The position numbers were made by a program, and so were the translations under genes. The notes beneath the pieces are model-generated. The model saw nothing but the letters and a program-made list of their open reading frames with translations. It was not told the DNA's origin and made no database searches. From assembly GCA_017428215.1 (NCBI GenBank), contig JAFRRH010000068.1, forward strand, positions 1-64,000: a stretch of 64,000 bases of DNA. The letters run 5' to 3'. This document shows, one piece after another, positions 1-64,000 of the stretch (positions are counted from its first letter, which is position 1; each line of letters opens with the position of its first letter). Origin of the DNA: Selenomonadaceae bacterium. Its GTDB lineage: Bacteria; Bacillota; Negativicutes; Selenomonadales; Selenomonadaceae.

Positions 1-33
1 CGTTGCGCTTTTGTAAGGCAGTAGCGTTCGTGA

Positions 34-106
34 TAAAATGAATTTGACATAAGCACTTTCCTTTGGCTGATTTTTCAAATTCATTTTACCAAAGATTTTG
101 CTTATG
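34..106. repeat. Nested inverted repeats downstream of flagellin remnant
   Basis: A perfect 14-bp inverted repeat has arms at 34-47 and 75-88 (left arm TAAAATGAATTTGA). A second 8-bp pair, CATAAGCA at 48-55 and TGCTTATG at 99-106, interleaves with it. There is no T-run, so it is not a good terminator. It lies just past the broken 3' end of the flagellin fragment and could be a recombination scar, but the window edge prevents a firm reading. Confidence 0.4.
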
Positions 107-121
107 TTTTATTTTTCGACT

Positions 122-757
122 TTACCAACACGCTCTAAGACCGTAAATCGGATCCGCTCCACCCATACCAGATACACCGAAATCGCTAATATCAATCTTG
201 TTGCGAGAATTGCGATAATTTTTACTAGTAGCGTCCGTGAATACGTAACGAGAACTGCCGATTCGCACACCGACATTATTAAGTTGGCTAATATCATTGT
301 AGCTGGAAAAATTTATCGTCGACACTGTGGAAGACGTGCTGGGAACATAACCGCTGGTCTTTCCCAAAGTTTTAGTTGGGGTGCCTTATTCAGTAAAAGT
401 CACGAACGGACCTTTAACGTTGTCGAGCATCTCGTATTGGGCATCGCGAATAAGATTTAATTTCGTCGAGTTAATGCCCGACGCACCGCCCTCAATCGAT
501 GTAATCACGGTATCAGCAAGCAGAAGTTTCTTGGAATTATATTCGGTTTCATAAGCGATATTTTCCATTTGCGTACAGAGGTGATAAATTTCCTTTTTAA
601 TAGTTTGGCGGTCTTCGCCGGTGTTAGAGTCGTTAGCGGCGTCGATAACTTTTGCGCGAATTGTCCGGAGCAAATCAATCTGTCCTTGAATACCGCCTTC
701 CGCAGTGTTGAGGATTGCGCTACCATTTTGAACGATATGAGAGATTCGCGATAAAAA
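122..757 (-). pseudogene. Flagellin fragment (decayed)
   Basis: One minus-strand reading frame of 212 codons is interrupted by a single TAA (386-388). Its first part aligns with residues of about 70-130 of the intact flagellin at 60841-62370: both carry AANDSNT followed by a DRQTI.KEI stretch, and NTAEGG here matches KTAEGA there. The part after the stop (for example VGVRIGSSRYVF) looks like a flagellin variable region. The N-terminal D0 segment (MSAVRTLNTLN-type) and the C-terminal D0/D1 helices are missing, so no filament subunit can be made. It is a dead or silent copy of a second flagellin. The similarity was judged by eye. Confidence 0.75.
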
Positions 758-771
758 TTAAGATTATTATG

Positions 772-1722
772 TTAAAGTCCGTTAATCATCCAAAATCTAT
801 CTGTGTTGTTGTGGAAGGAATAAGGGTCATCTCTTTTGAAAGATTTATTGCCGCCGATTTCACAAATGACAACGTTGCCTACGGATCTGTAACCTTCCGC
901 GTCTTCTACATCGCCTGTAAGATTTACTGTAAAACGATTAACATTAATTCCGGCATCTTTTACCGTTTGAACCAGTTGCATACATTGATTAGCGGTACTT
1001 ACTATATTTCTCTCGTGTTCATCTTGAAGTGCGTAGTTAGCGGCTTTATTTAAATTATCGCTACCGCCAAGATATTTTTTAAACGTGGCTCTTTCAGTAA
1101 TGGTAACGTCATATGTTCCGCCGCCCAAGTCTATATACTGAATTTTTCCGGATTTTTCAAGTGCCGCTAATTTTTCCTTAGCATTATCGGATTGAGCTTT
1201 TTGCTCGGAGGCTCTTTTCTCTTCGGCGGCTTTCTGCTCGGCAAGTTTCTTTTCTTCAGCGGCTCTTTGTTCAGCGGCTTTTTTCTCTTCTTCAGCTTTT
1301 TGTTCCGCTTCTTTTTTTGCGGCTTCTTCGGCGGCTTGCTTATCTTTGCGTTCTTTATTTTCTACATCTTTTAGAGCTTTATTTTTTGCTTTATCTTCGG
1401 AGTCGCCATCTTTCACATATTCGCTAAATTTTGTATTGTAAAGTTCTTTGTATTCCCCGTCTAATTTAGCAATCGTTTCATCGCGAGCTTTTTTATCGGC
1501 GGCTTCACGTGCCTCACGAGCTGCTATTTCCTCAGGCGAGGGCGGTTCGCGTATTGCTGAATCCCCAATGCCGGCAACGAGTACAATAACAATCGCCGCG
1601 ATTAATTTTTTAAAGTAAACTCCTTTTGGTTGACCGCGTATAACAGCGAGGATTAAACGTATAACAAAGTACACGCCAACCAAAAAGGATAATATACCAA
1701 CCGTACCAAATAGAGTGTGCAT
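772..1722 (-). CDS. Membrane protein with TolA-like coiled coil, function unknown
   Basis: A protein of 316 residues. Two N-terminal hydrophobic segments (about 5-29 and 38-52) are followed by a long Ala/Glu/Lys-rich region (about 60-180, repeats such as AAEEKKLAEQKAAEE) that should form a rigid coiled coil. A C-terminal globular domain follows (about 190-316, beginning near YIDLGGGTYDVTITERA). The composition resembles TolA-type spacers, but the C-terminal domain is not recognised. The start has a good ribosome site (AAGGAGG). Upstream lies a 30-bp element shared with the gene at 5251-5862, suggesting common control. Its neighbours are a flagellin fragment and a Ser/Thr kinase. Confidence 0.6.
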   Translation of the reverse strand: MHTLFGTVGILSFLVGVYFVIRLILAVIRGQPKGVYFKKLIAAIVIVLVAGIGDSAIREPPSPEEIAAREAREAADKKARDETIAKLDGEYKELYNTKFSEYVKDGDSEDKAKNKALKDVENKERKDKQAAEEAAKKEAEQKAEEEKKAAEQRAAEEKKLAEQKAAEEKRASEQKAQSDNAKEKLAALEKSGKIQYIDLGGGTYDVTITERATFKKYLGGSDNLNKAANYALQDEHERNIVSTANQCMQLVQTVKDAGINVNRFTVNLTGDVEDAEGYRSVGNVVICEIGGNKSFKRDDPYSFHNNTDRFWMINGL

Positions 1723-1783
1723 TATTTATTTCCTCCTTTTCATAGACACCCAATTAACGCTTATATTAATTGTACAAAAAAAA

Positions 1784-1813
1784 ATTCGCCGTGTGACTTA
1801 CCTCGCGGGTACA
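1784..1813 (-). promoter_or_regulatory. Shared 30-bp upstream element, copy 1
   Basis: This 30-bp block differs by only one base from the block at 5914-5943 (ATTCGCCGTGTGACTTACCT at the start). On the minus strand both are followed by a T-rich tract and TACAAT. A weak GTCACA -35-like hexamer lies within the block at about 17 bp. Each copy precedes a minus-strand gene (772-1722 and 5251-5862). It is probably a promoter with an operator; the regulator is unknown. Confidence 0.5.
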
Positions 1814-1829
1814 CTCGACGAAAAATTTT

Positions 1830-3344
1830 TCAGTCAACAATATCGAACCATACGCACCAATAATGCTCGTCCGTCTTGGATTTATCAGCGTTCAGCCAAA
1901 TTTGTATGTAAGTGGAAGTATTTTCCCGCTCTGACACGGCAAGCAAATCGAACGGGATAATAAAATCTGCCGACTCGCCGGCAAGCAATGTTGGCAAGGA
2001 TTTTGTTTCCTGTACTCTGCCTTCACCCCAATTTTGCCCCAAAGTAAATTTTATCGTTGGATTAAGCCAAAGCTCGCCCGTGTCGTTGGTTATGCGAAGT
2101 CGCGCTTGAGTTTGTCGCCACTGTTCGCGGGTTATTTTTACTTTCTCGTGTAAATGGGCAAATTGGTCGTACAATTCATTGTTTAGATAAAAGCCTGTCT
2201 TGAGTTGTCCTGAAAAAGTTTTGCGATTAAAATTTATCGGCGGCTCGTAACTCGGCGCATCTGGCAATGGACCTTCGGGTAATTTTAAATCTTCCTCTGA
2301 AAAAATTTGTCGTGGCGGCGGCGTATACTCTTTTATTGGTTTGGCATTGGGCATGACGATTTCATTTTGCGGGGGCGTAATAAGTTCGGGCAATGTAAAT
2401 TGCTTGACCTGCGCGGACTCTTTTTCCACATTCGAAGTAATTTTTTCCGGTTCAGGAATTTTTTCAACGGGCTGAATAATTTCTTCCATAAAATTTTCGT
2501 CGTTGTTAAGAGGCGACGCACTCGCCAATAAAAAAATTCCTATAGTTAAGATAATTATCCCCGCATGAAGATTTTTACTAACCGTGAACCATAGAATTCT
2601 TATCGCTAAGAAAATCAAAGTCCTGCGCGATTTTTCTGGTGCCAATTCTGTTTCTGGCTTGTTGAGTTTTTCCAATGCCTCTTTAAGTTCGTCGACGCTT
2701 TGGAAACGATTTTTCGGGTCGTATTCGGTACACCTATCTAAAATATCTTTTAAGCGTTCGCCGCAATTTTCACCGAGTAAATTTTTTATCGTGACACCGA
2801 GCGAATAAATATCACTGCGCTGGTCAGTTTGTCCACTGCCGTATTGTTCAGGCGGCGCGTAGCCCTTTGTGCCCAAAAGTTTTGTGTCAACATCTTTATC
2901 GGCTTTAAAAATCCTCGCCGCGTCAAAGTCAATTAGCCGAATTTTTTCGCCCTGCAATATCAAATTCGACGGTTTAATATCGCGGTGAATTATTTTTTGC
3001 GCGTGAAGTTCCTTTAGTCCGTCGCAAAGTTGTAATAAAATTTCTCGCGCTTCGGATTCGCTTAACAATTTTTTCCGCTCAAATAAATTTTCGCCTTGAA
3101 TAAATTCTTCGACGATAACAGTTTCTTCCGCGTCCTCCGCGCAGAAAAAAACTTTTGCGGGTAATCGAAACGAAAACTTTTTTATCAAGTCGTAAGGCAA
3201 GCCCGTCGCCGTCACGCGCTTTATTATCACGAGTTCGCCGCTCTGCTTGGACGAGGCAAGCCATACTTCGCCGCGCTCCGAACGCTTGAGCGGCTTTAAT
3301 TTTTCAAATCGGAATTCAAGATACTCTGCGACATTTTCTTTCAT
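1830..3344 (-). CDS. Receptor-type Ser/Thr protein kinase
   Basis: A Hanks-type kinase of 504 residues. The N-terminal catalytic domain (about 10-225) shows the ATP lysine in VIIKR (about K42), the catalytic loop HRDIKPSN (about 120-127), an activation segment with GTKGYAPPEQ and the SDIYSLG helix. The metal-binding motif reads DFD instead of DFG. A single membrane segment (about 255-275) leads to a Pro/Glu-rich linker and an extracytoplasmic beta-rich domain (about 390-504), the usual layout of bacterial sensor kinases. A start seven codons upstream (3365) is possible, but ATG 3344 fits kinase N-termini better. It is divergent from an XRE regulator, a pairing that is common in Firmicutes. 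Substrates are unknown. Confidence 0.85.
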   Translation of the reverse strand: MKENVAEYLEFRFEKLKPLKRSERGEVWLASSKQSGELVIIKRVTATGLPYDLIKKFSFRLPAKVFFCAEDAEETVIVEEFIQGENLFERKKLLSESEAREILLQLCDGLKELHAQKIIHRDIKPSNLILQGEKIRLIDFDAARIFKADKDVDTKLLGTKGYAPPEQYGSGQTDQRSDIYSLGVTIKNLLGENCGERLKDILDRCTEYDPKNRFQSVDELKEALEKLNKPETELAPEKSRRTLIFLAIRILWFTVSKNLHAGIIILTIGIFLLASASPLNNDENFMEEIIQPVEKIPEPEKITSNVEKESAQVKQFTLPELITPPQNEIVMPNAKPIKEYTPPPRQIFSEEDLKLPEGPLPDAPSYEPPINFNRKTFSGQLKTGFYLNNELYDQFAHLHEKVKITREQWRQTQARLRITNDTGELWLNPTIKFTLGQNWGEGRVQETKSLPTLLAGESADFIIPFDLLAVSERENTSTYIQIWLNADKSKTDEHYWCVWFDIVD

Positions 3345-3408
3345 GGGCGCACCTTGCCTTTCCAATATTCTTGCGATATATTTTACAAAAATTTTGGAGG
3401 ATAATGCA

Positions 3409-3840
3409 ATGACCGCTAAGGATACTCAGCAACTCGAAAACGAATTGACCAAAGCCGACGATGTTAAAACTTTCCTTGATAATAACGCTGAAAATTTTCG
3501 CAAGTACACGCTCGCCGAATATCTCAATCGATTGCTTGAAGATAAAAATTTGTCCAAGTCGCAAATAATTAGAGAGTCGCAACTAGACGAAGGCTACGCT
3601 TATCACATTTTCGGCGGCAGAAAAAATCCTTCGCGTGAAAAAATTTTGTCGCTTGCTTTAGCGATGAAACTTTCGCCTAAGGAAACGGATTATCTGCTGT
3701 ACTACGCGGGACATAATAAACTTTATGCTCGTGACGAACGCGACGCCGTTATTATCTTCGCACTGGAAACTTGCAAGTCGGTTTTGCAGGCTAATGAACT
3801 TTTAGAGGATTTGAATATGCCGCCGCTTATTTGCGAATAA
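3409..3840 (+). CDS. XRE-family helix-turn-helix regulator
   Basis: A protein of 143 residues, started at ATG 3409 because GGAGG (3396-3400) lies eight bases upstream; the longer open frame back to 3247 runs into the divergent kinase. The centre (about 35-95) is a Cro/CI-type helix-turn-helix: a LSKSQIIRESQLDEGYAY recognition region, then GGRKNPSREKILSLALAM. The tail (LYYAGHNKLYARDERDAVI) is typical of XRE regulators sitting beside bacterial Ser/Thr kinases. It probably regulates, or is modified by, the divergent kinase; this is inferred from context. Confidence 0.75.
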   Translation: MTAKDTQQLENELTKADDVKTFLDNNAENFRKYTLAEYLNRLLEDKNLSKSQIIRESQLDEGYAYHIFGGRKNPSREKILSLALAMKLSPKETDYLLYYAGHNKLYARDERDAVIIFALETCKSVLQANELLEDLNMPPLICE

Positions 3841-3842
3841 AA

Positions 3843-3880
3843 AAGCCCGTCCGAATTTGGAACGAGCTTAAAATTTTTTG
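3843..3880. terminator. Bidirectional terminator
   Basis: The stem AAGCCCGTCC/GGAACGAGCTT has a six-base loop and G-U pairs, and is followed by AAAATTTTTT. It lies between the convergent XRE gene and the lipoprotein gene and can serve both. Confidence 0.6.
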
Positions 3881-3884
3881 CTAC

Positions 3885-5219
3885 TTATAAATTCCTTACG
3901 ATTTTTACAATCCGCTTAATTGCTTCCGTTTCAGCGTAATCGCTCAAATCTGCTCCGCAATCGTCAGCTATCTTGCGAATATTTTCTTCCGCCTCACTGC
4001 ATTGATTAGAAAATTCATAGACAATCGGCAAAACTAACGCCTTATCGAGTAATCCTTTTTTGTCGCTGTTAAGTTCGGCATAAGCGGCGGCAAGTCTAGC
4101 CCGCGATTCAAAGTAGGCGGCAACTGCGCGGCTTATCGAAGTATTTCTTTCCTGTTGACTTTGCGCTAACAACGCCATTTTAAACGCATATTCTCCAAGA
4201 TTTTTTGAACTGCCATTTTCTAGCGGTCCGATTATCCCAGAAAGATTTTTAGCAAAATTCTCCAGCGCAAAAGGCTGAATCGTTTCGAGATATTCTTTAG
4301 CCGACACATTGTCCGATAAATTCGCAGCCTTTTCTAACTCAACACTGGCAGAACTGTTAGCAACTTTCTCCTCACGAGCTTTTTGTTCGGCGACTAAGCG
4401 ATTTTTTTCTGATTCTACCGCTTCCCGATTCTCGTTAATCTTCTCGCTTTTGGCGTAGCGAACGTACCACTTGCCCTTATCCTTAGCCATAGTCACTTCG
4501 CCTTTGAAAGTCTGAACTTTTACGTTACCACTGGCGCGGTCGCGTGCCGTCAAAAGGTATTCAAAAGTATAGGCGTTCTCTTCCGAAGATAGAAGCTTCA
4601 AACTGCTGACTTCACTGCTAATCGTGTCTTTATATCCAGCGGCGTATGATTCAAAATCGCCGACGCGCTCCCTTTGCTTATAAGAAAGCGTTTCGTAAGC
4701 CGTGCGATAATCCCGATTTGTAATTGCCTTGTGATAATTTATAAATGCCTGTTTTGCTTCCTCGCTGTTATCGGGCGGCGGCAAAGCAATTTCTACGCCA
4801 TTATCCCAGTTACTGTAGTCTATGTTGCCGCTAGGAAAAAATTGGTGCGTGAACTTCCCGTGCCTCTGTCCGTGCTTGAAGGTGCCGTCGTCAATCTGTT
4901 CAATCTCGCCGTTTAGATACCAAGTGGTTGTACCCTCGCCTTGAGCGAAACGATAATCGCCGTCCACAACCGAGCCGCCGCTCCACTCAACCGTTTCACC
5001 CGCTACAGGTTTTGGATTCCAAAGGTACACGCCGTTTGAATCCTTTATCCAATTTTCTCCTAAAGGCTTCGGCTCTGATTTTTTTTCAACAGGTTGAGAT
5101 TGTTCGACTTTAGGTTTTGGTGACTCCGAAGATTTATCATCGCCGCAACCAGTCACTAAAAATATCGTCGTCAATGCTATCAATATCGCAAGCGGAAAAA
5201 ATTTTTTGACTGCAGACAT
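3885..5219 (-). CDS. Lipoprotein with MORN-like and NTF2-like regions
   Basis: A protein of 444 residues. The signal peptide ends in the lipobox LVTGC (Cys about 25), followed by a Lys/Pro/Glu linker. Residues of about 75-140 contain MORN-like beta hairpins (GDYRFAQGEGTTTWYLNGE, DGTFKHGQRHGKFTH). Residues of about 155-260 resemble the NTF2-like/DUF4878 fold (AFINYHKAITNRDYRTAYETL, KGKWYVRYAKS). The C-terminal third is helical. It is probably anchored to the outer face of the cytoplasmic membrane or in the periplasm. The function is unknown; MORN-like repeats suggest binding rather than catalysis. A GGGGG ribosome site precedes ATG 5219. Confidence 0.6.
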   Translation of the reverse strand: MSAVKKFFPLAILIALTTIFLVTGCGDDKSSESPKPKVEQSQPVEKKSEPKPLGENWIKDSNGVYLWNPKPVAGETVEWSGGSVVDGDYRFAQGEGTTTWYLNGEIEQIDDGTFKHGQRHGKFTHQFFPSGNIDYSNWDNGVEIALPPPDNSEEAKQAFINYHKAITNRDYRTAYETLSYKQRERVGDFESYAAGYKDTISSEVSSLKLLSSEENAYTFEYLLTARDRASGNVKVQTFKGEVTMAKDKGKWYVRYAKSEKINENREAVESEKNRLVAEQKAREEKVANSSASVELEKAANLSDNVSAKEYLETIQPFALENFAKNLSGIIGPLENGSSKNLGEYAFKMALLAQSQQERNTSISRAVAAYFESRARLAAAYAELNSDKKGLLDKALVLPIVYEFSNQCSEAEENIRKIADDCGADLSDYAETEAIKRIVKIVRNL

Positions 5220-5250
5220 TTCTTAACCCCCGTTTACGTTTTTGTTGAAA

Positions 5251-5862
5251 TTATACCACGCCGAACTGTTGTTGCAACTCGTAAGCGATTACACCTGTAG
5301 CAGTGCGAATTTGTTTATATCCTGCATTGGAAAAGAACGCCCTCGCCAAAGATAATCTCCACCAAACGCAAAACGTGCCGTCTTCCATTAAATTAATATC
5401 ATAAATAATTTTCTCGTATTTTACGGAGATAGTTTCGCCTTCCCTGTCAAATTCAACTTTGTTGCCCCATTTTTTTGCAAGCACAGGCTCCAGCTTATTA
5501 TATATTTCGTCCGCAGTTACAGGACTCACAAATTGAAAACGCAGTTTCCTAATCTTTTTGCGATGATAATCGGAAAGGTACGAATGAATCACCAAGACAA
5601 TAGGCACGGTAATTATACAAATTCCTGGACTTATAACTGCTGGTAAAAGCGCGACAAAATATGCCCACTTAATCCAATCGAATTTATCGGGAAGAGGAGC
5701 CGACGATTTTAAAATTATTGCGTCGGGATTGGCGGAAAGCGTTTTCTTGTCGCGTGAATCTTTCTTATCTTCCACAGTTGAACTTTCCACAATCGCTTTG
5801 CCGCAACTCGGACAAAATTTAGCGTCATCATTTAATTCAACACCACAATTTTTACAAAACAT
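5251..5862 (-). CDS. Zinc-ribbon membrane protein
   Basis: A protein of 203 residues. It opens with a zinc-ribbon, CKNCG...FCPSCGK (Cys 3, 6, 17, 20), found at the N-terminus of many Firmicute membrane proteins. A linker follows, then one or two hydrophobic segments (about 65-95, AYFVALLPAVISPGICIITV) and a C-terminal cytoplasmic domain. No enzymatic motif is visible. A TGGAGG ribosome site precedes the ATG, and the 30-bp shared element (5914-5943) lies upstream. The function is unknown. Confidence 0.6.
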   Translation of the reverse strand: MFCKNCGVELNDDAKFCPSCGKAIVESSTVEDKKDSRDKKTLSANPDAIILKSSAPLPDKFDWIKWAYFVALLPAVISPGICIITVPIVLVIHSYLSDYHRKKIRKLRFQFVSPVTADEIYNKLEPVLAKKWGNKVEFDREGETISVKYEKIIYDINLMEDGTFCVWWRLSLARAFFSNAGYKQIRTATGVIAYELQQQFGVV

Positions 5863-5913
5863 TTAAATCGCCTCCAGGACAAAATTTTAACTGTAATTAT
5901 TGTATAAAAAAAT

Positions 5914-5943
5914 ATTCGCCGTGTGACTTACCTCGCAGGTACA
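5914..5943 (-). promoter_or_regulatory. Shared 30-bp upstream element, copy 2
   Basis: The second copy of the element at 1784-1813, with one difference (CGCAGG for CGCGGG). On the minus strand TACAAT follows at the same distance, then the gene for the zinc-ribbon membrane protein. Similar placement in both copies supports a regulatory role. Confidence 0.5.
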
Positions 5944-6081
5944 TTAAACAAAAAATTTTTGGAAGTTGTATACAGAATTATTGAACGACGCATTCCGAAA
6001 ATATTTGCAATGCCGCCTGCCGTGTGTTAAACTTTTTTCGACGGTATAACAAAATAATTTGAGATTTAGTAGGTGAAAACA

Positions 6082-7164
6082 TTGAAAGGGAAATTGATAT
6101 TGCAGGACGGCACGACCTTTCGCGGGCAACTGTTCGGCGGCTCCAATGCCACCACTGAGGGCGAAGTCGTCTTTAATACGGGCATGACTGGTTATCAGGA
6201 AATTTTAACTGACCCGTCGTATTGCCGCCAAATAGTCACGTTAACTTATCCGCTTATCGGCAACTACGGCACGGCTAAACAATTCAATCAGAGCCGCAAA
6301 AGTTTTGTCGGCGGACTTATCGTCGGTGAGCTTTGCGAAAATCCGTCAAGCTCGTCTATGCAGAAAACTTTGCCCGAATTTTTAACAGTGGAGAAAATCC
6401 CCTGTCTTTATGACGTGGACACACGCGCTTTAACCAGAAAAATTCGTTCAGCGGGCACCATGAAAGGCGTTATTGTTAGCGAATACACCTCACAAAACAC
6501 AATCGAAGAGATGATGGCTTTGCCGATTAGGAAAAACGTCGTTGAGATGGTGACGACGCCTGTTAGTTATACGCTTGACGCCCGCGCAGATTCGCCTTAC
6601 GTCGTGACAATGGATTTTGGCATTAAGAAAAATATTCTCGACGCCTTGCGCAAGTTGGGTTGCAAAGTTACTGTCGTTCCTGCGAAAACTTCCGCCGAAG
6701 AAATTCTTGCACTCAAGCCCGACGGAATTTTCCTATCAAATGGACCTGGCGACCCTAAAGACGTTCCAACCGTTATCAATGAGGTTAAGAAACTTATCGG
6801 GCAACGACCGATTTTCGGCATTTGCTTAGGTCATCAAATTTTGGCGTTGGCAATGGGCGCGAATACTTACAAATTAAAATTCGGGCATCGTGGCTCCAAT
6901 CAGCCTGTTAAAAATTTGGAGACGGGTAAAGTTGCAATCACCGCGCAGAATCACGGCTACGCTATCGACGCCAAATCTTTAGCTAATCTACCGATTAAAA
7001 TTACTCACGTCTCACTTAACGACGGCACGATTGAGGGCTTTCGTCATACGTCACTGCCGATAACGAGCGTGCAATATCACCCTGAAGCCGCGCCCGGTCC
7101 CAACGATAGCGTACATTTGTTCGACGAGTTTATATACAACATGAAAAAATTTAAGGAGGCTTGA
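6082..7164 (+). CDS. carA: Carbamoyl phosphate synthase small subunit
   Basis: Glutamine amidotransferase subunit that supplies ammonia to CarB for carbamoyl phosphate, feeding pyrimidine and arginine synthesis. It has the family N-terminal domain ([36 protein letters not shown]) and a class I amidotransferase domain with nucleophile GICLGHQ (Cys about 248) and HPEAA (His about 333, Glu about 335). The TTG start at 6082, 6 nt after AGGTG, gives the usual MKGKL-type N-terminus; GTG 6073 is an alternative. No PyrR-type attenuator is seen in the 210-base upstream region. A possible promoter is TTGCAA-17-TAAACT (6005-6033). The 3' end abuts carB. Confidence 0.95.
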
Positions 7165-7166
7165 CC

Positions 7167-10100
7167 TTGCCTAAGAAAAATAATCTCAATAAAATAATCG
7201 TCATTGGTTCGGGACCGATAATCATAGGGCAGGCGGCGGAGTTCGATTATGCTGGCTCGCAAGCTTGTCGTTCGCTGAAAGAAGAGGGCTTGGAAGTCGT
7301 CCTCGTTAATTCAAATCCCGCAACCATAATGACTGATGCCAACATTGCCGACCGCGTTTATATCGAACCGCTGACTGTTGACTTTTTGACGGCGATAATC
7401 GAGAAGGAACGCCCCGACGGACTACTTGCGACGCTCGGCGGGCAAGCCGGTTTGAATTTGGCAGTTCAACTAGCGGAAAGCGGCGTGCTTGATAAATACA
7501 ACGTCGAACTTTTGGGCACGTCGATTGAGGCGATTAAAAAGGCTGAAGACCGCGAACTTTTCAAGGAAACTATGGAGCGTATCGGCGAGCCAATTCCCGA
7601 ATCCGTAATCGTCGAGGACATTCACGGCGCGATTGACTTTGCTAACAAAATTGGTTATCCGCTGATTGTCCGACCGGCTTATACACTCGGCGGCACGGGC
7701 GGCGGCATTGCCAACAACGAGGAAGAACTTTTTGAAATCACTCTGCGCGGGCTGAAATATTCAATGATTGGGCAAGTGTTGATTGAACGTTCAATCGCGG
7801 GCTGGAAAGAAATCGAGTATGAAGTTATGCGTGACAGCAACGACACCTGCATAACGATTTGCAGTATGGAAAATTTCGATCCCGTCGGAGTTCATACGGG
7901 CGATTCAATCGTCGTCGCTCCTACACAAACTTTAACTGACCAGGAATATCAAATTTTGCGCTCGGCGAGTTTGAAAATTATTCGTGCACTGGAGATTGAG
8001 GGCGGTTGCAATATTCAATTCGCGCTCGACCCGAAGAGCCAAAATTATTACGTCATCGAAGTTAATCCGCGTGTCAGTCGTTCGTCTGCGTTGGCGTCAA
8101 AGGCAACAGGTTATCCGATTGCTAAAGTTAGTGTCAAGATTGCTATTGGCTACACGCTTGACGAAATTGTTAACGCTGTCACCAAGAAAACTAAGGCTTG
8201 CTTTGAACCGAGCGTTGACTATATCGTTGTAAAATTCCCACGTTGGCCGTTCGATAAATTTGTCTACGCTGATACAACGCTTGGTACGCAAATGAAAGCG
8301 ACTGGCGAAGTTATGAGCCTCGACAGAACTTTTGAGGGCGCAATTCTTAAAGCCGTTCGCAGTTTGGAAATCGGCGTTAATCGTCTGCATATGGACAAAA
8401 TGGACGATTGGGACGACGACAAAATTAAAAAACGTCTTAGCCGCGTTGATGACGAAAGACTTTTCCTTATCGCTGAAGCGTTGCGCAGAAATATCGCCAC
8501 GCCCGAAGAAATTGCCGACATTACCAAGATTGACCGCTGGTTTATCGACAAGATTAAAAATATCACGGATATGGAAATTCGGCTTGCTAAGGGTGAACTC
8601 AACGCTAAAATTCTGCGCGAGGCAAAACTTTTGGGCTTAGCTGATAAATCAATCGCCGAATTAACTAACACGAACGTTAACGAAGTCCGCGACATGCGCA
8701 AGCAGTTTAAAATTTTGCCTGTGTATAAAATGGTTGACACCTGCGCGGCGGAATTTGAAGCCATGACGCCTTACTACTACTCAACTTATCGCGGCGAGGT
8801 TGATGAGGTTGAAGTCAGCAATAATAGAAAAATCGTCGTTTTAGGCTCTGGACCGATTAGAATTGGGCAGGGCGTCGAATTCGATTATTGCTCTGTGCAT
8901 TCTGTTTGGGCACTGCGTGAGGCGGGAATTGAGGCGATTATAATCAACAACAATCCTGAAACTGTTTCGACGGACTTTGACATTTCCGACAAACTTTATT
9001 TCGAGCCGCTAACTACGGAAGACGTTTTAAACATTGTCGATAAAGAAAAACCCGCCGGCGTCATTGTGCAATTCGGCGGACAGACTGCAATTAATTTGGC
9101 GGCAAGTTTAGCGGCGGCAGGTGTTAGAATTTTCGGCACAAGCGTTGATAACATTGACCGCGCAGAAGACCGCGAACGCTTTGACGAGATGTTGACCGAA
9201 TTAAATATTCCGCGTCCAAGAGGAATCAGTGTAACAAATCTTGACGACGCGATAACAGGCGCGGCTAATATCGGCTATCCTGTCATGGTTCGTCCGAGTT
9301 ATGTTTTGGGCGGGCGCGCAATGGAAATTGTCTATAACGAGGAAGAACTCCGCGATTATATGAGCCGCGCAGTTAAAGTTACACCAGACCACCCTGTTTT
9401 AGTCGATAGATATATGCAGGGCACTGAAGTTGAGGTTGATGCGATTAGCGACGGCGTTGATGTGGTTATCCCCGGCATTATGGAGCACGTCGAACGGGCG
9501 GGCGTTCACAGCGGAGATTCAATCGCCGTTTATCCCCCGCAAACTCTTCCGTCCAAAGTTATCTACACCATAACCGACTACACTAAACGCCTTGCCCTTG
9601 CGCTCAATGTCAAAGGCTTGCTGAACATTCAATACGTTGTGGCGGACGGCAGAGTTTTCGTTATCGAAGTCAATCCGCGTTCAAGTCGTACGGTTCCTTT
9701 CCTCAGCAAAGTTACTAATATTAAAATGGTTAACGTGGCAACTCGTGTTGCTCTCGGCGCGACGCTTAAGACAATGGGCTATTATTCTGGTCTCGTCGAG
9801 CCTAAACCTTATGTCGCCGTTAAAGCTCCGGTGTTCTCTTTTGCTAAAATGCAGGACGTTGACATTTCACTCGGTCCCGAAATGAAATCTACCGGCGAAG
9901 TTATGGGCATTGATTATCACTACGCCCGCGCACTTTACAAGGCGATAACCGGCGCAGGAATAATCATTCCTAAAAACGGTTGCATTTTGTTTACGGTTGC
10001 CGATAAGGATAAGGAAGAAATGAAACAACTTGCCCGCGCTTTTTCCGAACTCGGATTTAAGATTGTGGCGACGGAGGGCACTGCTAAAGCTTTGCAATCA

Positions 10101-10394
10101 ATCGGCATTGACGCGGAGATTGTCGGCAAAGTTCATCAGCGTAGCACGGATATTATCCAGATGATTAAGCTCGGCAAAATTCATATGGTCGTTAACACTC
10201 AAGCACCAGGTAAACACGTTGCTAAAGACGGCTTCAGAATTCGGCGGGCGACGGTTGAATTGGGCGTTCCCTGCTTTACAAGTCTCGATACGGCGTGGGA
10301 AGTCATGCGCGTTTTAACTTTCATGCGCGACAGAAGATTAGTTTACTCGTTAGCTATTCAAGATTACGTTGGCGGCGGCGACGCTTTAGCATAA
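7167..10394 (+). CDS. carB: Carbamoyl phosphate synthase large subunit
   Basis: Synthesises carbamoyl phosphate from bicarbonate, ammonia and two ATP. The length (1075 residues) is normal. Two homologous synthetase halves each begin with a VxGSGPIxIGQ motif ([19 protein letters not shown] near the start, [19 protein letters not shown] near residue 555), and each has an ATP-grasp domain ([23 protein letters not shown]). The last about 140 residues form the MGS-like allosteric domain. The start is TTG 7167, seven bases after GGAGG, two bases past the carA stop; an upstream TTG (7161) would overlap carA but lacks spacing. It forms an operon with carA and is followed by a strong terminator. Confidence 0.97.
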
Positions 10395-10410
10395 TTAAAA
10401 TTTTCAATAA

Positions 10411-10451
10411 AAAAATCCCTGACGTTCTTAATGAGTGTCGGGGATTTTTTT
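10411..10451. terminator. Terminator after carAB
   Basis: The stem AATCCCTGAC/GTCGGGGATT is flanked by A-run and T-run, so it can act for carB on plus and for ahbB on minus. Confidence 0.8.
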
Positions 10452-10463
10452 ACGTGATTAACT

Positions 10464-10949
10464 TCATGTCGTTTCGCAAAAATATTTCATGCCGGTTTTC
10501 TTCCACTCTTTTTTAGTGTAGAGAATTTTATAATTTGTGACGCCCGTTAAACTTGAAAGCTCGCCGATAATTTTTTCGCACTCTTCGCGAGTCTTCGCAT
10601 GAATCATTGTATAAAGATTATAATTCCAATTTGGCGCGGGCGTCCTGTCGTAGCAGTGAGAAACCGCCGTATGAGAAACCATTATTTGCGCGATTTCATC
10701 TAGTTTATCTGGCGGCACTTGCCACGCACAAAGAGCATTTGCATTAAAACCAACTTCACGATGTCGAAGTACCGCTCCCATTTTGCGGATTTTTTTTTCG
10801 TCAACCAAATCCTTGACCCGTCGTAAAAATTCTTCTTCGCTTATACCTACTTGTGCCGCTAAAATTTTATACGGCTCCTCGCATAGTGGAAAATCCCCCT
10901 GCAACGCTTTGATAATTTCCTTATCCCGCTGATTTAAATTTTCCAACAC
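10464..10949 (-). CDS. ahbB: Lrp/AsnC-type siroheme decarboxylase subunit (AhbB-like)
   Basis: A protein of 161 residues in the AhbA/AhbB/NirDLGH family. It has an N-terminal winged helix (LNQRDKEIIKALQGDFPL) and a C-terminal ferredoxin-like fold with the family motif RKMGAVLRHREVGF and the conserved ALCAWQVP and NYNLYTMIHA stretches. In the alternative heme pathway, AhbAB decarboxylates siroheme to 12,18-didecarboxysiroheme. It lies 12 bases after its partner gene. No ahbC or ahbD is in the window, so the pathway cannot be confirmed here. It could be mistaken for an Lrp transcription regulator, but the conserved RR/KMG and NYN motifs favour the enzyme. Confidence 0.8.
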   Translation of the reverse strand: MLENLNQRDKEIIKALQGDFPLCEEPYKILAAQVGISEEEFLRRVKDLVDEKKIRKMGAVLRHREVGFNANALCAWQVPPDKLDEIAQIMVSHTAVSHCYDRTPAPNWNYNLYTMIHAKTREECEKIIGELSSLTGVTNYKILYTKKEWKKTGMKYFCETT

Positions 10950-10961
10950 CTTCCCTCCGAG

Positions 10962-11420
10962 CTATTGGAGTTTGAACTGCACATTGATTTTGTACTTTTT
11001 GTTAGCCTTGAGCTTTAGCATATCTTCGACGCCACGCAGTGACCGAATTTCTGCCAAAATGTTTGACTCATGCTCCGCGCTCGGCGTCAACAGCGTGAAC
11101 CACAGGTTGTAAGCTCCCTCGCGCTCGTAATTGTGCGTTGCGCCTGGATAGCGATTTACTGCCTCCGCCACCGCGCAGATTGCTGACGGCTCGACCTTAA
11201 GCGCGATAAGCGTTCCTTGATAGCCCAGCTGATTTGAATCAAAGAACGTTCCGATTCGCCGCAAAAATCCTGCCGCTTTGAGTTCGCGCAATCTTGCAAG
11301 TACAGTGCCTTCGTCCGTGCCAAGCCGACTTGCCATTTCCGCGAACGGGTGAGAACAAATTGGTATATCGCCTTGCAAAAGATTCAGTAATGCTTTGTCG
11401 AAAGTTGAAAGCCTCGTCAT
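10962..11420 (-). CDS. ahbA: Lrp/AsnC-type siroheme decarboxylase subunit (AhbA-like)
   Basis: A protein of 152 residues, paralogous to the next gene. It has a winged helix (FDKALLNLLQGDIPICSHPF) and then the RRIGTFFDSNQLGYQGTL motif. AhbA and AhbB act together as a heterodimer on siroheme. The upstream position in the pair, the 12-base gap and the shared architecture support a two-gene unit. The acidic/aromatic NYEREGAYNLWFTL stretch matches the AhbA side of the family. An alternative is a nir-type heme d1 decarboxylase, but no nitrite reductase genes are visible. Confidence 0.8.
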   Translation of the reverse strand: MTRLSTFDKALLNLLQGDIPICSHPFAEMASRLGTDEGTVLARLRELKAAGFLRRIGTFFDSNQLGYQGTLIALKVEPSAICAVAEAVNRYPGATHNYEREGAYNLWFTLLTPSAEHESNILAEIRSLRGVEDMLKLKANKKYKINVQFKLQ

Positions 11421-11473
11421 CTTGAACTCTCCCTCTACGCCGCTTTACGCTCAACGGCGCATTTTTTCTGCCG

Positions 11474-12088
11474 CTATTTTATCAAAGAGTTAAGGATAAC
11501 GTCAAGCAATTCTGAACGCCCTTCATTTTTTGTTGACGAGTATGGAAGGATTGATTCCTCGTCGATTCCCAAAGAATTTTTTATCGCGTCGAGATGTTTT
11601 TGGCGTTGCGTTTTGCCAATTTTATCAGCCTTAGTTGCGACGACGAGCACGGGCAAATTTTTTTCAACGAGACTTGCAAACGAATTTAAATCGGACTCTT
11701 GCGGCGGGTGGCGCATATCGATAAGCTGGCAGACGAATTTAATATCGCGTTGGCTTGAAAGATATTCGTCGATAAATTTCGCCCAAAGTTTGCGATTAGT
11801 CTTGGAAGTTTTAGCATAACCATAGCCAGGCAAATCAACCAGATAAAATTCGTGGCGGATGTCAATGGTTTTAAGTTCCACGCGAAAAAAATTTATCGTT
11901 TGAGTTTTACCGGGAGTTCCCGACGTTCGCGCCAAAGATTTTCTGTTCGTCAACGAATTTATCAGCGAAGACTTACCAACATTTGACCGCCCGACGAAAA
12001 CAATTTCAGGCAAAAGTTCTTCCGGACAAGTTTTTTTACTTACTGCCGATGTCACGTATTCGCTTTTGATAATTTTAATTTCCTCCAT
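11474..12088 (-). CDS. engB: Ribosome biogenesis GTPase EngB/YsxC
   Basis: A protein of 204 residues. GTPase motifs are in order: G1 GRSNVGKSS (about 32-40), G3 DLPGYGYA, G4 TKADK and the preceding switch TSGTPGKTQTINFF. The family is essential for large-subunit assembly in the cytoplasm. The length and the N-terminal KSEYVTSA stretch fit EngB. The start ATG 12088 is preceded by GGAGGATCAAC. It is transcribed away from ispH; the 200-base divergent gap holds the ispH promoter. Confidence 0.93.
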   Translation of the reverse strand: MEEIKIIKSEYVTSAVSKKTCPEELLPEIVFVGRSNVGKSSLINSLTNRKSLARTSGTPGKTQTINFFRVELKTIDIRHEFYLVDLPGYGYAKTSKTNRKLWAKFIDEYLSSQRDIKFVCQLIDMRHPPQESDLNSFASLVEKNLPVLVVATKADKIGKTQRQKHLDAIKNSLGIDEESILPYSSTKNEGRSELLDVILNSLIK

Positions 12089-12194
12089 GTTGATCCTCCA
12101 AAAATTTTAGCTTTAAGTATACGATTAACGAAACTATTTTACAAATCAGTTACCGATAAATTTTAATAAACACGAAAAAATTTTCTCAAAGTTA

Positions 12195-12223
12195 TTGCTT
12201 GCAAAGGTCGATTATGCTATATT
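12195..12223 (+). promoter_or_regulatory. Promoter of ispH-rpsA
   Basis: TTGCTT-17-TATATT with an extended -10 (TGC before the hexamer). It lies about 65 bases upstream of the ispH start. Just downstream, TCGACAA/TTGTCGA forms a 7-bp inverted repeat in the leader. Confidence 0.5.
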
Positions 12224-12288
12224 AAACGACAGTTATCGACAAGTTGAGGGTTTTCTATTTGTCGAAACCAATCAGACAGGTGGTAGAT

Positions 12289-13110
12289 ATGGAAGTAATC
12301 TTGTCGGAATATTTAGGTTTTTGTTATGGCGTCAAGCGGGCGATAAAAATTGCCAGAGAGCACGCGGATGGGAAAAGTTGCACATTAGGACCTATAATCC
12401 ATAATCCGCAGATGGTTGAACGGCTGAAAGTCGAAGGCGTTGGCTCGGTCGAAGATTTAACGGCGATGGAGGAGGGCACGATAATAATTCGCTCACACGG
12501 CGTAGGACCGCAAGTTTACAAAGAAGCTCAAGCAAAGGGATTAAAGGTTGTCGACGCAACTTGTCCGCACGTAAAAAAAGCGCAACTCTCTGCTAAGGAA
12601 TTGGTAGAGGACGGGCGGCAAGTCGTAATCGTTGGCGAAAAAAATCATCCCGAAGTTAAAAGTATCTTTGAATGGTCGAACAATCGGGCAACTATTCTGG
12701 AGACGGAAGAAGACGCTAAAAACTTCGCGCCTTGCCCCAAACTCGGAATAGTTTCTCAAACAACGGTGAGCGGCGAGAATTTTGTCAGGATAGTGGCGCA
12801 CCTGCTCGGAAAATCACACGACATAAGAATTCTACGAACTATCTGTACAGCAACGGAACAAAGACAAACAGCAGCATTGGAGTTGGCAAGCAAGGTTGAT
12901 GTCATGCTGGTAATCGGCGGACGCAACAGCGCAAATACCACGCGCCTTGCTCAACTTTGTGAAAAAAAATGCAGGACTTACCACATAGAGACAGCGCAAG
13001 AACTGTCACCTGAATGGTTATACAAAGCCAACAAGGTTGGTGTAACAGCCGGAGCCTCAACGCCGGACTGGATTATCGGGGAGGTTTATAGAAAGTGTCA
13101 GAGGATTTGA
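12289..13110 (+). CDS. ispH: 4-hydroxy-3-methylbut-2-enyl diphosphate reductase
   Basis: Last enzyme of the MEP isoprenoid pathway, an iron-sulfur reductase that makes IPP and DMAPP. The three cluster cysteines are visible: GFCYG (C12), ATCPHV (C92) and RTICTATEQRQ (C186). Active-site histidines are in PIIHNP, RSHGVG and NHPE, and the GVTAGASTPDWII C-terminal motif is present. The start at ATG 12289 is chosen for the AGGTGG ribosome site and the family N-terminus; the open frame extends 15 codons further upstream. The 3' end overlaps rpsA by 16 bases, an arrangement typical of Clostridia and Negativicutes, where the two are sometimes fused. Confidence 0.95.
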   Translation: MEVILSEYLGFCYGVKRAIKIAREHADGKSCTLGPIIHNPQMVERLKVEGVGSVEDLTAMEEGTIIIRSHGVGPQVYKEAQAKGLKVVDATCPHVKKAQLSAKELVEDGRQVVIVGEKNHPEVKSIFEWSNNRATILETEEDAKNFAPCPKLGIVSQTTVSGENFVRIVAHLLGKSHDIRILRTICTATEQRQTAALELASKVDVMLVIGGRNSANTTRLAQLCEKKCRTYHIETAQELSPEWLYKANKVGVTAGASTPDWIIGEVYRKCQRI

Positions 13111-14252
13111 AGAACGAAGAGATGGGTAATTGGTTGGAAGAGTCGGAGAGTTTTAAGAACATTCACGAGCATGAAGTGGTTGAGGGTACTGTTATCCAGG
13201 TAAATCGCGACGAGGCATTCGTCGATATAGGTTACAAGCAGGAATTGCCGCTTCCTAAAAAAGAATTGGCAGTTCCCGAACCGGATTCAGCAGAAGATGT
13301 CGTCAAACAGGGCGACAAAATTAAAGTTTACATTCTGTCTCTCGGCGGCGAAAATGGTGGACTTCTCTCCAAAATTAAAGCCGATGCCGAAGTTGTTTGG
13401 GACGAGCTTAGGGCGATTAAGGAACATAATGACGACCCCGAAGTGACGGAATTGCAGACTGTCGACGCGCATATTAATAACGTCGTCAAAGGCGGCTTAA
13501 CTGCAACCGTCAACGGACTGCGCGGCTTTATTCCCGCCTCGCAAATGGAATTGCATTTCGTAAAAGATTTGAACGCTTATGTTGGACAGACGGTTAAAGC
13601 CTTGCCGATTGAAATTGAATCGTATAAACGCCGTCTCGTTCTTAGCCGCCGCCAACTTTTGGAACGCGAACGCGAAATTAAGTTGCAGGAAGTTTTCAGT
13701 ACATTGCACGAAGGCGACGTTATCAAAGGCACCGTTAAACGTCTCGTAGATTACGGCGCATTTATTGACGTGGGCGGCGTCGACGGGCTTGCGCACATTT
13801 CTGATTTGTCGTGGGAACGTGTCAGCCATCCTTCCGCCGTTCTTAAAGTTGGCGATGAAGTTGATGTTTACGTTAAAAATGTCGACAGAGAAACGCACCG
13901 GATTTCTCTTTCCGTCAAACAAACTTTGCGCGATCCTTGGCTTGACAGGGCGGAAGCTTATCGCGAAGGCGACTTTATCGAGGGCAAAATTGTTAAGCTT
14001 GCGACATTCGGCGCATTCATGGAAATTGAGCCTGGCTTTGACGGCTTAATTCCAATGGGCGAACTCAGCGACCGCCGCATTGAAAACGCAGACGAGGCAG
14101 TTGCCGTTGGCGATATTGTCAAGGTTAAAGTTTTGCGTATCGACCTCAAGCGCAAACGCATTTCCCTTTCGATTAACCGCGCTCGCCGCGAAGGTGCTCA
14201 CGCAACTTTCAAACGGTATCAGCCCGCTGAAGAAAAATCGAACGAAGAATAA
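13095..14252 (+). CDS. rpsA: Ribosomal protein S1-like protein with four S1 domains
   Basis: A protein of 385 residues with four OB-fold S1 repeats: about 23-95 (GTVIQVNRDEAFVDIGY), 108-175 (GGLTATVNGLRGFIP), 193-265 (GTVKRLVDYGAFIDVGG) and 278-350 (GKIVKLATFGAFMEIEPG). It binds mRNA and assists translation initiation, or acts as an S1-like RNA-binding protein; Firmicute versions are shorter than the six-domain E. coli S1. The GTG 13095 start overlaps ispH, with GGGGAGG ten bases upstream inside ispH, so the two are probably translationally coupled. Two terminators follow. Confidence 0.88.
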   Translation: MSEDLKNEEMGNWLEESESFKNIHEHEVVEGTVIQVNRDEAFVDIGYKQELPLPKKELAVPEPDSAEDVVKQGDKIKVYILSLGGENGGLLSKIKADAEVVWDELRAIKEHNDDPEVTELQTVDAHINNVVKGGLTATVNGLRGFIPASQMELHFVKDLNAYVGQTVKALPIEIESYKRRLVLSRRQLLEREREIKLQEVFSTLHEGDVIKGTVKRLVDYGAFIDVGGVDGLAHISDLSWERVSHPSAVLKVGDEVDVYVKNVDRETHRISLSVKQTLRDPWLDRAEAYREGDFIEGKIVKLATFGAFMEIEPGFDGLIPMGELSDRRIENADEAVAVGDIVKVKVLRIDLKRKRISLSINRARREGAHATFKRYQPAEEKSNEE

Positions 14253-14285
14253 TTAACTAGCAAGAAAGACTCCCGCAAATTTAAA

Positions 14286-14335
14286 AGAGCGGTTCAGTTT
14301 CCGGAATGGAGATTGAGCCGCTTTTTGATTAAAAA
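14286..14335 (+). terminator. Terminator 1 after rpsA
   Basis: The stem AGCGGTTCA/TGAGCCGCT is followed by CTTTTTG. Confidence 0.7.
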
Positions 14336-14341
14336 TTTTCT

Positions 14342-14372
14342 CCTCGACGTTCAAACGTTGGGGATTTTTTTT
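14342..14372 (+). terminator. Terminator 2 after rpsA
   Basis: The stem CCTCGACGTT/AACGTTGGGG (with G-U pairs) has a two-base loop and then an eight-T run. It insulates the following secreted-protein gene. Confidence 0.7.
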
Positions 14373-14433
14373 GCACAAGTGAATTGACGAAAAAAAAAAC
14401 AATTATAATGACTATTGAAAGGAGGCAAGCATC

Positions 14434-14721
14434 ATGTTGAAAAAAGTTTTTGCAACGTTTTTACTGACTGCGGCATTGCTTATTATCGGTGCGCAAGTCA
14501 ATAGTGCGGAAGCGTCTTGGTACGCCAGAGTTTCCTACTGCAATGAGTGGATTTCGTTATGGATATCTCCTGATTATGGCGCCAGGCGTATTGCTACAAT
14601 TCCGCTCGGCGCAGTGATTTTGGTTACCGACGATTACGATGATGGCGAGTTTGTGTCGGCTCGATACAACGGTATGTATGGCTACGTTTTGGAAAAATAC
14701 CTCGACGACGCCGAAAAATGA
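14434..14721 (+). CDS. Small secreted SH3-domain protein
   Basis: A protein of 95 residues. The signal peptide (KKVFATFLLTAALLIIGA) ends near AEA-S (about residue 27). The mature part is one bacterial SH3 module with ISLWISPDYGARRIATIPLG and GMYGYVLEKYL, the consensus pattern for SH3b domains that bind cell wall or act as spacers. AAAGGAGG precedes the ATG. A TATAAT lies upstream, but the nearest TTGACG is only 14 bases away. The next gene, a secreted peptidase, starts 20 bases later, so the two are probably co-transcribed. Confidence 0.7.
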   Translation: MLKKVFATFLLTAALLIIGAQVNSAEASWYARVSYCNEWISLWISPDYGARRIATIPLGAVILVTDDYDDGEFVSARYNGMYGYVLEKYLDDAEK

Positions 14722-14741
14722 TTGCTCGGAGATGATTTGAT

Positions 14742-15812
14742 TTGCACAGATTGAAACTTACTTTTGCCGCGTGTTTTACGGCAATTTTTTTTTGCTTAGG
14801 GTGTATGACGGAGGGCGCGAGCGAGCCTGAAGAAATTCCCACCGAAAATTTTTCTGCCGCGCCGCAACTTCCGCGTGAGGCTTTAATCGTTTATTCAAGC
14901 CCCGTCAAATATTCTTACGAAGATTTTTTGCATGATGTGAAAATCCTTCGCGAAACTTATCCGAATCAAATTCAAGTCTTAAAGTTGTGCGATACGGCGG
15001 ACGGGCGCGGTGTCTTCGATATTGTTTTGGGCGACCTGCGCGGCGGCAAGCAGATTTTAATTTTCGGAGCAATGCATGCCCGCGAATATATCACGACGCA
15101 AATTGTTATGCGCCAACTCTGCGAAAGCCTCGACGCGCTTAACGGCAACGGCGATACTTATCGGGGAATATCTGCGGCTGAACTTCTGCGCGGGCTTACG
15201 ATTCATTTCGTGCCCAATAGCAATCCCGACGGCGTGGCGATAAGTCAATTCGGATTGGCGGGCGTGAATAATCCTGAACTTCGTGCTAAAGTTGCGGCGA
15301 TGAGTGACGACCTCGAACAGTGGAAAGCCAACGCTAACGGCGTCGACTTAAACAGAAATTTTGACGCGGATTGGCATGAATTTATCGGCGAGCCTTATCC
15401 GGGTTCTGAACGTTACAAGGGAAGTTATCCCGGCAGTGAGCCTGAAGCCGCCGCGTTGATTCGTTTAACGCAGGATTATCACATTAAGCGGGCGATAAGT
15501 TATCACACTTGCGGAGCGTTGATTTATTGGTACTATAAACAAAGCGGCACCGTCCTTGCTGAATCTCAAAAATTCGCGGAGGAAATTTCTAACGTGACGG
15601 GCTATTATCTTGACGATGATTATACTGCGGTTGACGCGGCGGGCTATAAGGATTGGGCGGTTTACAAGTTGGGGATACCGAGCCTCACAATCGAAGTCGG
15701 CGCGGAGAACGGCAATTATTTCAGTCCTGTGCCGCAAAGTCAATTTAATGCGATTTGGGAACGCAATAAAAATGTTGTCTACGCGACAGCTTACAATTTA
15801 AAATTTGAATAG
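14742..15812 (+). CDS. M14 zinc carboxypeptidase, lipoprotein
   Basis: A protein of 356 residues with an N-terminal lipobox (CLGC, Cys about 21) after a hydrophobic stretch. The peptidase M14 fold shows zinc ligands in MHAREY (H112, E115), NPDG, the substrate-binding GVDLNRNF, the third ligand in SYHTCG and the catalytic glutamate in LTIEVG. It is probably anchored outside the cytoplasmic membrane and trims peptides, perhaps murein peptides (gamma-D-Glu-DAP type). The TTG 14742 start follows GGAG by ten bases. Followed by a strong terminator. Confidence 0.85.
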   Translation: MHRLKLTFAACFTAIFFCLGCMTEGASEPEEIPTENFSAAPQLPREALIVYSSPVKYSYEDFLHDVKILRETYPNQIQVLKLCDTADGRGVFDIVLGDLRGGKQILIFGAMHAREYITTQIVMRQLCESLDALNGNGDTYRGISAAELLRGLTIHFVPNSNPDGVAISQFGLAGVNNPELRAKVAAMSDDLEQWKANANGVDLNRNFDADWHEFIGEPYPGSERYKGSYPGSEPEAAALIRLTQDYHIKRAISYHTCGALIYWYYKQSGTVLAESQKFAEEISNVTGYYLDDDYTAVDAAGYKDWAVYKLGIPSLTIEVGAENGNYFSPVPQSQFNAIWERNKNVVYATAYNLKFE

Positions 15813-15821
15813 AGAAATTTA

Positions 15822-15857
15822 AAAGAGGCTTTGTCCCGATTGAGACAGAGCCTCTTT
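15822..15857. terminator. Bidirectional terminator
   Basis: The stem AAGAGGCTTTGTC/GACAGAGCCTCTT has a short loop and sits between the convergent M14 and ogg genes. Confidence 0.75.
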
Positions 15858-15860
15858 GCT

Positions 15861-16676
15861 TTATTTATTGTTGCGCTTGTAGTAGAAAATATATTGCTGA
15901 AGAATTCCGGCGTTCTTACCGAATTTGGAGAAAATATTTTCGCCGCCAAAGTCTTGATTAATAGCTCGCCTAATCCAAACGTCTACGGGCACACGATCAA
16001 CGCGGTGATAGGCAAATAACGCGACGCAGTTGGCAATCTTGTCGCCGACGCCGTCAATCAACTTTAAGTCTTCGGTGAGGTCGTTATCCGAAAAAGTTCC
16101 CAGTTCATTTAAGTCAACCATGCCGCTATCGACTTTTTCCACCGCATCCTTAATGTAAGCTTTCCGATAAGCAAGCCCCAATCCGCTCAAATCATCAACA
16201 GCTACATTCAACATATCTTTGACACGCGGGAAAAGATACACACCGTCTATACACCGCCCGAATAGCTCGCAAATTTTCTCGACGGAACTTTTTATTGAGG
16301 GAATATTTTTCCGCTGGCTGATTATAAAACTTATCAACATCTCGAAAGAATTTTGCCGCAGAATACGAATCCCTTTACCGTACTCCGTCGCGTCGTGCAA
16401 AAATTTTCCGTAAGGCTTGCCCGCCGCAAAGTTTTCAATGTCGCGCCGAATGTCCGCGTAATTCGTGCCTAAGTCAAAATAATTTTCCCAGACGTCCTTC
16501 CAAGTCTCCTCGTCGCAGTCAACCTCGAAAATTCCCTCGTCAAGCTTGCTAATGTGCAAAATATTTTCGCCAGTAATAAATCTGAACAAACCAGGCTCAA
16601 TCTCTTTAGGGCGGAAGCATTGCCCGCTATCGACAATTTTTTTTAAGTCAAAATCGTCATTAATTCTGATTTCCAT
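15861..16676 (-). CDS. ogg: 8-oxoguanine DNA glycosylase/AP lyase
   Basis: A protein of 271 residues in the OGG1 branch of the HhH-GPD superfamily; it excises oxidised guanine. The N-terminal domain has the SGQCFR motif. The HhH-GPD region carries IDGVGDKIANCVALF with the catalytic lysine and VPVDVWIRR with the catalytic aspartate. ISQRKNIPSIKSSVEKIC matches the OGG NNN-type region, although the asparagines are partly replaced. Start ATG 16676 has GGAGG eight bases upstream; the longer frame to 16736 lies inside aroB. It overlaps aroB by 17 bases and is last in the aro operon. Confidence 0.85.
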   Translation of the reverse strand: MEIRINDDFDLKKIVDSGQCFRPKEIEPGLFRFITGENILHISKLDEGIFEVDCDEETWKDVWENYFDLGTNYADIRRDIENFAAGKPYGKFLHDATEYGKGIRILRQNSFEMLISFIISQRKNIPSIKSSVEKICELFGRCIDGVYLFPRVKDMLNVAVDDLSGLGLAYRKAYIKDAVEKVDSGMVDLNELGTFSDNDLTEDLKLIDGVGDKIANCVALFAYHRVDRVPVDVWIRRAINQDFGGENIFSKFGKNAGILQQYIFYYKRNNK

Positions 16677-17709
16677 TGCATAATCCTCCGAAAACTTTTT
16701 TGACAATCTGCGCGGGCACGTCTCGACAAATTTCAACTTCGCCGAAATTTTTCATTAGTACCCAGTTAACCACGCCGCCAACAGTTTTTTTATCGCGAAA
16801 AGTCACGGCGTAAAGTTTATCTGCGTCAAGCCCCGTGCAAGTCGTCATTATACCAAATTTTTTTATAAGATTTTCAAGCCGCTGAACATTTTCTGCAGAA
16901 GTTTTGCCCAGCTCCAAACTAATCAAAGCCGCCGCCATCATGCCGACTGCAACCGCCTCGCCGTGACGATATTTTTTGTAGCCGGTTTCCTCTTCAATCG
17001 CGTGCGCCAATGTGTGACCAAAATTTAAAATCCTACGCAAGCCCGCCTCGCGCTCGTCAGAACTTACAACCGACGCTTTTATCTCGCAGGAACGCTTAAC
17101 GACGTGCGCTAAAGTTTTCAAGTCGCGCTGTAAAATTTTATCCGCGTTATCCTCAAGATAGCTGAAAAATTTTTCGTCGCTAATCATGCCGTATTTGACG
17201 ACTTCGCCGAGTCCAGATTTAATTTCGCGTTCGGGCAACGTCTTTAAAAAATTTAAGTCGATAAAAACTGCGCGTGGTTGATGAAATGCGCCGATTAAAT
17301 TTTTCCCTAGCGCATGATTGACAGCCGTTTTACCGCCGACGGAAGAATCAACTTGCGCTAAAAGCGTCGTCGGAATTTGAATCAGATTGACGCCGCGCAT
17401 AAAAGTTGCCGCAACGAATCCCGCTAAATCTCCGACAACGCCGCCGCCTAAAGCAATCACGACGGATTTTCTATCAAGTCCCGCCTCAATCGCTCGCGTG
17501 TAAAGTTTTTCAGCCTCGCGCAGATTTTTAGCAGTTTCACCGTCGGGAATCAGCGCAACTTCGTAGGGAAATTTTTCATCACAAGGAATATTTTTTTGCG
17601 TGACGAGTAAAGCTTTACCGCCTACAAATTTATCGACGCCGCTCAAAATGTCCTCGCCGATAAAAATTTCGTAGCTCGCCGCGCCCAAATCTACCAAAAC
17701 TTTCTCCAT
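16660..17709 (-). CDS. aroB: 3-dehydroquinate synthase
   Basis: Converts DAHP to 3-dehydroquinate in the shikimate pathway; NAD- and metal-dependent. At 349 residues it is a normal size. Motifs: GGGVVGDLAGFVAATFMRG, TTLLAQVDSSVGGKTAVNH, the zinc ligands in LGEVVKYG, RRILNFGHTLAHAIE and HGEAVAVGM. The start at ATG 17709 is supported by GGAG upstream and four-base spacing from aroK. The open frame extends 40 codons further back within aroK, but that part has no family similarity. Confidence 0.95.
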   Translation of the reverse strand: MEKVLVDLGAASYEIFIGEDILSGVDKFVGGKALLVTQKNIPCDEKFPYEVALIPDGETAKNLREAEKLYTRAIEAGLDRKSVVIALGGGVVGDLAGFVAATFMRGVNLIQIPTTLLAQVDSSVGGKTAVNHALGKNLIGAFHQPRAVFIDLNFLKTLPEREIKSGLGEVVKYGMISDEKFFSYLEDNADKILQRDLKTLAHVVKRSCEIKASVVSSDEREAGLRRILNFGHTLAHAIEEETGYKKYRHGEAVAVGMMAAALISLELGKTSAENVQRLENLIKKFGIMTTCTGLDADKLYAVTFRDKKTVGGVVNWVLMKNFGEVEICRDVPAQIVKKVFGGLCNGNQN

Positions 17710-17713
17710 ACTC

Positions 17714-18235
17714 TTAACTCCTAAACTTCCGCAGATAGCGGCAAATGTCGTCGATAATTTGAATCGGTGACCAATCTGTCGTATCAACTTGATAATCTGC
17801 GCGGTCGTAAAATTGTTTTCGTTCGGCAAGAAGTTTTTTTATCGTCTCAAGTCGTTCGTTGCCGCCGCCGTCTAAAACTGGACGCTCACCACGCCGCGCA
17901 GTTCTGGCAAAAATTTCTTCCGGCTCCGTCGTCAAGCAAATCATTACGCCCGAATCTTTCAGCAAGCGAAAATTTTCCTCGTCCTTAATCGTGCCGCCGC
18001 CCGTCGCTATAATCAGCCCGCGCCGTTCGGAAAGTTCTTTAACTGCAATTCGTTCGAGTTTGCGGAAATGTTCTTCGCCGTATAGTTCAAATATTTTCGG
18101 TATGGAAAGTTTCTGCTCCGTCTCAATTTTTTTATCAATGTCAACAAACGGTCTGCCGAGTTTCGTCGCTAAAAGTTTACCGAGGCTCGTCTTGCCCGTC
18201 CCCATAAAGCCCGTTAATATTACGTTGTCTTTCAT
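17714..18235 (-). CDS. aroK: Shikimate kinase
   Basis: Phosphorylates shikimate with ATP. A protein of 173 residues with the P-loop GFMGTGKTSLG, the substrate motif DIDKKIE, GGGTIKDEENF and the lid arginines in ARRGERPVL. It overlaps aroC by four bases (ATGA) and ends four bases before aroB, forming a coupled aroC-aroK-aroB unit. Confidence 0.94.
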   Translation of the reverse strand: MKDNVILTGFMGTGKTSLGKLLATKLGRPFVDIDKKIETEQKLSIPKIFELYGEEHFRKLERIAVKELSERRGLIIATGGGTIKDEENFRLLKDSGVMICLTTEPEEIFARTARRGERPVLDGGGNERLETIKKLLAERKQFYDRADYQVDTTDWSPIQIIDDICRYLRKFRS

Positions 18236-19314
18236 AAGCCAAAATCCCTCGCAAGCCGTTCGCGATAAATTTTTAAATTGGCAAGAGTATCAATAAGCGC
18301 GTCGCCGCCAAATTTTTCAACGAACGCATCAGCCGTAACGATAGCCGCCATAGCCTCGCCGACAACTTCAGCCGCCCATATCGCGCAAGTGTCCGAACGT
18401 TCTTTGCTAGCCGTCGTCGCAAGTTTCGTGGCAATGTCAACAGTCTGCAACGGTTTCATCAAAGTTGGAATCGGTTTCATTGCGGCGCGAATGATTAAAT
18501 CTTCACCGTTTGTCATGCCGCCTTCAAAGCCGCCCGCCCGATTTGTTTTGCGATAAATTTTGCCGTCGTCAATAAAAATTTCGTCATGGACTTCGCTACC
18601 AAGTTTTGTTGCGTTTGCAAAGCCGTCGCCGAGTTCGACAGCCTTAATCGCTTGAATCGACATGAACGCCGCCGCAAATTTCGCGTCAAGCTTTTTATCC
18701 CACTGAATGTGACTGCCTAAGCCCGCCGGCACGCCTGAAACTTTTATCTCGAAAATGCCGCCGACTGTATCACCCAAAGCTTTTGCCTCGTCGATGCGAT
18801 TTTTAATTTTATCGCCGCTAACACCGCCGACGCTTAAAACTTCGCCGGAAATTTCCACACTACAAGCTTTAAGAAAAATTTTACACAACGCGCCCGCCGC
18901 AACTCGCATAGTAGTTTCCCGCGCAGAAGAACGCTCCAAAATGTCGCGCACATCTGAACGATTATATTTAGCCGCGCCCGTCAAGTCGGCATGACCGGGA
19001 CGAGCATTAGTAACTTTCTCGCCATAAGGTGAACCTTCCGCGCTCATGCGTTCGTGCCAATTTTGCCAATCGCGATTTTCGACGCTTAAAGTTATCGGAC
19101 TGCCAATCGTCTCTCCAAAACGAATTCCCGACAAAAATTCTACGCGGTCGCTTTCGATTTTCATACGCCCGCCGCGCCCATAGCCGCCTTGTCGACGTTT
19201 AAGTTCCGCGTTGATAAATTCGCTTGAAACTTTTAAACCCGCTGGCAAGCCCTCCAAAATGCAAACGAGCCGCGAACCGTGACTTTCGCCGCCGCTTAGG
19301 TATCTGACGCCCAT
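18232..19314 (-). CDS. aroC: Chorismate synthase
   Basis: FMN-dependent conversion of EPSP to chorismate. A protein of 360 residues with the family signatures GESHGSRLVCILEGLPAG (about 10-27), RGGRMKIESDRVEFLSG, ARPGHADLTGAAKY and ERSSARETTMRVAAGA. First gene of the aroC-aroK-aroB-ogg cluster; GAGGTG lies in the 12-base gap after the upstream SDR gene, which suggests read-through from it. Confidence 0.96.
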   Translation of the reverse strand: MGVRYLSGGESHGSRLVCILEGLPAGLKVSSEFINAELKRRQGGYGRGGRMKIESDRVEFLSGIRFGETIGSPITLSVENRDWQNWHERMSAEGSPYGEKVTNARPGHADLTGAAKYNRSDVRDILERSSARETTMRVAAGALCKIFLKACSVEISGEVLSVGGVSGDKIKNRIDEAKALGDTVGGIFEIKVSGVPAGLGSHIQWDKKLDAKFAAAFMSIQAIKAVELGDGFANATKLGSEVHDEIFIDDGKIYRKTNRAGGFEGGMTNGEDLIIRAAMKPIPTLMKPLQTVDIATKLATTASKERSDTCAIWAAEVVGEAMAAIVTADAFVEKFGGDALIDTLANLKIYRERLARDFGL

Positions 19315-19326
19315 AAAATCACCTCG

Positions 19327-20112
19327 TCAAGTGTAGGAGCCGACGATATAACCGCCGTCCACGAAAAAATTCTGTCCGGTTATCCAGGCGGCGCGGTCGC
19401 TTAGCAAAAATAAAATCATGCCGGCAACGTCTCGCGGCGTGCCCAAGCCTAAAAGATGTCGTGAAATAATTTCCTCGCTAGCTGTCGCTGCGTACATTTC
19501 GTTTTTCATCATTTCCGTTTGAACCAGCGCGGGTGCCACTGAATTTATCCTGTGCTTGCCGCGAATTATTTCTGCCGCGAATGATTTAACTGCCGCTTGC
19601 ACTGCCGCCTTTGCCGCCGAATATGCAAACAAAGATTTTCCGCTAAAGTCGCCCGCGATTGAACTCATCAGCACGAATGACGCGCCGCCGTCCGAAAATT
19701 TTTTCCGCGTTGCCGACTGTACAAAATTTACTGCGCCCCAAAAACTCGTATCGAAAATTTTATGGGCAAGTGATTCGTCAAAAGAATTTAGCGGCGTCAA
19801 GCCCCAAATGCCCGCCGTGTACACGCCGCCATTAATCCTGCCAACTGTGCTCGTAAAGTTGCTTAAAACCTCCGACCAATCGTCAGCCGTCGCCGTGATT
19901 ACGTCAAGTTGTTCCGTGAAAATTCGCGGCGGGTGTTTAACCAAACTTAGCGGTGAATTTTTTTTCAGTTCGGTGAGTCGCTCCAAATTTCTGCCGATTG
20001 CTAAAACATTTGCGCCGCTCTGCGCCAGCTCAAGAGCTACTTGTTTGCCAATGCCCGACGACGCGCCAACTACTACAAAATTTTTCCTCTTAAAATCAAA
20101 TGTCACGCTCAT
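19327..20112 (-). CDS. Short-chain dehydrogenase/reductase
   Basis: A protein of 261 residues, classical SDR. It has the cofactor motif GASSGIGKQVAL (about 16-27), the active-site serine in VLMSSIAG, YSAAKAAVQ with catalytic Tyr and Lys, and the C-terminal GQNFFVDGGY typical of the FabG group. The usual NNAG reads YTAG here. The substrate cannot be told from sequence. It precedes aroC by 12 bases and may be in the same transcript. Confidence 0.8.
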   Translation of the reverse strand: MSVTFDFKRKNFVVVGASSGIGKQVALELAQSGANVLAIGRNLERLTELKKNSPLSLVKHPPRIFTEQLDVITATADDWSEVLSNFTSTVGRINGGVYTAGIWGLTPLNSFDESLAHKIFDTSFWGAVNFVQSATRKKFSDGGASFVLMSSIAGDFSGKSLFAYSAAKAAVQAAVKSFAAEIIRGKHRINSVAPALVQTEMMKNEMYAATASEEIISRHLLGLGTPRDVAGMILFLLSDRAAWITGQNFFVDGGYIVGSYT

Positions 20113-20201
20113 AGAACAAGACCTCTATTTTTATAATTTCCCACAGCATTTTATCAGTTAATTCTTTTATCAGCAAGGAAAAAATGTTATCCTGCTGTAT
20201 C

Positions 20202-20230
20202 TTGTTTATCTGAAGATTTTCTGATAATAT
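20202..20230 (+). promoter_or_regulatory. Possible promoter of the Hsp70-like operon
   Basis: TTGTTT-17-TAATAT lies 27 bases upstream of the GrpE-like start. No CIRCE (HrcA) inverted repeat is visible, so standard HrcA heat-shock control is not indicated. Confidence 0.35.
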
Positions 20231-20256
20231 TTCTAGTAACGAAAGGAGATGATAAA

Positions 20257-20826
20257 TTGGAAACGCAATCGGAATTTGTCGCGGAAGAAACGGAGCAAAA
20301 TTCTGTAGCCGCGACGTTAGAAAAAATTTTAGACTTGCAACAAAAAAATTCGCGGCAATTAGTTCAAAGTCTGCGCGAGAATGTAAACTTTCAAAATCAA
20401 GTGCGGCGGGGCATGCAACAAGAACTTGACGCCTTAAAAGAACAACAGCGCGGCGAACAGTTCACGCCGATTTTAAAATCAATCGCAACGGTCTGCGTAG
20501 AGTATAGAAAAATGTTGACGGACGAAGCCATTTCAAGACGGACGCGACGCAATCTTAAGCTACTTTTCGACGAGCTGGAAGAAATTTTATCGGAGTATGA
20601 CGCAGAAATTTTCACGTCGGAAATCGGCGAGCCGCGTCGCCCGTTACTAACTAAAATCGTTAACACCGTCGCGACCACTAATAAAGATCTACACAACACC
20701 ATAGCTAGGAGCAGACGCCCCGGCGTTATTCGCAATGGGCGGACGCTTTACCGCGAATTCGTTGACGTTTATGTTTACGACAGCAACGCGGGTATCAAAA
20801 AATCGGAATCTGTTCGCAGTGAGTAA
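20257..20826 (+). CDS. GrpE-like nucleotide exchange factor, divergent
   Basis: A protein of 189 residues. The N-terminal half is a long coiled coil (about 15-70, rich in Gln/Glu/Leu), followed by a helical middle. The C-terminal region RRPGVIRNGRTLYREFVDVY resembles the beta domain that GrpE inserts into the Hsp70 nucleotide cleft. It is immediately upstream of an Hsp70-like gene (15-base gap), as expected for a dedicated exchange factor. Sequence similarity to housekeeping GrpE is low, so it is a paralogue. The TTG start follows AAAGGAGATGATAA. Confidence 0.6.
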   Translation: METQSEFVAEETEQNSVAATLEKILDLQQKNSRQLVQSLRENVNFQNQVRRGMQQELDALKEQQRGEQFTPILKSIATVCVEYRKMLTDEAISRRTRRNLKLLFDELEEILSEYDAEIFTSEIGEPRRPLLTKIVNTVATTNKDLHNTIARSRRPGVIRNGRTLYREFVDVYVYDSNAGIKKSESVRSE

Positions 20827-20841
20827 AGGAGATAAAATTTT

Positions 20842-22470
20842 ATGAGCACATACGGAATTGACTTGGGCACAACTTATTCTTGCATAGCGCGTTTGGACTC
20901 TAACGGCAACCCCGAAGTTATTCGCAACAATGAGGACGACAGCAACACCGTCGCCAGCGTAGTTTTTTTTGAAAATGAGAGCAATGTAATCGTCGGACAG
21001 GCGGCTAAGGAAAATATTGAGACTGACGGCGATCGCGTCGTTCAATTCGTCAAGCGGGAAATCGGCAAACGCGACACTCGCACTTACGAATTCGACGGCA
21101 AAACTTATACGCCCGTTGAGATTAGCGCACTGATTTTAACGCGGCTGAAAAATTTGGTTGAGGCGCAGGGCGGCACGATTGAGGACGTCGTTATAACTGT
21201 TCCCGCTTACTTTGGACTTGAGGAACGTTCCGCGACAAAACAGGCAGGCGAACTCGCTGGACTTCACGTGTTGAGCTTAATTAACGAACCGACTGCGGCG
21301 GCTTTGAGCTATTGTGCCCGTCAATTTCAAGAGGACAGGACGGTTTTAGTTTACGACTTGGGCGGCGGCACGTTCGACGTAACTGTTTTAAAAATGTCGA
21401 TGACGCAAAATAATTCGGGGCGCGACGTTCAAAAAATCACGGTGCTTGCCACTGACGGCGACGACAGACTCGGCGGTAAAGATTGGGACGATAAACTTTA
21501 CAACCACATTTTGCACGCCTGTTGCGACGATAACGGCTTGACGCCCGAAGAAATCGAAGCTGAAACGCGGCAAGATATTCGCTCCAAAGTCGAAGAGGCT
21601 AAACGTAAACTTAGCAAGAAACAATCCGCCAAAGTTCGTATTGACGTAAACGGCTCGCGCACGGAAATTGTTATCAAGCGCACGGATTTTGAGCAGATGA
21701 CTAGCGACCTCGTTGCAAAGACTATGGGCTACATTGATAAGACGTTGGATAAAGTTCCTGCTGAGGCGATTGATACTGTTCTTTTAGTCGGCGGCTCAAC
21801 TTATATGCCGATGATAATTGACGCGGTTGAGGCTAAATTTCCTGGCAAAGTTCAACAGCACGACCCCGATCAAGCAGTTGCAAAGGGCGCGGCGATTTAT
21901 GCAAGCATGTTGGTTGAGGAAGTCGGATCTTTGTCCGCGCAGGGCGAGGAAACTTTCGGCGGCGAAGTTGCTCAAGCTGAACAACTTACCTCAAAATTTA
22001 CCGTCGAGGATCAAACGCCGCGTTCGTTCGGACCTGGTGTCGTCGATATGAACGGCGCAAAGCATAAATACGTTTTGGAGAATTTTATAAAGATTGGCGA
22101 GAAAATGCCCGCCGTGTTCACGAAAACTTATTATCCGCTTGAAGATAATCAAGAACTCGTTCGCCTGCGCGCCTTTGAAAATATGTCAACCGATGACACG
22201 TTGATTCCCTGCGTCGACGAGGACGGCAATCCGCAAGCCACTGACCCCGCGCATAACGTCAAACTTTTGGGCGAACTGATAGTTAATCTGCCGCCCAATA
22301 CCAGCCGCGACACGCCGATTAAAGTTACGTTCAAAGTTGATGCGTCGGGCGTACACGTCGAGGCGGTTAACACCAAAACTAACGAGACCTTTGAAACTTT
22401 CCTGCGCACCGAAAGCGACATTGACGTTGCGGGCAGTGCCGTTCATCAACTCCGTATTTCTGCCGATTGA
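20842..22470 (+). CDS. Hsp70-family chaperone paralogue
   Basis: A protein of 542 residues. The ATPase domain is intact: GIDLGTTYSCIA (phosphate 1), ITVPAYF, NEPTAAALSY, VYDLGGGTFDV (phosphate 2) and VLLVGGSTYMP (adenosine). After about residue 365 there is a linker and a beta-rich substrate-binding domain, ending at an acidic tail without the helical lid. That is shorter than housekeeping DnaK (about 610). DnaK-type linker DLLLLDV is absent. It is part of an operon with a private GrpE-like protein, a zinc-ribbon/FN3-like protein and a GTPase. It is likely a specialised chaperone-like ATPase; clients are unknown. Confidence 0.85.
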   Translation: MSTYGIDLGTTYSCIARLDSNGNPEVIRNNEDDSNTVASVVFFENESNVIVGQAAKENIETDGDRVVQFVKREIGKRDTRTYEFDGKTYTPVEISALILTRLKNLVEAQGGTIEDVVITVPAYFGLEERSATKQAGELAGLHVLSLINEPTAAALSYCARQFQEDRTVLVYDLGGGTFDVTVLKMSMTQNNSGRDVQKITVLATDGDDRLGGKDWDDKLYNHILHACCDDNGLTPEEIEAETRQDIRSKVEEAKRKLSKKQSAKVRIDVNGSRTEIVIKRTDFEQMTSDLVAKTMGYIDKTLDKVPAEAIDTVLLVGGSTYMPMIIDAVEAKFPGKVQQHDPDQAVAKGAAIYASMLVEEVGSLSAQGEETFGGEVAQAEQLTSKFTVEDQTPRSFGPGVVDMNGAKHKYVLENFIKIGEKMPAVFTKTYYPLEDNQELVRLRAFENMSTDDTLIPCVDEDGNPQATDPAHNVKLLGELIVNLPPNTSRDTPIKVTFKVDASGVHVEAVNTKTNETFETFLRTESDIDVAGSAVHQLRISAD

Positions 22471-22484
22471 AAGGAGTTTTTATC

Positions 22485-22709
22485 ATGAGTACTTACAAAG
22501 TTAATCCGATTGACATTCCGGACGAGAAGACGACCTTTTCGCCGCGTGAATGGAAATATTTTTTGAAAGAATTAAAAATGCGCGGGTTTGAAAAAGTTGA
22601 CTTGTGCATTAACAACGGGAAATATCTTGCAAAGCTTGACCGAGCTGAAGAACAACTCGCGGCTGGCGAAGGCAAATTGTTCACGCTTGAAGAGTTGAGG
22701 AATTTCTAA
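22485..22709 (+). CDS. Small antitoxin-like protein
   Basis: A protein of 74 residues with AAAGGAG ahead of ATG 22485. The C-terminal half (KYLAKLDRAEEQLAAGEGK then LFTLEELRNF) looks like the toxin-wrapping tail of RelB/YefM-type antitoxins. It overlaps by one base (TAATG) with a short gene resembling the N-terminal half of a YoeB/Txe toxin, the usual antitoxin-toxin order. The N-terminal part is not a recognisable DNA-binding fold. It is embedded in the Hsp70-like operon. Confidence 0.5.
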   Translation: MSTYKVNPIDIPDEKTTFSPREWKYFLKELKMRGFEKVDLCINNGKYLAKLDRAEEQLAAGEGKLFTLEELRNF

Positions 22710-22846
22710 TGCCAAATGTTTTATTTTTGAATGAAGCCCTTGCCGAGTTTAGTTATTGGGCGTATAACGACAGAAAAGTTTTTGACAAAATTAACAAGCA
22801 TATCATCGAAGTTCTTTCTTGCAAAAGTCATTACGGAGATAAATAA
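22709..22846 (+). pseudogene. Truncated YoeB/Txe-like mRNA interferase
   Basis: A 45-codon frame starting at TAATG, overlapping the antitoxin-like gene. The segment FSYWAYNDRKVFDKINKHII matches the YoeB/Txe N-terminal pattern (YW..NDKK..KKIN.LI). It stops at HYGDK, where YoeB has G-x-GKPE and then the catalytic Glu, Arg, His and Tyr-His-Tyr C-terminus. All catalytic residues are therefore absent and it should be inactive. It may be a remnant, or a leftover that still binds antitoxin. The family call was made by eye. Confidence 0.5.
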
Positions 22847-22866
22847 AATTTTTGGGAGGATTGAAT

Positions 22867-25800
22867 TTGGCGAAACGAAATATTTTTGAAATGCTCGGTT
22901 TGGAATTTGACCCTCCCGACAACGTGAAAAAAATTCGCGCTGCCTATGAGGCTTGGAAAAAACGATTAACGACTGAGCAAAATACAATGGTTGACCCGAC
23001 GCGGCTGGCGGAGATTCGTGCGGAATTGCAAATGGACGATTACATTGCGCTGACGATTGATAATCCGCGCTTTCGTCAACAGGCGGCGGAGTCTCTTAAA
23101 CAACAGCGCATTGAGGAATTGCGGCTTTACATTGACATTCAGCGCGGCGACACATCGGGCACGTTGCAAGTAAATCAAGCGCAAATTCGGCAGATACGGG
23201 ACAAGTTGCGGCTAAGTCCGGCGACGATTGAGGCGACGTATAAAGAGCAGGGATTTGAGATAAAGCCCGCTAAGTCCGCGCAGAAAATTTTGGCGACGCT
23301 GAACAGTTTTTTCCTTAATGATTCGGTAATGGGGGAGCTAAGAAAAAATTTTGCGGCGTTCCAACTCGTCCCCGATGAAAAAAATTTCCCGTGGTCGGCT
23401 AATGTTCATGACCTTTACGAGCTGGCGTTTTATATCGAAAATCAAATTGAGCCGTCGCCGGATTTTTATCGGCGTCACCCAACCGACGACTTGAGGGAAA
23501 TTTTTCGTGAAGCCGCTAAAAAAGTTTCCGCGCCAATTCCGCAGTGGCAAGCGATTAAAGCTCTCCTCAATCTGGCGCAAACTCAAGTTTTCAACACCGA
23601 CGACAGCCGCTTTAAATACGATCACTCGTTGAAGATTGAGACGTTGACAGATTTTTTTGCCAAAATAAAAGCCGCGCCCGACCTGTTCAAGCACGACAAT
23701 TATTTTGCGGATAATTGCATTAATCGGATACAGCGCACCTTCCCGAACTTTTTAACTTACGAGCAAAGTGCCGCGCTCTATAACAAGGCGGCGGGCTTGC
23801 TGAAAAATCCCTACGAATCGACGGGCGACGCGGGCGAAAATTCTTTTTGTGTGACGTGTGCTAACTGCGGAGCCTTTGAAAATTTCCGAACTCGTGAGGA
23901 AGGCGAGCGGGCGCGTTGCAAAATCTGCGGCGAAAATTTCTTTATCGAGTGTCCGAAATGCGGCAAGAAAATTCCCGCGACTGCCGACCGTTGTACCGCG
24001 TGCGACTTTTCTATTGTCGAGTTTAAAAAGTTTTCAAATTACATTGCTGAAGCGAATTCAATGCTTGACTTAATCGAGCAAGCCCGCAACGCTGATGAGG
24101 ACGTTCACATTGTCATGGCGGAGATTATAAAAATTCTCGCTAAAGCTAAGCTACTCAAGCCCGAATCCAACGACTTGAAAAAATTGGAATGGCGCATTAA
24201 TAAAGTTGCCGGCGAACTCAAGCGGCGTGAATTATTTGCTTGGGCTGATAAAAAGTTGCCGAGCCTGTCGATTGCGCCCGCCAAAGCCGTAAGCGATTGC
24301 GTGGAGATTTTGCGCAAGATTAAGGACTATAAGCCTGCACTTGACAGATTGAAATTAATTCCGCCAAAAACTCCGAGCGCGATTGTCGCCACGCTTAAGG
24401 AAAATTATTCGCCGGTCAACAACTCAAGTATTAGTAAAATTTCCGTTAAGGCTAAGTCTACTAGCGTTGGCTCCGCCGAGTCGAATTTAATTTGCAACAT
24501 TTCTTGGCAAGCTCCCGCCGATTTGGGCTTGACTTACACGCTGATTAAAAAAATTGACGGCGTGCCGAAAACTTATCGCGACGGCGAAATTTTGATTGAG
24601 AATACCGACCGCCTCGAATTTACAGATTACGACGTTAAACCTGGCGTGCTTTACGGCTACGCGATTTTCTCGACACGACTGGGAACAATTTCTGCACCGA
24701 CAACTACAACCGCCGCCCATTATAGCGACCTTGACGAGAAAAAATTAATTGCTAAGACGGAGGACGGCGCATGTAAATTTATTTGGCGGCTCCCGTCGGA
24801 AAATTGTTTAGGCATTCGGATTTTGCGCAGTGACAGCGCGGGTAAAAGCGTTGTGGTTGCTGACTGTGTGCAATCGCCCTTCGTTGACAACAGCGTTAAA
24901 AATCGTAAATCTTATCAATATCGCTTGCAATGCGTCTACTACGCCGCCGAAGATAATATTTCTAACAACGAAAAATATTTTGCCCGCCAAAGCACCGATG
25001 AAATTTTAAGCGGCGTTTGGAAGATTGAACGAACTTATAAATACAGTCACGGCTTGACCGTTAGCTTGACGCCCGAAAAGCCGCCTAAGCCTGTGGAAAA
25101 TTTAATTTGTACTGTCAGGAACGGGCGAGCCGCTTTTCATTGGAAATCGACGGGAGATTTTGCCATTTGGTTTAAGCAAGTCGTCAAAGAGTCCGCGCAG
25201 ATTGATAACAAAGTTTTTGGCTTAGATAAAATCGACGAAATTTTAGGCAGTGGCGTCGTCTACAAAAAGGCGGAGAGTTTTGACGAGACTTGCGATTTTG
25301 CTTTGAGCGGCGATAATGTTAAAGTTGCCGTCATTAGCGCGACGCGGGAATTTGGACTTATAAACGAAATTATAACTTGTGCAAACGTCGAACCTTGCGA
25401 GATTGACGCCGATAAAACTCAAATTGACGCGGGCGGCTTGAAACTTGTCTTAAAGAGCGTGCCCGAAAATCTTTATATGATTCACTACAAAATTAACACG
25501 AGCGACGCCGACGAACTTTACGCGACGATTGAGACGGCTAAGGCGCGGCAGATGAATAGAATTTACGCGGCGAAATATGCGCAGGATACATTTATTTTGC
25601 AGACGCACTTGCCGCCGAAAGAAATTTTTATTACAGTTATTGGCGAGTACAAATTTAGCGACGGAACGTCGGCTTATTGTGCGCCGAGCACGTTGACTTT
25701 AAACAATCGCCCTAAAGAAATTATTTCGTATCGGCTGGAGTGGGGGACGAGCGGACTTTTCAAAAAGGAAATTCATGCTAAGGATTGTAAGCTGATAATC

Positions 25801-26079
25801 GAGAGCAACGCCAAATCTACGCCGAAAATGTCGTTGGTGTGTCGAAGTGATGGACGCATGAACATTGAGGCGGGCGATTCAGCGACGCGCATATTGGGCA
25901 CAGTTCGCGCATATCCCGAAGGCTACAGCGGCGGGCGGCTTGAAACTAATCTGCCTAACGAAATTTGGAAAGAAGTTTCTTCGGGTACCGTTGTTAAGCT
26001 CCTCACTTCCAAAGAGGATGAAAAGCGTTTCGAGCTTAAAGCGTCGCGCCCTGATAGTCTTATTGTTCCGAAGAAGTAA
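22867..26079 (+). CDS. Large J-like, zinc-ribbon and FN3-like protein
   Basis: A protein of 1070 residues. Start TTG 22867 is chosen for GGGAGGA seven bases upstream; in-frame TTGs at 22852 and 22861 are too close. The N-terminus (NIFEMLGLEFDPPDNVKKIR) resembles a J-domain lead-in but has no HPD, so Hsp70 stimulation is uncertain. Residues of about 328-395 hold zinc-ribbons: CANCG, CKICG, CPKCGKK and CTACDF. Further on there are repeated beta modules of fibronectin III type (NISWQAPADLGLTYTLIKK with GVLYGYAIFSTRLG; then PKPVENLICTVRNGRAAFHW). No signal peptide or membrane segment is seen, so it is cytoplasmic. It is probably a scaffold linking the chaperone pair to the GTPase downstream. Function unknown. 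Confidence 0.55.
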   Translation: MAKRNIFEMLGLEFDPPDNVKKIRAAYEAWKKRLTTEQNTMVDPTRLAEIRAELQMDDYIALTIDNPRFRQQAAESLKQQRIEELRLYIDIQRGDTSGTLQVNQAQIRQIRDKLRLSPATIEATYKEQGFEIKPAKSAQKILATLNSFFLNDSVMGELRKNFAAFQLVPDEKNFPWSANVHDLYELAFYIENQIEPSPDFYRRHPTDDLREIFREAAKKVSAPIPQWQAIKALLNLAQTQVFNTDDSRFKYDHSLKIETLTDFFAKIKAAPDLFKHDNYFADNCINRIQRTFPNFLTYEQSAALYNKAAGLLKNPYESTGDAGENSFCVTCANCGAFENFRTREEGERARCKICGENFFIECPKCGKKIPATADRCTACDFSIVEFKKFSNYIAEANSMLDLIEQARNADEDVHIVMAEIIKILAKAKLLKPESNDLKKLEWRINKVAGELKRRELFAWADKKLPSLSIAPAKAVSDCVEILRKIKDYKPALDRLKLIPPKTPSAIVATLKENYSPVNNSSISKISVKAKSTSVGSAESNLICNISWQAPADLGLTYTLIKKIDGVPKTYRDGEILIENTDRLEFTDYDVKPGVLYGYAIFSTRLGTISAPTTTTAAHYSDLDEKKLIAKTEDGACKFIWRLPSENCLGIRILRSDSAGKSVVVADCVQSPFVDNSVKNRKSYQYRLQCVYYAAEDNISNNEKYFARQSTDEILSGVWKIERTYKYSHGLTVSLTPEKPPKPVENLICTVRNGRAAFHWKSTGDFAIWFKQVVKESAQIDNKVFGLDKIDEILGSGVVYKKAESFDETCDFALSGDNVKVAVISATREFGLINEIITCANVEPCEIDADKTQIDAGGLKLVLKSVPENLYMIHYKINTSDADELYATIETAKARQMNRIYAAKYAQDTFILQTHLPPKEIFITVIGEYKFSDGTSAYCAPSTLTLNNRPKEIISYRLEWGTSGLFKKEIHAKDCKLIIESNAKSTPKMSLVCRSDGRMNIEAGDSATRILGTVRAYPEGYSGGRLETNLPNEIWKEVSSGTVVKLLTSKEDEKRFELKASRPDSLIVPKK

Positions 26080-26097
26080 AACTGCGGAGGATTTTAT

Positions 26098-27252
26098 ATG
26101 TCTATGTTCAGCAAGTCGGCGGCAATTTGTCCGCACTGTCTAAGGGAATTAAAATTGAGCAGCATGAAATTTTATTGCGTCCCCGACGAAGACAATCGCC
26201 ACGAAGTTAAGCTATCGTTCGCCGATAAATTCAGAGGGCGGCTCCCCGTCTGCAAAAGAAAATTCTGCAGGAATCACGGCTTGACGATTCGAGAGGCGAC
26301 TTGCAAGCATTGTGGAGAACCGCTCCCGCCGCAACTTTTATTCCACGATAAATATCTAAGCTTCTGCGCGGTCGGCGTATCTGGCGCGGGCAAGTCAAGC
26401 TATATGACGACGCTATTGCACGAACTGAAATATTCGGGGTTGCCGTGGATTTTGCAAGCAATGGACGTGGACACGACGCGGCGGGCGCAACTTAACGAGC
26501 AATATGTTTACGAAGAGCGGCATTGTTTAAGAGGAACAGAGTCGGGCGTTTCACCTAAGCCGCAACTTTGGACGATTATGGATAATTCAGTTAAGGGCGA
26601 AAAAATTCCGACTTACGCGCTAACGATTTACGACGGCGCGGGCGAAGATTGCGAACGCATTGATTATACGCCGCTTGACGCTAAAATAAGCCATTACTTG
26701 TCGGGCGCACGAATGCTTTTGATAATGTTTGACCCACTGTTATTGTCAAGCGTGCGCGTGGAACTTTCGAGAGATACTTTGAATGCCTCAATGGCTACCG
26801 ACCGTCAAACGAGTGCGCCGGGCAATATGGTTAATATGGTGAATTCGTTGGCAAATTATATTCGCCGCAACTGCAATATTCCGCCCGGCAAAAAAATTGA
26901 CCGTCGCGCCGCCGTCGTCTTAACCAAACTTGATGCCTTAACGGAAATGCTTAACGGCTTTGCTTCCGGCTCAACGATTCTTAGAGAAAGTCCTCACGTT
27001 CAAAATCGCGGCTTCGTCGAGTCTGATAGCGTAATGGTTGATTTAGAAATACGCGACTGGCTCACGCGGCAGGGTGAAACGGCTTTTCTCGGTGCGATTG
27101 ACGCTAACTTTAAAGACGTTCGAGTTTTCGGCGTATCTAGTTTTGGGCGTCCGCCTGATTCGCGTAAACGGCTTGCCAAAATTCGTCCACACAGAGTTTT
27201 AGATCCGTTAATGTGGATGCTTGCCAGCGAGGGCATTATCCCGACGATTTAA
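26098..27252 (+). CDS. Zinc-ribbon P-loop GTPase-like protein
   Basis: A protein of 384 residues. N-terminal cysteine pairs CPHC, CKRKFC and CKHCG form a zinc-binding module (about 11-80). A P-loop GVSGAGKSSYMTTLL (about 98) follows, a Walker B/G3-like TIYDGAGED (about 180) and a G4-like VLTKLDAL (about 282), the order of a TRAFAC-type GTPase. It resembles the GTPase domains found in multi-gene bacterial conflict systems (double-GTPase type). It lies 18 bases after the FN3-like gene and belongs to the Hsp70-like operon. The nucleotide specificity and family need a profile search. Confidence 0.65.
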   Translation: MSMFSKSAAICPHCLRELKLSSMKFYCVPDEDNRHEVKLSFADKFRGRLPVCKRKFCRNHGLTIREATCKHCGEPLPPQLLFHDKYLSFCAVGVSGAGKSSYMTTLLHELKYSGLPWILQAMDVDTTRRAQLNEQYVYEERHCLRGTESGVSPKPQLWTIMDNSVKGEKIPTYALTIYDGAGEDCERIDYTPLDAKISHYLSGARMLLIMFDPLLLSSVRVELSRDTLNASMATDRQTSAPGNMVNMVNSLANYIRRNCNIPPGKKIDRRAAVVLTKLDALTEMLNGFASGSTILRESPHVQNRGFVESDSVMVDLEIRDWLTRQGETAFLGAIDANFKDVRVFGVSSFGRPPDSRKRLAKIRPHRVLDPLMWMLASEGIIPTI

Positions 27253-27264
27253 GGAGTGATTCCT

Positions 27265-27852
27265 TTGAAAAAATTTTTAGCTGTATTTTTTACGCTGATT
27301 TTATTGGCGACGACTGCTCAAGCCGCTGAACCCGTACGCATTGCCCGCTTGCCGATAATTTTTCAACGCACAATCCCCGATGATGATACTTGCGCTGAAC
27401 TCGAAGTTCTTCTTGCCCGCGCAATTCACATTCCGCTAAATGGAACTTTACAGCTCGTCGAATATTTGCCGCCAAAAGATTCTGCACAAGTTTTAGGCGA
27501 TATGTGGCAAGATATGCGCGCCGAAAATAAAAAGGCGAAGCTCCAAGACGCAATGCGCCCGCTCGCCCAAAAACTTGATGCGGATATTATCGTGTGCCCC
27601 GTTCTAAATCAGTACAGTCAACACGTTTCGATTTCTTCTGGCTGGCACGGCGAAGATTATATGATAAGCAACGTTCGCTTTGAATTGATTATCTACGACC
27701 GCCGCACCGACGAATTGATTGACAAAAAAGCCGCGCAGTTTTACAACGACTCTTACAGCCTGCGCGGCACGGCATCTTTCCTATCGAAAATTTGTTTAGA
27801 TAAAGTTATTGAGGATACTAAATTACGTCAACGCATAGTCGCCATAAGATAA
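27265..27852 (+). CDS. Exported protein, function unknown
   Basis: A protein of 195 residues starting at TTG 27265, eight bases after AAGGAG. The signal peptide KKFLAVFFTLILLATTAQA is cleaved near AQA-A. The mature part (ADIIVCPVLNQYSQHV, FELIIYDRRTDELIDKKA) has the alternating pattern of an alpha/beta fold like those of CsgG/TolB-N-type envelope proteins. It is the last gene of the Hsp70-like operon and the only exported product, 12 bases after the GTPase gene. Confidence 0.5.
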   Translation: MKKFLAVFFTLILLATTAQAAEPVRIARLPIIFQRTIPDDDTCAELEVLLARAIHIPLNGTLQLVEYLPPKDSAQVLGDMWQDMRAENKKAKLQDAMRPLAQKLDADIIVCPVLNQYSQHVSISSGWHGEDYMISNVRFELIIYDRRTDELIDKKAAQFYNDSYSLRGTASFLSKICLDKVIEDTKLRQRIVAIR

Positions 27853-27857
27853 ATTTT

Positions 27858-29156
27858 TTACGAGAGATATTTATCTAAAAGTGCTTCGTAGTCGGGTATC
27901 GGCAACGGGCGCGAGAAGAAATAACCTTGAATTGCCACGTCACCTAAGCTAGACACGTAATCCATTTGAGCTTGAGTTTCTACGCCCTCAACCACGACGC
28001 TCATGCCTAATTCCTCTGCCAATTCGACGATAAATTTAAGGATTATCGCCACGCGCTTAGATTTTTCCAATTCGCGAATAAATGCCATGTCGACTTTGAG
28101 AGTATCAAGCGGCATGTCTTTTAGCATGTTCAGCGACGAATAGCCCGACCCGAAGTCGTCCATTAAAATCGAAAATCCCAATTCGCGGAACGTGGAAATC
28201 ATATCGAGGAGTTGTAGCTGATTATCGGTGTACGCGCTCTCTGTGACTTCCAATTTTAACATCCACGGTTCTAAGTTATATTTTTCAAGTAACGTCGCAA
28301 GGAAGTCTGGCAAGTCTAAGCTGTAGAAATTCAGCCGCGACAAGTTAACGGAGATGGGAACGACTTCTTTGCCTTCGTCGAGGCGTTTCCGTTGAAGTCT
28401 GCACGCTTCCTCCCAAACAAACCGGTCAAGGCGCACGATAAAGCCGTTGCGTTCAAAGACGGGAATAAATTTGCCGGGCGAAACCATGCCGTGTATCGGG
28501 TGAAACCAGCGAACTAAAGCTTCGGCACTGGAAACGGTATTTCTATGCGGATCGTAAATCGGCTGAAGATAAATTGTAAACTGATTCTCCAACAGCGCGG
28601 CTTCCATGTTGCCGGTTATAAGTTGCTCTTCAATCATCTGTTCGCGCATTTTTGCATCGTAGTAAGCGTAGCGTGTCACGTAATTGCCTTTGATTCGCCG
28701 AAGTGCCATGCCTGCGCGGTCGCACATTTGGTCAATCGGCAACTTGATACTTTCAACGGGATAAATGCCCGCAAAAAATAAAATGTTGTGGCTAATGTGG
28801 AGAGATTGAATTCGCATATCAAGGTCTTTAATAATTTGCTCAATTTTAAGTTCATCACTCGGTATGCACAAAATAAAATGGTCAGCTTCGGCACGACAAC
28901 TTATGGAAGTCCGCGAGTTTAATGTCGCCTTAAAATAATCTGCCGCCGCACGCAAAATCAAATTACCCGTGTCGACGTGGAATAAGTCATTGATTATTTT
29001 AAAGCAACTTATATCCATGCAGACGATACTATATTTAACGTCGTAACGTGCGCCCAAAAGCAATGTTGCTTCTCGATAAAAAGCCTCGCGATTATAAAGC
29101 CCCGTTAATTGATCAAACTTGCTGCCGATTATCGGCAAAACTCCTTCTGCTCGCAA
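27858..29156 (-). CDS. Degenerate GGDEF plus intact EAL phosphodiesterase
   Basis: A protein of 432 residues with no membrane segment. The GGDEF domain (about 12-165) keeps the fold (TGLYNREAF, MDISCFKIINDLFH) but the active loop reads RAEADHF, so cyclase activity is lost. The EAL domain (about 180-430) keeps AEALVRW, DDFGSGYSSLNML, LKVD and VEGVETQAQ, so it should hydrolyse cyclic di-GMP to pGpG. It is convergent with the Hsp70-like operon (5-base gap). With flagellin and pilin genes at the far end of the window, a role in motile/sessile switching is plausible. Confidence 0.88.
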   Translation of the reverse strand: MRAEGVLPIIGSKFDQLTGLYNREAFYREATLLLGARYDVKYSIVCMDISCFKIINDLFHVDTGNLILRAAADYFKATLNSRTSISCRAEADHFILCIPSDELKIEQIIKDLDMRIQSLHISHNILFFAGIYPVESIKLPIDQMCDRAGMALRRIKGNYVTRYAYYDAKMREQMIEEQLITGNMEAALLENQFTIYLQPIYDPHRNTVSSAEALVRWFHPIHGMVSPGKFIPVFERNGFIVRLDRFVWEEACRLQRKRLDEGKEVVPISVNLSRLNFYSLDLPDFLATLLEKYNLEPWMLKLEVTESAYTDNQLQLLDMISTFRELGFSILMDDFGSGYSSLNMLKDMPLDTLKVDMAFIRELEKSKRVAIILKFIVELAEELGMSVVVEGVETQAQMDYVSSLGDVAIQGYFFSRPLPIPDYEALLDKYLS

Positions 29157-29205
29157 TGCAATCGCTTCCCCTCGACTTTTAAAATTTTTTTCAACTATTC
29201 AACGT

Positions 29206-29242
29206 AAAAAAATAAATCCCTGCTGAAACACACGGGGATTTC
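29206..29242 (-). terminator. Terminator after licD-like gene
   Basis: On the minus strand the stem AAATCCCCG/CAGGGATTT is followed by ATTTTTTT. The rest of the 145-base gap shows nothing else. Confidence 0.65.
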
Positions 29243-29301
29243 TTAAAAACGCAAACGTTAAATTAAGGTCTGTTGGTAAAAGAAAATAAAAAACACAAAT
29301 T

Positions 29302-30417
29302 TTATTTCTTTGATTGTAATTGCGCGAAATATTCTTTGTAGGGAATGTCCACGCTGTACGTATTCAAATGCCCGTCTGTCATAATCATTTTATGCCAGTC
29401 GCCGAAATCATCAGTTAAAACTGCGTCGTAATCAGCAGGCGCAGGAATTTCTATCGTTTCAAATGGCAGATATACGACGTCTTTAAAACTTTTCGCCCTG
29501 TAAGCACGCTTCCTTTGTCTTATCGTCTGATAGGCTAATTCGGACACGTAAGGACTTTCAAAATAATTTTTAGCCAAAAATCGGTCGAGTTGTTGCGCAC
29601 GCATTTTATACGGAAGATTGAGAAACGACAAAACTGTATCGTACGGAGTCAAAAAGCTTTCTTTATTATGGACGGCTTGTCGCACTTTATCGGGCGCGAT
29701 AGTCGCATAAAATAATTCCTTAGCTATGTCGAAATTTTTCTGAGCAGTATCATCTTCAAAGGGCGGACATGGGTCAAAGCAGAAAATATCAATCCATATG
29801 GCATAAAAAATATCTTTACGCGCCTCGCTTATAAAACAAGTGGTGCGCTCGTCAATCAATCTTAACATCGGGAAAAAAGGCAATAAACCAAAATATCTTT
29901 CAGAATATGCCTTAGAAATTAACGGCAAATCTGTATTAACATGTTGAGCCGCTTCGGTGTCGCTTTCGAGCCGGTGATTATACCAATACCACATGCTATA
30001 ATTTGGATTATATTTTAATTCCTCTTCGACGACGCTTTTAAATTTTTCGTAGTCGGGTCTGAACATAATAACATCAACGTCGTCGTCCCAAGGAATAAAA
30101 CCTTTGTGACGTGCCGCGCCTAAAAGCGTTCCGCCGATTGCATACCAACGAATGTCATGCTTTTTGCAGATACGAGCGAATTCTTGTAACAAGCCGATTT
30201 CCACGTTCCACAATTTTTTTCTGTGGCTGGTGACGAGAAAACCCTCGCGCATTTCGTCATGGTCAATATTTTCTACAAAAATTTCGCGGTCATATTTTTG
30301 ATTAATCGAAGCCGCTTGCCTTAAAAGTTTATTTCGTTCGCGCAATAGTTCGTTTTGTTCCTGCAAAAGTTTATTCTGTTGAGCTATCATATCAACGCTA
30401 ATTATTTCTTCTTCCAT
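29302..30417 (-). CDS. LicD-family phosphotransferase
   Basis: A protein of 371 residues. Start ATG 30417 (GGGAG seven bases upstream) rather than the longer 30477 frame. A short coiled coil (about 10-40, LLQEQNELLRERNKLLRQ) is followed by the LicD domain with WYAIGGTLLGAARHKGFIPW and DDDVDVIMFR, the metal and nucleotide site of this nucleotidyltransferase-like family. LicD proteins transfer phosphocholine or similar groups to cell-surface glycans. No choline kinase or uptake genes are nearby. The substrate is unknown. Confidence 0.85.
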   Translation of the reverse strand: MEEEIISVDMIAQQNKLLQEQNELLRERNKLLRQAASINQKYDREIFVENIDHDEMREGFLVTSHRKKLWNVEIGLLQEFARICKKHDIRWYAIGGTLLGAARHKGFIPWDDDVDVIMFRPDYEKFKSVVEEELKYNPNYSMWYWYNHRLESDTEAAQHVNTDLPLISKAYSERYFGLLPFFPMLRLIDERTTCFISEARKDIFYAIWIDIFCFDPCPPFEDDTAQKNFDIAKELFYATIAPDKVRQAVHNKESFLTPYDTVLSFLNLPYKMRAQQLDRFLAKNYFESPYVSELAYQTIRQRKRAYRAKSFKDVVYLPFETIEIPAPADYDAVLTDDFGDWHKMIMTDGHLNTYSVDIPYKEYFAQLQSKK

Positions 30418-30485
30418 AGAATCACTCCCATTTAAATCAAAAAAAAGTTTAGCATACCAAAAAATTTTTTTCAACAAGAGCTGGC

Positions 30486-31001
30486 TTAAAACTCAATCCC
30501 TGCCTGCGCGGCGATTCCTTTTTGGAACGGGTGCTTGATTAATTTCATTTCCGTAACGAGGTCGGCTTTGTCAATTAATTCTGGCAGAGCGTCGCGTCCC
30601 GTGAATACCAAATGCATTTGCGGCGAACGAATTTTTATCAGCTCCAAAATTTCCTCCGCGTCAAGCAAGCCGAATTTTACCGCGTAATTTATTTCGTCAA
30701 GGATAATTAAATCCCACGCGCCCGACAAAATTTCTTTCTGCGCTAATTCGAGAGCCGCCCGCGCAGATTTTTTTTGTTCGTCGAAATTTTCTTTGGTGAT
30801 GAAGCCCAGCCCTAACTGCCGAACTTCGACGCCTAAAATTTCTAAAGCTTTTAATTCGCCTGAACGTTTTCTGCCCTTGATAAATTGCAGAATTAAAACT
30901 TTCAAGCCCGCGCCGAACGCCCGCATTGCTAAACCGAGTGCCGCAGTTGTTTTACCCTTGCCGTCGCCCGTATGAACGATTATTAGTCCGTGTCTTTCCA
31001 A
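30486..31001 (-). CDS. cobO: Corrinoid adenosyltransferase
   Basis: A protein of 171 residues, CobA/CobO/BtuR type, which attaches the adenosyl group of ATP to cobalamin. It has the P-loop HTGDGKGKTTAALGLAMRA, then LQFIKG, LIILDEIN and FTGRDA. TTG start 31001 has GGAAGG upstream, located in the end of the preceding gene (2-base gap). No other cobalamin genes are in the window, so it probably serves salvage or B12-dependent enzymes elsewhere. Confidence 0.93.
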   Translation of the reverse strand: MERHGLIIVHTGDGKGKTTAALGLAMRAFGAGLKVLILQFIKGRKRSGELKALEILGVEVRQLGLGFITKENFDEQKKSARAALELAQKEILSGAWDLIILDEINYAVKFGLLDAEEILELIKIRSPQMHLVFTGRDALPELIDKADLVTEMKLIKHPFQKGIAAQAGIEF

Positions 31002-31003
31002 GT

Positions 31004-32398
31004 TTAATCCTTCCTATCTGCCGTCACGATTTTTTTCAAGCCGTTAATGTGCGCAAAAATTATATTGCGGTTATTTGATTCGTAATTCTTCAAGTCGCCG
31101 CCCAATAAAAGTGTCAGTTTATCCCACGTGCGCGAGCCTAAAAGAGTTTCAGACCAAGCGGGCAATTTAATCGGCGGGACAACAACTAAGTCGTCATTTT
31201 TATGCGCGGCAACAATTTTATATCTTTCTGCAATCTGATTATGGAAACTGTATTCGACGTAAAGACAGCCGAGCAAACTAATCGACCAAATGGCGGCAAA
31301 AATAGTTACTATTTTTATTTGGCGACGGAAAAAACTTTCAACGAGCGGCAAAATTTCTTTCAGCGCGGCGAGCGAGGCAACTAATAAAAATATCGTTGAC
31401 GGGAAGCCGGCACGTTCGGGGAACATTGGCGCAAACATCATAACCGCTAAACTTAAAATCGACGCCGCCGCAAACGTCAGGATAAATTTCGTGACTTCCG
31501 GCGAAGTTTTTGCCTTAACGAAATAAAAAATTATCGGCACGAACAAAATAACCTCGCGCAAGAAGACCGGCAAGAATCCTCCAACAAAATTCGTGTACAA
31601 CATTTGAACTTTGGAGGGCGGTAAATGGTCACCTATCAATTCCATTCGGTGCAAATTGCCCGGCGCGAGCATTAAAATTACAAAGCCGACGAGCAAAAAT
31701 ATAAATCCGACTTTAATCCACGACTGAAGATTTTTTTCTCTGCGGAAGTGCAGAACAAATATAAACGTTACACAAATCGTGACTGCCGCGCCAGGTTCAC
31801 TAGACCACCCTGTTAAAAATCCGAGCAAAGGGACGAGGATTAAAGGATAAGGGACTAATTTTTTTCGGCGATAAGTTTCAGCGAACGGCAACAGGAATAA
31901 AATTATCAGCGTGCACATCCAAAGATAATTGCAAGTTCCCGTCAGCCAAATCGTCGTTATTATTTGTGACGGCGTGCAGAAATAAATTCCCGCTAAAATT
32001 AGTAGTAGATAACTTTTATTCATTTCGCGCGAAGACAAACCTGTCCCGACTTTGAACAATAACAAAACCAACGCCGCGAATACAAAAACATTTGCCACGT
32101 CGAAGAAAATTTTTTCTTGCCAGACGAAAAATTGAACTAAGATATGCGCGACTGTTCGCCCGCCCCAAGCAAAATAATGTTGCCACTGCGAAATTAAAAT
32201 GTCCGAAAAACTTTCCACAGGTTGCAAGCGACTTGGATCAATGCCGTTTATTAAATTTCCTTTGCCCGCGCCGTCCCAAATAAATTTGTAAGACAAATCG
32301 TCGGCGACATTCGGCATTAGCAAGTTGCGTAAAAAAAATATCGCCAAATACGCGGCGAAAATCATTTGCCACGAGAGGCGTTCAAAAAAATTTTTCAT
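31004..32398 (-). CDS. Polytopic membrane protein (DUF6056-like)
   Basis: A protein of 464 residues with about ten hydrophobic segments, such as MIFAAYLAIFFLRNLL and VFVFAALVLLLF. The layout resembles membrane glycosyltransferase-like proteins of the DUF6056 or GtrII type: an early acidic loop (NVADDLSYKF) and a C-terminal soluble tail. Start ATG 32398 sits one base after the ubiD stop. The longer frame to 32614 lies inside ubiD and is discarded. The role may be surface glycan modification, but that is only by resemblance. Confidence 0.55.
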   Translation of the reverse strand: MKNFFERLSWQMIFAAYLAIFFLRNLLMPNVADDLSYKFIWDGAGKGNLINGIDPSRLQPVESFSDILISQWQHYFAWGGRTVAHILVQFFVWQEKIFFDVANVFVFAALVLLLFKVGTGLSSREMNKSYLLLILAGIYFCTPSQIITTIWLTGTCNYLWMCTLIILFLLPFAETYRRKKLVPYPLILVPLLGFLTGWSSEPGAAVTICVTFIFVLHFRREKNLQSWIKVGFIFLLVGFVILMLAPGNLHRMELIGDHLPPSKVQMLYTNFVGGFLPVFLREVILFVPIIFYFVKAKTSPEVTKFILTFAAASILSLAVMMFAPMFPERAGFPSTIFLLVASLAALKEILPLVESFFRRQIKIVTIFAAIWSISLLGCLYVEYSFHNQIAERYKIVAAHKNDDLVVVPPIKLPAWSETLLGSRTWDKLTLLLGGDLKNYESNNRNIIFAHINGLKKIVTADRKD

Positions 32399-32399
32399 A

Positions 32400-33857
32400 T
32401 CAATCCAACTCCAATGAACTCCAAATATTATCGACACGAGTTTTAATTTCGGGCGACATTTCGATTTCGTCAGGCCATTCGCGGGCGTGCCCTTCCTCCA
32501 CCCAAGTTTTAGTTGCGTCAATGCCGAGTTTAGCTCCCCATTTTGCATACGGCGACGAGTGATCCAGCACGTCAAGCGGTCCGTGAACAATTTCCAAGTC
32601 GTGTTCGGCGTCAATGTTGTTAAAGACGCGCCAAGCGACCTCGCTCAAGTCTTGAACGTTAACATGCGAATCGACGACGATAATCATCTTGACGTTCATC
32701 ATCTGCCCCAAGCCCCAGAGCGCGTGCATAACCTTTCTTGCGTGCATGGGGAATTGTTTTTTTATGGAAACGATAACGCAATCATGGAAGACGCCTTCGA
32801 GCGGCATATTAATATCGATAATTTCGGGCAAAAGCTGTTGCAAAAGCGGCAAGAAAATTCTTTCCGTTGCTTTAGCCATATAACAATCTTCCATAGGCGG
32901 CTTGCCAACGACAGTCGCGAAGTAAATCGGATTTTTCCTGTGCGTTATGCAAGTGACGTGGAAAACGGGATAATCATCAGCGAGAGAATAATAGCCGGTG
33001 TGGTCGCCAAAAGGTCCTTCACGGCGCAGTTCGTCAGTTGAAACGTAACCTTCCAAAATAATTTCGGCGGTCGCGGGAACTTCCAAATCGACGGTTTTAC
33101 ATTTTGTAAGTTCGACAGATTTTTTCCTAAGGAAGCCAGCGAAAACCATTTCGTCGACATCGCGTGGAAGGGGAGCAGTCGCGGCATAAGTGACGACGGG
33201 GTCAGTGCCGATAGCAACAGCCGCCTCAATTTTATTTTCGCCTAAAGTTTTTGCGTCGCGGAAATTTTCTGCTCCGTTCTTGTGAATGTGCCAATGCATA
33301 CCCGTTGTTCGGGCGTCATATTTTTGCAAACGATACATGCCGACATTACGTTTACCAGTTTTAGGATTTTTAGTAAAGACGAGCGGCAAAGTCACGAAAG
33401 CTCCGCCGTCTTTGGGCCAGCATTTTAAGATAGGAATTTTATCGAGCGTGGGATTGACTTCGACGACTTCTTGGCAGGGCGCGTTCTTGATATATTTTGG
33501 AAAGTTAATCGCCTTATGCGCAGTCGAGACGATAGAAAAAATATTTGAGCGGTTCTTGAACGATAGATACGGCAACTTCATAATCTCGCGAATATCGTCT
33601 GCCGCGTCGTCCAATTTTTCCACGCCAAGCGCAAGAGCCATACGCTCATAACTTCCGAACGCATTCATCAAAACCGGCATGTCATAGCCGCGAACATTTT
33701 CAAACAGCAAGGCAACGTTGCGACTATCTTTGAACTTCGACACGCGGTCAGTTATCTCGGTTATCTCAAGTTCCGCGTCAACGGGTACTTTTATCCGCTT
33801 AAGCAAATTCCTTTTCTCCAACTCCGCAATGAACTCGCGTAAATCTTTATAAGCCAA
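32400..33857 (-). CDS. ubiD: UbiD-family decarboxylase
   Basis: A protein of 485 residues; prenylated-FMN-dependent decarboxylase family. Signatures: RNVGMYRLQKYDARTTGMHW, EGPFGDHTGYYSL, PPMEDCYMAKATER and PLDVLDHSSPYAKWGAK. In anaerobic Firmicutes this branch acts in menaquinone synthesis or aromatic acid decarboxylation. No ubiX flavin prenyltransferase lies in the window. TTG 33857 is chosen because GAGGAG precedes it and the family N-terminus (AYKDLREFIAELEK) follows. The longer frame overlaps the upstream lipoprotein gene. Confidence 0.92.
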   Translation of the reverse strand: MAYKDLREFIAELEKRNLLKRIKVPVDAELEITEITDRVSKFKDSRNVALLFENVRGYDMPVLMNAFGSYERMALALGVEKLDDAADDIREIMKLPYLSFKNRSNIFSIVSTAHKAINFPKYIKNAPCQEVVEVNPTLDKIPILKCWPKDGGAFVTLPLVFTKNPKTGKRNVGMYRLQKYDARTTGMHWHIHKNGAENFRDAKTLGENKIEAAVAIGTDPVVTYAATAPLPRDVDEMVFAGFLRKKSVELTKCKTVDLEVPATAEIILEGYVSTDELRREGPFGDHTGYYSLADDYPVFHVTCITHRKNPIYFATVVGKPPMEDCYMAKATERIFLPLLQQLLPEIIDINMPLEGVFHDCVIVSIKKQFPMHARKVMHALWGLGQMMNVKMIIVVDSHVNVQDLSEVAWRVFNNIDAEHDLEIVHGPLDVLDHSSPYAKWGAKLGIDATKTWVEEGHAREWPDEIEMSPEIKTRVDNIWSSLELD

Positions 33858-33873
33858 AGCCTCATCTCCTCTA

Positions 33874-34485
33874 TTAATTATAAAGGTCTTTTCCCTCTGC
33901 CATAAACCAAAAATCTCCTTCTGGAAGTAACATTGTAGTATAACGAACCTTGCCACGTATAGCGGTACCATTCACGTTGGGTAATCTCCACATGCCTCCA
34001 TTATCGGTAAATTTTAATTCTCCCAGAAGTTCTCCACGTTTATTGTAATCCAATTCAGGATTTAAAGTTGGCATTATCATGCCATAAGCAAGCATGGCTG
34101 CTGTTATTTCATCTTCATTTGCGGCTCTGAACATCAAAATGAGGATTTGGTTTATAAAACCTGTATTGGTTTCGATAAAGACAAACATTGAGACATTAGG
34201 AGTAATTTGATACTCAAAGGTACTTTTATCTATGCCCTGCTTTAAATTTCCTAAGTTTATATTCCAGCCTGTTTCGGGAGCAAACTTAGCAATATTTTCG
34301 TTATACGCCGCCTTGAATTGTTCAAGGGTCATGCCGAGATTCAAAACTTTATCGGGTGCGGCTTGCTGAACAGGCGCGGGCGCAGGAGTTTCAACTTTTG
34401 GGGCAGGTTTTTCGACAGGTTTATTACTGCCGCAACCACTGAATAAAAGTCCTGCCGCGCAGATTGCTATCAAAAATCTTTTCAT
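33874..34485 (-). CDS. Lipoprotein, function unknown
   Basis: A protein of 203 residues starting at ATG 34485 after AAAGGAGATGACGCC. The signal peptide ends in the lipobox LFSGC (Cys about 17). A Lys/Pro/Ala spacer (PVEKPAPKVETPAPAPVQQA) and a globular domain follow. The stretch NLGMTLEQFKAAYNENIAKF resembles lipoproteins of the PepSY/NTF2-size class, but no family is assigned. It is 16 bases upstream of ubiD. Confidence 0.6.
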   Translation of the reverse strand: MKRFLIAICAAGLLFSGCGSNKPVEKPAPKVETPAPAPVQQAAPDKVLNLGMTLEQFKAAYNENIAKFAPETGWNINLGNLKQGIDKSTFEYQITPNVSMFVFIETNTGFINQILILMFRAANEDEITAAMLAYGMIMPTLNPELDYNKRGELLGELKFTDNGGMWRLPNVNGTAIRGKVRYTTMLLPEGDFWFMAEGKDLYN

Positions 34486-34508
34486 GGCGTCATCTCCTTT
34501 GAATTTAA

Positions 34509-34537
34509 TTGACAAATGATTTTGCGTTGTGTATAAC
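34509..34537 (+). promoter_or_regulatory. Promoter of hicAB
   Basis: TTGACA-17-TATAAC lies 23 bases before hicA; near-consensus sigma-A. Confidence 0.75.
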
Positions 34538-34560
34538 CTACACGAGAGGAGGATAACTTA

Positions 34561-34764
34561 ATGCCAACGTATAAAACGCGCAGAGTGCTCCGCGACTTGG
34601 AAAGTAAGTGCGAAGTCATACCAAACAACAACGGAAGTCACCAAAAATTTAGAAATCCCATAACCGGACAAACTTCTATCGTTCCAGCTCATCTTGGAAA
34701 AGACATGCCGCAGTATTTTGTCAAGAACATTTATAGGCAATTAGGTCTGGAGTTAGATTATTAA
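34561..34764 (+). CDS. hicA: HicA-type mRNA interferase toxin
   Basis: A protein of 67 residues with the HicA double-stranded-RNA-binding-like fold: RRVLRDLESKCEVIPNNNGS then the catalytic histidine in GSHQKFRNP, SIVPAH and IYRQLGLEL. HicA cleaves mRNA and tmRNA when not bound by HicB. GAGGAGG precedes ATG. It forms a bicistron with hicB, 13 bases downstream. Confidence 0.88.
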   Translation: MPTYKTRRVLRDLESKCEVIPNNNGSHQKFRNPITGQTSIVPAHLGKDMPQYFVKNIYRQLGLELDY

Positions 34765-34777
34765 TGGAGGTGCGCAT

Positions 34778-35083
34778 ATGAAATATTATTATCCCGCAAT
34801 TTTTTCTCCGAAGGGTAGCGGACTTGTAGGTTATACTCTCGAATTTCCCGATATTCCTGGTTGCTTCACTATGGGCGACGATATCCCCGAATGTATGTGG
34901 ATGGCGCAGGACGCGCTCGGTTTAATGCTCGAAGACTACGAAGTTTATCCCGAACCGTCAAATATTCTCGAAATTGATTTAAGCGATTGCCCAGAAGGTT
35001 CGTTTGTCTCTTACGTCTGCTTCGATAAGGAAAAATACGACGTCGATACTGCTAAGTCTAAGACGGTCACTAAAACCGCTTAA
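34778..35083 (+). CDS. hicB: HicB-family antitoxin
   Basis: A protein of 101 residues. The partial RNase H-like fold is visible: YYPAIFSPKGSGLVGYTLEF, DIPGCFTMGDDIPECMWMAQ and ALGLMLEDYE. The C-terminal part has no clear ribbon-helix-helix or HTH, so autoregulation may differ. Neutralises HicA. Confidence 0.88.
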   Translation: MKYYYPAIFSPKGSGLVGYTLEFPDIPGCFTMGDDIPECMWMAQDALGLMLEDYEVYPEPSNILEIDLSDCPEGSFVSYVCFDKEKYDVDTAKSKTVTKTA

Positions 35084-35097
35084 AAATGCAACGTTTC

Positions 35098-35124
35098 AGC
35101 TCCGCTAATCGGCGGGGCTTTTTT
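35098..35124. terminator. Terminator after hicB
   Basis: The stem AGCTCCGC/GCGGGGCT is followed by TTTTTT; it also touches the tatC stop from the other strand. Confidence 0.7.
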
Positions 35125-35866
35125 ATCGGCGCAAAATATATTTCACGACTAAATAACCAACTTCATACAGCAAAATCACGGGGATTGCGACAGCGATTTG
35201 AGTTATCACATCAGGGGAGGTGACGAGTGCGCCAATTACGAATGAAAAGAAAAATACATAGCGGCGATATTTGCCCAATTTTTCGCTGGTTAAAATGCCG
35301 AGCTTACCTAAGACAATTATCACAAGCGGCAATTCAAATACAAAGCCAAATGGCAACACGAACAGTATCACGAACTCAAAATAGCTACCGAACGAAAACA
35401 ACGACTGAAGATTTTCCGACTCCTCGCCGAAACCCATAAAAAATTTCAGCGCGACCGGCAAGATTAGGAAAAACGAAAACGCCAGTCCCGTGAAAAATAA
35501 CGCTACCGACGAGGGCACCAAGATACCTAAAACGGCGCGTTCGCTCCTCGTCAGCGCGGGCAAGAAAAATTTCCACACATGATAAAAAATTATCGGCAAT
35601 GCGATTAAAAATCCTGCCGCAATGTCGATTTTGAGATACGTAAAAAATGCCTCGCCCGGTTTCATGTAATAGAGCTTGCCGACGGGGAGCGTAAGGTAAT
35701 TTGTAATTTCGTCGAGAAAAAGATACGCAACGCAACTGCCAAAGACAATCGCAAGCAAAGATTTTATAATGCGCGAACGAAGCTCCTCAAGGTGCGCCGT
35801 CAAGCTCATGGTGCCATCGTCTTCGGCGGGAACTTCCTGCGCGGGATTTTTTTCAGGCTCGCTCAT
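35123..35866 (-). CDS. tatC: Sec-independent translocase TatC
   Basis: A protein of 247 residues, six membrane segments. It has the N-terminal LTAHLEELRSRII motif that binds twin-arginine signals and the acidic FSFGSYFEF region. With TatA it exports folded proteins across the cytoplasmic membrane. It overlaps tatA by four bases. No tatB is present, the usual minimal TatAC arrangement of Firmicutes. Confidence 0.95.
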   Translation of the reverse strand: MSEPEKNPAQEVPAEDDGTMSLTAHLEELRSRIIKSLLAIVFGSCVAYLFLDEITNYLTLPVGKLYYMKPGEAFFTYLKIDIAAGFLIALPIIFYHVWKFFLPALTRSERAVLGILVPSSVALFFTGLAFSFFLILPVALKFFMGFGEESENLQSLFSFGSYFEFVILFVLPFGFVFELPLVIIVLGKLGILTSEKLGKYRRYVFFFSFVIGALVTSPDVITQIAVAIPVILLYEVGYLVVKYILRR

Positions 35867-36072
35867 TTCTTATCGGAATCAATCTTTGTAGCTTCGAGTT
35901 TCTTTTGTTCAGTCACGTCAACAGTTTTATTGTCGTCGTCGGAATTTGCCTGCTTGAATTCCTTAATGCTCTGCCCTAAAGCTTTACCGACGCCCGGCAA
36001 TTTACCAGGTCCAAAGACGACTAAACCAATAATCAAAATCAAAATAAGTTCCGGTACACCAATTCCAAACAT
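35863..36072 (-). CDS. tatA: Sec-independent translocase TatA
   Basis: A protein of 69 residues: MFGIGVPELILILIIGLVVF membrane helix, the hinge FGPGKLP, an amphipathic helix (VGKALGQSIKEFKQA) and a charged tail. Forms the translocation pore with TatC. ATG 36072 is favoured; an in-frame GTG at 36081 is also possible. Confidence 0.93.
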   Translation of the reverse strand: MFGIGVPELILILIIGLVVFGPGKLPGVGKALGQSIKEFKQANSDDDNKTVDVTEQKKLEATKIDSDKK

Positions 36073-36118
36073 ATTAATCACTCTCCAAAAATTTTTCGTG
36101 ATTATATCACAAGTTTTT

Positions 36119-36148
36119 TTGCGTGTCTAAGAATTTTTGCGTTATAAT
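36119..36148 (+). promoter_or_regulatory. Promoter of EamA-type gene
   Basis: TTGCGT-18-TATAAT lies 18 bases before the start codon of the EamA-type gene. Confidence 0.45.
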
Positions 36149-36166
36149 ATCGGCGGGGGAATTTTC

Positions 36167-36595
36167 ATGAAACTTTGGTTGATTTACGCACTGTTGTCGG
36201 CAATCTGCGCGGCATTTGTTTCAATTTTCGGAAAGGTCGGTTTGACTGGGGCGAATACGACTGTAGCAACGGCGATTCGTGCAGTTATCATGGCGATATT
36301 TTTAATCGGCGTAGTCCTTGTACAAGGAAACTTTTCGAGCACAGAGGAAATTTTCGGCGACAAGAAAAGTTTTTTGTTCCTTGCCCTAAGCGGAATTGCA
36401 GGAGCGTGTTCATGGCTATTTTATTTTCTCGCACTCAAGCACGGAAAAATTTCGCAAGTTGCGCCCGTTGACAAGTTGAGCGTCGTGTTCGCGGTAGTGT
36501 TAGCGGTTTTAATCTTCGGTGAAAAAATTTCCGCAATTCAACTCTTGGCAATAATTTTAATCGCAACGGGCGGTTTGCTACTCGCCATATTCTAA
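36167..36595 (+). CDS. Half-size EamA-type transporter
   Basis: A protein of 142 residues with about five hydrophobic helices; one EamA (DMT) unit, with KHGKISQVAPVDKLSVVF and the GEKIS motif. Half-size forms work as dimers. The start at ATG 36167 has GGGGG upstream. Substrate unknown. Confidence 0.8.
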   Translation: MKLWLIYALLSAICAAFVSIFGKVGLTGANTTVATAIRAVIMAIFLIGVVLVQGNFSSTEEIFGDKKSFLFLALSGIAGACSWLFYFLALKHGKISQVAPVDKLSVVFAVVLAVLIFGEKISAIQLLAIILIATGGLLLAIF

Positions 36596-36654
36596 TCATT
36601 AATCGCTTTTCACTAATCATTTTTTTTGTTATCATTATGGCGGAGGTGTTTTTA

Positions 36655-37761
36655 GTGGCAAGCGGGAAAATAATTTTCATGCCATTGGGCGGAGCGCAGG
36701 AAGTCGGCGCAAGTTGTTACTTCCTAAAGCTCGGCGAAAATAATCTTTTGCTTGATTGCGGTTGTGGCTTGACACGCGGAATAAAATACACGCCGAAATT
36801 TTCCGCGCTGTTGCGGACGCCTTACCTGCAAGATTTTCATCAAATTTCGCACATATTTTTATCGCATGCACATCTTGACCACTCCGCCGCCTTGCCAGAT
36901 TTTTTAGGGCTTAACGAACGCGCCGCAATTTACATGACAGATTTAACGCGAGAAATTTTATCCGCGCAGTTAGAGGAGCGTTTTAGTTCAATAGAAAAAA
37001 ATATTTCGTCTGTTGCCTTCCTGCAAAAAATTCCTCTGCCGCGTTTGTCGGTAAGTTTTCATCAAGCGGGACATATTCCAGGCGCAATGATGACGTTGAT
37101 AAATTTTCGCGGGAAAAATATTCTGTACACGGGCGATTATTCGACGTTCCCGACGCAACTTGTAGGCTCGGCACTTTTGCCCGACGTGAAGATTGATATT
37201 TTAATTTTGTGCGGACTGCACGCCCGCCACCCGAATTATCAACGCTACGGCGATAGTGATTCTGCTTTGAAAAAAATTCTGCGCAAAATTTATCACGCGC
37301 TCCGTTGGCGCAAGTCTGTTTACTGTCAAGTTACGCAAATTAGCAAGGGCGTCGAACTCATCACGCTGATTAATAAATTTTTGCCGCAAGCTGAAATTTT
37401 TATCGACGATAGCGTTATGAGAATCGTCCACCGCTTTGAAAACTTGCATATCCCGATAATGCGCGAACAAAATCATTCGCTGAATACTTTACCGCGTGCG
37501 CCTTGCGTAATCTTGTCGACATTGCCGCCGCCTGTGCATTCGGGCTTGGAAATTTTAAACGGCGATTTTTCACTACACGACGACTTTAACGCAACAGTTG
37601 AATTTGTTCGCCGTATTAATCCAAAAATCTGCGTCGTAGTACACAGCCCGCCCGATAAAATTTTCCGCACAAGCACGACGCTTGAACAAGTTTTAATCAA
37701 CGACCCCGATTCAAGGACGAGTTTTATTTTCCCAAGAACGGGCGAACCTTTTGAACTATGA
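36655..37761 (+). CDS. Metallo-beta-lactamase-fold hydrolase (CPSF/RNase J-like)
   Basis: A protein of 368 residues. GTG 36655 is chosen for GGAGGTG six bases upstream. The N-terminus IFMPLGGAQEVGASCYFLKL and the metal motif LSHAHLDHS (about 73-81), then HIPGA and YTGDYS, match the MBL subfamily with beta-CASP nucleases. The later region HSPPDKI could supply the last histidine. A complete beta-CASP domain is not obvious. It is 17 bases upstream of the second GrpE-like gene, so it may work with that Hsp70 pair. It could be an RNA-processing enzyme or another hydrolase. Confidence 0.7.
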   Translation: MASGKIIFMPLGGAQEVGASCYFLKLGENNLLLDCGCGLTRGIKYTPKFSALLRTPYLQDFHQISHIFLSHAHLDHSAALPDFLGLNERAAIYMTDLTREILSAQLEERFSSIEKNISSVAFLQKIPLPRLSVSFHQAGHIPGAMMTLINFRGKNILYTGDYSTFPTQLVGSALLPDVKIDILILCGLHARHPNYQRYGDSDSALKKILRKIYHALRWRKSVYCQVTQISKGVELITLINKFLPQAEIFIDDSVMRIVHRFENLHIPIMREQNHSLNTLPRAPCVILSTLPPPVHSGLEILNGDFSLHDDFNATVEFVRRINPKICVVVHSPPDKIFRTSTTLEQVLINDPDSRTSFIFPRTGEPFEL

Positions 37762-37778
37762 CAAGGGGGAATTCTCTT

Positions 37779-38849
37779 ATGATAAACATCAACGAACCGA
37801 TGATGAAAAGGCTTATCGAGAATCTGCACAAGTCAGTAGAACGCAAAAGCAAAAATCTTTCTGCCTCCGCCGGTGAAGACTACGTTCTGGAAAATCGCGT
37901 AATTAAAATTTTCTGCGAACATAAAGGCTTTGGTCCGCGTCAATGCGCCGCCGAAATGAATGATCTTTACGGCACCGATATGGACAATGAGGACGTTATC
38001 CGCATTCTTAAATCGCACCGCTTGAGTTTTCAGCCTAAACGCGCCGAGTTGCTTAATTGGGCGCAAGAGACGATTGAAACTTATGCAAAGGCATTGGAAA
38101 CCCATAACCCAAAAGATTTTGAGGAGTTCATTAATCTGCGCAACAAAATTATTCAAACTCGCGACGGTGAACCTTACAAAATTCAAGAGCGCATTGCCTG
38201 CCTTATGTTTTACGTTAAACTTCCCGAACTCGACAGTGGCAACGACATAAATATCCTTGAAAAATTCGGCAACGTTTACATGAAACATTTTCTTTTCGAC
38301 GCCAGCGATTTTCTTAGAAATATTTGCATTCGTCCAAAAGGCAATGCCAAAGGCGATAAAAAAGATTCACAGCAAGATAAGATTGACCTTTTGGAAAATA
38401 TGCTGAACCGTTCCGATATGTTGCTTAAAGATTTGCAAGACGAATTCGACGCCCGCATTAAACAAAGTCATCAAGATGATTTGGTTGAATTTTTCTCGCG
38501 GCTTAACTCGGAAAAGTACGGTTGCATTCTCGACGAGGTTTTAAATGCAAGAACTGGAGTTCGTCAGCTCCGTAAAAAAAATATTGAGCTTCCGCCCGAA
38601 ATTGGCGGCTTGTTCATTTTGATTGAACGCCTCGCGCAGTTTATCCGCGATAGCGAAATTAATCCGATTCTTAAACCCGGCGCGGTTAAGGATATGCGCC
38701 TTGACGAGGTTGAAAGTTGCGATTATGAAGGCTCGCCCTTTCTCAACACCACTGAAGTTAAGCGCGTCAAAGTCCTTTCGCCTGGCTGGGTTTATCAGAA
38801 TAAAGATGTTCAAATTGCTAGACCGCGACTTAAAGAGGTCGAGGAGTAA
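37779..38849 (+). CDS. GrpE-like protein of second Hsp70 locus
   Basis: A protein of 356 residues, start ATG 37779 after AAGGGGGA. An N-terminal helical half has no recognised domain. The middle (about 200-270) is coiled, and the C-terminal end (YEGSPFLNTTEVKRVKVLSP then GWVYQNKDVQIARPRLKEVE) resembles the GrpE beta domain. It is 12 bases ahead of an Hsp70-like gene, the same order as at 20257-22470, although the two GrpE-like proteins differ greatly. It is probably the exchange factor for that Hsp70. Confidence 0.55.
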   Translation: MININEPMMKRLIENLHKSVERKSKNLSASAGEDYVLENRVIKIFCEHKGFGPRQCAAEMNDLYGTDMDNEDVIRILKSHRLSFQPKRAELLNWAQETIETYAKALETHNPKDFEEFINLRNKIIQTRDGEPYKIQERIACLMFYVKLPELDSGNDINILEKFGNVYMKHFLFDASDFLRNICIRPKGNAKGDKKDSQQDKIDLLENMLNRSDMLLKDLQDEFDARIKQSHQDDLVEFFSRLNSEKYGCILDEVLNARTGVRQLRKKNIELPPEIGGLFILIERLAQFIRDSEINPILKPGAVKDMRLDEVESCDYEGSPFLNTTEVKRVKVLSPGWVYQNKDVQIARPRLKEVEE

Positions 38850-38861
38850 GGAGGAATTTTT

Positions 38862-41783
38862 ATGTTAATTAATGGAGAAGAGCACAACGATTTGTGCGTA
38901 GGAATTGATTTGGGTACAACAAATTCCGTTTTGGCGACGGTGAATATCCGCCCGAACGGAAATATCGTTAGCAAAGTTGTTGACTTGGACAGAGCAGTTG
39001 ACATGTACAACGCGGGAGCAGGAGCAAAGTTTACGCTCAAAAAAAGTCCAATCTTGCCGAGCTGTGTTTACTACAACGATGAAAAAAATTATCAGCCGAT
39101 TGTCGGCGACTTCGCGAAAGGAAGGTATCCACTTCGACCGTATCTAGTTGCTAAGTCAATCAAAAGCCAAATGGGCAATGAATTTGCAGAAGGGTTATCC
39201 TCAAATATTCACGACAAAACGCCCGCGCAGGTTTCCTCCAGAATTTTGGAGCACATGCTTAGAAATGCCGCTAAAATTTATCACGTGGAAAGGATAGACG
39301 ACGCGATTATAACAGTGCCCGCGAATTTCGATTTTATAATGCGGCAAGCGACATTAAAGGCGGCAGAACTTGCAGGAATAAAAATTCGGAAGGCGGACGG
39401 CTCACCGAGACAAATTTTATTATCGGAGCCACGAGCGGTTATCTACGACTTTATTAATCAAGTTCGCAACGGAGAAATTGCCGCCCAAATTTTAGACTTA
39501 AGCTCGAAAAAAAATGTAATGGTTTTCGACTTAGGCGGCGGCACGCTTGATATTACTTTGCACGAAATTTCACGACGCGACGACGCCCCCGAAATTTTAA
39601 AAGTTCAAGACATAGCGACCAATCGTTACACACTTTTGGGCGGCGACGATTTCGATTTGTGTTTAGCAAAAGTTATGTTCCAACATTATCTGAATCAATA
39701 CGCCGCGCACGCAAATATTGTTCAAAAAATCCGCAACGAGGAACGAGGCGTTATGAGCCAGCTCCTAAACTATGCGGAAAATTTAAAATTGGAAGTCAGT
39801 GCGCAGAAAAGCGACGCATTTGGCGGCGATAATTCTGGCTGGTGGGACGAGGAAGAAGATTTCCCCGTCGGCGGCAATATCGGCACAACTGGTTATGCTT
39901 ACAGCGACAATTTCAGCGCGAATCAACTTGAGGATATTTGGCGTGAATTCATGGGCGAAGAGCTTAAATTTGACGATTATAAAAATCTCAACGTTATCAA
40001 TGAAAAATTTGGCAAGCAGAAAAATATTATCTTGCCGATTCTCGACGTGCTCAATAAGGCGTCAGCTAAACTCGCTACTGATAACGTTAAAGTTGACGCG
40101 GTTATAATGAACGGCGGAATGTCGCGCTTTTATATGGTTATCAATCGCTTGAAAAAATTTTTCGGCTTTGAACCGATTGTTGCGCTCGACCCAGATCAAG
40201 CCGTTGCTCGCGGTGCCGCCGTTTATCATTACTTCCTGCATAAATACGATAAAGAACTTGCGGAGGATTTGCGTAACGAAGTGCCCGAAAAAACTCCCGT
40301 CAGACTTCCGCCGCCTCCGTTAATTTCTCAACAGAGACAAAATACACGTCCGAATTTCCTTACACGGTCGCCGCGCAGAAATTTTTCAAGCAATCGGAAT
40401 ATCACAGCGGCAGATCGTTCAATCGGCGTCGTCTTCGGCAGTAATATCCTCAACGAAAGTTTTTATCTGGTTACATTCGGCGGCAATTACGAAGAAATTA
40501 TTCCTGCTGGTAAAGAATTGCCTTACACTTCGGAGAGATTTACGGGTTTTAGACTGCCGCCCGGCAAAAATGTTATCAGCGTGCCCATTGCCCGCGCAGA
40601 AGCTGACGGCACTTATAAAATCATTGCAAAGGGCAATATCCAATTCCCTGAACGCTATTCACGCATGAAGGAAGATATTTTCGTTACGTTCAGCATTTTT
40701 ATGGACGAGGATAAAATTATTCGCATGGACGCCGCTACTTGTCGCGACGAGCGCGGGCTTGAATTAATGGATCACGGCACCACAGAAATTTCTATTGCTA
40801 CGGGCGTTGAGAAAGGTCCCAAAACTAAACTCATTGCAAAATTCGGCGGCAAAGTTAATCCGCGTTCACAGCTCAATACAATTCGTTCGTTATGCCGCAA
40901 TGTTGATGACGCTTTCAGACGCAGGAGCAAAGACGATAATATAAAATTTTCAGCGACGCTTAAACTTAACGTGAACACGATCATTTCCGCCAGCAATCAC
41001 AAAGAATTTGCCGAACCGCTCTTGCAAATGCTTGACGACGCTAAAAATTCCCGCGAAGAATCTTTTAAATTACGTTGTATTATCATTGCAAGGAAAATCG
41101 GCGCGAATTGGACGTCGCAACAAAAAAGACGTCTTGCACGCCTCTGTTTATATCAACTCGACGAGGAACTTTATAATCCTGGTGTAAGTCTCGGTAGAGG
41201 CTTAAAGATGAATACTAAAATTCAAGCGGTTTACGCGCTGTCAATGTGCGGAAGCGACGAAGATATTGCAATGCTCGTCAATCTGCACAACAACGAAAAA
41301 TTCCGCATGGCGACTCTTTACACACACGCCATAACTAAAACCGAAGTCGATTGGATTTACTCCGAATTTAAAAAGGATTGCGCAAAAGTTTTGGCGGGCA
41401 TGCCGACTTCTTCCATACAAATTTCTGCTCATGCGCTCGGCGTTGCGTTTAAAATTGACGGACGCCCGACGAATTCCAAAATCTGCCGCGAGCAAGTTGT
41501 TTCAGACTTGTGCAAAGTTATTCGTTCACGGAATTTGAATAACGTTGAGATTAGCGTTTGTCTTTTGGCTATCGGCATGATTTGCGACCGTCGCACCGGC
41601 AATAATATGGCGCAAACTTCCTTTGACGATGCCGAAAAACTTTTTGTTGACTTGAATAAAATTTACGACGAAAGTTTTGTAGAGCTATTCTCTAAAGCGC
41701 AGGACGTAGCGCAGAAAATGATTCAAGGCGGCTACCTCACTCCTGAAGAGGAAGAATCTTTACTAATGAAATGGGCAATGTAA
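38862..41783 (+). CDS. Long Hsp70-family protein with HEAT-like C-terminus
   Basis: A protein of 973 residues. Actin-like ATPase motifs: VGIDLGTTNSVLAT (about 13-26), IITVPANF, LLSEPRAVIYD, VFDLGGGTLDITLH and VIMNGGMSRF, with an acidic insert (WWDEEEDF, about 326) inside the ATPase region. From about residue 505 a beta domain resembles the Hsp70 substrate-binding part. From about 690 to the end it is helical with repeated hydrophobic patterns, like the C-terminal extension of DUF3731-type Hsp70 proteins. It is a specialised chaperone-like ATPase; housekeeping DnaK must be elsewhere. Confidence 0.8.
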   Translation: MLINGEEHNDLCVGIDLGTTNSVLATVNIRPNGNIVSKVVDLDRAVDMYNAGAGAKFTLKKSPILPSCVYYNDEKNYQPIVGDFAKGRYPLRPYLVAKSIKSQMGNEFAEGLSSNIHDKTPAQVSSRILEHMLRNAAKIYHVERIDDAIITVPANFDFIMRQATLKAAELAGIKIRKADGSPRQILLSEPRAVIYDFINQVRNGEIAAQILDLSSKKNVMVFDLGGGTLDITLHEISRRDDAPEILKVQDIATNRYTLLGGDDFDLCLAKVMFQHYLNQYAAHANIVQKIRNEERGVMSQLLNYAENLKLEVSAQKSDAFGGDNSGWWDEEEDFPVGGNIGTTGYAYSDNFSANQLEDIWREFMGEELKFDDYKNLNVINEKFGKQKNIILPILDVLNKASAKLATDNVKVDAVIMNGGMSRFYMVINRLKKFFGFEPIVALDPDQAVARGAAVYHYFLHKYDKELAEDLRNEVPEKTPVRLPPPPLISQQRQNTRPNFLTRSPRRNFSSNRNITAADRSIGVVFGSNILNESFYLVTFGGNYEEIIPAGKELPYTSERFTGFRLPPGKNVISVPIARAEADGTYKIIAKGNIQFPERYSRMKEDIFVTFSIFMDEDKIIRMDAATCRDERGLELMDHGTTEISIATGVEKGPKTKLIAKFGGKVNPRSQLNTIRSLCRNVDDAFRRRSKDDNIKFSATLKLNVNTIISASNHKEFAEPLLQMLDDAKNSREESFKLRCIIIARKIGANWTSQQKRRLARLCLYQLDEELYNPGVSLGRGLKMNTKIQAVYALSMCGSDEDIAMLVNLHNNEKFRMATLYTHAITKTEVDWIYSEFKKDCAKVLAGMPTSSIQISAHALGVAFKIDGRPTNSKICREQVVSDLCKVIRSRNLNNVEISVCLLAIGMICDRRTGNNMAQTSFDDAEKLFVDLNKIYDESFVELFSKAQDVAQKMIQGGYLTPEEEESLLMKWAM

Positions 41784-41786
41784 AAA

Positions 41787-42551
41787 ATGGAAACGTTAGA
41801 CTTTACAGTTATGGCGATAATGGCGGGCATGGGATTTATCGCGGCGTTTATTGATTCGGTTGTCGGCGGCGGCGGATTAATTTCAGTCCCAACTTTAATG
41901 TGGGCGGGCTTGCCAATGCTAAACGTTCTCGGCACGAACAAAATCGCCTCTTGCATGGGAGCCTGCGCGGGATTTTTAACTTATCTGCGTTCAGGCAAGA
42001 TTGACAAAAAAATTATGCGCGTGATGTTCCCGCTGGCGTTTATCGGCTCGATTATCGGCGTGTTAGTTGTGCGAGAAATTCCGCCTGACTTCCTGCGCCC
42101 GCTCGTCGTCGTCATGCTGATTGTAATTGCGATTTACAGCGTAGCGAAAAAAAATTGGGGCGCGGATAAAAAATCTGTCCACGTCTCCCATAAAAATTAT
42201 TTGCTTGGTGTCGTGTTAATTTTCGCGCTCGGCTTCTACGACGGATTCTTTGGTCCGGGTACAGGCTCGTTTATGTTGTTTTTATATCTGATGATGGGCT
42301 ATGGATTTTTAGGAGCCGCCGCCAATGCCAGAGCCGCCAATTTTGCCAGCAACATTGCCGCCGCGATTGTCTTTACGACTTTAGGGCTTGTGAATTTTTC
42401 CTACGCAATCCCAATGGGGCTTGGAATGATTTTGGGCGCGGCTTGCGGTGCGAAAATGGCGATTTCAAAGGGCGCGGCTTATGTCCGTCCGCTGTTTATC
42501 GGCATGACTGTAATTTTAATCGGTAAGCAAATTATTGAGCTGTTCAAATAA
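41787..42551 (+). CDS. TSUP-family membrane permease (TauE/SafE-like)
   Basis: A protein of 254 residues with about eight membrane segments. Family signatures: DSVVGGGGLISVPTLMWAG and NKIASCMGACAGFLTYLRSG in the first half, FYDGFFGPGTGSFM in the second. TSUP proteins export or import sulfur-containing or organic anions. It starts three bases after the Hsp70-like stop with no ribosome site, so translation is probably coupled. Confidence 0.88.
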   Translation: METLDFTVMAIMAGMGFIAAFIDSVVGGGGLISVPTLMWAGLPMLNVLGTNKIASCMGACAGFLTYLRSGKIDKKIMRVMFPLAFIGSIIGVLVVREIPPDFLRPLVVVMLIVIAIYSVAKKNWGADKKSVHVSHKNYLLGVVLIFALGFYDGFFGPGTGSFMLFLYLMMGYGFLGAAANARAANFASNIAAAIVFTTLGLVNFSYAIPMGLGMILGAACGAKMAISKGAAYVRPLFIGMTVILIGKQIIELFK

Positions 42552-42562
42552 AGTTTAGGCGT

Positions 42563-43741
42563 TCAGGTTACAAATATTGGCGACGTAAAAAAATCACTTT
42601 GCGGCGGGCGTGGCGTCTTGAATAAAATTGAGCGCAAATCCGTCGCCAGCACGTCGAATAACAAAATTTTTTGATAAGGTTCTAAAAATCTCTTGCGTTC
42701 GTAAATATCACGGCGATTTAAATGTTTCGTGAGTTTCGTGATTATCGGCGCAGAGATTTTTTTTATTAGAATTCTTCCGCGCTCGTTGAATGCCAAAACT
42801 CTTGCGCAAGTCGCCGCGTCAAGTTCTGTAACCTCTTCCGCCGTCAAGTTCAGCAAAAAATATAAAAGCAGTCGTCGAATTCGGCTTGCGGTGTAACGTC
42901 GTCCGATTAAAGTTTCTACCATCTCCGGAAAATTTTTAGCCGCCGTCGCGTTTAATAATCTGAACTCCAGCCCCTCTGTCATGCCGTAAATTTTTTTTAG
43001 CTCATCGACGTGGGAAGTTAAAAGTTTCGTCATCAGCGGGCGGAATAAAAAATTCTCATCAACTGGTTTTTCTGCGCGGAGAGCGTTTAAAGTTTCGTTT
43101 GAAACCTGCGCGGCGATTTTTTCCCACGACGGAGGATTTTCGTAAATAGCCGCTCGAATTGCCGACGCACTCGAAAATTTTTCATGCAATGTTAAATCGT
43201 CATAAGCCGCGCCAACCCGTTTGATTAAAAGCGGTGAAAATTTTTCAGGCAAGGCGCGCAAATATTCAATCGCAAGGATTGTGTTTGGTTGCCGTAAAAG
43301 TTTTTCGTCTAATCGTGTGACTTTGGATAAAATTTTCGTGACTGCCGCCGCGTAGGAAATTCCTTGAGCCATTAACTCCCGAACTCCTGATAAATCTGCC
43401 GACGCCGCTAATTTTAATTTTTCTAAGTCAACGACCTCCGCGCCGAATGCCAGCGTATCGACAACGCCTAAACTTTCTAACAGTCTAATTCCGCCGCGTG
43501 CAAAATCCTGCGCACTTCTTACAGCTTTAACGAACGGCAATTCCAAAACTAAATCCACGCCGCCTAAAACGGCCAGCCTTGCCCGCGTCCACTTATCTAA
43601 AATTGCTGGCGAGCCACGTTGCGTGAAACTTCCGCTCATTACCGCGACGATTTCCCCGCCGTAAACTTTTTTTATCTCGGAAATTTGATATGCGTGCCCC
43701 GCGTGAAACGGATTATATTCTGCGATTATTCCTACTGCCAA
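42563..43741 (-). CDS. tmcAL: tRNA(Met) cytidine acetate ligase
   Basis: A protein of 392 residues, YlbM/TmcAL family, which makes N4-acetylcytidine at the elongator tRNA-Met wobble base using acetate and ATP. The N-terminal nucleotidyltransferase motif GIIAEYNPFHAGHAYQI carries HxGH; also VMSGSFTQRG and the family DLVLELPF. Start TTG 43741 follows TTGGAGG; the longer frame to 43777 is not family-like. Confidence 0.92.
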   Translation of the reverse strand: MAVGIIAEYNPFHAGHAYQISEIKKVYGGEIVAVMSGSFTQRGSPAILDKWTRARLAVLGGVDLVLELPFVKAVRSAQDFARGGIRLLESLGVVDTLAFGAEVVDLEKLKLAASADLSGVRELMAQGISYAAAVTKILSKVTRLDEKLLRQPNTILAIEYLRALPEKFSPLLIKRVGAAYDDLTLHEKFSSASAIRAAIYENPPSWEKIAAQVSNETLNALRAEKPVDENFLFRPLMTKLLTSHVDELKKIYGMTEGLEFRLLNATAAKNFPEMVETLIGRRYTASRIRRLLLYFLLNLTAEEVTELDAATCARVLAFNERGRILIKKISAPIITKLTKHLNRRDIYERKRFLEPYQKILLFDVLATDLRSILFKTPRPPQSDFFTSPIFVT

Positions 43742-43848
43742 TTTCTCAACCTCCAATTTCAGCTGAATTTCTTGCAATAAAATTTCAAATGGTGTATACT
43801 TCGCGGCAGTTAAAAGTTAATGAAAAAAATCTGTACGAGGTGAATAAC

Positions 43849-44607
43849 TTGGAATTTTCTCAAGCGAAAAAATTATTAGCGGCAGCATTGCTCGGCGCGT
43901 TTGCAATTTCATATCCCGTAACAGTTGATGCAAGAGTTCACGATCCAAAAGTTGAAACTAAATCTGTCGAACGTAAATTACCTACACTGCGCGAACGTGT
44001 AGCCGAAACGATGAGCAAGTTTAAACCTGCAGAAGGCGAGGAAATTTTTAACGCATTCGATACACAGAGAAATTTTTCAGTGCCAACGACAGTTTCAACC
44101 TCCGACACGTCGATAATCGGAACGCCGATTGCCACTCAACAACAATGCGTTAAATATCTCCTGCGCAACAATCCGCACCCGAACTTAAAAGTTTCAGCAG
44201 AAGAAATCGTTGCTTATTATTACGAGGAAGGCGCACGCGAGGGAATTCGTCCCGACGTGGCATTTGCGCAAGCTCTCAAGGAGACGGGCTTTTTCCGCTA
44301 CGGTGGCGACGTTATTCCCGAACAAAATAATTATTGCGGACTGGGCACAACCGGCGGCGGCGTTAAAGGCGAATTTTTTGCAACGCCGCAACTGGGAGTT
44401 CGCGCACATATTCAGCACTTATTAGCTTACTCTTCGACGCGACGCCCGTCAATGCCTGTCGTGGATCCGCGCTATGGTTTAGTTCGTCAAGCTTATGGTT
44501 CAAGGACTTTAGGTAAATGGCAAGATTTAAATGGTCGCTGGGCTGTTCCTGGCAGATATTACGGTCAAGAAATTTTATCCATGTTTAGAGATATTTTGAT
44601 TCAGTAA
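43849..44607 (+). CDS. Exported GH73-type N-acetylglucosaminidase
   Basis: A protein of 252 residues started at TTG 43849, 6 nt after GAGGTG; GTG 43840 is in frame but has no ribosome site. The signal peptide (KKLLAAALLGAFAISYPV) is cleaved near VDA-R. The C-terminal part (about 95-250) is glucosaminidase-like: VAFAQALKETGFFRYGGD with the catalytic Glu, then NNYCGLGTTGGG and RAHIQHLLAY. It probably cleaves peptidoglycan during growth or separation. Confidence 0.83.
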   Translation: MEFSQAKKLLAAALLGAFAISYPVTVDARVHDPKVETKSVERKLPTLRERVAETMSKFKPAEGEEIFNAFDTQRNFSVPTTVSTSDTSIIGTPIATQQQCVKYLLRNNPHPNLKVSAEEIVAYYYEEGAREGIRPDVAFAQALKETGFFRYGGDVIPEQNNYCGLGTTGGGVKGEFFATPQLGVRAHIQHLLAYSSTRRPSMPVVDPRYGLVRQAYGSRTLGKWQDLNGRWAVPGRYYGQEILSMFRDILIQ

Positions 44608-44619
44608 GGAGCGTTTCAC

Positions 44620-45606
44620 ATGTCTGAAAAAAATCTTAACTGGGCGGTGCTTGGCGTAGGTGTTATTGCAAACGAAATGGCTAAAGCTCTTCATAAGCAA
44701 GGCAAGACTTTATACGCCGTCGCTAATCGCACACACGAAAAAGCTGTAGCCTTCGCGGAAAAATATAACGTCACGAAAGTTTACAGCAGCGTAGACGATA
44801 TTTTTACCGACGAAGCTGTTGACGTAATTTATATCACCACGCCGCACAACACGCATTATCAATTCATGAAACGCGCTCTCGAAAACGGAAAACATTTGCT
44901 CGTTGAAAAATCAATCACGCTCAACAGTCGTGAACTTGACGAGATGATTGCTCTTGCCGCTGAAAAAAATTTGATTATCGCTGAGGCAATGACGATTTGG
45001 CATATGCCGCTTTATAAAAATCTTTGGCGCAAGATTGAAAACGGCGACTTTGGCAAGGTGCAAATCATCACGCTCAATTTCGGCTCGTTCAAAGAATACA
45101 ACATGAATAACAGATTTTTCAACTTGAACTTGGCGGGCGGTGCGCTCCTTGATATTGGCGTCTACGCGTTGTCGATTGTGCGTTCGTTTATGGCGGAAAA
45201 ACCGACGGAAATTTTAAGTCAATGGCAACCTTCGCCGACGGGTTCCGACGAAATGTCAACGATTCTTTTAAAAAATTCTTGCGGGCAAATGGCAACGGTC
45301 GCACTGTCCATGCACTCTAAACAACCAAAACGCGCCGTCATAAGTTGCGAACGCGGCTACATTGAAATTTTGGAATATCCCCGCGCAGAGAAAGCGATTT
45401 TCGTCGACGCGGAGACCGGCAAGGTCGAAGAAATTTTTGCGGGCGAACGAGCCGACGCACTCTTTTACGAACTCGGCGACATGGAGCAGGCGATTAAAAG
45501 CGGCGACGCCTCGAACATGAAACTAAATTTTTCAAAAGACGTGATGGATATTATGACGCAGCTCAGAAAAAATTGGGGATTGCAATATCCCAACGAGGTC
45601 TGGTGA
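44620..45606 (+). CDS. Gfo/Idh/MocA-family oxidoreductase
   Basis: A protein of 328 residues with an N-terminal Rossmann fold (WAVLGVGVIANEMAKAL), the TPHNTHYQFMKRALENGKH motif with the conserved LLVEKSITL lysine, and a C-terminal alpha/beta domain (LAGGALLDIGVYALS). NAD(P)-dependent oxidation of sugars or related polyols; trans-1,2-dihydrobenzenediol dehydrogenase-like. AAGGAG precedes ATG. Substrate unknown. Confidence 0.9.
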   Translation: MSEKNLNWAVLGVGVIANEMAKALHKQGKTLYAVANRTHEKAVAFAEKYNVTKVYSSVDDIFTDEAVDVIYITTPHNTHYQFMKRALENGKHLLVEKSITLNSRELDEMIALAAEKNLIIAEAMTIWHMPLYKNLWRKIENGDFGKVQIITLNFGSFKEYNMNNRFFNLNLAGGALLDIGVYALSIVRSFMAEKPTEILSQWQPSPTGSDEMSTILLKNSCGQMATVALSMHSKQPKRAVISCERGYIEILEYPRAEKAIFVDAETGKVEEIFAGERADALFYELGDMEQAIKSGDASNMKLNFSKDVMDIMTQLRKNWGLQYPNEVW

Positions 45607-45652
45607 ATTGTCGGGTATCGCGAAGACTTTTTTCTAAAACGAGGAGGAAAAA

Positions 45653-46396
45653 ATGAAAACGGTAATTATCACCGGCGGCACAACCGGAATCGGTAAAGCG
45701 ACTGCCATAAAGTTCGCTGAAAACGGTTATAACGTTGTTGTCACGAGTCGTGATTCAAAAAAGGAAACTACTCTGAAGAATGAATTTAAGGCTAAAGGTT
45801 TGGAAGTAGATTTCAAAGTACTCGATGTCCGAGACGAAGAACAAGTTCGGGACGTAATAAAAGAAACGGTCGCCAAGTACGGGAAATTAGACGTCATGGT
45901 CAATAACTCAGGCATTTCATTGGGCAATGCTGTTTTGGCGGAGACAGACTCTGATGATTTGAAACAAATGCTTGATACAAACGTCATGGGCGTTTATTAC
46001 GGCATGAAGTATGCGATAAAAGAAATGCTCAAAACAAACGGCGGCTCGATTGTGAACTTGGCATCTATTGCGGGACTCAACGGCTTGTATGCGACTGCGC
46101 AGTATTGTGCTACAAAACATGCCGTGGTAGGTCTGACCAAAGGAGCCGCCATTGATTATGCTCGGCAGGGAATACGCATAAATGCTGTAGCACCTGGAGC
46201 AATCAAAACGGATATTCTTCAAAATGCTATGGATGCAGGAACTTACGATGTATCCGGCATTGAAGCGATTCATCCCATGAACAGACTCGGAAAAGTAGAA
46301 GACATCGCCAACGGGATATTCTTCCTCGCATCCGCTGAAAACGAATTCATTACCGGAACTGTCTTAACTATCGACGGCGGATATAATGCCAGATAA
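45653..46396 (+). CDS. Short-chain dehydrogenase, FabG-like
   Basis: A protein of 247 residues with IITGGTTGIGKATAIKF, VNNSGISLG (in place of NNAG), NLASIAG, the catalytic YCATKHAVVG and GTVLTIDGGY. AGGAGG sits upstream. It follows the Gfo/Idh gene by 46 bases and may be in the same unit. Confidence 0.9.
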   Translation: MKTVIITGGTTGIGKATAIKFAENGYNVVVTSRDSKKETTLKNEFKAKGLEVDFKVLDVRDEEQVRDVIKETVAKYGKLDVMVNNSGISLGNAVLAETDSDDLKQMLDTNVMGVYYGMKYAIKEMLKTNGGSIVNLASIAGLNGLYATAQYCATKHAVVGLTKGAAIDYARQGIRINAVAPGAIKTDILQNAMDAGTYDVSGIEAIHPMNRLGKVEDIANGIFFLASAENEFITGTVLTIDGGYNAR

Positions 46397-46443
46397 TAAG
46401 GCAGTGTCAACAGAATATTTTTCCTTAAGGGTTTGAAATATTT

Positions 46444-47781
46444 ATGTCTGAAAATAAAATGCAACGCGGTTTGAAAAATCGCCATTTGCAGATGATTGCG
46501 TTGGGCACGGCTGTTGGCACGGGCTTATTTTACGGCTCGACGGCGACAATCGCGCTGGCAGGTCCCGCCGTTTCGTTGAGCTATTTAATCGGCGGGATAA
46601 TTATTTTTCTTATCGTCCGAATGCTCGGCGAAATGTCCGTTGAGGAACCTGTTAGCGGTTCATTCAGCTACTACGCCGCGAAATATTGGGGCGAATTTCC
46701 TGGCTTTTTGGCGGGCTGGAATTATTGGTTCCTCTATATTCTCGTTAGCATGGCTGAACTTTCTGCCGTTTCGATTTATCTGGGCTATTGGTTTCCCGAC
46801 TTGCCAAAATGGGTTGGCGTGCTTGCCTGCTTGATAATTATAACGGTGATTAATCTCGTTACAGTCAGCGCGTATGGTGAGATTGAATTTTGGATGGCGT
46901 TTATTAAAATTGCCGCGATTATCGGAATGATTCTGCTCGGCTCGTATTCCATTGCCGTAGACCCGAATCCTTTCCCGATGAATTTTCATCATCTGTGGAG
47001 TCACGGCGGATTTTTCCCGAACGGTATTGAAGGTATGCTAATGTCTATGGCTCCAGTGCTCTTCAGTTTCGGCGGCATTGAGTTAATCGGAATTACGGCG
47101 GGCGAGGCTGAAAATCCCGATAAAACTATTCCCCGCGCCATTAATCAAGTTATCTACCGCATTTTGATTTTTTACGTCGGCACGATGATTGTTTTAATGA
47201 CGCTTTGGCCCTGGAATGAAGTTGGCAAAGAGGCGAGTCCGTTCGTGCAAATTTTTGGCAATGCGGGCTTTACTGCCGCCGCGAACATTTTAAATTTCGT
47301 CGTACTAACTGCGGCGGTTAGTGTTTATAATTCGGCGATTTACTCGAATTCGCGAATGCTTTACGGCTTAGCGAAGAGTGGCAATGCTCCGAAATTTTTT
47401 GAAAGCCTTTCAAGGCGCGGCGTCCCCGTCAACGGCATTTTAGTTTCGTCGGGGATAACGCTTTTGGCGGCGGTGCTGAATTATATTTTGCCTGAAGAGG
47501 CTTTTATGTACATGATGGCAATCGTAACTGGCGCAGTCGTCATAAGTTGGGCAATGATTATCTTGACGCATTTAAAATTCCGTCAACACTGCGCGGCGGC
47601 GGGCATCGTCCCAAAATTTAAATCGCTGTTATATCCGTTCGCCGATTATCTGTGCTTAGCATTTTTGGCGGGCATTTTGATAATTATGGCGTTAATGGAC
47701 GACATGCGACCGGCGGTTATCGTCATGCCGATTTGGATTGTGGCAATTCGCCTGTTCTATCAATCGAAGAAAAAATCATGA
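46444..47781 (+). CDS. Amino acid permease (APC superfamily)
   Basis: A protein of 445 residues, about 12 membrane helices, AAT family. Signatures: HLQMIALGTAVGTGLFYGS, EMSVEEPVSGSFSYYAAKYW, ELIGITAGEAENPDKTIPRA. It imports an amino acid by proton symport; the exact substrate is not told by sequence. The ribosome site is weak. Convergent overlap of 22 bases with the ferredoxin-like gene. Confidence 0.9.
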   Translation: MSENKMQRGLKNRHLQMIALGTAVGTGLFYGSTATIALAGPAVSLSYLIGGIIIFLIVRMLGEMSVEEPVSGSFSYYAAKYWGEFPGFLAGWNYWFLYILVSMAELSAVSIYLGYWFPDLPKWVGVLACLIIITVINLVTVSAYGEIEFWMAFIKIAAIIGMILLGSYSIAVDPNPFPMNFHHLWSHGGFFPNGIEGMLMSMAPVLFSFGGIELIGITAGEAENPDKTIPRAINQVIYRILIFYVGTMIVLMTLWPWNEVGKEASPFVQIFGNAGFTAAANILNFVVLTAAVSVYNSAIYSNSRMLYGLAKSGNAPKFFESLSRRGVPVNGILVSSGITLLAAVLNYILPEEAFMYMMAIVTGAVVISWAMIILTHLKFRQHCAAAGIVPKFKSLLYPFADYLCLAFLAGILIIMALMDDMRPAVIVMPIWIVAIRLFYQSKKKS

Positions 47782-47972
47782 GTTTTATCGGACGCTACGG
47801 CGTCTTTTTTTATGGCGGCGACGGGACAAATTGAAATTATATTTTCCCAATCTTCCGCGCAGGTTTCATCAAAAAAAATTCGACCGCGCTCATAAATCAC
47901 GCCGCCGAATTCCGATTCACTTAAACAAGCTAAACACCTTACGCAAATTTTTTCGTCGTAAATTATTTTCAT
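47760..47972 (-). CDS. Small ferredoxin-like iron-sulfur protein
   Basis: A protein of 70 residues with CVRCLAC (Cys 10, 13, 16) and a later ISICPVAAI (Cys about 49), the four ligands of a single [4Fe-4S] cluster. An extra Cys lies at about 38. It overlaps the upstream CNNM/CBS gene by four bases, so it is translationally coupled. An electron carrier role is likely; the partner is unknown. Confidence 0.65.
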   Translation of the reverse strand: MKIIYDEKICVRCLACLSESEFGGVIYERGRIFFDETCAEDWENIISICPVAAIKKDAVASDKTHDFFFD

Positions 47973-49234
47973 AACTTAGAGATTAAAATTTTCCCAATGC
48001 GAACTCCATCCATTTCCTTAACTTTAAAGCGGAAACCGTTCCATTCGCAGACCTCGCCAACTTTTGGAATGTAACCGAATTGCGAAGTTACAAAGCCGCC
48101 CATAGTTTGAAAATGATCGTGCTCTTCGTCGGGTAAAGTTTCTATGTTAAATTGTTCCTTAAAGTCGTCAATGTCGCAAAGCCCGTCGACAGTCCACGAG
48201 TTATCTTTATTGCGCTTGAACTGTTTATCAGTAATTTCGTCGCCGCTAATGTCGATAATCTCGCCCAAAATGTCGTCAAGCGTGATAAAACCGATAACGC
48301 CGCCGTATTCGTCGTTGACCATAGCCTCCGTTATTCCGCTTGCACGAAACTTTTCAACAATGCGGAACGCCTCCATAGTGCGCGGCACGTAGCTTGCCTT
48401 TTTAATCAGCGCAGTTAAATCAATCTCGCGCCCGTCCTTTAAAATAGCGTCGAGTAAATCTTTAGCGTAAATCAACCCGCGACAATCGTCTAAACTGCCA
48501 TAGCCAACCGGAAAAATCGTGTAGGGACTATCTTGCACGATTTTTAAATTTTTCTCCAAGTCGTCGTCCAAATCCAGCCAAATAATTTTAACTCGCGGCG
48601 TCATCAGTGAATAAGCCGTTTCGTCGCCGACGTCAAAAATTCTGTCGACCATTTCCTGTTCGGATTTCTCAATCGTGCCGTCTTCGGTGCCCTGCTCAAT
48701 CAAATCTTTAACTTCGTCTTCGGTTACGGCGTCGGGTTTTGTTGAGTTCATTCCGAATATAAATCCGATTGCGCCCGCTACCGCCGACAGCATTGCTACG
48801 AACGGATTCATAACTGCCACGATTAATCGGAACGTCTTGTAATTGTTCAGTAAAAATTTTTCGGGTTCACGTTTAGCCGCTTGCTTAGGTAAAAATTCTC
48901 CAAACAGCAGAAAAATAAATGTCGTGACACAAAGCGCGATTACTGCCGCAGGGATTATTGATAAATTTATAAACCCCGCGATTGTCGGACTAGTAAGTAT
49001 TGCGCAGACGCCCGCCAATATTCCCGTACAAGTGATTCCGATTTGTGCGACGGTCAACGGGGCAGGTGCTTCTATCATTTCCAAAACTGCCCGCGCATTT
49101 ACGTCGCCGTCCTCAGATAATTTTTCCAGCCGCCCGCGATGACTTTCTATCAGCGCAGTTTCCATTAGCGAAAAGTAGCCGCTTACTGCCGCCAATAAAA
49201 TTATCAGCGCAGGCGGGATTAGTCCTGTCTCCAA
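47969..49234 (-). CDS. CNNM/CBS-domain membrane protein (HlyC/CorC family)
   Basis: A protein of 421 residues. It has an N-terminal CNNM membrane domain (about 1-185, TVAQIGITCTGILAG), two CBS domains (about 205-330, MTPRVKIIWLDLDD, VNDEYGGVIGFITLDDILGE) and a C-terminal CorC-HlyC domain (about 345-420). It is linked to Mg2+ or Co2+ efflux. TTG start follows GAGGTG. Confidence 0.9.
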   Translation of the reverse strand: METGLIPPALIILLAAVSGYFSLMETALIESHRGRLEKLSEDGDVNARAVLEMIEAPAPLTVAQIGITCTGILAGVCAILTSPTIAGFINLSIIPAAVIALCVTTFIFLLFGEFLPKQAAKREPEKFLLNNYKTFRLIVAVMNPFVAMLSAVAGAIGFIFGMNSTKPDAVTEDEVKDLIEQGTEDGTIEKSEQEMVDRIFDVGDETAYSLMTPRVKIIWLDLDDDLEKNLKIVQDSPYTIFPVGYGSLDDCRGLIYAKDLLDAILKDGREIDLTALIKKASYVPRTMEAFRIVEKFRASGITEAMVNDEYGGVIGFITLDDILGEIIDISGDEITDKQFKRNKDNSWTVDGLCDIDDFKEQFNIETLPDEEHDHFQTMGGFVTSQFGYIPKVGEVCEWNGFRFKVKEMDGVRIGKILISKL

Positions 49235-49247
49235 ACTTCACACCTCG

Positions 49248-50348
49248 TTAATTTAAAGCAATTCTTGCATATTCGTCAAGCATGTCAATGAATGTCATAT
49301 GCCCGCGCTCGCTCGCCTTAGATTTGCCGATAATTTTAATCGTAGCATCGTAAATCGCGGACTCGACGCTACCAGGCACTAAATTTTCCCAGTTCTTATA
49401 ATCGTAAGCTCGCTCGTTGATTGCATTTTGCGGACGCCCGAAAACTTCCAACTCGCAGAGGAATTGGATTTGTTGAGTTTTAGGACGCAAATAATAATGC
49501 TCCAAAACGTAGCTTTGCTGACGAAGAATTTTTATATCTTCGGGCGGATATTGATAGCCCTTTTCTCGTGCCAATGCAATTTGCGCCCTGAAATTATCTG
49601 CGCCGTAATACGTCATGTCGTCATCAAGCTGTTTTGGCTCGCGCTCAATCATACGAACCCAAACGTCCGCCATATACTCATTCGCCATGTACGGCATTTT
49701 CTTCCACTGCACAGAAGTTTTGTCCAAATAATAAATATACGTGTCGTCAACTGCCAACTTGATGAAACGCGGCTGTAGCATTTTTAAATCCGATTGTTGT
49801 GGCGCAGTACTTCCGGACGGAAAATATTGCCGCGCAGGTTTTTCAGCAAGTGTTGATTCAGGCGACGGCGGAACGATTGCCGGCTCGTTAATAGGTTCTT
49901 GTCCGTCGGAAATGTTTGTTGGTTGCTTGAACGGTTGATTAATTTCTGCCGGCGGTAAAGGCTCAACTCTTGGTTGTTCTGCAGGCGGCTTTTGTGCAGG
50001 AATTTTGCTAACGTCGTTAAAAATCAATACGTCGCCAAAATTTTCGTCGTCAGCTTCGGGCTGTTCAATAGGTTGAGTTGGCGGCTCGTCTTTTGGCTTT
50101 ACAACTTCAGGCTCGGCGGGCGGCTTTTCTACAGGCGGTTTTTCTGCAGGTAATTTTTCTGCAGGCGGTTTTGGCGCGGGCGTCTCGACTTTTTTCGGTG
50201 CAGGTTTTTCAACTTTTTTTTGTGCGGTTGAAGTTGCCTCGTCCTCGAATTCGCCGCCGAAAATTACAACATCATCGTCCGCTGAAACTTGCGGCGCATT
50301 CATCAGCAACGCGAGAACCGCCGCGCCCGTTATCAATTTTTTTCTCAC
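49248..50348 (-). CDS. Exported proline-rich protein, function unknown
   Basis: A protein of 366 residues starting at GTG 50348. The signal peptide (KKLITGAAVLALLMNAPQV) is followed by a Pro/Lys/Glu-rich spacer of about 130 residues (PAEKPPVEKPPAEPE), likely crossing the wall or periplasm. A C-terminal domain follows (about 195-366, FIKLAVDDTYIYYLDKTSVQ) that resembles secreted proteins common in Negativicutes, but no family is assigned. Two bases after rsmG and 13 before the CNNM gene. Confidence 0.6.
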   Translation of the reverse strand: MRKKLITGAAVLALLMNAPQVSADDDVVIFGGEFEDEATSTAQKKVEKPAPKKVETPAPKPPAEKLPAEKPPVEKPPAEPEVVKPKDEPPTQPIEQPEADDENFGDVLIFNDVSKIPAQKPPAEQPRVEPLPPAEINQPFKQPTNISDGQEPINEPAIVPPSPESTLAEKPARQYFPSGSTAPQQSDLKMLQPRFIKLAVDDTYIYYLDKTSVQWKKMPYMANEYMADVWVRMIEREPKQLDDDMTYYGADNFRAQIALAREKGYQYPPEDIKILRQQSYVLEHYYLRPKTQQIQFLCELEVFGRPQNAINERAYDYKNWENLVPGSVESAIYDATIKIIGKSKASERGHMTFIDMLDEYARIALN

Positions 50349-50349
50349 G

Positions 50350-51057
50350 CTAATTCCCCATTCCCAAATTTTTAGTTCTAATTACACTTTCACGACGTGG
50401 AAATTTATTTGGCGTAGATTTTTTCTTATCAATGTAAATTACGGCTCGTGAATCGTCAAGCGTCGGCAATTTTATTTCGCGAATGATAATTTTCCCGCCG
50501 CCCAAAATTTTAATTGCCGCTCGTGCCTCGTCAAGTTCTTCGCTGAAATTTTTACCTTTCAACGCGACGAATTTCCCGCCGATTTTAACGAAGGGTAAAC
50601 AATATTCCGCCAAAATATTTAATCGGGCGACGGCTCGCGAAGTCACAATGTCGAATTGCTCACGAAAATTTTTTTGCCTAGCAAGCTCCTCTGCTCGTCC
50701 GTGAAAAATTTCTACGCCGTCAAGCTCCAACTCCTCGACGACTTTTTTTAAAAATTCTACGCGCTTATTTAGCGAATCAATCAGACAGAATTTTAACTGC
50801 GGGCGGAAAATTTTCAGCGGTATTGCAGGGAAGCCCGCGCCCGTTCCAATGTCGGCAATGCGTTCGACGCCGTGAAAAATTTTTTCGTCCCACGCACTCA
50901 ACGAATCAATTATGTGCTTAACTGCGAATTCTTGCGGCTCGGTTATCGTCGTCAAATTCATCACGCGATTTTGTTCAATCACCAGCCGATAAAATTTTTC
51001 GTAAATGTCAATCTGCGCGTCGTCCAAGCTAAATCGTTTCAACTCGCCGCGAAACAT
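50350..51057 (-). CDS. rsmG: 16S rRNA m7G527 methyltransferase
   Basis: A protein of 235 residues; SAM-dependent methylation of G527 in 16S rRNA. Motif I is IADIGTGAGFPAIPLKI, and also RVMNLTTITE, TSRAVARLNILAEYCLP and FVALKG. ATG 51057 fits the family length better than the 51105 frame; GGAG precedes it. Confidence 0.94.
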   Translation of the reverse strand: MFRGELKRFSLDDAQIDIYEKFYRLVIEQNRVMNLTTITEPQEFAVKHIIDSLSAWDEKIFHGVERIADIGTGAGFPAIPLKIFRPQLKFCLIDSLNKRVEFLKKVVEELELDGVEIFHGRAEELARQKNFREQFDIVTSRAVARLNILAEYCLPFVKIGGKFVALKGKNFSEELDEARAAIKILGGGKIIIREIKLPTLDDSRAVIYIDKKKSTPNKFPRRESVIRTKNLGMGN

Positions 51058-51099
51058 TTTAATCATCTCCGCAAATATTTTAGCCGCCTTGCAGAAACT

Positions 51100-51129
51100 T
51101 TGCAAGCTAAAGTATAATTCTGTTATAAT
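51100..51129 (+). promoter_or_regulatory. Promoter of hisCB
   Basis: TTGCAA-18-TATAAT (51100-51129); an overlapping second candidate TTGCAG-18-TATAAT lies at 51089-51118. Confidence 0.55.
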
Positions 51130-51157
51130 CTAAAAAAATTTTAAAGAGGTTTTGCAA

Positions 51158-52222
51158 ATGCTTAATTATCGAAACGAACTGGAAAAAATGCCGTCATATG
51201 ACGGAGTGGAAAAAAGTTATCGAATAAAAGTCAACGCTAACGAATCGACGATGAACTTGCCGCCTTTGGTTGAAGAGCGCGTGATTAACCGGCTGGCGTT
51301 GCTTGCGTTCAATCGCTACCCGAACGAGGAATATTATTCGCTGGTCGAGCAAATCGCTAAAAATTTTTCTGTCGACACGTCGCAAGTTTTATTGGGCGGC
51401 GGCTCCAGCGAGATTATCGAGAAAGTTTTTCACGCATTCGGCGGCGCGGAGCATAAAATTGTTTATCCGCAACCGAGCTTTTCCATGTACAAAATTTATG
51501 CTAAGGCGGCGGACGCGGAAGGAATTCCTTTTGACTTAAACGAGAAATTTAATCTCAACGTCGACGAGTTCATAAAAAAAATCCGCGAAGTCAACGCAAG
51601 CCTTGCTGTCGTCTGCAATCCCAACAACCCCACCGGCAACGCTTTGACGCCCGCGCAGGTCGAAAAAATTGCCGCGTCGATTGACTGCGCCTTTTTGCTT
51701 GACGAGGCTTATGTTGAGTTTTACGGACTTTCAGCAGTTAATCTCGTCGCGAAATATCCAAATTTAATTGTCGCACGAACTTTTTCAAAAGCTTATGGTA
51801 TGGCGGGTGCTCGTGTCGGCTATATGATTGCCCAGCCTGAAGTTACACGCATGATTAATAAATGTTTTATGCCGTATCACATGAACGTTTTGACATTGGC
51901 GGCGGCGGATATTGTCTATCAAATGCGCGATGAATTTGTTCCGCGTATGCAAATGATAATTGCTGAACGCAAGCGCATGAGTGAACAGCTTAAAAAAATT
52001 CGCGACGTCGAGGTTTTTCCGTCGGAGACGAATTTTATTTTGATTAGGCTTGCCCGCGCAGAGGAGCTTAAAAATTATCTGGAATCGCTTGACATTGGCA
52101 TTAGATATTTTTCGCCGAGCGCGTTCGGATTAAAAAATTGCTTGCGAATATCAATCGGTACGAGGATTGAGAACGATGAAGTTTTCAGCGCGATAAAAGC
52201 TTTTCTGGAGGGCGGGCAATGA
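51158..52222 (+). CDS. hisC: Histidinol-phosphate aminotransferase
   Basis: A protein of 354 residues; PLP-dependent class I/II aminotransferase converting imidazole acetol phosphate to histidinol phosphate. Signatures: KVNANESTMNLPP, GGGSSEIIEKVF, CNPNNPTGNAL, LLDEAYVEF and the PLP lysine in ARTFSKAYGMAGARVGY. Start ATG 51158 with GAGG upstream. Overlaps hisB by four bases. Confidence 0.93.
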   Translation: MLNYRNELEKMPSYDGVEKSYRIKVNANESTMNLPPLVEERVINRLALLAFNRYPNEEYYSLVEQIAKNFSVDTSQVLLGGGSSEIIEKVFHAFGGAEHKIVYPQPSFSMYKIYAKAADAEGIPFDLNEKFNLNVDEFIKKIREVNASLAVVCNPNNPTGNALTPAQVEKIAASIDCAFLLDEAYVEFYGLSAVNLVAKYPNLIVARTFSKAYGMAGARVGYMIAQPEVTRMINKCFMPYHMNVLTLAAADIVYQMRDEFVPRMQMIIAERKRMSEQLKKIRDVEVFPSETNFILIRLARAEELKNYLESLDIGIRYFSPSAFGLKNCLRISIGTRIENDEVFSAIKAFLEGGQ

Positions 52223-52803
52223 GAATCGGCAAAATAAATCGGGCGACGAATGAAACTCGCGTTGACGTCGAAATAAATCTTGACGGCGGCGGCAAGGTGG
52301 AAATTAATTCGGGCGTCGGATTTTTTAATCACATGCTGAACTTATTCGCGGCGCACGGACAATTTGACTTGAAAGTTATCTGCGCGGGCGATTTGGAGGT
52401 TGACGGACACCACAGCATAGAGGACATTGGCATTTCGTTAGGTGCGGCGTTGAAGGCGGCTTTAGGCGATAAACGCGGCATTACTCGCTACGGAACTTTT
52501 TTCTTGCCAATGGACGAAACTTTAGCGTTGGTTAGCTTGGACATCAGCGGGCGTCCGTTTTTAGTTTATGACGGCGGCGAACTTGCGCCTATGATTGGCG
52601 ATTTTGACACGGAGCTTGTCGAAGAATTTTTGCGGGCATTTGCTTTCAACGCTGGTATAACTTTGCACGTGAAAATTCTTTACGGAAAGAATTCACATCA
52701 CAAAGTTGAGGCGATTTTTAAGGCGTTGGGGCACGCGCTGAAAATTGCTGTAACAATCGACGAAAAAATTAAGGGCGTCCCCTCAACGAAAGGCACCCTT
52801 TAA
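52219..52803 (+). CDS. hisB: Imidazoleglycerol-phosphate dehydratase
   Basis: A protein of 194 residues. Manganese-site motifs are GVGFFNHMLNLFAAHG and GHHSIEDIGISLGAAL, then NSHHKVEAIFKALGHAL. Histidine synthesis, step six. The ATGA overlap with hisC indicates translational coupling; the other his genes are not in the window. Confidence 0.95.
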   Translation: MRIGKINRATNETRVDVEINLDGGGKVEINSGVGFFNHMLNLFAAHGQFDLKVICAGDLEVDGHHSIEDIGISLGAALKAALGDKRGITRYGTFFLPMDETLALVSLDISGRPFLVYDGGELAPMIGDFDTELVEEFLRAFAFNAGITLHVKILYGKNSHHKVEAIFKALGHALKIAVTIDEKIKGVPSTKGTL

Positions 52804-52823
52804 ATTTGCCATTATATTTTTTC

Positions 52824-53201
52824 TTAGAATTTTTTCACAGTGCGAGTTTCTTCCACGCGCTCGGAAATTTCCGTTAAAGATTTTCCGCCCGCCGATTCAA
52901 CCGCCGCGAGAACTGCGCCTTCAACTAACGGACAATCAATCATTTTAACGTTCGGTTTATTTAAATCTTCCAAAACTACTTCCGTTGTCATGACGGCAGA
53001 ACCCATATCCATTAAAATTATCACGCCGTCAGCTGAATAAACTGATTCAATCGCCGCGCAGATTTTTTCGTAGCTCGTGCCTAAACTGCCGTCCTCAAGC
53101 CCGCCCGCCGCCGCAAGTGGAGCATTCGCCATCATACCGGCAAGTTCGATGACGCCTTCCGCGAGCTTTTGACTGTGAGAGACAATTACAATCCCTACCA
53201 T
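52824..53201 (-). CDS. dhaM: PTS-dependent dihydroxyacetone kinase subunit DhaM
   Basis: A protein of 125 residues, EIIA-Man fold. The phosphorylated histidine is in IVIVSHSQKLAEG (His 9); MDMGSAVMTTE follows. It relays phosphate from HPr to DhaL. The single-domain form is the Firmicute type. One base after dhaL. Confidence 0.93.
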   Translation of the reverse strand: MVGIVIVSHSQKLAEGVIELAGMMANAPLAAAGGLEDGSLGTSYEKICAAIESVYSADGVIILMDMGSAVMTTEVVLEDLNKPNVKMIDCPLVEGAVLAAVESAGGKSLTEISERVEETRTVKKF

Positions 53202-53202
53202 G

Positions 53203-53832
53203 TTAAGTCTCTCGCAAAACTTCCAACGCAGTCTGCAACATAAACAGAGACGACGTTGCGCCGGGGTCTTGATGTCCGATACTGCGTTCTTTTAAGTAGC
53301 TGGCGCGTCCCTTAGTGGCGATAATTGTTTTGGTATACTCAACGCCTTTAGCCGCCGCATCAACACCGTCACTTAATGCGTCGATTAAATTTTTGCCGCT
53401 GTCAATGCCGCCTTTGAGAGCTTTGTAAGCAGGGCAAAGCGCGTCAAGCATAGTTTTTTCGCCCTCGACAGCTTTACCGCGCATTTTGACGCCATTAATC
53501 GCCGCTTCAAGAGCCGCAACAAATTCTGCGTCCGTGATTTCCATTTTGCCTTTACAGACGTTGCCAGCTTTCATAAATGCCGTACCGTAAAGCGGACCTG
53601 ACGCGCCGCCGACAGTCGAGACGAGTTGAGTGCCGACGCCTTTTAAAATCGCGCCAATATCTTTATCAGCGAATGTCGGCAATTTTCCTTCGACACTTTT
53701 AAAGCCGCGAGCAAGATTTATGCCGTGATCGCCGTCGCCGATTTCGTTGTCGAGTTCAGTGAGAAAATCTTTCTCCGCCTCAATCTTTTTGGCAATGGCG
53801 GCGATTATTGCGAGAATTTTTTTATTGTCCAT
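53203..53832 (-). CDS. dhaL: Dihydroxyacetone kinase subunit DhaL
   Basis: A protein of 209 residues that carries ADP and transfers phosphate to dihydroxyacetone bound by DhaK. Motifs: NEIGDGDHGINLARGF (metal-binding aspartates), TVGGASGPLYGTAF and GRASYLKERSIGHQDPGA. GAGGT precedes ATG. Confidence 0.95.
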   Translation of the reverse strand: MDNKKILAIIAAIAKKIEAEKDFLTELDNEIGDGDHGINLARGFKSVEGKLPTFADKDIGAILKGVGTQLVSTVGGASGPLYGTAFMKAGNVCKGKMEITDAEFVAALEAAINGVKMRGKAVEGEKTMLDALCPAYKALKGGIDSGKNLIDALSDGVDAAAKGVEYTKTIIATKGRASYLKERSIGHQDPGATSSLFMLQTALEVLRET

Positions 53833-53836
53833 GTTA

Positions 53837-54829
53837 TTACCTCTTTAGCGCGGGAGTATCAGCGGGCGCGTCGTAAAGTTTTTTAAGTTCGTCGTCGAGG
53901 CGCAACAGCGTAAGCGAAAAGCCCGCCATTTCGATTGACGTCATGTAATTGCCAACCATTGTATCGTAAACTTTAACGCCAGCCTCTTTAAGATAATCCT
54001 GCACAAAATTATTAATAATGTAAAGTTCCATAAGTGGCGTTGAGCCCATGCCGTTTACCATAACTACAACTTCTTGATTTTTATAGTCAATGTCGGCGAG
54101 AATTTTATCAAGGAGCGTTTTAGCGATTTCGTCAGCAGTGGCGATTTTTTCTCTATGCGTGCCAGGTTCGCCGTGAATACCGATACCGATTTCAACTTCG
54201 TCCTCTGAAAGTTCAAAACCGGGCTTACCGGCGGCGGGAACTGTGCACGGGGAAATTGCCATGCCCATTGTCCGAACGTTGGCGATAACTTTTTCCGCGA
54301 CGGCTTTAACTTCCTCAAGAGTTGCACCTTCTTCGGCTTTGGCACCAGCGATTTTGTGCACGAGAATTGTCCCTGCGACGCCGCGCCGCCCCGTCGTGTA
54401 AAGGCTGTCTTGGACTGCAACATCGTCGTTAACTACAACGTGATCAACTTTAATGTCCTCGTCTTGTGCCATGTCGATTGCCATTTCAAAATTCAGCACG
54501 TCACCTGTATAATTTTTGACGATACACAGAACGCCCTGATCCGTAGCAACGGCTTTAATGCCCTCGAAAATTTTATCAGGCGTCGGCGAAGTGAAAACCG
54601 CTCCAGCAACTGCGCAGTCAAGCATGCCCGTTCCGACAAAACCGCCGTGTGCAGGTTCGTGACCAGAACCGCCGCCGCTAACGAGTGCAACTTTATTAGC
54701 GGGCTTTTTATCAGCGCGAACGACCACATTGCCGCATTCAAGCTTAGCGAGCTTATCGGGCGCGGATTTGACCAGCCCCAAAATCATTTGCTCTTCGACG
54801 GCGTCAACCGCGTTGATGAGTTTTTTCAT
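53837..54829 (-). CDS. dhaK: Dihydroxyacetone kinase subunit DhaK
   Basis: A protein of 330 residues that binds dihydroxyacetone covalently via a histidine. ALVSGGGSGHEPAHGGFVG carries the active His; VNGMGSTPLMELYI follows. ATG 54829 has GGGAGGG eight bases before it. First gene of dhaKLM, with its own promoter and a palindromic site upstream (54851-54893). Confidence 0.95.
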   Translation of the reverse strand: MKKLINAVDAVEEQMILGLVKSAPDKLAKLECGNVVVRADKKPANKVALVSGGGSGHEPAHGGFVGTGMLDCAVAGAVFTSPTPDKIFEGIKAVATDQGVLCIVKNYTGDVLNFEMAIDMAQDEDIKVDHVVVNDDVAVQDSLYTTGRRGVAGTILVHKIAGAKAEEGATLEEVKAVAEKVIANVRTMGMAISPCTVPAAGKPGFELSEDEVEIGIGIHGEPGTHREKIATADEIAKTLLDKILADIDYKNQEVVVMVNGMGSTPLMELYIINNFVQDYLKEAGVKVYDTMVGNYMTSIEMAGFSLTLLRLDDELKKLYDAPADTPALKR

Positions 54830-54850
54830 GTGAATCCCTCCCAAAAAAAT

Positions 54851-54893
54851 TTCAAGCTCAGCAAAATCTATCACTAAGCTTGAAGTGTGTCAA
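54851..54893 (-). promoter_or_regulatory. dhaKLM promoter with inverted repeat
   Basis: On the minus strand TTGACA-17-TAGATT (54865-54893). An inverted repeat (arms 54851-54861 and 54874-54884, core TTCAAGCT/AGCTTGAA, 10 of 11 matching) straddles the -10. It is a probable operator for a dha regulator or a leader hairpin. The promoter closely resembles the sRNA promoters described below. Confidence 0.6.
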
Positions 54894-54906
54894 TCATTAA
54901 TTTAAC

Positions 54907-54935
54907 TTGAAAATTTTATGAACGTATGCTATTAT
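54907..54935 (+). promoter_or_regulatory. Toxin 1 promoter
   Basis: TTGAAA-17-TATTAT, about 60 bases before the toxin ORF. Confidence 0.6.
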
Positions 54936-54994
54936 CGGCGTGGTAAGACAGTTCGATGTGTCGGCTTCTTCCTCGAAGGAAGGAGGTGACGCGA

Positions 54995-55081
54995 ATGGAA
55001 ATTCTTGATTGGTTAGATATAATCTGCCAAGTCGGAACGCTCATCTTCGCGGCACTGACGTACTTCGATAACCACAAGTAA
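54995..55081 (+). CDS. 28-residue hydrophobic toxin-like peptide 1
   Basis: A 28-residue peptide: MEILDWLDII start, a hydrophobic core (CQVGTLIFAALTYF) that would span a membrane, and a NHK end. Strong SD (AAGGAGGTG, 54981-54988) six bases from ATG. That SD is paired in an 8-bp hairpin, CTTCTTCC (54965-54972) with GGAAGGAG (54978-54985), so translation should be self-limited. Composition and size fit holin-like or TxpA/BsrG-type type I toxins. No homologue search was possible. Confidence 0.65.
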   Translation: MEILDWLDIICQVGTLIFAALTYFDNHK

Positions 55082-55084
55082 GTG

Positions 55085-55198
55085 AAGAGCCGTCCACCAC
55101 GACGGCTCCCGAATCGTTCCAATTTACATCAACAACTACTAACGAGGAAGGAGTCGACGTGCCACCATCGAGCTGTCTTCCGTGATTTTTCTTTAAGT
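55085..55198 (-). ncRNA. Predicted antisense RNA A (antitoxin-like)
   Basis: Convergent with toxin 1 and sharing its terminator. Driven by TTGACT-17-TAAATT at 55205-55233. The region 55143-55160 (minus) is complementary to the toxin 1 SD (54974-54992): CGAGGAAGGAG in the plus-strand sequence against CGAAGGAAGGAGG in the toxin, then a GACG match. It may pair in trans or at the 3' end with toxin mRNA and block the ribosome site. Length about 115 nt. Prediction only. Confidence 0.55.
55087..55108. terminator. Shared hairpin between toxin 1 and sRNA A
   Basis: The stem GAGCCGTC/GACGGCTC has a six-base loop. It is the 3' end of toxin 1 and of sRNA A from the other strand. The T-run is weak on both sides. 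Confidence 0.6.
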
Positions 55199-55204
55199 AA
55201 TGAA

Positions 55205-55233
55205 AATTTATCATACACAAGCCGATAAGTCAA
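55205..55233 (-). promoter_or_regulatory. sRNA A promoter
   Basis: TTGACT-17-TAAATT on the minus strand; same hexamers and spacing as the sRNA B promoter and near-identical to the sRNA1-3 promoters. Confidence 0.6.
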
Positions 55234-55245
55234 GGAGCGATTCAA

Positions 55246-55314
55246 ATGATTGTCTACGCGACACATAAGGGCGGAAATCTATCACTAAGCTTGAAGTGTG
55301 TCAATCACAACTAA
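55246..55314 (+). pseudogene. Ghost 5' end of radical SAM gene
   Basis: A 22-codon frame. Its first ten residues (MIVYATHKGG) and its AAGGAG ribosome site are those of the intact gene at 55644, then the frame enters the next duplication unit and stops. It proves that the duplication included the start of the radical SAM gene. Confidence 0.8.
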
Positions 55315-55315
55315 C

Positions 55316-55344
55316 TTAAAAATTTTATGAACGTATGGTATATT
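55316..55344 (+). promoter_or_regulatory. Toxin 2 promoter
   Basis: TTAAAA-17-TATATT with a spacer almost identical to that of toxin 1. Confidence 0.5.
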
Positions 55345-55398
55345 GAACGCGGCAGGCTCGGTAGCTGGCTTCCTCTCGAAAGGGAGGAGGTGAGGCGC

Positions 55399-55485
55399 AT
55401 GGATATGTTCGATTGGTTGCAGCTCTTCTTCACGGCAGGAAACTTCGTCCTCGCGCTCATCGACTACTTCAACAAGCGCAAGTAG
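55399..55485 (+). CDS. 28-residue hydrophobic toxin-like peptide 2
   Basis: A 28-residue peptide: MDMFDWLQLFF start, the hydrophobic TAGNFVLALIDYF and the FNKRK tail. Strong SD (GGAGGTG) near ATG. The SD pairs in a 7-bp hairpin CTTCCTC (55369-55375) with GAGGAGG (55384-55390). Same length, same SD masking and same promoter layout as peptide 1, with diverged sequence (shared DWL and Y-F-x-x-x-K pattern). Confidence 0.65.
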   Translation: MDMFDWLQLFFTAGNFVLALIDYFNKRK

Positions 55486-55596
55486 TCAAAAAGCCGTCTA
55501 CGACACGGCTTCTTAACGATTTAAACACTTATTGATTAATCGGGAGGAAGTCGGCGTCCATTACCGAAACCTGCCATTAGAATTATCTTTTTAACG
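55486..55596 (-). ncRNA. Predicted antisense RNA B (antitoxin-like)
   Basis: Convergent with toxin 2 and ending at the stem AAGCCGT/ACGGCTT (55491-55511), with a T-run in the minus direction. The region 55542-55556 (minus) is complementary to toxin 2's SD: GGGAGGAAGTCGGCG in plus sequence against GGGAGGAGGTGAGGCG in the toxin. About 110 nt. Prediction only. Confidence 0.55.
55491..55511. terminator. Shared hairpin between toxin 2 and sRNA B
   Basis: The stem AAGCCGT/ACGGCTT has a seven-base loop; on minus it is followed by TTTTTG, a usable Rho-independent terminator for sRNA B. Confidence 0.65.
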
Positions 55597-55602
55597 TGAA
55601 AA

Positions 55603-55631
55603 AATTTACCATAAGCTTGCAAATAAGTCAA
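55603..55631 (-). promoter_or_regulatory. sRNA B promoter
   Basis: TTGACT-17-TAAATT on the minus strand, same as unit A. Confidence 0.6.
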
Positions 55632-55643
55632 GGAGTGATTTAA

Positions 55644-56303
55644 ATGATTGTCTACGCGACCCATAAAGGCGGAAAATATTTGCCGCTTGCCGAGAGCTTA
55701 AAAATTGATTCGACGACGCCGCGAGGTCTCTACGTGAACTTAACTAATCGTTGCAACTGCGATTGCGTCTTCTGCTTGCGACAAAAAAAATCTATGACTA
55801 AGGAGTCAAGTCTTTGGTTGGAACGCGAGCCGACGGTTGAGGAAGTCAAAACCGAATTCGACGCCGCGCCCTGGCAATTTATCAAGGAAGTTGTCTTTTG
55901 CGGATTCGGCGAGCCGACGATAAGACTTGCCGAACTCGTGGAGCTGTTGACTTATGTAAAAAAAATCCGCCCGAATATGCCGACGCGCCTCAACACTAAC
56001 GGCTTGGGCGAACTTTATCATGGGCGAGAAATTGCAAAGGATTTTGAAAATATTCTGGACACGGCGTCAATTAGTCTCAATGCCGCGACTGCCGAAAAAT
56101 ATTTCAAGCTTACTCGTGCCGCCTATGGGATAAAATCTTTCGAGGCGATGTTAACTTTTGCCGAGCACATGAAAGTTTTCGTGCCGCATGTCGTTTTAAC
56201 TGTTGTTGATAAGGTCACACCGCCCGAAGAAATTATTGCTTGTCAAAAAATTTGCGACGAGCGCGGATTAACTTTGCGTGTTCGTCCCTACGAGGATAGC
56301 TGA
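55644..56303 (+). CDS. Radical SAM protein (TatD-linked type)
   Basis: A protein of 219 residues. The iron-sulfur motif is CNCDCVFC (Cx3Cx2C), followed by VVFCGFGEPTIRL and TRLNTNGLGELYHGR. It matches the group of TatD-associated radical SAM proteins by its short length and the start MIVYATHKGGKYLPLA. The reaction is unknown. Start after AAGGAGTGATTTAA. It overlaps the convergent U32 gene by 16 bases. Confidence 0.8.
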   Translation: MIVYATHKGGKYLPLAESLKIDSTTPRGLYVNLTNRCNCDCVFCLRQKKSMTKESSLWLEREPTVEEVKTEFDAAPWQFIKEVVFCGFGEPTIRLAELVELLTYVKKIRPNMPTRLNTNGLGELYHGREIAKDFENILDTASISLNAATAEKYFKLTRAAYGIKSFEAMLTFAEHMKVFVPHVVLTVVDKVTPPEEIIACQKICDERGLTLRVRPYEDS

Positions 56304-58207
56304 ATTGAATTTTTACTTTGCTTGAAACGATAGACACCTGCGCCAAGATTGGGCGTAATTTTTTTTAGCTCGTCGACAGAAAAGTTTTCGCCGTCTAAAG
56401 CGTCGCGATAAAGTTTAACAATCTGCACGGTGACTTCAGGCGAATAATTTTGCGCCTCAATCCTCAATGTAGCCGCGCCTAAAAATTTTTCGACGTAAGG
56501 CAACAAGCAAAGTTCCTTGCCGAAGAAAATATGCCAACGTTTGAATTGATCAACGCGCAATTTGTGAACTTCGCCAGCTTCGTCCTCCAATGCGTAGTGT
56601 TTATTTAATTTGTCGGGCGTCGCGAATTCGTCATAATCTGGCAGATAAAGTTTAGCAAAATCATGATCGCAAATCATTGATTCCGTTGCGCCGTGAACAA
56701 TAATTTCAATCGGCAACGGCGAATTTTCAACGACGCTCCGCACTTGCGCAAAACTCAACTCTAAAGATGCCGTAGCTTGAACCGCTCCAAGACTTTGCAA
56801 AAATTCTGCGGCAACGGGATTGAACACGCTAAACGATACGTCTGCATAAATCGGCGCGTCCGTCAGTGTTTTTACCAGATTCAACGCGCCCAAATTCCCG
56901 ACCAATACGCCGTCGAAATTTATATCTCGCGAAAAAATTTCCGTCAGCTCGGATAAATCTTTATCTTTGGAAGTTCGCGGCGTCGCCAAAATAATTTTCT
57001 TTCCTGCCGTGCGTGCAAATTCGACGGCTTTTTTTAATTCGGCAAGCGTCCACGACTTGAGCGGCTTGAAAACTTCGCCACCAACATAAATTATATCCGC
57101 GCCCGAATCCATCGCCGCCCGTGCAGATTCTAAATTCGACACCCGCGCAGATAATTTCGGCTTGTCAGAAGATTTAATAGCTCGTTCCGAAGAAAAAATT
57201 TCTTTAACTGCGTCATCGTCAAAGGCAGGCTCGACAACTGCGCGGCTGAAAATTTTCGGTTCACGTTCGCCTGTAATGCCAATGTCTTTAATCGTCGTTG
57301 CGCCGAAAGCAAAAGTCGTCGTGAAGTCTCGAACGCGATTTGTATAAAGACTTTGCCAGCGTTCCTCGTCAACAGTATAACCAGTCGGGTCGGCAAGGTA
57401 AGCGTCAATCTCTTGTCGATAAGTCGTAACTAAGCGGCGAACAAATTCGGGCGGTCTCATGCGTCCCTCAATCTTAAAACTCACGACGTCAGCTTGAATC
57501 AAGTCCGGAATATTTCTAAACATGCACATATCGTTAAGCGCAAGTTTATATGACCAATCGTTGAGCGTCGCGCCGGTTTCCTCGTCGATAAGTTTGTAAA
57601 TCCAGCGGCAAGGCTTCATGCAACGCCCGCGATTTCCGCTCTGCCCGAAGACTACGCCCGAATGAATGCATTGTCCCGACTCGGCAAAACACATGTCGCC
57701 GTGCATAAAATATTCGACTTCAATGCCGGTGCGCTCCTTAAGCAGTGAAACTTCCGTCAAAGTCAATTCGCGACCAACGACCACGCGAGTTATACCAAAC
57801 TTTTTTAGCAGTTCAATAGCGTGGAAATTGTGCGTGTTCATCATAACTGAAGCGTGCATTGGAATTTTTATGCCGAGTTTGCGCACGAGATTTATAACCG
57901 CCAAATCTTGAACCAAAATTGAATCGGGCTGAATCTCGTCAAGATAGCTCAAAAATTTTTCTAGCGGCGCAAGTTCCTCTGTGCTGATTAAATTGTTCAA
58001 CGTGACATAAATTTTTACGCCGCGTTCGTGAGCAAATTCAATCGCCGCTTTAAGTTGCACGTCGTCGAAATTAAAATCTGTGCGGTGCACGCGCATATTG
58101 AACGCCTTGCCGCCCAAATAAACTGCGTCCGCTCCCGCCTCAATCGCCGCAACTAACGATTCCCATTGCCCGGCAGGTGCTAAAAGTTCAACGGATTTTT
58201 TATCCAT
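56288..58207 (-). CDS. U32-family protein (tRNA/rRNA hydroxylation type)
   Basis: A protein of 639 residues. The U32 domain: LLAPAGQWESLVAAIEAGAD, MHASVMMNTHN, the signature EYFMHGDMCFAESGQC and CMKPCRW (cysteines for an iron-sulfur cluster). A repeat of the same barrel follows (about 350-520) and then a C-terminal domain. Long U32 proteins of this type include TrhP and RlhA, which hydroxylate tRNA uridine or rRNA cytidine; which one is not decided. AAGGGG precedes ATG. Confidence 0.85.
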   Translation of the reverse strand: MDKKSVELLAPAGQWESLVAAIEAGADAVYLGGKAFNMRVHRTDFNFDDVQLKAAIEFAHERGVKIYVTLNNLISTEELAPLEKFLSYLDEIQPDSILVQDLAVINLVRKLGIKIPMHASVMMNTHNFHAIELLKKFGITRVVVGRELTLTEVSLLKERTGIEVEYFMHGDMCFAESGQCIHSGVVFGQSGNRGRCMKPCRWIYKLIDEETGATLNDWSYKLALNDMCMFRNIPDLIQADVVSFKIEGRMRPPEFVRRLVTTYRQEIDAYLADPTGYTVDEERWQSLYTNRVRDFTTTFAFGATTIKDIGITGEREPKIFSRAVVEPAFDDDAVKEIFSSERAIKSSDKPKLSARVSNLESARAAMDSGADIIYVGGEVFKPLKSWTLAELKKAVEFARTAGKKIILATPRTSKDKDLSELTEIFSRDINFDGVLVGNLGALNLVKTLTDAPIYADVSFSVFNPVAAEFLQSLGAVQATASLELSFAQVRSVVENSPLPIEIIVHGATESMICDHDFAKLYLPDYDEFATPDKLNKHYALEDEAGEVHKLRVDQFKRWHIFFGKELCLLPYVEKFLGAATLRIEAQNYSPEVTVQIVKLYRDALDGENFSVDELKKITPNLGAGVYRFKQSKNSIQLSS

Positions 58208-58219
58208 AACAAAACCCCT

Positions 58220-60049
58220 TTAAAAGTTAAACGAATTAAATTTTTTATGCGAAGTCGAGCGGCAAAAATCACTCCACACCGCCCGATAAATTTTTTCCAG
58301 CTCGCGAATATATTTCTGCCCGTCCATTAGCGCGGAATTTTTAACATGCTCTCTAAGTCCGACGTGATAAGCCGCGATTAACTCTTTGCGTCGGCTAAGC
58401 TGAATTGCCTTCTTGACGTAATCCATTGGGCTATTGGCAATCAGTTCTTTAACGTCGGCGGCATTTAAAATTGACGCGCTTAATCTTGCGCCGTGCGTTT
58501 TGCCGCGAAAAGTTATGACGGGAACGCCCATATACAACGCCTCGCAAGTCGTCGTTCCGCCCGTGTAGGGGAACGTGTCAAGCGCAATGTCAATGTCGCC
58601 GTATTGTTCGAGGTAGTCGGGACTGTAGGGGCGCATTTCCACGCGGTCAATCGGAAAGCTCATCTTGCGGAATTTATCTTTGACAAGTTCCTTGCCGTCG
58701 TCGAGACTAAAAATTTTCCCCTTGAGAATCAGTCGGGAACGCGGCACGCCGTCTAAAATCGCACGCCACATATATAAAACGTCGTCGCTAACTTTTGCAA
58801 AGTTGTTAAAGCTCCCGAACGTTATAAAGTTATTTTTCAAGATTGGGGCGCGAAGTTCCTGCGCGGGCATGTCGCGAATCAAACCTGGCGCGTAGCAGAA
58901 ACAACACGTATCAAGCCGCAAAAGTTTTTCCGTAAACGTGTCAAGAGAATTTCTTTCCGGCGAGCAAACTTTATCCGATAAAAAATAATCTACCGCACCC
59001 AATCCCGTTGACGCCGTGTAACCAAGTGCGCAGATTTGGACGGGCGCAGGTTTATAAGCCAAAATCGGTAGGCAACTATCTTGCGAATGCCCCGACAAGT
59101 CAACCAGAATGTCAACGGCGTCCTCGTCGATTATCCGCGCCGCTTCCAACGGTTCCTTGCCGATTAAATCGCGCCAATTAACCTTGAACGCTTTAAGCTT
59201 TTCCGTGACGAAATCTTTTTTGCCCGTCGAATAGCACGTTATAGAAAAATTTTCCGCGTCATAATTTTCAAAGAGCGGCGGCAGAAAATTTGCTAGTGCA
59301 TGTTCCCTAAAGTCCGGCGAAATGTAGCCGATATGAAGTTGCCGCTCATCATTAAATTTTTTCCTGTCGTGCGTGAAGGGCACCACTCGCGAAAAGAACG
59401 AATTATAATTCCGCGCCAATTCCTTTGCTTGAGCAGGCGGCACATCACGATAATTTTTCAAGAACAAATGCTTAGAGTAAAGCTCCGCCGCTTGATCTTC
59501 CCTATCAGTTAGTGTACTCGCCTCCAACAACGCTTGAGCCGCCCGCGCAGGTTCGCCCGCTAAATAAAGTCCATTTGAACTCCAACCCAACGCCTTAAAC
59601 AACAGCGACTGCGCAATAAAAAATTTTTTCTCTAGTAGCCTTTGATATTCTTCGTCGGCAGAAGTTTTCTCGCGGCGTTTTAATACAAATTTTCTGTTGA
59701 AGTCATTTAACTTGGCTTGCAAAGTTTTAAGTTCGGCGTGCGCGTCAGCTATCACCGCGTCAAAAATTCTTAGCTGTTCACGGAGCCGAAATCTTTTCAT
59801 AGCGACGCCGCCCATTACTAATCGCCCGCGCAGATGATTCGCCTCGACGGATAGTGCATATTCCGATAAAGATTCCGCCTCGTCCACATTGCCCAGATAC
59901 AGCGACGACTCTGCCATAATCGCTAAACCGTCTGCAGAATTCTTGTCGACATCAAAAATTTCACGTGCGACGGTGCGCATGGATTTTGGATCGCCGCTCG
60001 CCGAAAACTTTTCCGCCAACGTCACCCAGTTTAAAATTTTCTCGTCCAT
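58220..60049 (-). CDS. TPR plus GT41 (OGT-like) glycosyltransferase
   Basis: A protein of 609 residues. The N-terminal TPR-like helices (about 1-215, for example AESSLYLGNVDEAESLSEYA) are followed by the catalytic domain with LHIGYISPDFREHALANFL, DILVDLSGHSQDS, PAPVQICALGY, FGSFNNFAKVSDDV, DTFPYTGGTTTCEALYMGVP and the MRPYSPDYLEQYGDIDIALD UDP-site region. This family transfers GlcNAc or other sugars to Ser/Thr of proteins. The flagellin gene lies about 0.8 kb beyond on the other strand, so flagellin or pilin is a likely substrate. Inference from context. Confidence 0.85.
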   Translation of the reverse strand: MDEKILNWVTLAEKFSASGDPKSMRTVAREIFDVDKNSADGLAIMAESSLYLGNVDEAESLSEYALSVEANHLRGRLVMGGVAMKRFRLREQLRIFDAVIADAHAELKTLQAKLNDFNRKFVLKRREKTSADEEYQRLLEKKFFIAQSLLFKALGWSSNGLYLAGEPARAAQALLEASTLTDREDQAAELYSKHLFLKNYRDVPPAQAKELARNYNSFFSRVVPFTHDRKKFNDERQLHIGYISPDFREHALANFLPPLFENYDAENFSITCYSTGKKDFVTEKLKAFKVNWRDLIGKEPLEAARIIDEDAVDILVDLSGHSQDSCLPILAYKPAPVQICALGYTASTGLGAVDYFLSDKVCSPERNSLDTFTEKLLRLDTCCFCYAPGLIRDMPAQELRAPILKNNFITFGSFNNFAKVSDDVLYMWRAILDGVPRSRLILKGKIFSLDDGKELVKDKFRKMSFPIDRVEMRPYSPDYLEQYGDIDIALDTFPYTGGTTTCEALYMGVPVITFRGKTHGARLSASILNAADVKELIANSPMDYVKKAIQLSRRKELIAAYHVGLREHVKNSALMDGQKYIRELEKIYRAVWSDFCRSTSHKKFNSFNF

Positions 60050-60101
60050 GTAACTCCTCCCACACGATAAATTTTATTCATAATAAACCAAACAAACCAA
60101 A

Positions 60102-60131
60102 TTGACAATAAAATAATTTTTGCCCTATAAT
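60102..60131 (+). promoter_or_regulatory. Promoter of pilin-like gene
   Basis: TTGACA-18-TATAAT, 27 bases before the pilin ATG. Confidence 0.7.
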
Positions 60132-60158
60132 CGACAAAAACCAAAGGAGCGAACAAAC

Positions 60159-60545
60159 ATGTATCAACGAGGCTTTGCGACGCTGGAAGTAATTTTAATG
60201 GTCATGGTTATCGGGATTCTCGCGTCAATCGCTGTACCGCGTTTTACTAACGTGACCGCCGCCGCCAATACCGCCAAAATTCAATCCGATCTCTCGACTA
60301 TTGACACCGCCATTGCAATTTATCACATGGAATACGGCGAGGATAAAAATCCCGCTACCGTCAAAGCTTTAGTAGACGCTGGCTATTTGCAATCAGAACC
60401 CGAAGCTCCAAACGGCAAATGTTATTACGGTACAAGCACGGAGCCGCAATCTGTTCCGACGGGCGGTTATACAATCGAAAATGGGCGAGCCATTCTCGGT
60501 ACGGGAAATACTGCGGATAAATTCCATATACCGAAGAAAACTTGA
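60159..60545 (+). CDS. Type IV pilin-like protein (major pseudopilin)
   Basis: A protein of 128 residues; ATG 60159 with AAAGGAG. A short leader ends in RG-F, then the N-methylated-type helix ATLEVILMVMVIGILASIAV with Glu5. The rest is a small globular head (PNGKCYYGTSTEPQ, GYTIENGR). It is processed by a prepilin peptidase and assembled by a type IV or type II machinery elsewhere; none is in this window. A solitary gene next to flagellin. Confidence 0.82.
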   Translation: MYQRGFATLEVILMVMVIGILASIAVPRFTNVTAAANTAKIQSDLSTIDTAIAIYHMEYGEDKNPATVKALVDAGYLQSEPEAPNGKCYYGTSTEPQSVPTGGYTIENGRAILGTGNTADKFHIPKKT

Positions 60546-60579
60546 CAGAAAAATTTTTATGCGTCGCGACGGGATTTAG

Positions 60580-60608
60580 TTGACGCCAAAAACTTTTCTT
60601 TGTATAAT
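60580..60608 (+). promoter_or_regulatory. Flagellin promoter
   Basis: TTGACG-17-TATAAT, a sigma-A type pattern 232 bases before the flagellin start. No clear sigma-28 element (TAAA-N15-GCCGATAA) is seen. Confidence 0.6.
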
Positions 60609-60614
60609 ACGCGG

Positions 60615-60840
60615 CAAGGGAGAAAAATTTTTTTCCGAAGCGTTTAATATTTTACGAGTGATTGACGATAAAATTTTCAAGAAGACAATAAGCGAGTAAA
60701 AAATTGCGGTAACTCGTTACGCGTGCGAGTTGCAAGACCCGGCGACGGTTGGGCGGCAGTAAAACTCGTTTGTTTGACGGCGGAAAGGAAACCGTCGACT
60801 AAGGAAAATTTTTCTAGGAAAGATCAAGGAGGAAATGACC
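60615..60840 (+). promoter_or_regulatory. Long structured flagellin leader with CsrA-like site
   Basis: A 5' leader of about 225 nt. Hairpin 1: AACTCG (60711-60716)/CGAGTT (60726-60731), extended by TTGC...GCAA around a GGT bulge. Hairpin 2: GACGG (60776-60780)/CCGTC (60792-60796) with two GGA motifs in its 11-base loop. The SD is AAGGAGG (60826-60832). A GGA loop upstream plus a GGA at the SD is the pattern CsrA uses to repress flagellin (hag) translation in Bacillus. No known riboswitch core was recognised. Confidence 0.4.
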
Positions 60841-62370
60841 ATGGCAATGGTAGTAAAGAACAACATGAGTGCAGTGCGTACACTCAACACCCTTAACAGC
60901 AACACCAACGCATTGCAAAAGAGCTTGCAGAAAGTCTCCAGCGGTATGAAAATCAACAGCGCACAGGACGACGCTTCGGGTTATGCAATTTCCGAGCGTA
61001 TGCGCGTTCGTATTCGTTCGCTCGACCAAGCTAACCAGAATACCCAGAATGACTCCAGCTTAATGAAAACCGCAGAAGGCGCAGTCGGCAACACCGTCGA
61101 AATTCTCCGCGCTTTGAAGGAAAAGGCAATCAACGCCGCCAACGACTCCAACACCGACGAAGATCGCCAGACCATTCAAAAGGAAATCAACCAGTTCATC
61201 GACCAAATCGACGACAACGCCCTCGTGCAATTCAACGGCAAATATCTTATTGACGGTTCCAAAAACAACGCCACCATCAGCTCTAAGACCATTTTGCTCA
61301 ACCAGAGTTTGGACGTTGCAACCGATATTAGTAGTGCCTTGACGAGCCTCAGAAACCGCGCTGGCGATTCGCTCGGCATTCAAGATTCCGACAAATTCCA
61401 GCTCTCTTGGGTTCAAAACGGCAATATCTATACGACCAGCGGTGATGTCTCCGCTGTGGAAACTTTGGATGGTCTCTTGGGGCAAGCGTCGGATTACGCA
61501 GACCTGCAGAGAACCGACGCTACTACCAGCGGTCTTATTCAGGCCGTAGGCGCAAAGGAAGCTACTACGACGGGTGAAAAAGTTGTAACTTCCGTTACAA
61601 ATAATACTGGTTCGACGGCAACAATGACCGTTTCTTATCAGGTACCAAATGACGATAAGTCAGCTCTTGTATATACTACCGCTACTAAACAGAAAGACGA
61701 TGGCGACACTTTTACCTATACTTACGATAAATACGAGATGCTTAGTACTACTAAACCTGCTATCGATAAATTCGGCAAGTCTGTTTACACTCCGGACAAA
61801 ACGGCTGGCTTAACTGTTTCGGCAAAAGACGAGGGCGTTGATAAGCAACTCTCCGGTTTAACAATTAGCATTCTCGACCAGGACGGCAACGTCAAGAAGG
61901 CAGCTAATGCGGCTCTCGACCAATTTAAGCAGTATCAACGCGCAGAGAACAAGACTGGCGATATGTCGTTGAATTTCCACATCGGCTCGGAAGCAAACGT
62001 TGCGATTAAAGTCGGCATGAGTGATATGCGTTCGCAAGCACTCGGCTTGAAAGGCTCCGACGGCACCAGAATTGACGTCTTCACTAAAGAACGCGCAAAT
62101 GCGGCAATCAACGTCATTGAAAACGCGCTGACCAAAGCTCTTGACCAGCAGACGACAATCGGCGCGATTGAAGCACGTCTCGAATACACCAGCACGAACC
62201 TCACGACTTCTAGCGAGAACGTCCAAGCGGCAGAGTCGACGATTCGCGATGCTGATATGGCTAAAGAAATGACCAACTACACCAAGAGCAACGTCCTCTT
62301 GCAGGCAGCTCAGGCTATGTTGGCTCAAGCAAACCAGAACAGCTCGGCAGTCCTCAGCTTGCTCCAGTAA
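60841..62370 (+). CDS. fliC: Flagellin
   Basis: A protein of 509 residues. Conserved N-terminal D0/D1 (VVKNNMSAVRTLNTLNSN, GMKINSAQDDASGYAISERM) and C-terminal D1/D0 (TSSENVQAAESTIRDADMAK, QANQNSSAVLSLLQ) flank a variable region of about 150-400 (Thr/Ser/Asp rich), a likely place for glycosylation. Start ATG 60841, eight bases after AAGGAGG; ATG 60835 is too close. Transcribed alone; a terminator and an sRNA array follow. Confidence 0.97.
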   Translation: MAMVVKNNMSAVRTLNTLNSNTNALQKSLQKVSSGMKINSAQDDASGYAISERMRVRIRSLDQANQNTQNDSSLMKTAEGAVGNTVEILRALKEKAINAANDSNTDEDRQTIQKEINQFIDQIDDNALVQFNGKYLIDGSKNNATISSKTILLNQSLDVATDISSALTSLRNRAGDSLGIQDSDKFQLSWVQNGNIYTTSGDVSAVETLDGLLGQASDYADLQRTDATTSGLIQAVGAKEATTTGEKVVTSVTNNTGSTATMTVSYQVPNDDKSALVYTTATKQKDDGDTFTYTYDKYEMLSTTKPAIDKFGKSVYTPDKTAGLTVSAKDEGVDKQLSGLTISILDQDGNVKKAANAALDQFKQYQRAENKTGDMSLNFHIGSEANVAIKVGMSDMRSQALGLKGSDGTRIDVFTKERANAAINVIENALTKALDQQTTIGAIEARLEYTSTNLTTSSENVQAAESTIRDADMAKEMTNYTKSNVLLQAAQAMLAQANQNSSAVLSLLQ

Positions 62371-62412
62371 AATTAATCGCGTCCCAAGTGGGCGCATGTT
62401 GTTCGATACTAA

Positions 62413-62447
62413 AAAAAGCTCGTCAGCTTCGGTTGGCGGGCTTTTTG
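62413..62447 (+). terminator. Flagellin terminator
   Basis: The stem AAGCTCGTCA/TGGCGGGCTT (with G-U pairs) is followed by TTTTTG. Confidence 0.8.
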
Positions 62448-62454
62448 CTTTAAT

Positions 62455-62588
62455 TTGACAAACAGTTAAGCTTGTGATAAATTTTGTAATGAAAAGATGA
62501 AACCGATAAAATACTCTCAAACTAAGCTAACACAAACGAAACCCCTCTAAACGGATTGCTACACCGTCGGAGGGGTTTTCGTTTTGCC
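62455..62588 (+). ncRNA. sRNA unit 1 of a tandem array
   Basis: Promoter TTGACA-17-TAAATT (62455-62483), transcript about 62490-62585, terminator stem ACGAAACCCCTC/GAGGGGTTTTCGT. Period about 133 bp with units 2 and 3. The transcript's middle (CTAACAC then TT.GA.A..ATTTTATCG in reverse complement) is complementary to the toxin 3 start region: GTGTTAG matches, and 14 of 18 bases of TTCGAAACCATTTTATCG match. Confidence 0.65.
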
Positions 62589-62720
62589 TTGACAAACAGT
62601 TAAATGTGTGATAAATTTTAAATACGATAAAATGAAATCTACAAGATGGTTTCGAACTAAGCTAACACAAACGAAAAACCCCGTGCAGAGTGATGAACTG
62701 TACGGGGTTTTCGTTTTGCC
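62589..62720 (+). ncRNA. sRNA unit 2 of a tandem array
   Basis: TTGACA-17-TAAATT (62589-62617), transcript about 62624-62717, terminator ACGAAAAACCCCGT/ACGGGGTTTTCGT. Its reverse complement shares GTGTTAG-N5-TTCGAAACCAT with the toxin 3 mRNA (18 of 23 identical in register), covering the end of the SD, the start codon and the first four codons. The best antisense match of the three. Confidence 0.7.
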
Positions 62721-62856
62721 TTGACAAACAGTTAAGCTTGTGATAAATTTTTTACGTATCAATAAGCATACACATTCGCTAATAGAGCTTAGCATGATTA
62801 ACACAAACGAAAAATCCCGCGTAGCTTGAGGAACTGCGCGGGGTTTTCGTTTTGCC
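62721..62856 (+). ncRNA. sRNA unit 3 of a tandem array
   Basis: TTGACA-17-TAAATT (62721-62749), transcript about 62756-62853, terminator ACGAAAAATCCCGCG/CGCGGGGTTTTCGT. Its reverse complement has GTGTTAATCATG against GTGTTAGTAATG in toxin 3 (10 of 12, including the start codon). It is tail-to-tail with the toxin gene. Confidence 0.65.
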
Positions 62857-62908
62857 ATAACCGGTTGATGAAGCCGATTAGAGGGCGGGTAGGGGTTAAT
62901 AACTCCTG

Positions 62909-62995
62909 CTACTTTTTGAAAAACCGATCGTAGAGATAACTGCCCAAAATCTTAGACAGCACATCCCAAACCAACGATAAAATGGTTTCGAACAT
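62909..62995 (-). CDS. 28-residue hydrophobic toxin-like peptide 3
   Basis: A 28-residue peptide: MFETILSLVWD start, VLSKILGSYLY core, DRFFKK tail. SD GAGGAGGTG ahead of ATG 62995. SD bases are in a 6-bp hairpin AACACC/GGTGTT (63000-63022). The 28-residue length, masked SD and basic tail match peptides 1 and 2. It faces three sRNA units on the other strand. It is also next to a GH25 gene, so a holin-like role is an alternative. Confidence 0.65.
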   Translation of the reverse strand: MFETILSLVWDVLSKILGSYLYDRFFKK

Positions 62996-63057
62996 TACTA
63001 ACACCTCCTCTCGTTCGGTGTTCTGCCGTAGTGTTCGAGGAGTGTAGCATCGGCGAG

Positions 63058-63086
63058 ATTATATCAGAAAGTTTTCAGCTGTTCAA
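63058..63086 (-). promoter_or_regulatory. Toxin 3 promoter
   Basis: TTGAAC-17-TATAAT on the minus strand, about 60 bases before the toxin start, as in loci 1 and 2. Confidence 0.65.
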
Positions 63087-63112
63087 TATTTTGTAAAGGC
63101 GGGCTTTTGCTG

Positions 63113-63141
63113 TTGACGCGGAAAAATTTTCTTGATAAAGT
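63113..63141 (+). promoter_or_regulatory. Promoter of GH25 gene
   Basis: TTGACG-17-TAAAGT, 29 bases before the ATG; divergent from the toxin 3 promoter. Confidence 0.5.
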
Positions 63142-63170
63142 TAGCGAAGATTTTTTTGGGAGGGATTTAT

Positions 63171-64000
63171 ATGCGCGGAGTAGATGTTTCGATTTTTAAC
63201 GAGAATATTGATTGGCAAGCTTTGAAGGCGGCAGGCATTGATTTTGCAATTTGTCGCACGGGCTATGGTCGCACGGACGCCGACGAAAGTTTTCAGGCGC
63301 AAGTGGAAGGAGCGCACAAAGCAGGGCTTATTTGCGGAGCTTATCATTATTCCTACGCACTCACGGTTGAAGCCGCCGCTCAAGAGGCGCAGTTTTGCAA
63401 GCAGATTATCGAACGGGCGGGCGTCCTGTTGGAGTTGCCTATTTGGTTCTACATGGAGGACAGCGACACTTATAAAAAACGTCACGGCTTTGAATTCTCG
63501 CGCCAAAATGTAACCGCCATTTGCAAAGCTTTCCTCGACAATATCAAGCCGTTGAATTGCGGCGTTTACTCGTCGTATTCGTGGCTGGAGGAAATGATTG
63601 ATTGGAAGTCGCTGGGCTGTGAAATTTGGTCGGCGCAGTGGGCTAAGGAAGATTCTTTCAAAGGGCGCATGTGGCAATACACTGACGCGCTTAAAATCGG
63701 CGGTCAAACTTTCAACGGAAATATTTTATACGAGGCTGGCGCACAAGCCGTTCTTGGACAGACGACGGAGCAACCTCAAGCCGCACCACAGACGACTAAC
63801 GATTTGATTCACAGTATTTTAAGCTCGCACGCCAAAGACGAGCCGACTGCCGCACCTGCTCAACCGACGACGCCTAAACCTCAAGGAAATCCGTCTGCCG
63901 CCATTAACAGCATTTTGTCTAATATAAAACCACAAGCCGGCGCGACTAAGAGCACTACTGAACCGTCCGCTGATGACAAAATTCGTAGTATTTTAGCGAA
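63171..64000 (+). CDS. GH25-type muramidase, 3' truncated by window
   Basis: At least 276 residues, open at the window end. GGGAGGG precedes ATG. GH25 fold: RGVDVSIFNENIDWQALKAA (first Asp), FAICRTGYGRTD, GAYHYSYA, LPIWFYMEDSD (catalytic Glu region), NCGVYSSYSWLEEM and SAQWAK...MWQYTD. No signal peptide is seen, as with phage-like endolysins, which need holins or another export route. After about residue 195 a Pro/Gln/Thr linker carries repeats of the form I-x-SIL-(S/A). Cleaves the glycan backbone of peptidoglycan. Confidence 0.85.
   Translation, partial: MRGVDVSIFNENIDWQALKAAGIDFAICRTGYGRTDADESFQAQVEGAHKAGLICGAYHYSYALTVEAAAQEAQFCKQIIERAGVLLELPIWFYMEDSDTYKKRHGFEFSRQNVTAICKAFLDNIKPLNCGVYSSYSWLEEMIDWKSLGCEIWSAQWAKEDSFKGRMWQYTDALKIGGQTFNGNILYEAGAQAVLGQTTEQPQAAPQTTNDLIHSILSSHAKDEPTAAPAQPTTPKPQGNPSAAINSILSNIKPQAGATKSTTEPSADDKIRSILA

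Follow-up and report, generated by a model that had tools for sequence, protein, structure and literature searches.

The 64,000-nt stretch of DNA analysed here (the window) carries a run of genes on the forward strand between positions 20257 and 27852. The window appears to come from the genus Quinella, as its GTPase E is 88% identical to the GTPase of a locus from Quinella sp. 1Q5 (L086). The run starts with gene A (20257..20826), which encodes a GrpE-like nucleotide-exchange factor of 189 aa from a TTG start with AAGGAG upstream. Gene B (20842..22470) codes for a lidless Hsp70 of 542 aa. Two small ORFs follow, namely C (22485..22709; 74 aa, antitoxin-like by position) and C′ (22709..22846; 45 aa), the truncated remnant of a YoeB-like toxin ORF. 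D (22867..26079) encodes a scaffold protein of 1070 aa with J-like helices, zinc ribbons and tandem FN3-like domains, E (26098..27252) a DO-GTPase of 384 aa with N-terminal zinc ribbons and F (27256..27852) an exported-type protein of 198 aa. A first-pass annotation, which left C and C′ unmentioned, had placed A, B, D, E and F at gaps of 12–20 bases. This holds for A–B (15 bases) and D–E (18 bases); B and D, however, are separated by ~396 bases containing the 74-aa ORF and the broken YoeB-like ORF, and E and F by 3 bases. Judged by sequence appearance, the flanks are ordinary, with aroC and a short-chain dehydrogenase upstream and GGDEF/EAL-like genes downstream. No CIRCE heat-shock operator was found in the window at up to 3 mismatches, and heat-shock control via CIRCE was rejected on this basis; a promoter and terminator scan of positions 20000–28200 yielded nothing above shuffled sequence. 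The gene set itself is far beyond chance, since dozens of Quinella genomes have kept these genes.

The product of A matches the Pfam GrpE family with an E-value of 3.2e-6 and 27.4 bits (curated cut-off 25.8), which bears out its first description as GrpE-like; by profile it is a GrpE-like exchange factor, with putative exchange activity. B matches Pfam HSP70 at 1.9e-87 and is ~42% identical to the genus DnaK across the matched part. Alignment to this DnaK showed a complete nucleotide-binding domain with its motifs and a substrate-binding SBD-beta, with the lid absent, again in agreement with the first reading. B also deviates at the position of R167, the DnaK arginine that is engaged by the HPD of J-domain proteins (PMC7289447), where it carries a serine. 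None of the 18 system Hsp70s compared, those from complete, GAP1-bearing systems included, has arginine there, the residue being Ser, Asn, Ala, Thr, Gln, Lys or Gly; all 28 genus DnaK loci matched retain the arginine. On the partner side, the HPD is missing from the J-like part of every scaffold examined, GAP1-bearing ones included. As far as these sequences go, the double loss of HPD and R167 is a trait of the whole class and not of Quinella alone. Loss of R167 may be common among divergent Hsp70s and less special than it looks, the comparison here being between system Hsp70s and genus DnaK. A loss of the R167–D481 ion pair was dropped as a candidate, since the genus DnaK also lacks that aspartate.

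The scaffold D begins with J-like helices (residues ~1–93), remains alpha-helical to ~310, carries zinc ribbons at ~327–386 and further helices to ~496, and ends in tandem FN3-like beta-sandwiches (~541–1060). Its AlphaFold2 model has a mean pLDDT of 84 and a global pTM of only 0.39; therefore the domain folds can be trusted but not their arrangement. The best PDB matches in Foldseek were fibronectin type III arrays (4.5e-11). Six cysteines (331, 334, 365, 376, 379 and 478) are invariant across homologues. The zinc ribbons and the missing HPD had been noticed in the first pass and were found again here, with the FN3-like domains now identified by structure. The N-terminus of D aligns weakly to the J-domain over helices I–II only (hhalign probability 14%), and the HPD tripeptide expected between helices II and III is absent. 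No J-domain was matched in the PDB, and on this result and the weak profile alignment a true J-domain was rejected. In G129 two ORFs, with the break near residue 720, stand in place of a single scaffold gene (L116 6866-10080), and the scaffold matches in G334 break near the same place, where contig ends are a possible cause.

E carries the G1 motif GVSGAGKS, the Walker B motif DGAGED, with the glutamate typical of DO-GTPases of the TRAFAC clade, and the G4 motif TKLD. Across 21 homologues of E, GxxGAGK[ST], D.AGED and the G4 K.D are invariant or nearly so, and E possesses six invariant cysteines. The P-loop and G4 motifs, for which a family check had been proposed, passed it. The AlphaFold2 model of E (pLDDT 85, pTM 0.87) retrieved GTPases as top Foldseek matches, including MglA, Arf and eEFSec, and weak profile matches were obtained to FtsY and YcjX. 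As the match to Pfam DO-GTPase1 (1.8e-4, 21.3 bits) lies under the curated cut-off of 27 bits, E is assigned to the family through its homology to annotated members. This homology, the motifs and the predicted fold confirm E as a GTPase of the DO-GTPase family.

The remaining genes of the locus are probably passengers. C has no match to a Pfam family, and among the loci compared its relatives occur only in the B–D gap of closely related Quinella. C′ matches Pfam YoeB_toxin at 7.3e-4, below the cut-off, and covers profile positions 1–30 of 80. Both genes between Hsp70 and scaffold probably have no part in the core. F, whose signal-peptide-like N-terminus was judged by eye in keeping with the earlier reading of an exported protein, is present in 41/60 Quinella genomes, sits elsewhere and unlinked in deeper branches, and no counterpart was seen in the Oscillospiraceae operons described below. 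It has a dN/dS of 0.16–0.26 and, of all genes at the locus, the weakest correlation with the rest; F was probably recruited in one Quinella branch. H, a helical protein of 214 aa encoded between E and F in other genomes (L039 8231-8875, L118 8396-9100), occurs in 21/60 Quinella genomes, follows D in G277, which has no E, and is missing from the window genome. Both F and H were rejected as core parts, F being patchy and H confined to those 21 genomes.

The neighbourhood varies between genomes. Related ORFs of 98 aa occupy the B–D gap of relatives. An MmeI-type (type IIL) restriction gene or a TRD+C fragment of one lies in the B–D gap or upstream of D in L030, L032, L035 and L080 and near B in L122 and L167. 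In G291, G298 and G308 the MmeI fragment is an intact ORF of 319 aa with 61–73% identity, perhaps a TRD-only protein that has been kept. In L040 (2775-5489) a 904-aa protein with TPR, ResIII/DEAD helicase and HNH parts is encoded between Hsp70 and scaffold. Two genomes, G311 and G324 (L111 10881-14563, L112 437-8327), carry genes for an uncharacterised protein and a PAPS-reductase/4Fe-4S protein after the scaffold, where the GTPase gene would be, and G311 has an additional 1404-aa protein in that stretch. Prepilin-like ORFs lie directly upstream of the GrpE–Hsp70 pair in at least nine deep-branching Quinella genomes (among others L117 11338-13233, L119 13655-15608, L123 1202-3292 and L168 2708-4703).

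We found D in 57/60 Quinella genomes and in 11/12 of those of good quality. A high-identity orthologue of B, counted from the listing, is present in ~56/60 genomes, A in 52/60 and E in 44/60. Most of these genomes are incomplete MAGs, and the counts are lower bounds; absences of E and breaks in linkage are partly assembly gaps. One genome that is 100% complete (G145) has neither A, B, D nor E. According to linkage counts made by hand from the listed coordinates, A and B are nearly always linked, and D and E are linked in 34/44 genomes. B and D, in contrast, share a contig within 15 kb in only 19/54 genomes, with ~35/54 unlinked when contig breaks are included. Many of these B–D breaks are contig ends, but true separations occur, among them G129 (~67 kb apart), G289, G314 and G298, and the genes have therefore scattered without being lost. 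Separation of the genes in most relatives had been named as the result that would speak against a common operon; it applies to the Hsp70–scaffold pair but not to GrpE–Hsp70 or scaffold–GTPase. Conservation of the operon across Negativicutes, which had been suggested as a check, is not general there and turned out to be a Quinella feature. In the class of the Oscillospiraceae, to which G377 with the locus L109 belongs (see below), the GTPase profile matched 7/391 genomes, G377 itself among them (6/390 others). Mobile carriage was considered and rejected, although not disproved, as no match was found in plasmids, phages or viral contigs, with a viral scan of two short patterns that gives weak evidence of absence.

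Within Quinella the divergence of A, B, D and E parallels that of DnaK, with correlated pairwise identities (rho 0.61–0.81, 0/500 permutations), and the four genes also correlate with one another (rho 0.66–0.92, 0/500 permutations). The near-universal presence of D and a divergence that tracks DnaK are not what a mobile or sporadic neighbourhood would display. dN/dS values for A, B, D and E range from 0.02 to 0.19 (A alone 0.05–0.17). In the D tree the genomes without E are G277 and a single clade of seven. A, B and D are still constrained in this clade (dN/dS 0.03–0.12), and E is therefore dispensable at the scale of the genus while the chaperone–scaffold core is not.

Gene sets of this type have been predicted before. 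Kaur et al. described GTPase-centric conflict systems in 2020, including GAP1-N2-type double-GTPase systems (PMC7159879), of which theme 2 consists of HSP70, GrpE and a DnaJ- or TPR-fused FNIII protein (PMC7159879). HSP70 and GrpE genes are both present in the window, over their Pfam cut-offs. Experimental work on DO-GTPase/HSP70 systems did not turn up in the open-access literature searched. Two loci from Oscillospiraceae/Clostridia (L105 and L109) encode DO-GTPase 1, GrpE, Hsp70, scaffold, GTPase 2 and GAP1 in one run, and an Hsp70-vWA protein is present in the L109 run and in G275. These nearest complete systems share 61–63% identity with the window in Hsp70, 43–46% between GTPase 2 and E, and 32–34% in the scaffold. 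Such operons, with DO-GTPases, GrpE, Hsp70, a J-like FNIII protein and GAP1, also occur in two genomes of the same family (G062 and G275), and GAP1 lies beside GTPase 2 in L107, L182, L184 and L186 as well.

GAP1 was not detected in Quinella. The GAP1-N2 profile (PF20013) matched 2/151 family genomes, namely G062 and G275, neither of them Quinella. The GAP1 protein of L109 as query gave matches in 0/60 Quinella genomes in a search without an internal positive control; related GAP1 queries do find GAP1 elsewhere. The Quinella loci examined likewise contain no match to a GAP1 protein, which would have N2, M and C domains and lie next to the GTPase gene. This negative depends on detectability by sequence, and Quinella may carry a diverged or replaced GAP1. 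Queries with Hsp70-vWA and GTPase 1 gave only matches in Quinella that, taken as a whole, were attributed to cross-matching with B/DnaK and E; on this reading Quinella probably lacks both a second GTPase and an Hsp70-vWA protein. Neither Pfam nor PADLOC recognised an effector domain in A–F, and some gap genes of relatives are defence-like but variable. A known defence system was rejected, PADLOC having given just a weak generic Hsp70-type match. The first-pass annotation had called the operon reminiscent of multi-component NTP-dependent conflict systems. This impression matches a published class and complete homologous operons, but GAP1 was not found, no effector domain was recognised, and the set behaves as a core part of the genus rather than as a mobile conflict system.

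We consider it probable that A–B–D–E derives by vertical inheritance from a GAP1-N2-type system and is a reduced, GAP1-less chaperone–GTPase assembly machine that has most probably been domesticated. The identity of the set is well supported; its function, including a physical complex, the direction of regulation, the insulation from DnaJ, the domestication and the client, is what we infer. In the proposed mechanism the proteins would form a cytosolic assembly in which D is both the scaffold and the receptor for clients. B, the lidless Hsp70 motor, would be positioned by the helical N-terminus of D, assembly would be mediated by the zinc ribbons on D and on E, and the FN3 array would bind clients or oligomerise. 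A would recycle ADP on B, and E could serve as a GTP-dependent switch that acts through D. The B–D pair may be insulated from the housekeeping DnaJ and DnaK because the HPD in D and its arginine in B are both absent. The module would serve a task of the cell itself, such as assembling one particular client or controlling its quality. Domestication is the most probable outcome because the set is fixed genus-wide, its genes are scattered yet kept, and one clade has dispensed with E but still holds A, B and D under purifying selection.

It is unlikely, by comparison, that the set still works as an anti-invader conflict system in which D senses an invader-induced client, Hsp70 and GTPase cycling builds a multimer that poisons or sequesters, and the variable neighbours are the effectors. 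The ancestral class is predicted to be anti-invader (PMC7159879), and several Quinella carry restriction, toxin or helicase-HNH genes in the B–D gap; however, these gap genes vary between genomes or have decayed, the set is nearly universal and inherited like DnaK, neither GAP1 nor a recognisable effector domain in the core was found, and neither the weak PADLOC match nor the search of phages, plasmids and viral contigs lends support. Because the set is fixed, descends vertically and is scattered but not lost, and because GAP1 and an effector were not found, we favour domestication over an active conflict system. A second Hsp70/GrpE set of the ordinary kind, working in general proteostasis beside the unrelated genes D and E, would be in line with the complete ATPase domain and SBD-beta of B and the tight A–B linkage, but is highly improbable: D and E co-vary with B (rho 0.88–0.90) and sit with A–B in Oscillospiraceae, B lacks both lid and R167, and a CIRCE element within 3 mismatches is missing from the window. 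Least probable of all is an envelope or pilus-assembly chaperone, in which A–B would serve the minor-pilin-like genes that adjoin it in deep Quinella and F would act outside the membrane, as the prepilin-like neighbours upstream of A–B in at least nine deep-branching genomes and the signal-peptide-like N-terminus of F might suggest, since neither the window nor most of the crown clade shows this neighbourhood and F has a patchy distribution, without linkage in the deeper branches.

If the domesticated assembly machine is the correct reading, Quinella is a candidate for the conversion of a predicted immune-type machine to housekeeping. We tentatively propose that this Hsp70/J-like pair, in which both sides lack the otherwise near-universal HPD–Arg coupling, is triggered to cycle in another way, plausibly by the DO-GTPase via the FNIII scaffold, and that in Quinella a predicted conflict system became a core cellular machine. 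Whether an Hsp70 can run without this coupling could be tested with the set. It also tells the kept core (Hsp70, GrpE and scaffold) apart from dispensable parts, with the GTPase lost in one clade and GAP1 apparently in the genus, and the GAP1-less version under strong purifying selection constitutes a small protein set for reconstitution.

YcjX is a Ras-like GTPase from a stress operon and is not known from an Hsp70 operon context. E shares with YcjX (structures 6nz4 and 6nz5) a weak profile match (4.3e-3), which is confined to the surroundings of the P-loop. With the DnaK/DnaJ/GrpE system the window set has in common the Hsp70 ATPase domain, SBD-beta and a GrpE-like exchange factor; it differs in lacking lid, R167 and HPD, and its scaffold is a 1070-residue FNIII protein. 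The closest likeness is to the GAP1-N2-type DO-GTPase systems, with GrpE, Hsp70, a J-like/zinc-ribbon/FNIII scaffold and a zinc-ribbon DO-GTPase in identical order, although the Quinella set has one GTPase, one Hsp70, no GAP1 found and no recognised effector. What is elsewhere a rare predicted anti-invader system is in this rumen genus a nearly universal part of the genome from which the hallmark component GAP1 has apparently gone: GAP1-N2-type systems are sporadic and mobile, whereas the Quinella set is fixed and vertically inherited in the genus, with components that are often unlinked.

Follow-up and report, generated by a model that had tools for sequence, protein, structure and literature searches.

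A conserved three-gene locus of anaerobic bacteria encodes an MBL-fold hydrolase, a GrpE-like protein and a long Hsp70-like protein

Hsp70 cycles are normally read as protein folding driven by J-proteins. What, then, does an Hsp70 do whose gene follows those for an MBL-fold enzyme and a GrpE-like protein? Such a locus is present in the window, i.e., the whole 64,000-nucleotide stretch of DNA from a Selenomonadaceae bacterium analyzed here, where the three genes lie head to tail at 36.6-41.8 kb (Table 1). The original prediction had described this order and had pointed to two non-canonical GrpE-like/Hsp70 pairs (356 + 973 and 189 + 542 aa), and the open reading frames are indeed arranged in this way. 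The GTG start of the MBL gene at 36655 agrees with the N-termini of related proteins and is preceded by GGAGG 8 bases upstream. An alternative ATG for the GrpE-like gene at 37758, which overlaps the MBL stop codon, would yield a protein of 363 aa. In the window, Pfam identifies the direct neighbors of the trio as EamA and TauE. The TauE/SafE gene is a neighbor in part of the genus (cluster of 8) and resides outside the conserved trio.

Table 1. Coordinates of the features discussed in the text
Feature	Position	Strand	Basis or remark
GrpE of the first pair, 189 aa	20257-20826	+	Pfam GrpE 3.2e-6
Hsp70 of the first pair, 542 aa	20842-22470	+	
Other (first) GrpE-like/Hsp70 pair	20257..22470	+	Pfam; separate Hsp70 lineage
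1075-aa protein and DO-GTPase-like protein 3' of first pair	22852..27252	+	PF13240, PF19975 under cut-off
MBL-fold hydrolase, CPSF73/INTS11-like	36655..37761	+	Alternative start 36637
GrpE-like protein, 356 aa	37779..38849	+	Model and structural alignment to GrpEs
GrpE-like protein: N-terminal helical domain, aa 1-185	37779..38333	+	Predicted model
GrpE-like protein: helical part (one long helix plus others) with beta domain at the C-terminus, aa 187-356	38337..38846	+	GrpE-aligned, predicted
Hsp70-like protein, 973 aa	38862..41783	+	PF00012 7.6e-36
Hsp70: ATPase domain, about aa 1-460	38862..40241	+	Catalytic residues kept
Hsp70: acidic insert, about aa 326-334	39837..39863	+	18-row alignment, Trp327 invariant
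Hsp70: variable low-confidence linker, where hydrophobic linker expected	40245..40457	+	Alignment, model
Hsp70: substrate-binding beta domain-like region, aa 534-645	40461..40796	+	Model strands
Hsp70: all-helical C-terminal domain, helical-repeat-like, replacing lid, aa 667-968	40860..41765	+	Model
TauE/SafE-type transporter	41787..42551	+	PF01925; 3 bp 3' of Hsp70

Related loci, 73 in number, were found in anaerobes belonging to several phyla. Including the window, n=74 loci were examined, 15 of which were incomplete (13 at contig ends, two with a broken frame). Order and strand of the three genes were kept in 59/59 complete loci, so that the arrangement is not due to chance. Median intergenic gaps amount to 18 and 12 bp, and the pairwise protein distances of the three proteins correlate with r 0.93-0.97, or r 0.91-0.95 when 34 loci without close relatives are considered. 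Among 60 relatives, the GrpE-like gene occurs in 20 and the long Hsp70 in the same 20 plus genome G001; an MBL protein scoring at least 220 bits is present in 19 of the 20 GrpE-like carriers and in G001, with the next MBL match at 82.7 bits. Contigs end inside the GrpE-like gene in genome G005 and inside the Hsp70 gene in G001. There is no constant fourth gene, the largest flank cluster being represented in 3 of 35 more divergent loci. We thus state that the conserved unit is the trio with the MBL enzyme as constant partner and not the GrpE-like/Hsp70 pair. The occurrence of this trio in the same order across phyla suggests a small machine. No description of it was present in the literature searched.

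The predicted model of the GrpE-like protein (pLDDT 78.6) has C-terminal strands at residues 294-296, 303-307, 327-339 and 344-353, and the best five aligned structure entries are GrpEs, matched over about residues 187-356. The beta domain on which the original prediction depended is therefore present in the model. The Z scores of 6.7-5.5 are modest, and the best unrelated structure row has Z 4.9. Foldseek gave no match at E 0.001 or better for this model and listed GrpE only at E 0.3. Pfam GrpE did not match the window protein and matched 4/34 members, under the cut-off (best E 0.093), and when an 18-row alignment was used as a profile against the PDB, no GrpE appeared at E up to 10. In profile-profile comparisons with 31 canonical Selenomonadaceae GrpEs and column-shuffled decoys, the stretch 187-356 beat the decoys (0/100 as high), while 16/100 decoys scored as high for the stretch 235-356 and 13/100 for the beta domain alone (285-356). 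With the whole protein as target, the score was 24.4 while the best decoy reached 24.3, and the matched part was the coiled coil. Since the sequence tests are weak, homology to GrpE is not claimed from sequence. The protein is GrpE-like by its predicted fold, the part of the original assignment that stands, and not by Pfam. Its N-terminal helical domain occurs in some genomes without the GrpE-like part. A DNA-binding helix-turn-helix was considered for this domain, because the window protein matches IS3 (E 0.003) and IS481 (E 0.077) transposases, as well as ISCth4 in Foldseek (E 1.1). As the IS3 match appeared in only 1/34 members, this reading is not claimed.

The third protein is recognizable as an Hsp70: PF00012 matched 34/34 trio Hsp70s, and Foldseek aligned the model with near full-length DnaK (1.8e-18). 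Some alignments of the model to Hsp70s extend to residue 648, at high rmsd, and the model is weak over residues 1-128 and 442-527. All rows used for residue counts (13 for Hsp70, 22 for MBL, 34 for GrpE-like and Hsp70) were hand-picked to span the 74 loci. The catalytic and phosphate-binding residues of the ATPase (D8, T11, K70, E171, D194, T199 and D201 in E. coli) are kept in 13/13 trio Hsp70s compared. In contrast, the J-domain contact arginine, R167, is found at the aligned column, which adjoins an insertion, in 0/13 trio Hsp70s versus 4/4 DnaKs. An arginine invariant in 18 alignment rows, Arg183, lies two to six residues from that column and could serve as a substitute. Likewise, the hydrophobic VLLLD linker (columns 389-393) is absent in 13/13 trio Hsp70s, and a variable linker takes its place. 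The acidic insert and the long helical C-terminus of the original prediction were recovered, the former as WWDEEEDF in the alignment, in the ATPase-domain half of the protein, and the latter in the model. With DnaK-GrpE the trio shares those catalytic residues of the ATPase that were compared and a partner whose helical and beta parts are GrpE-like; it differs in lacking the aligned J-contact arginine and the hydrophobic linker, in a helical arm replacing the lid, in the extra N-terminal domain of the partner and in the MBL enzyme encoded in the operon. Note that the genome itself contains four Hsp70 genes and one J-domain match, and that a gene for a J-domain protein lies upstream of the trio in one locus (L149).

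Among proteins of solved structure, the MBL enzyme (Pfam Lactamase_B, 1.6e-9) is nearest to CPSF73 and INTS11; its profile matches CPSF73 with E 1.3e-45, and archaeal CPSF and Cas14 are likewise among its best profile matches there. MBL motifs 1-4 (HxHxDH, His146, Asp167) are invariant in 22/22 aligned rows, and the same is true for the motif B and motif C histidines, His314 and His336, aligned to CPSF73. While these motifs are common to CPSF73, INTS11, archaeal CPSF, the Cas14 beta-CASP protein and the trio enzyme, the latter, with 374 aa, has a shorter motif A-B region and carries a cysteine in motif A (Cys192 in 22/22 rows) where CPSF73 has Glu204. Beta-Casp (PF10996) was not among the nine Pfam families matched by 22 MBL members at E up to 0.01. 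Nuclease activity is uncertain because of the exchanged glutamate and the missing Beta-Casp match.

The proteins of the two pairs had been called very different, and for the Hsp70s this holds: a tree keeping them together is disfavored (p-AU 0.0029, with long-branch warnings), which places the first-pair Hsp70 in a lineage different from that of the trio. The first-pair GrpE exceeds the Pfam cut-off (27.4 versus 25.8 bits), and decoys scored as high in 17/60 cases against the Selenomonadaceae GrpE profile and in 18/60 against the GrpE-like profile of the trio. Behind this pair, the 1075-aa protein shows a zinc-ribbon hint (PF13240, E 0.018, under the cut-off) and, judged by eye only, a J-like start and an FNIII-like body, while its DO-GTPase-like neighbor matches PF19975 (E 1.8e-4, also under the cut-off). 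An analysis of GTPase-centric conflict systems describes a GAP1-N2 theme in which HSP70 and GrpE occur with an FNIII/DnaJ protein (eLife 2020, PMC7159879). The first pair, with its HSP70, GrpE and DO-GTPase-like neighbor, resembles this theme as presented there, although GAP1-N2 was not found in this 88.6% complete genome. The trio is different, as no GTPase or GAP1 neighbor was seen; the main text of PMC7159879 uses neither the term 'MBL' nor 'beta-lactamase'. The suggestion of a family of specialised modules proved partly correct. The genus has a further GrpE-like/Hsp70 module type, at locus L087 an Hsp70 gene shares its operon with one for a beta-CASP protein, and PIN domains are inserted in Hsp70s at L091 and L140, the latter directly upstream of a trio; however, the unit conserved here is the trio rather than the pair.

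A CIRCE heat-shock box was not found upstream of the trio, which carries no information because it is also absent at three dnaK loci. Promoter-like sites occur at chance level (11 versus 11.5 expected), and terminator-like sites exceed it (16 versus 10.7 expected), mostly inside genes.

How can these findings be combined? Tentatively, at a little less than an even chance, we favor a dedicated three-protein machine in which an Hsp70 switch with its own exchange factor controls a CPSF73-like hydrolase. The Hsp70 would alternate between ATP and ADP states and bind a target or partner through the beta domain and the extended arm of helices, with the GrpE-like protein acting as its own nucleotide exchange factor. 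The additional helical domain of the latter probably serves target recognition or placement of the complex. The MBL enzyme would be the effector, a CPSF73-like zinc hydrolase most likely acting on RNA, and the Hsp70 cycle would gate its access to the substrate. Since the trio seems to have lost the canonical route through a J-protein, ATP hydrolysis would be triggered by binding of target or effector. The trio is conserved, its proteins diverge in a correlated manner, the residues of ATPase and metal site are kept and the predicted fold is GrpE-like; in the alignment, J-contact arginine and linker appear to be missing. From this we infer exchange activity, complex formation, a nucleic-acid substrate, gating and J-independence. 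That Hsp70s meet predicted RNases elsewhere (L087, L091, L140) and that the genome has one J-domain match for four Hsp70 genes also counts for the machine, whereas the motif-A cysteine, the missing Beta-Casp match, the modest Z scores, the weak GrpE sequence tests, the J-domain gene at L149 and the position of Arg183 near the R167 column count against it. We are rather doubtful about a J-independent Hsp70-gated RNase, in which the Hsp70 would no longer fold proteins but, through a nucleotide cycle run by a private GrpE-like factor, would switch a CPSF73-like nuclease on and off at selected RNAs, as one of several Hsp70-RNase modules alongside the Hsp70/beta-CASP operon and the Hsp70s with PIN in the ATPase domain.

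The same constant gene association and correlated divergence would also be expected if Hsp70 and exchange factor matured, metallated or held the MBL enzyme as a client, with an unrelated metabolic job for the enzyme. The substrate-binding-domain-like strands of the Hsp70 model and the invariant metal site fit as well. HscA and HscB serve IscU in such a manner. HscA, however, acts with a J-protein, while the trio Hsp70s lack the contact arginine in 13/13 cases, and neither the long arm of helices nor the additional domain in the GrpE-like protein would be accounted for, so that we consider a client chaperone fairly unlikely. If, on the other hand, the MBL gene were a mere passenger of a stress-specific general chaperone pair, a precedent would be MxDnaK2 and MXAN_6672 of Myxococcus xanthus, encoded in a GrpE-Hsp70 operon of their own apart from the housekeeping pair; these are DnaK and GrpE homologs of the usual type, and no MBL partner is mentioned in the available part of the source (PMC11019930). 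This is very unlikely for the trio, as the MBL gene is present in every complete locus with distances tracking those of the other two and the Hsp70 lacks the hydrophobic linker seen in DnaK.

Anti-phage defence, with the Hsp70 sensing infection and the MBL enzyme cutting RNA or DNA, would agree with the patchy presence of the trio (47/380 genomes of the class) and with defence-like genes in some flanks: Cas6 is encoded in the flanks of L135 and L160, L160 has CRISPR-like repeat blocks on both sides and a DpdF-like gene, and a kinase-NB-ARC-TPR protein is encoded upstream in L141, with a relative in L159. Furthermore, Hsp70s with HEAT-like repeats have been proposed as CoCoNuT parts. CnuD of Type III CoCoNuTs combines Hsp70-like NBD/SBD with HEAT-like helices alongside predicted RNases, its motifs are described as degenerate with very low expected hydrolysis, and CoCoNuTs have McrB/McrC partners (PMC11090510). 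In the trio, the Hsp70 residues are intact and the operon contains no such partner; the only McrBC match of the genome (PF10117) is on contig C46, while the trio is on C65. The flanks examined do not contain a constant defence neighbor. For these scans, 119 proteins were hand-picked among the 174 flank proteins that were complete and 150-1500 aa long, the families considered being the best 25 of 73 (PADLOC) and of 185 (Pfam); of ten flank proteins scanned singly with PADLOC, three match at 1e-10. Of the trio itself, none of the proteins clearly matches any model of PADLOC-DB 2.0.0, which yielded weak PDC matches for MBL (E 0.016) and Hsp70 (E 0.0028) and none for the GrpE-like protein. Neither the 50,697 phage records nor the 72,556 plasmid records searched gave a match, a pattern scan of viral contigs gave no confirmed relative, and the tree of the trio is mostly class-coherent, the 23 Clostridia rows forming one side of a branch. 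We therefore regard a role in defence as unlikely.

The operon is maintained across phyla with an ATPase and an exchange-factor-like partner, without the usual J-contact arginine in the alignment and together with a CPSF73-like hydrolase. The trio offers a natural example of a GrpE-type partner that has gained an additional domain. Its carriers include Lachnoanaerobaculum orale DSM 24553, L. saburreum DSM 3986 and Anaerovibrio lipolyticus An883, named strains in which the genes are testable. If the reading as a three-protein machine is true, an Hsp70 would be used here as a switch for an enzyme.

In the genome bin that harbors the window (Selenomonadaceae-type, 2.82 Mb, 73 contigs, 88.6% complete, bins named Quinella among its relatives), the three genes of the trio are separated by gaps of only 17 bp (MBL/GrpE-like) and 12 bp (GrpE-like/Hsp70). 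A longer frame for the GrpE-like protein, starting at 37758, overlaps the MBL stop codon as ATGA. The open frames agree with the protein lengths originally predicted for this region. Scanning a single genome of each species for the pattern of an 18-row GrpE-like alignment turned up 73 loci, which come from Selenomonadaceae, from Lachnospiraceae and other Clostridia, and also from Anaerovibrio lipolyticus, Phascolarctobacterium, Epulopiscium, Synergistaceae, Spirochaetaceae and Riflebacteria. Named strains among the trio loci are Lachnoanaerobaculum orale DSM 24553 and L. saburreum DSM 3986. The trio carriers include two organisms with large cells, Epulopiscium and Quinella (L158, L162, L168 and Quinella-like loci), a trait described for Quinella in PMC9585023; this may be coincidence.

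Features of the trio, its flanks and further Hsp70 modules (L numbers, loci outside the window)
Feature	Location	Strand	Remarks
MBL-fold gene	window 36655-37761, or start 36637	+	first of head-to-tail trio
GrpE-like gene	window 37779-38849	+	middle of trio
Hsp70 gene	window 38862-41783	+	last of trio
First-pair run	window 20257-27852	one strand	GrpE-like, Hsp70, 1075-aa, DO-GTPase-like, small secreted-looking protein
Lone GrpE-like N-terminal domain	L103:1179-2054	+	precedes trio GrpE-like gene
Lone GrpE-like N-terminal domain	L110:684-1523	+	precedes trio GrpE-like gene
Lone GrpE-like N-terminal domain	L124:7072-7905	+	precedes trio GrpE-like gene
J-domain protein gene	L149:315-1310	+	just upstream of trio, Robinsoniella bin
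Large protein upstream of trio	L141:2401-6672	+	kinase, NB-ARC, TPR; PADLOC PD-T4-6 2.5e-20
Large protein upstream of trio	L159:1946-6328	+	relative of L141 protein by clustering
CRISPR-like repeat blocks	L160:5682-6119, 11955-12060, 14957-15060		both sides of trio, Butyricicoccus bin
Further GrpE-like/Hsp70 module	L088:6399-9828	+	protein of 562-567 aa, then Hsp70
Further GrpE-like/Hsp70 module	L089:6326-9743	-	protein of 562-567 aa, then Hsp70
Further GrpE-like module type	L090:7885-8952	-	355-aa protein, C-terminal match to trio GrpE-like
Hsp70/beta-CASP run	L087:5246-10327	-	569-aa Hsp70, 532-aa protein, 574-aa MBL/beta-CASP protein
Hsp70 with PIN domain within ATPase domain	L091:3142-5148	+	PF13638 3e-11
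Hsp70 with PIN domain within ATPase domain	L140:446-2776	+	PF13638 1.5e-15

When profiles of all three proteins were run against all open frames at 74 loci, window included, the trio proved complete at 59, in every case (59/59) in the order MBL, GrpE-like, Hsp70 on one strand and with median gaps of 18 and 12 bp. Of the 15 incomplete loci, 13 run off the end of a contig and two (L122, L165) contain a split frame. Pairwise distances correlate tightly (r 0.97 GrpE-like/Hsp70, 0.93 GrpE-like/MBL, 0.96 Hsp70/MBL) and stay at 0.91-0.95 in a subset without close relatives (n=34 loci). Among 60 relatives, 37 from the genus and 23 from the class, the genes co-occur genome by genome: 20 carry the GrpE-like gene, these 20 plus genome G001 the long Hsp70, and 19 of the 20 plus G001 an MBL match of at least 220 bits, the next MBL match reaching 82.7 bits. 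Class-wide, the GrpE-like alignment matched in 47 of 380 genomes, 40 of them from the same genus; across an evenly drawn sample from the phylum it matched in 1/398, the window's own bin. No match was present in phage or plasmid records, no relative was confirmed on viral contigs, and no constant fourth gene was found, the largest flank cluster occurring in 3 of 35 more divergent loci. When 41 loci were placed on a concatenated tree, a single branch (SH-aLRT 96) set the 23 Clostridia rows apart from all others, and a Synergistaceae locus fell among Negativicutes rows. This distribution, the absence of phage and plasmid matches and of confirmed viral relatives, and the tree suggest that the trio is an old unit of the chromosome, patchily present and perhaps transferred at times. 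No description of it appeared in the titles, abstracts and passages of the papers listed.

The GrpE-like protein was modeled by AlphaFold from 18 sequences without templates (pLDDT 78.6, pTM 0.61). From N to C terminus, the model comprises a helical domain (to ~183), a long helix (197-242), two helices and the C-terminal beta domain that the original prediction had called for. In a VIA structural comparison the best five entries were all GrpEs (Z scores: 8gb3 6.7, 9bls 6.5, 9blt 6.4, 9a81 6.0, 1dkg 5.5; best unrelated row 4.9), aligned over residues ~187-356, and Foldseek placed GrpE 1dkg second, though at no better than E 0.3. Pfam GrpE did not match the window protein and matched 4/34 members, at best with E 0.093. 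In a profile comparison with canonical GrpE, residues 187-356 scored above column shuffles while the beta domain did not. We call the protein GrpE-like on its predicted fold, the evidence from sequence being weak; it may act in nucleotide exchange. Its N-terminal domain also stands alone beside the trio in some Quinella-like genomes. Copies of it in L103, L110 and L124 measure 277-291 aa.

In 13 trio Hsp70s picked to span the loci (E. coli numbering), the ATPase residues D8, T11, K70, E171, D194, G196-198, T199 and D201 are kept throughout. R167, the J-domain contact, is replaced by Lys or Asn in 13/13, whereas 4/4 DnaKs have Arg; this column adjoins an insertion, and a second arginine, Arg183, is close by. 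A variable stretch takes the place of the VLLLD linker. The Hsp70 model (overall pLDDT 65.4, low at residues 1-128 and 442-527) contains beta-domain-like strands at 534-645 and nothing but helices between 667 and 968; Foldseek matched it to near full-length DnaK (1.8e-18), and some VIA alignments extend to residue 648. The window's bin encodes four Hsp70s and one J-domain match, inside the dnaK operon. The trio Hsp70 may work independently of J-domain proteins, which we can only infer because a gene for such a protein, matching the E. coli DnaJ J-domain with E 3.1e-28, lies upstream of one trio (L149). On contig C12 of the window's bin, a fourth Hsp70 gene (803-aa frame) precedes one for a 457-aa protein, the start of which resembles a J-domain on visual inspection (L084:6868-10668, +).

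In a tree built from 32 Hsp70 ATPase domains, the 13 trio sequences cluster together (support 100/99), as do the three first-pair proteins (100/100), in a group of their own; forcing trio and first-pair Hsp70s together was rejected (p-AU 0.0029, with long-branch warnings), in keeping with the original view of two unrelated-looking pairs. The first pair with its 1075-aa and DO-GTPase-like proteins resembles a GTPase-linked theme as outlined in an eLife 2020 article (PMC7159879), whose GAP1-N2 domain was not found in the 88.6% complete bin. Further modules occur in other genomes of the genus. The 562-567-aa (L088/L089) and 355-aa (L090) proteins match the C terminus of the trio GrpE-like protein (hhalign E 6e-6, probability 85; 0/100 decoys as high) and differ from it in their N-terminal part. 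In L087, the beta-CASP protein matches PF10996 just under the cut-off (4.5e-6), and the 532-aa protein has no Pfam match. L091, with its PIN-containing Hsp70, comprises four Hsp70 genes in a row together with one for an AAA ATPase; in L140 (Lachnospiraceae), the PIN-containing Hsp70 lies directly upstream of the trio. These GrpE-like/Hsp70, beta-CASP and PIN modules therefore bear out the proposed family of specialized modules.

A profile of 22 aligned MBL rows is closest to CPSF73 (1.3e-45) and INTS11, followed by archaeal CPSF proteins and Cas14. All rows (22/22) share HxHxDH, His146, Asp167, the motif B residue His314 and the motif C residue His336; in motif A, Cys192 occupies the position of CPSF73 Glu204 in all rows, and the Pfam Beta-Casp domain is absent from the matches of members. 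Judged from these sequence features together, the protein is a metalloenzyme whose MBL site is intact and which likely, though not certainly, acts on RNA.

What the trio does can be read in several ways. Phage defense draws on hints in single loci: the repeats in L160, where Cas6 lies upstream and a DpdF-like gene downstream of the trio, Cas6 near the trio in L135, and the large protein of L141; we consider this role unlikely. A client-chaperone role of the Hsp70 is rather doubtful, and a general stress pair is improbable. The best-supported reading, which we advance tentatively, is that the Hsp70 serves as a nucleotide switch that, with an exchange factor of its own, may govern the MBL enzyme.
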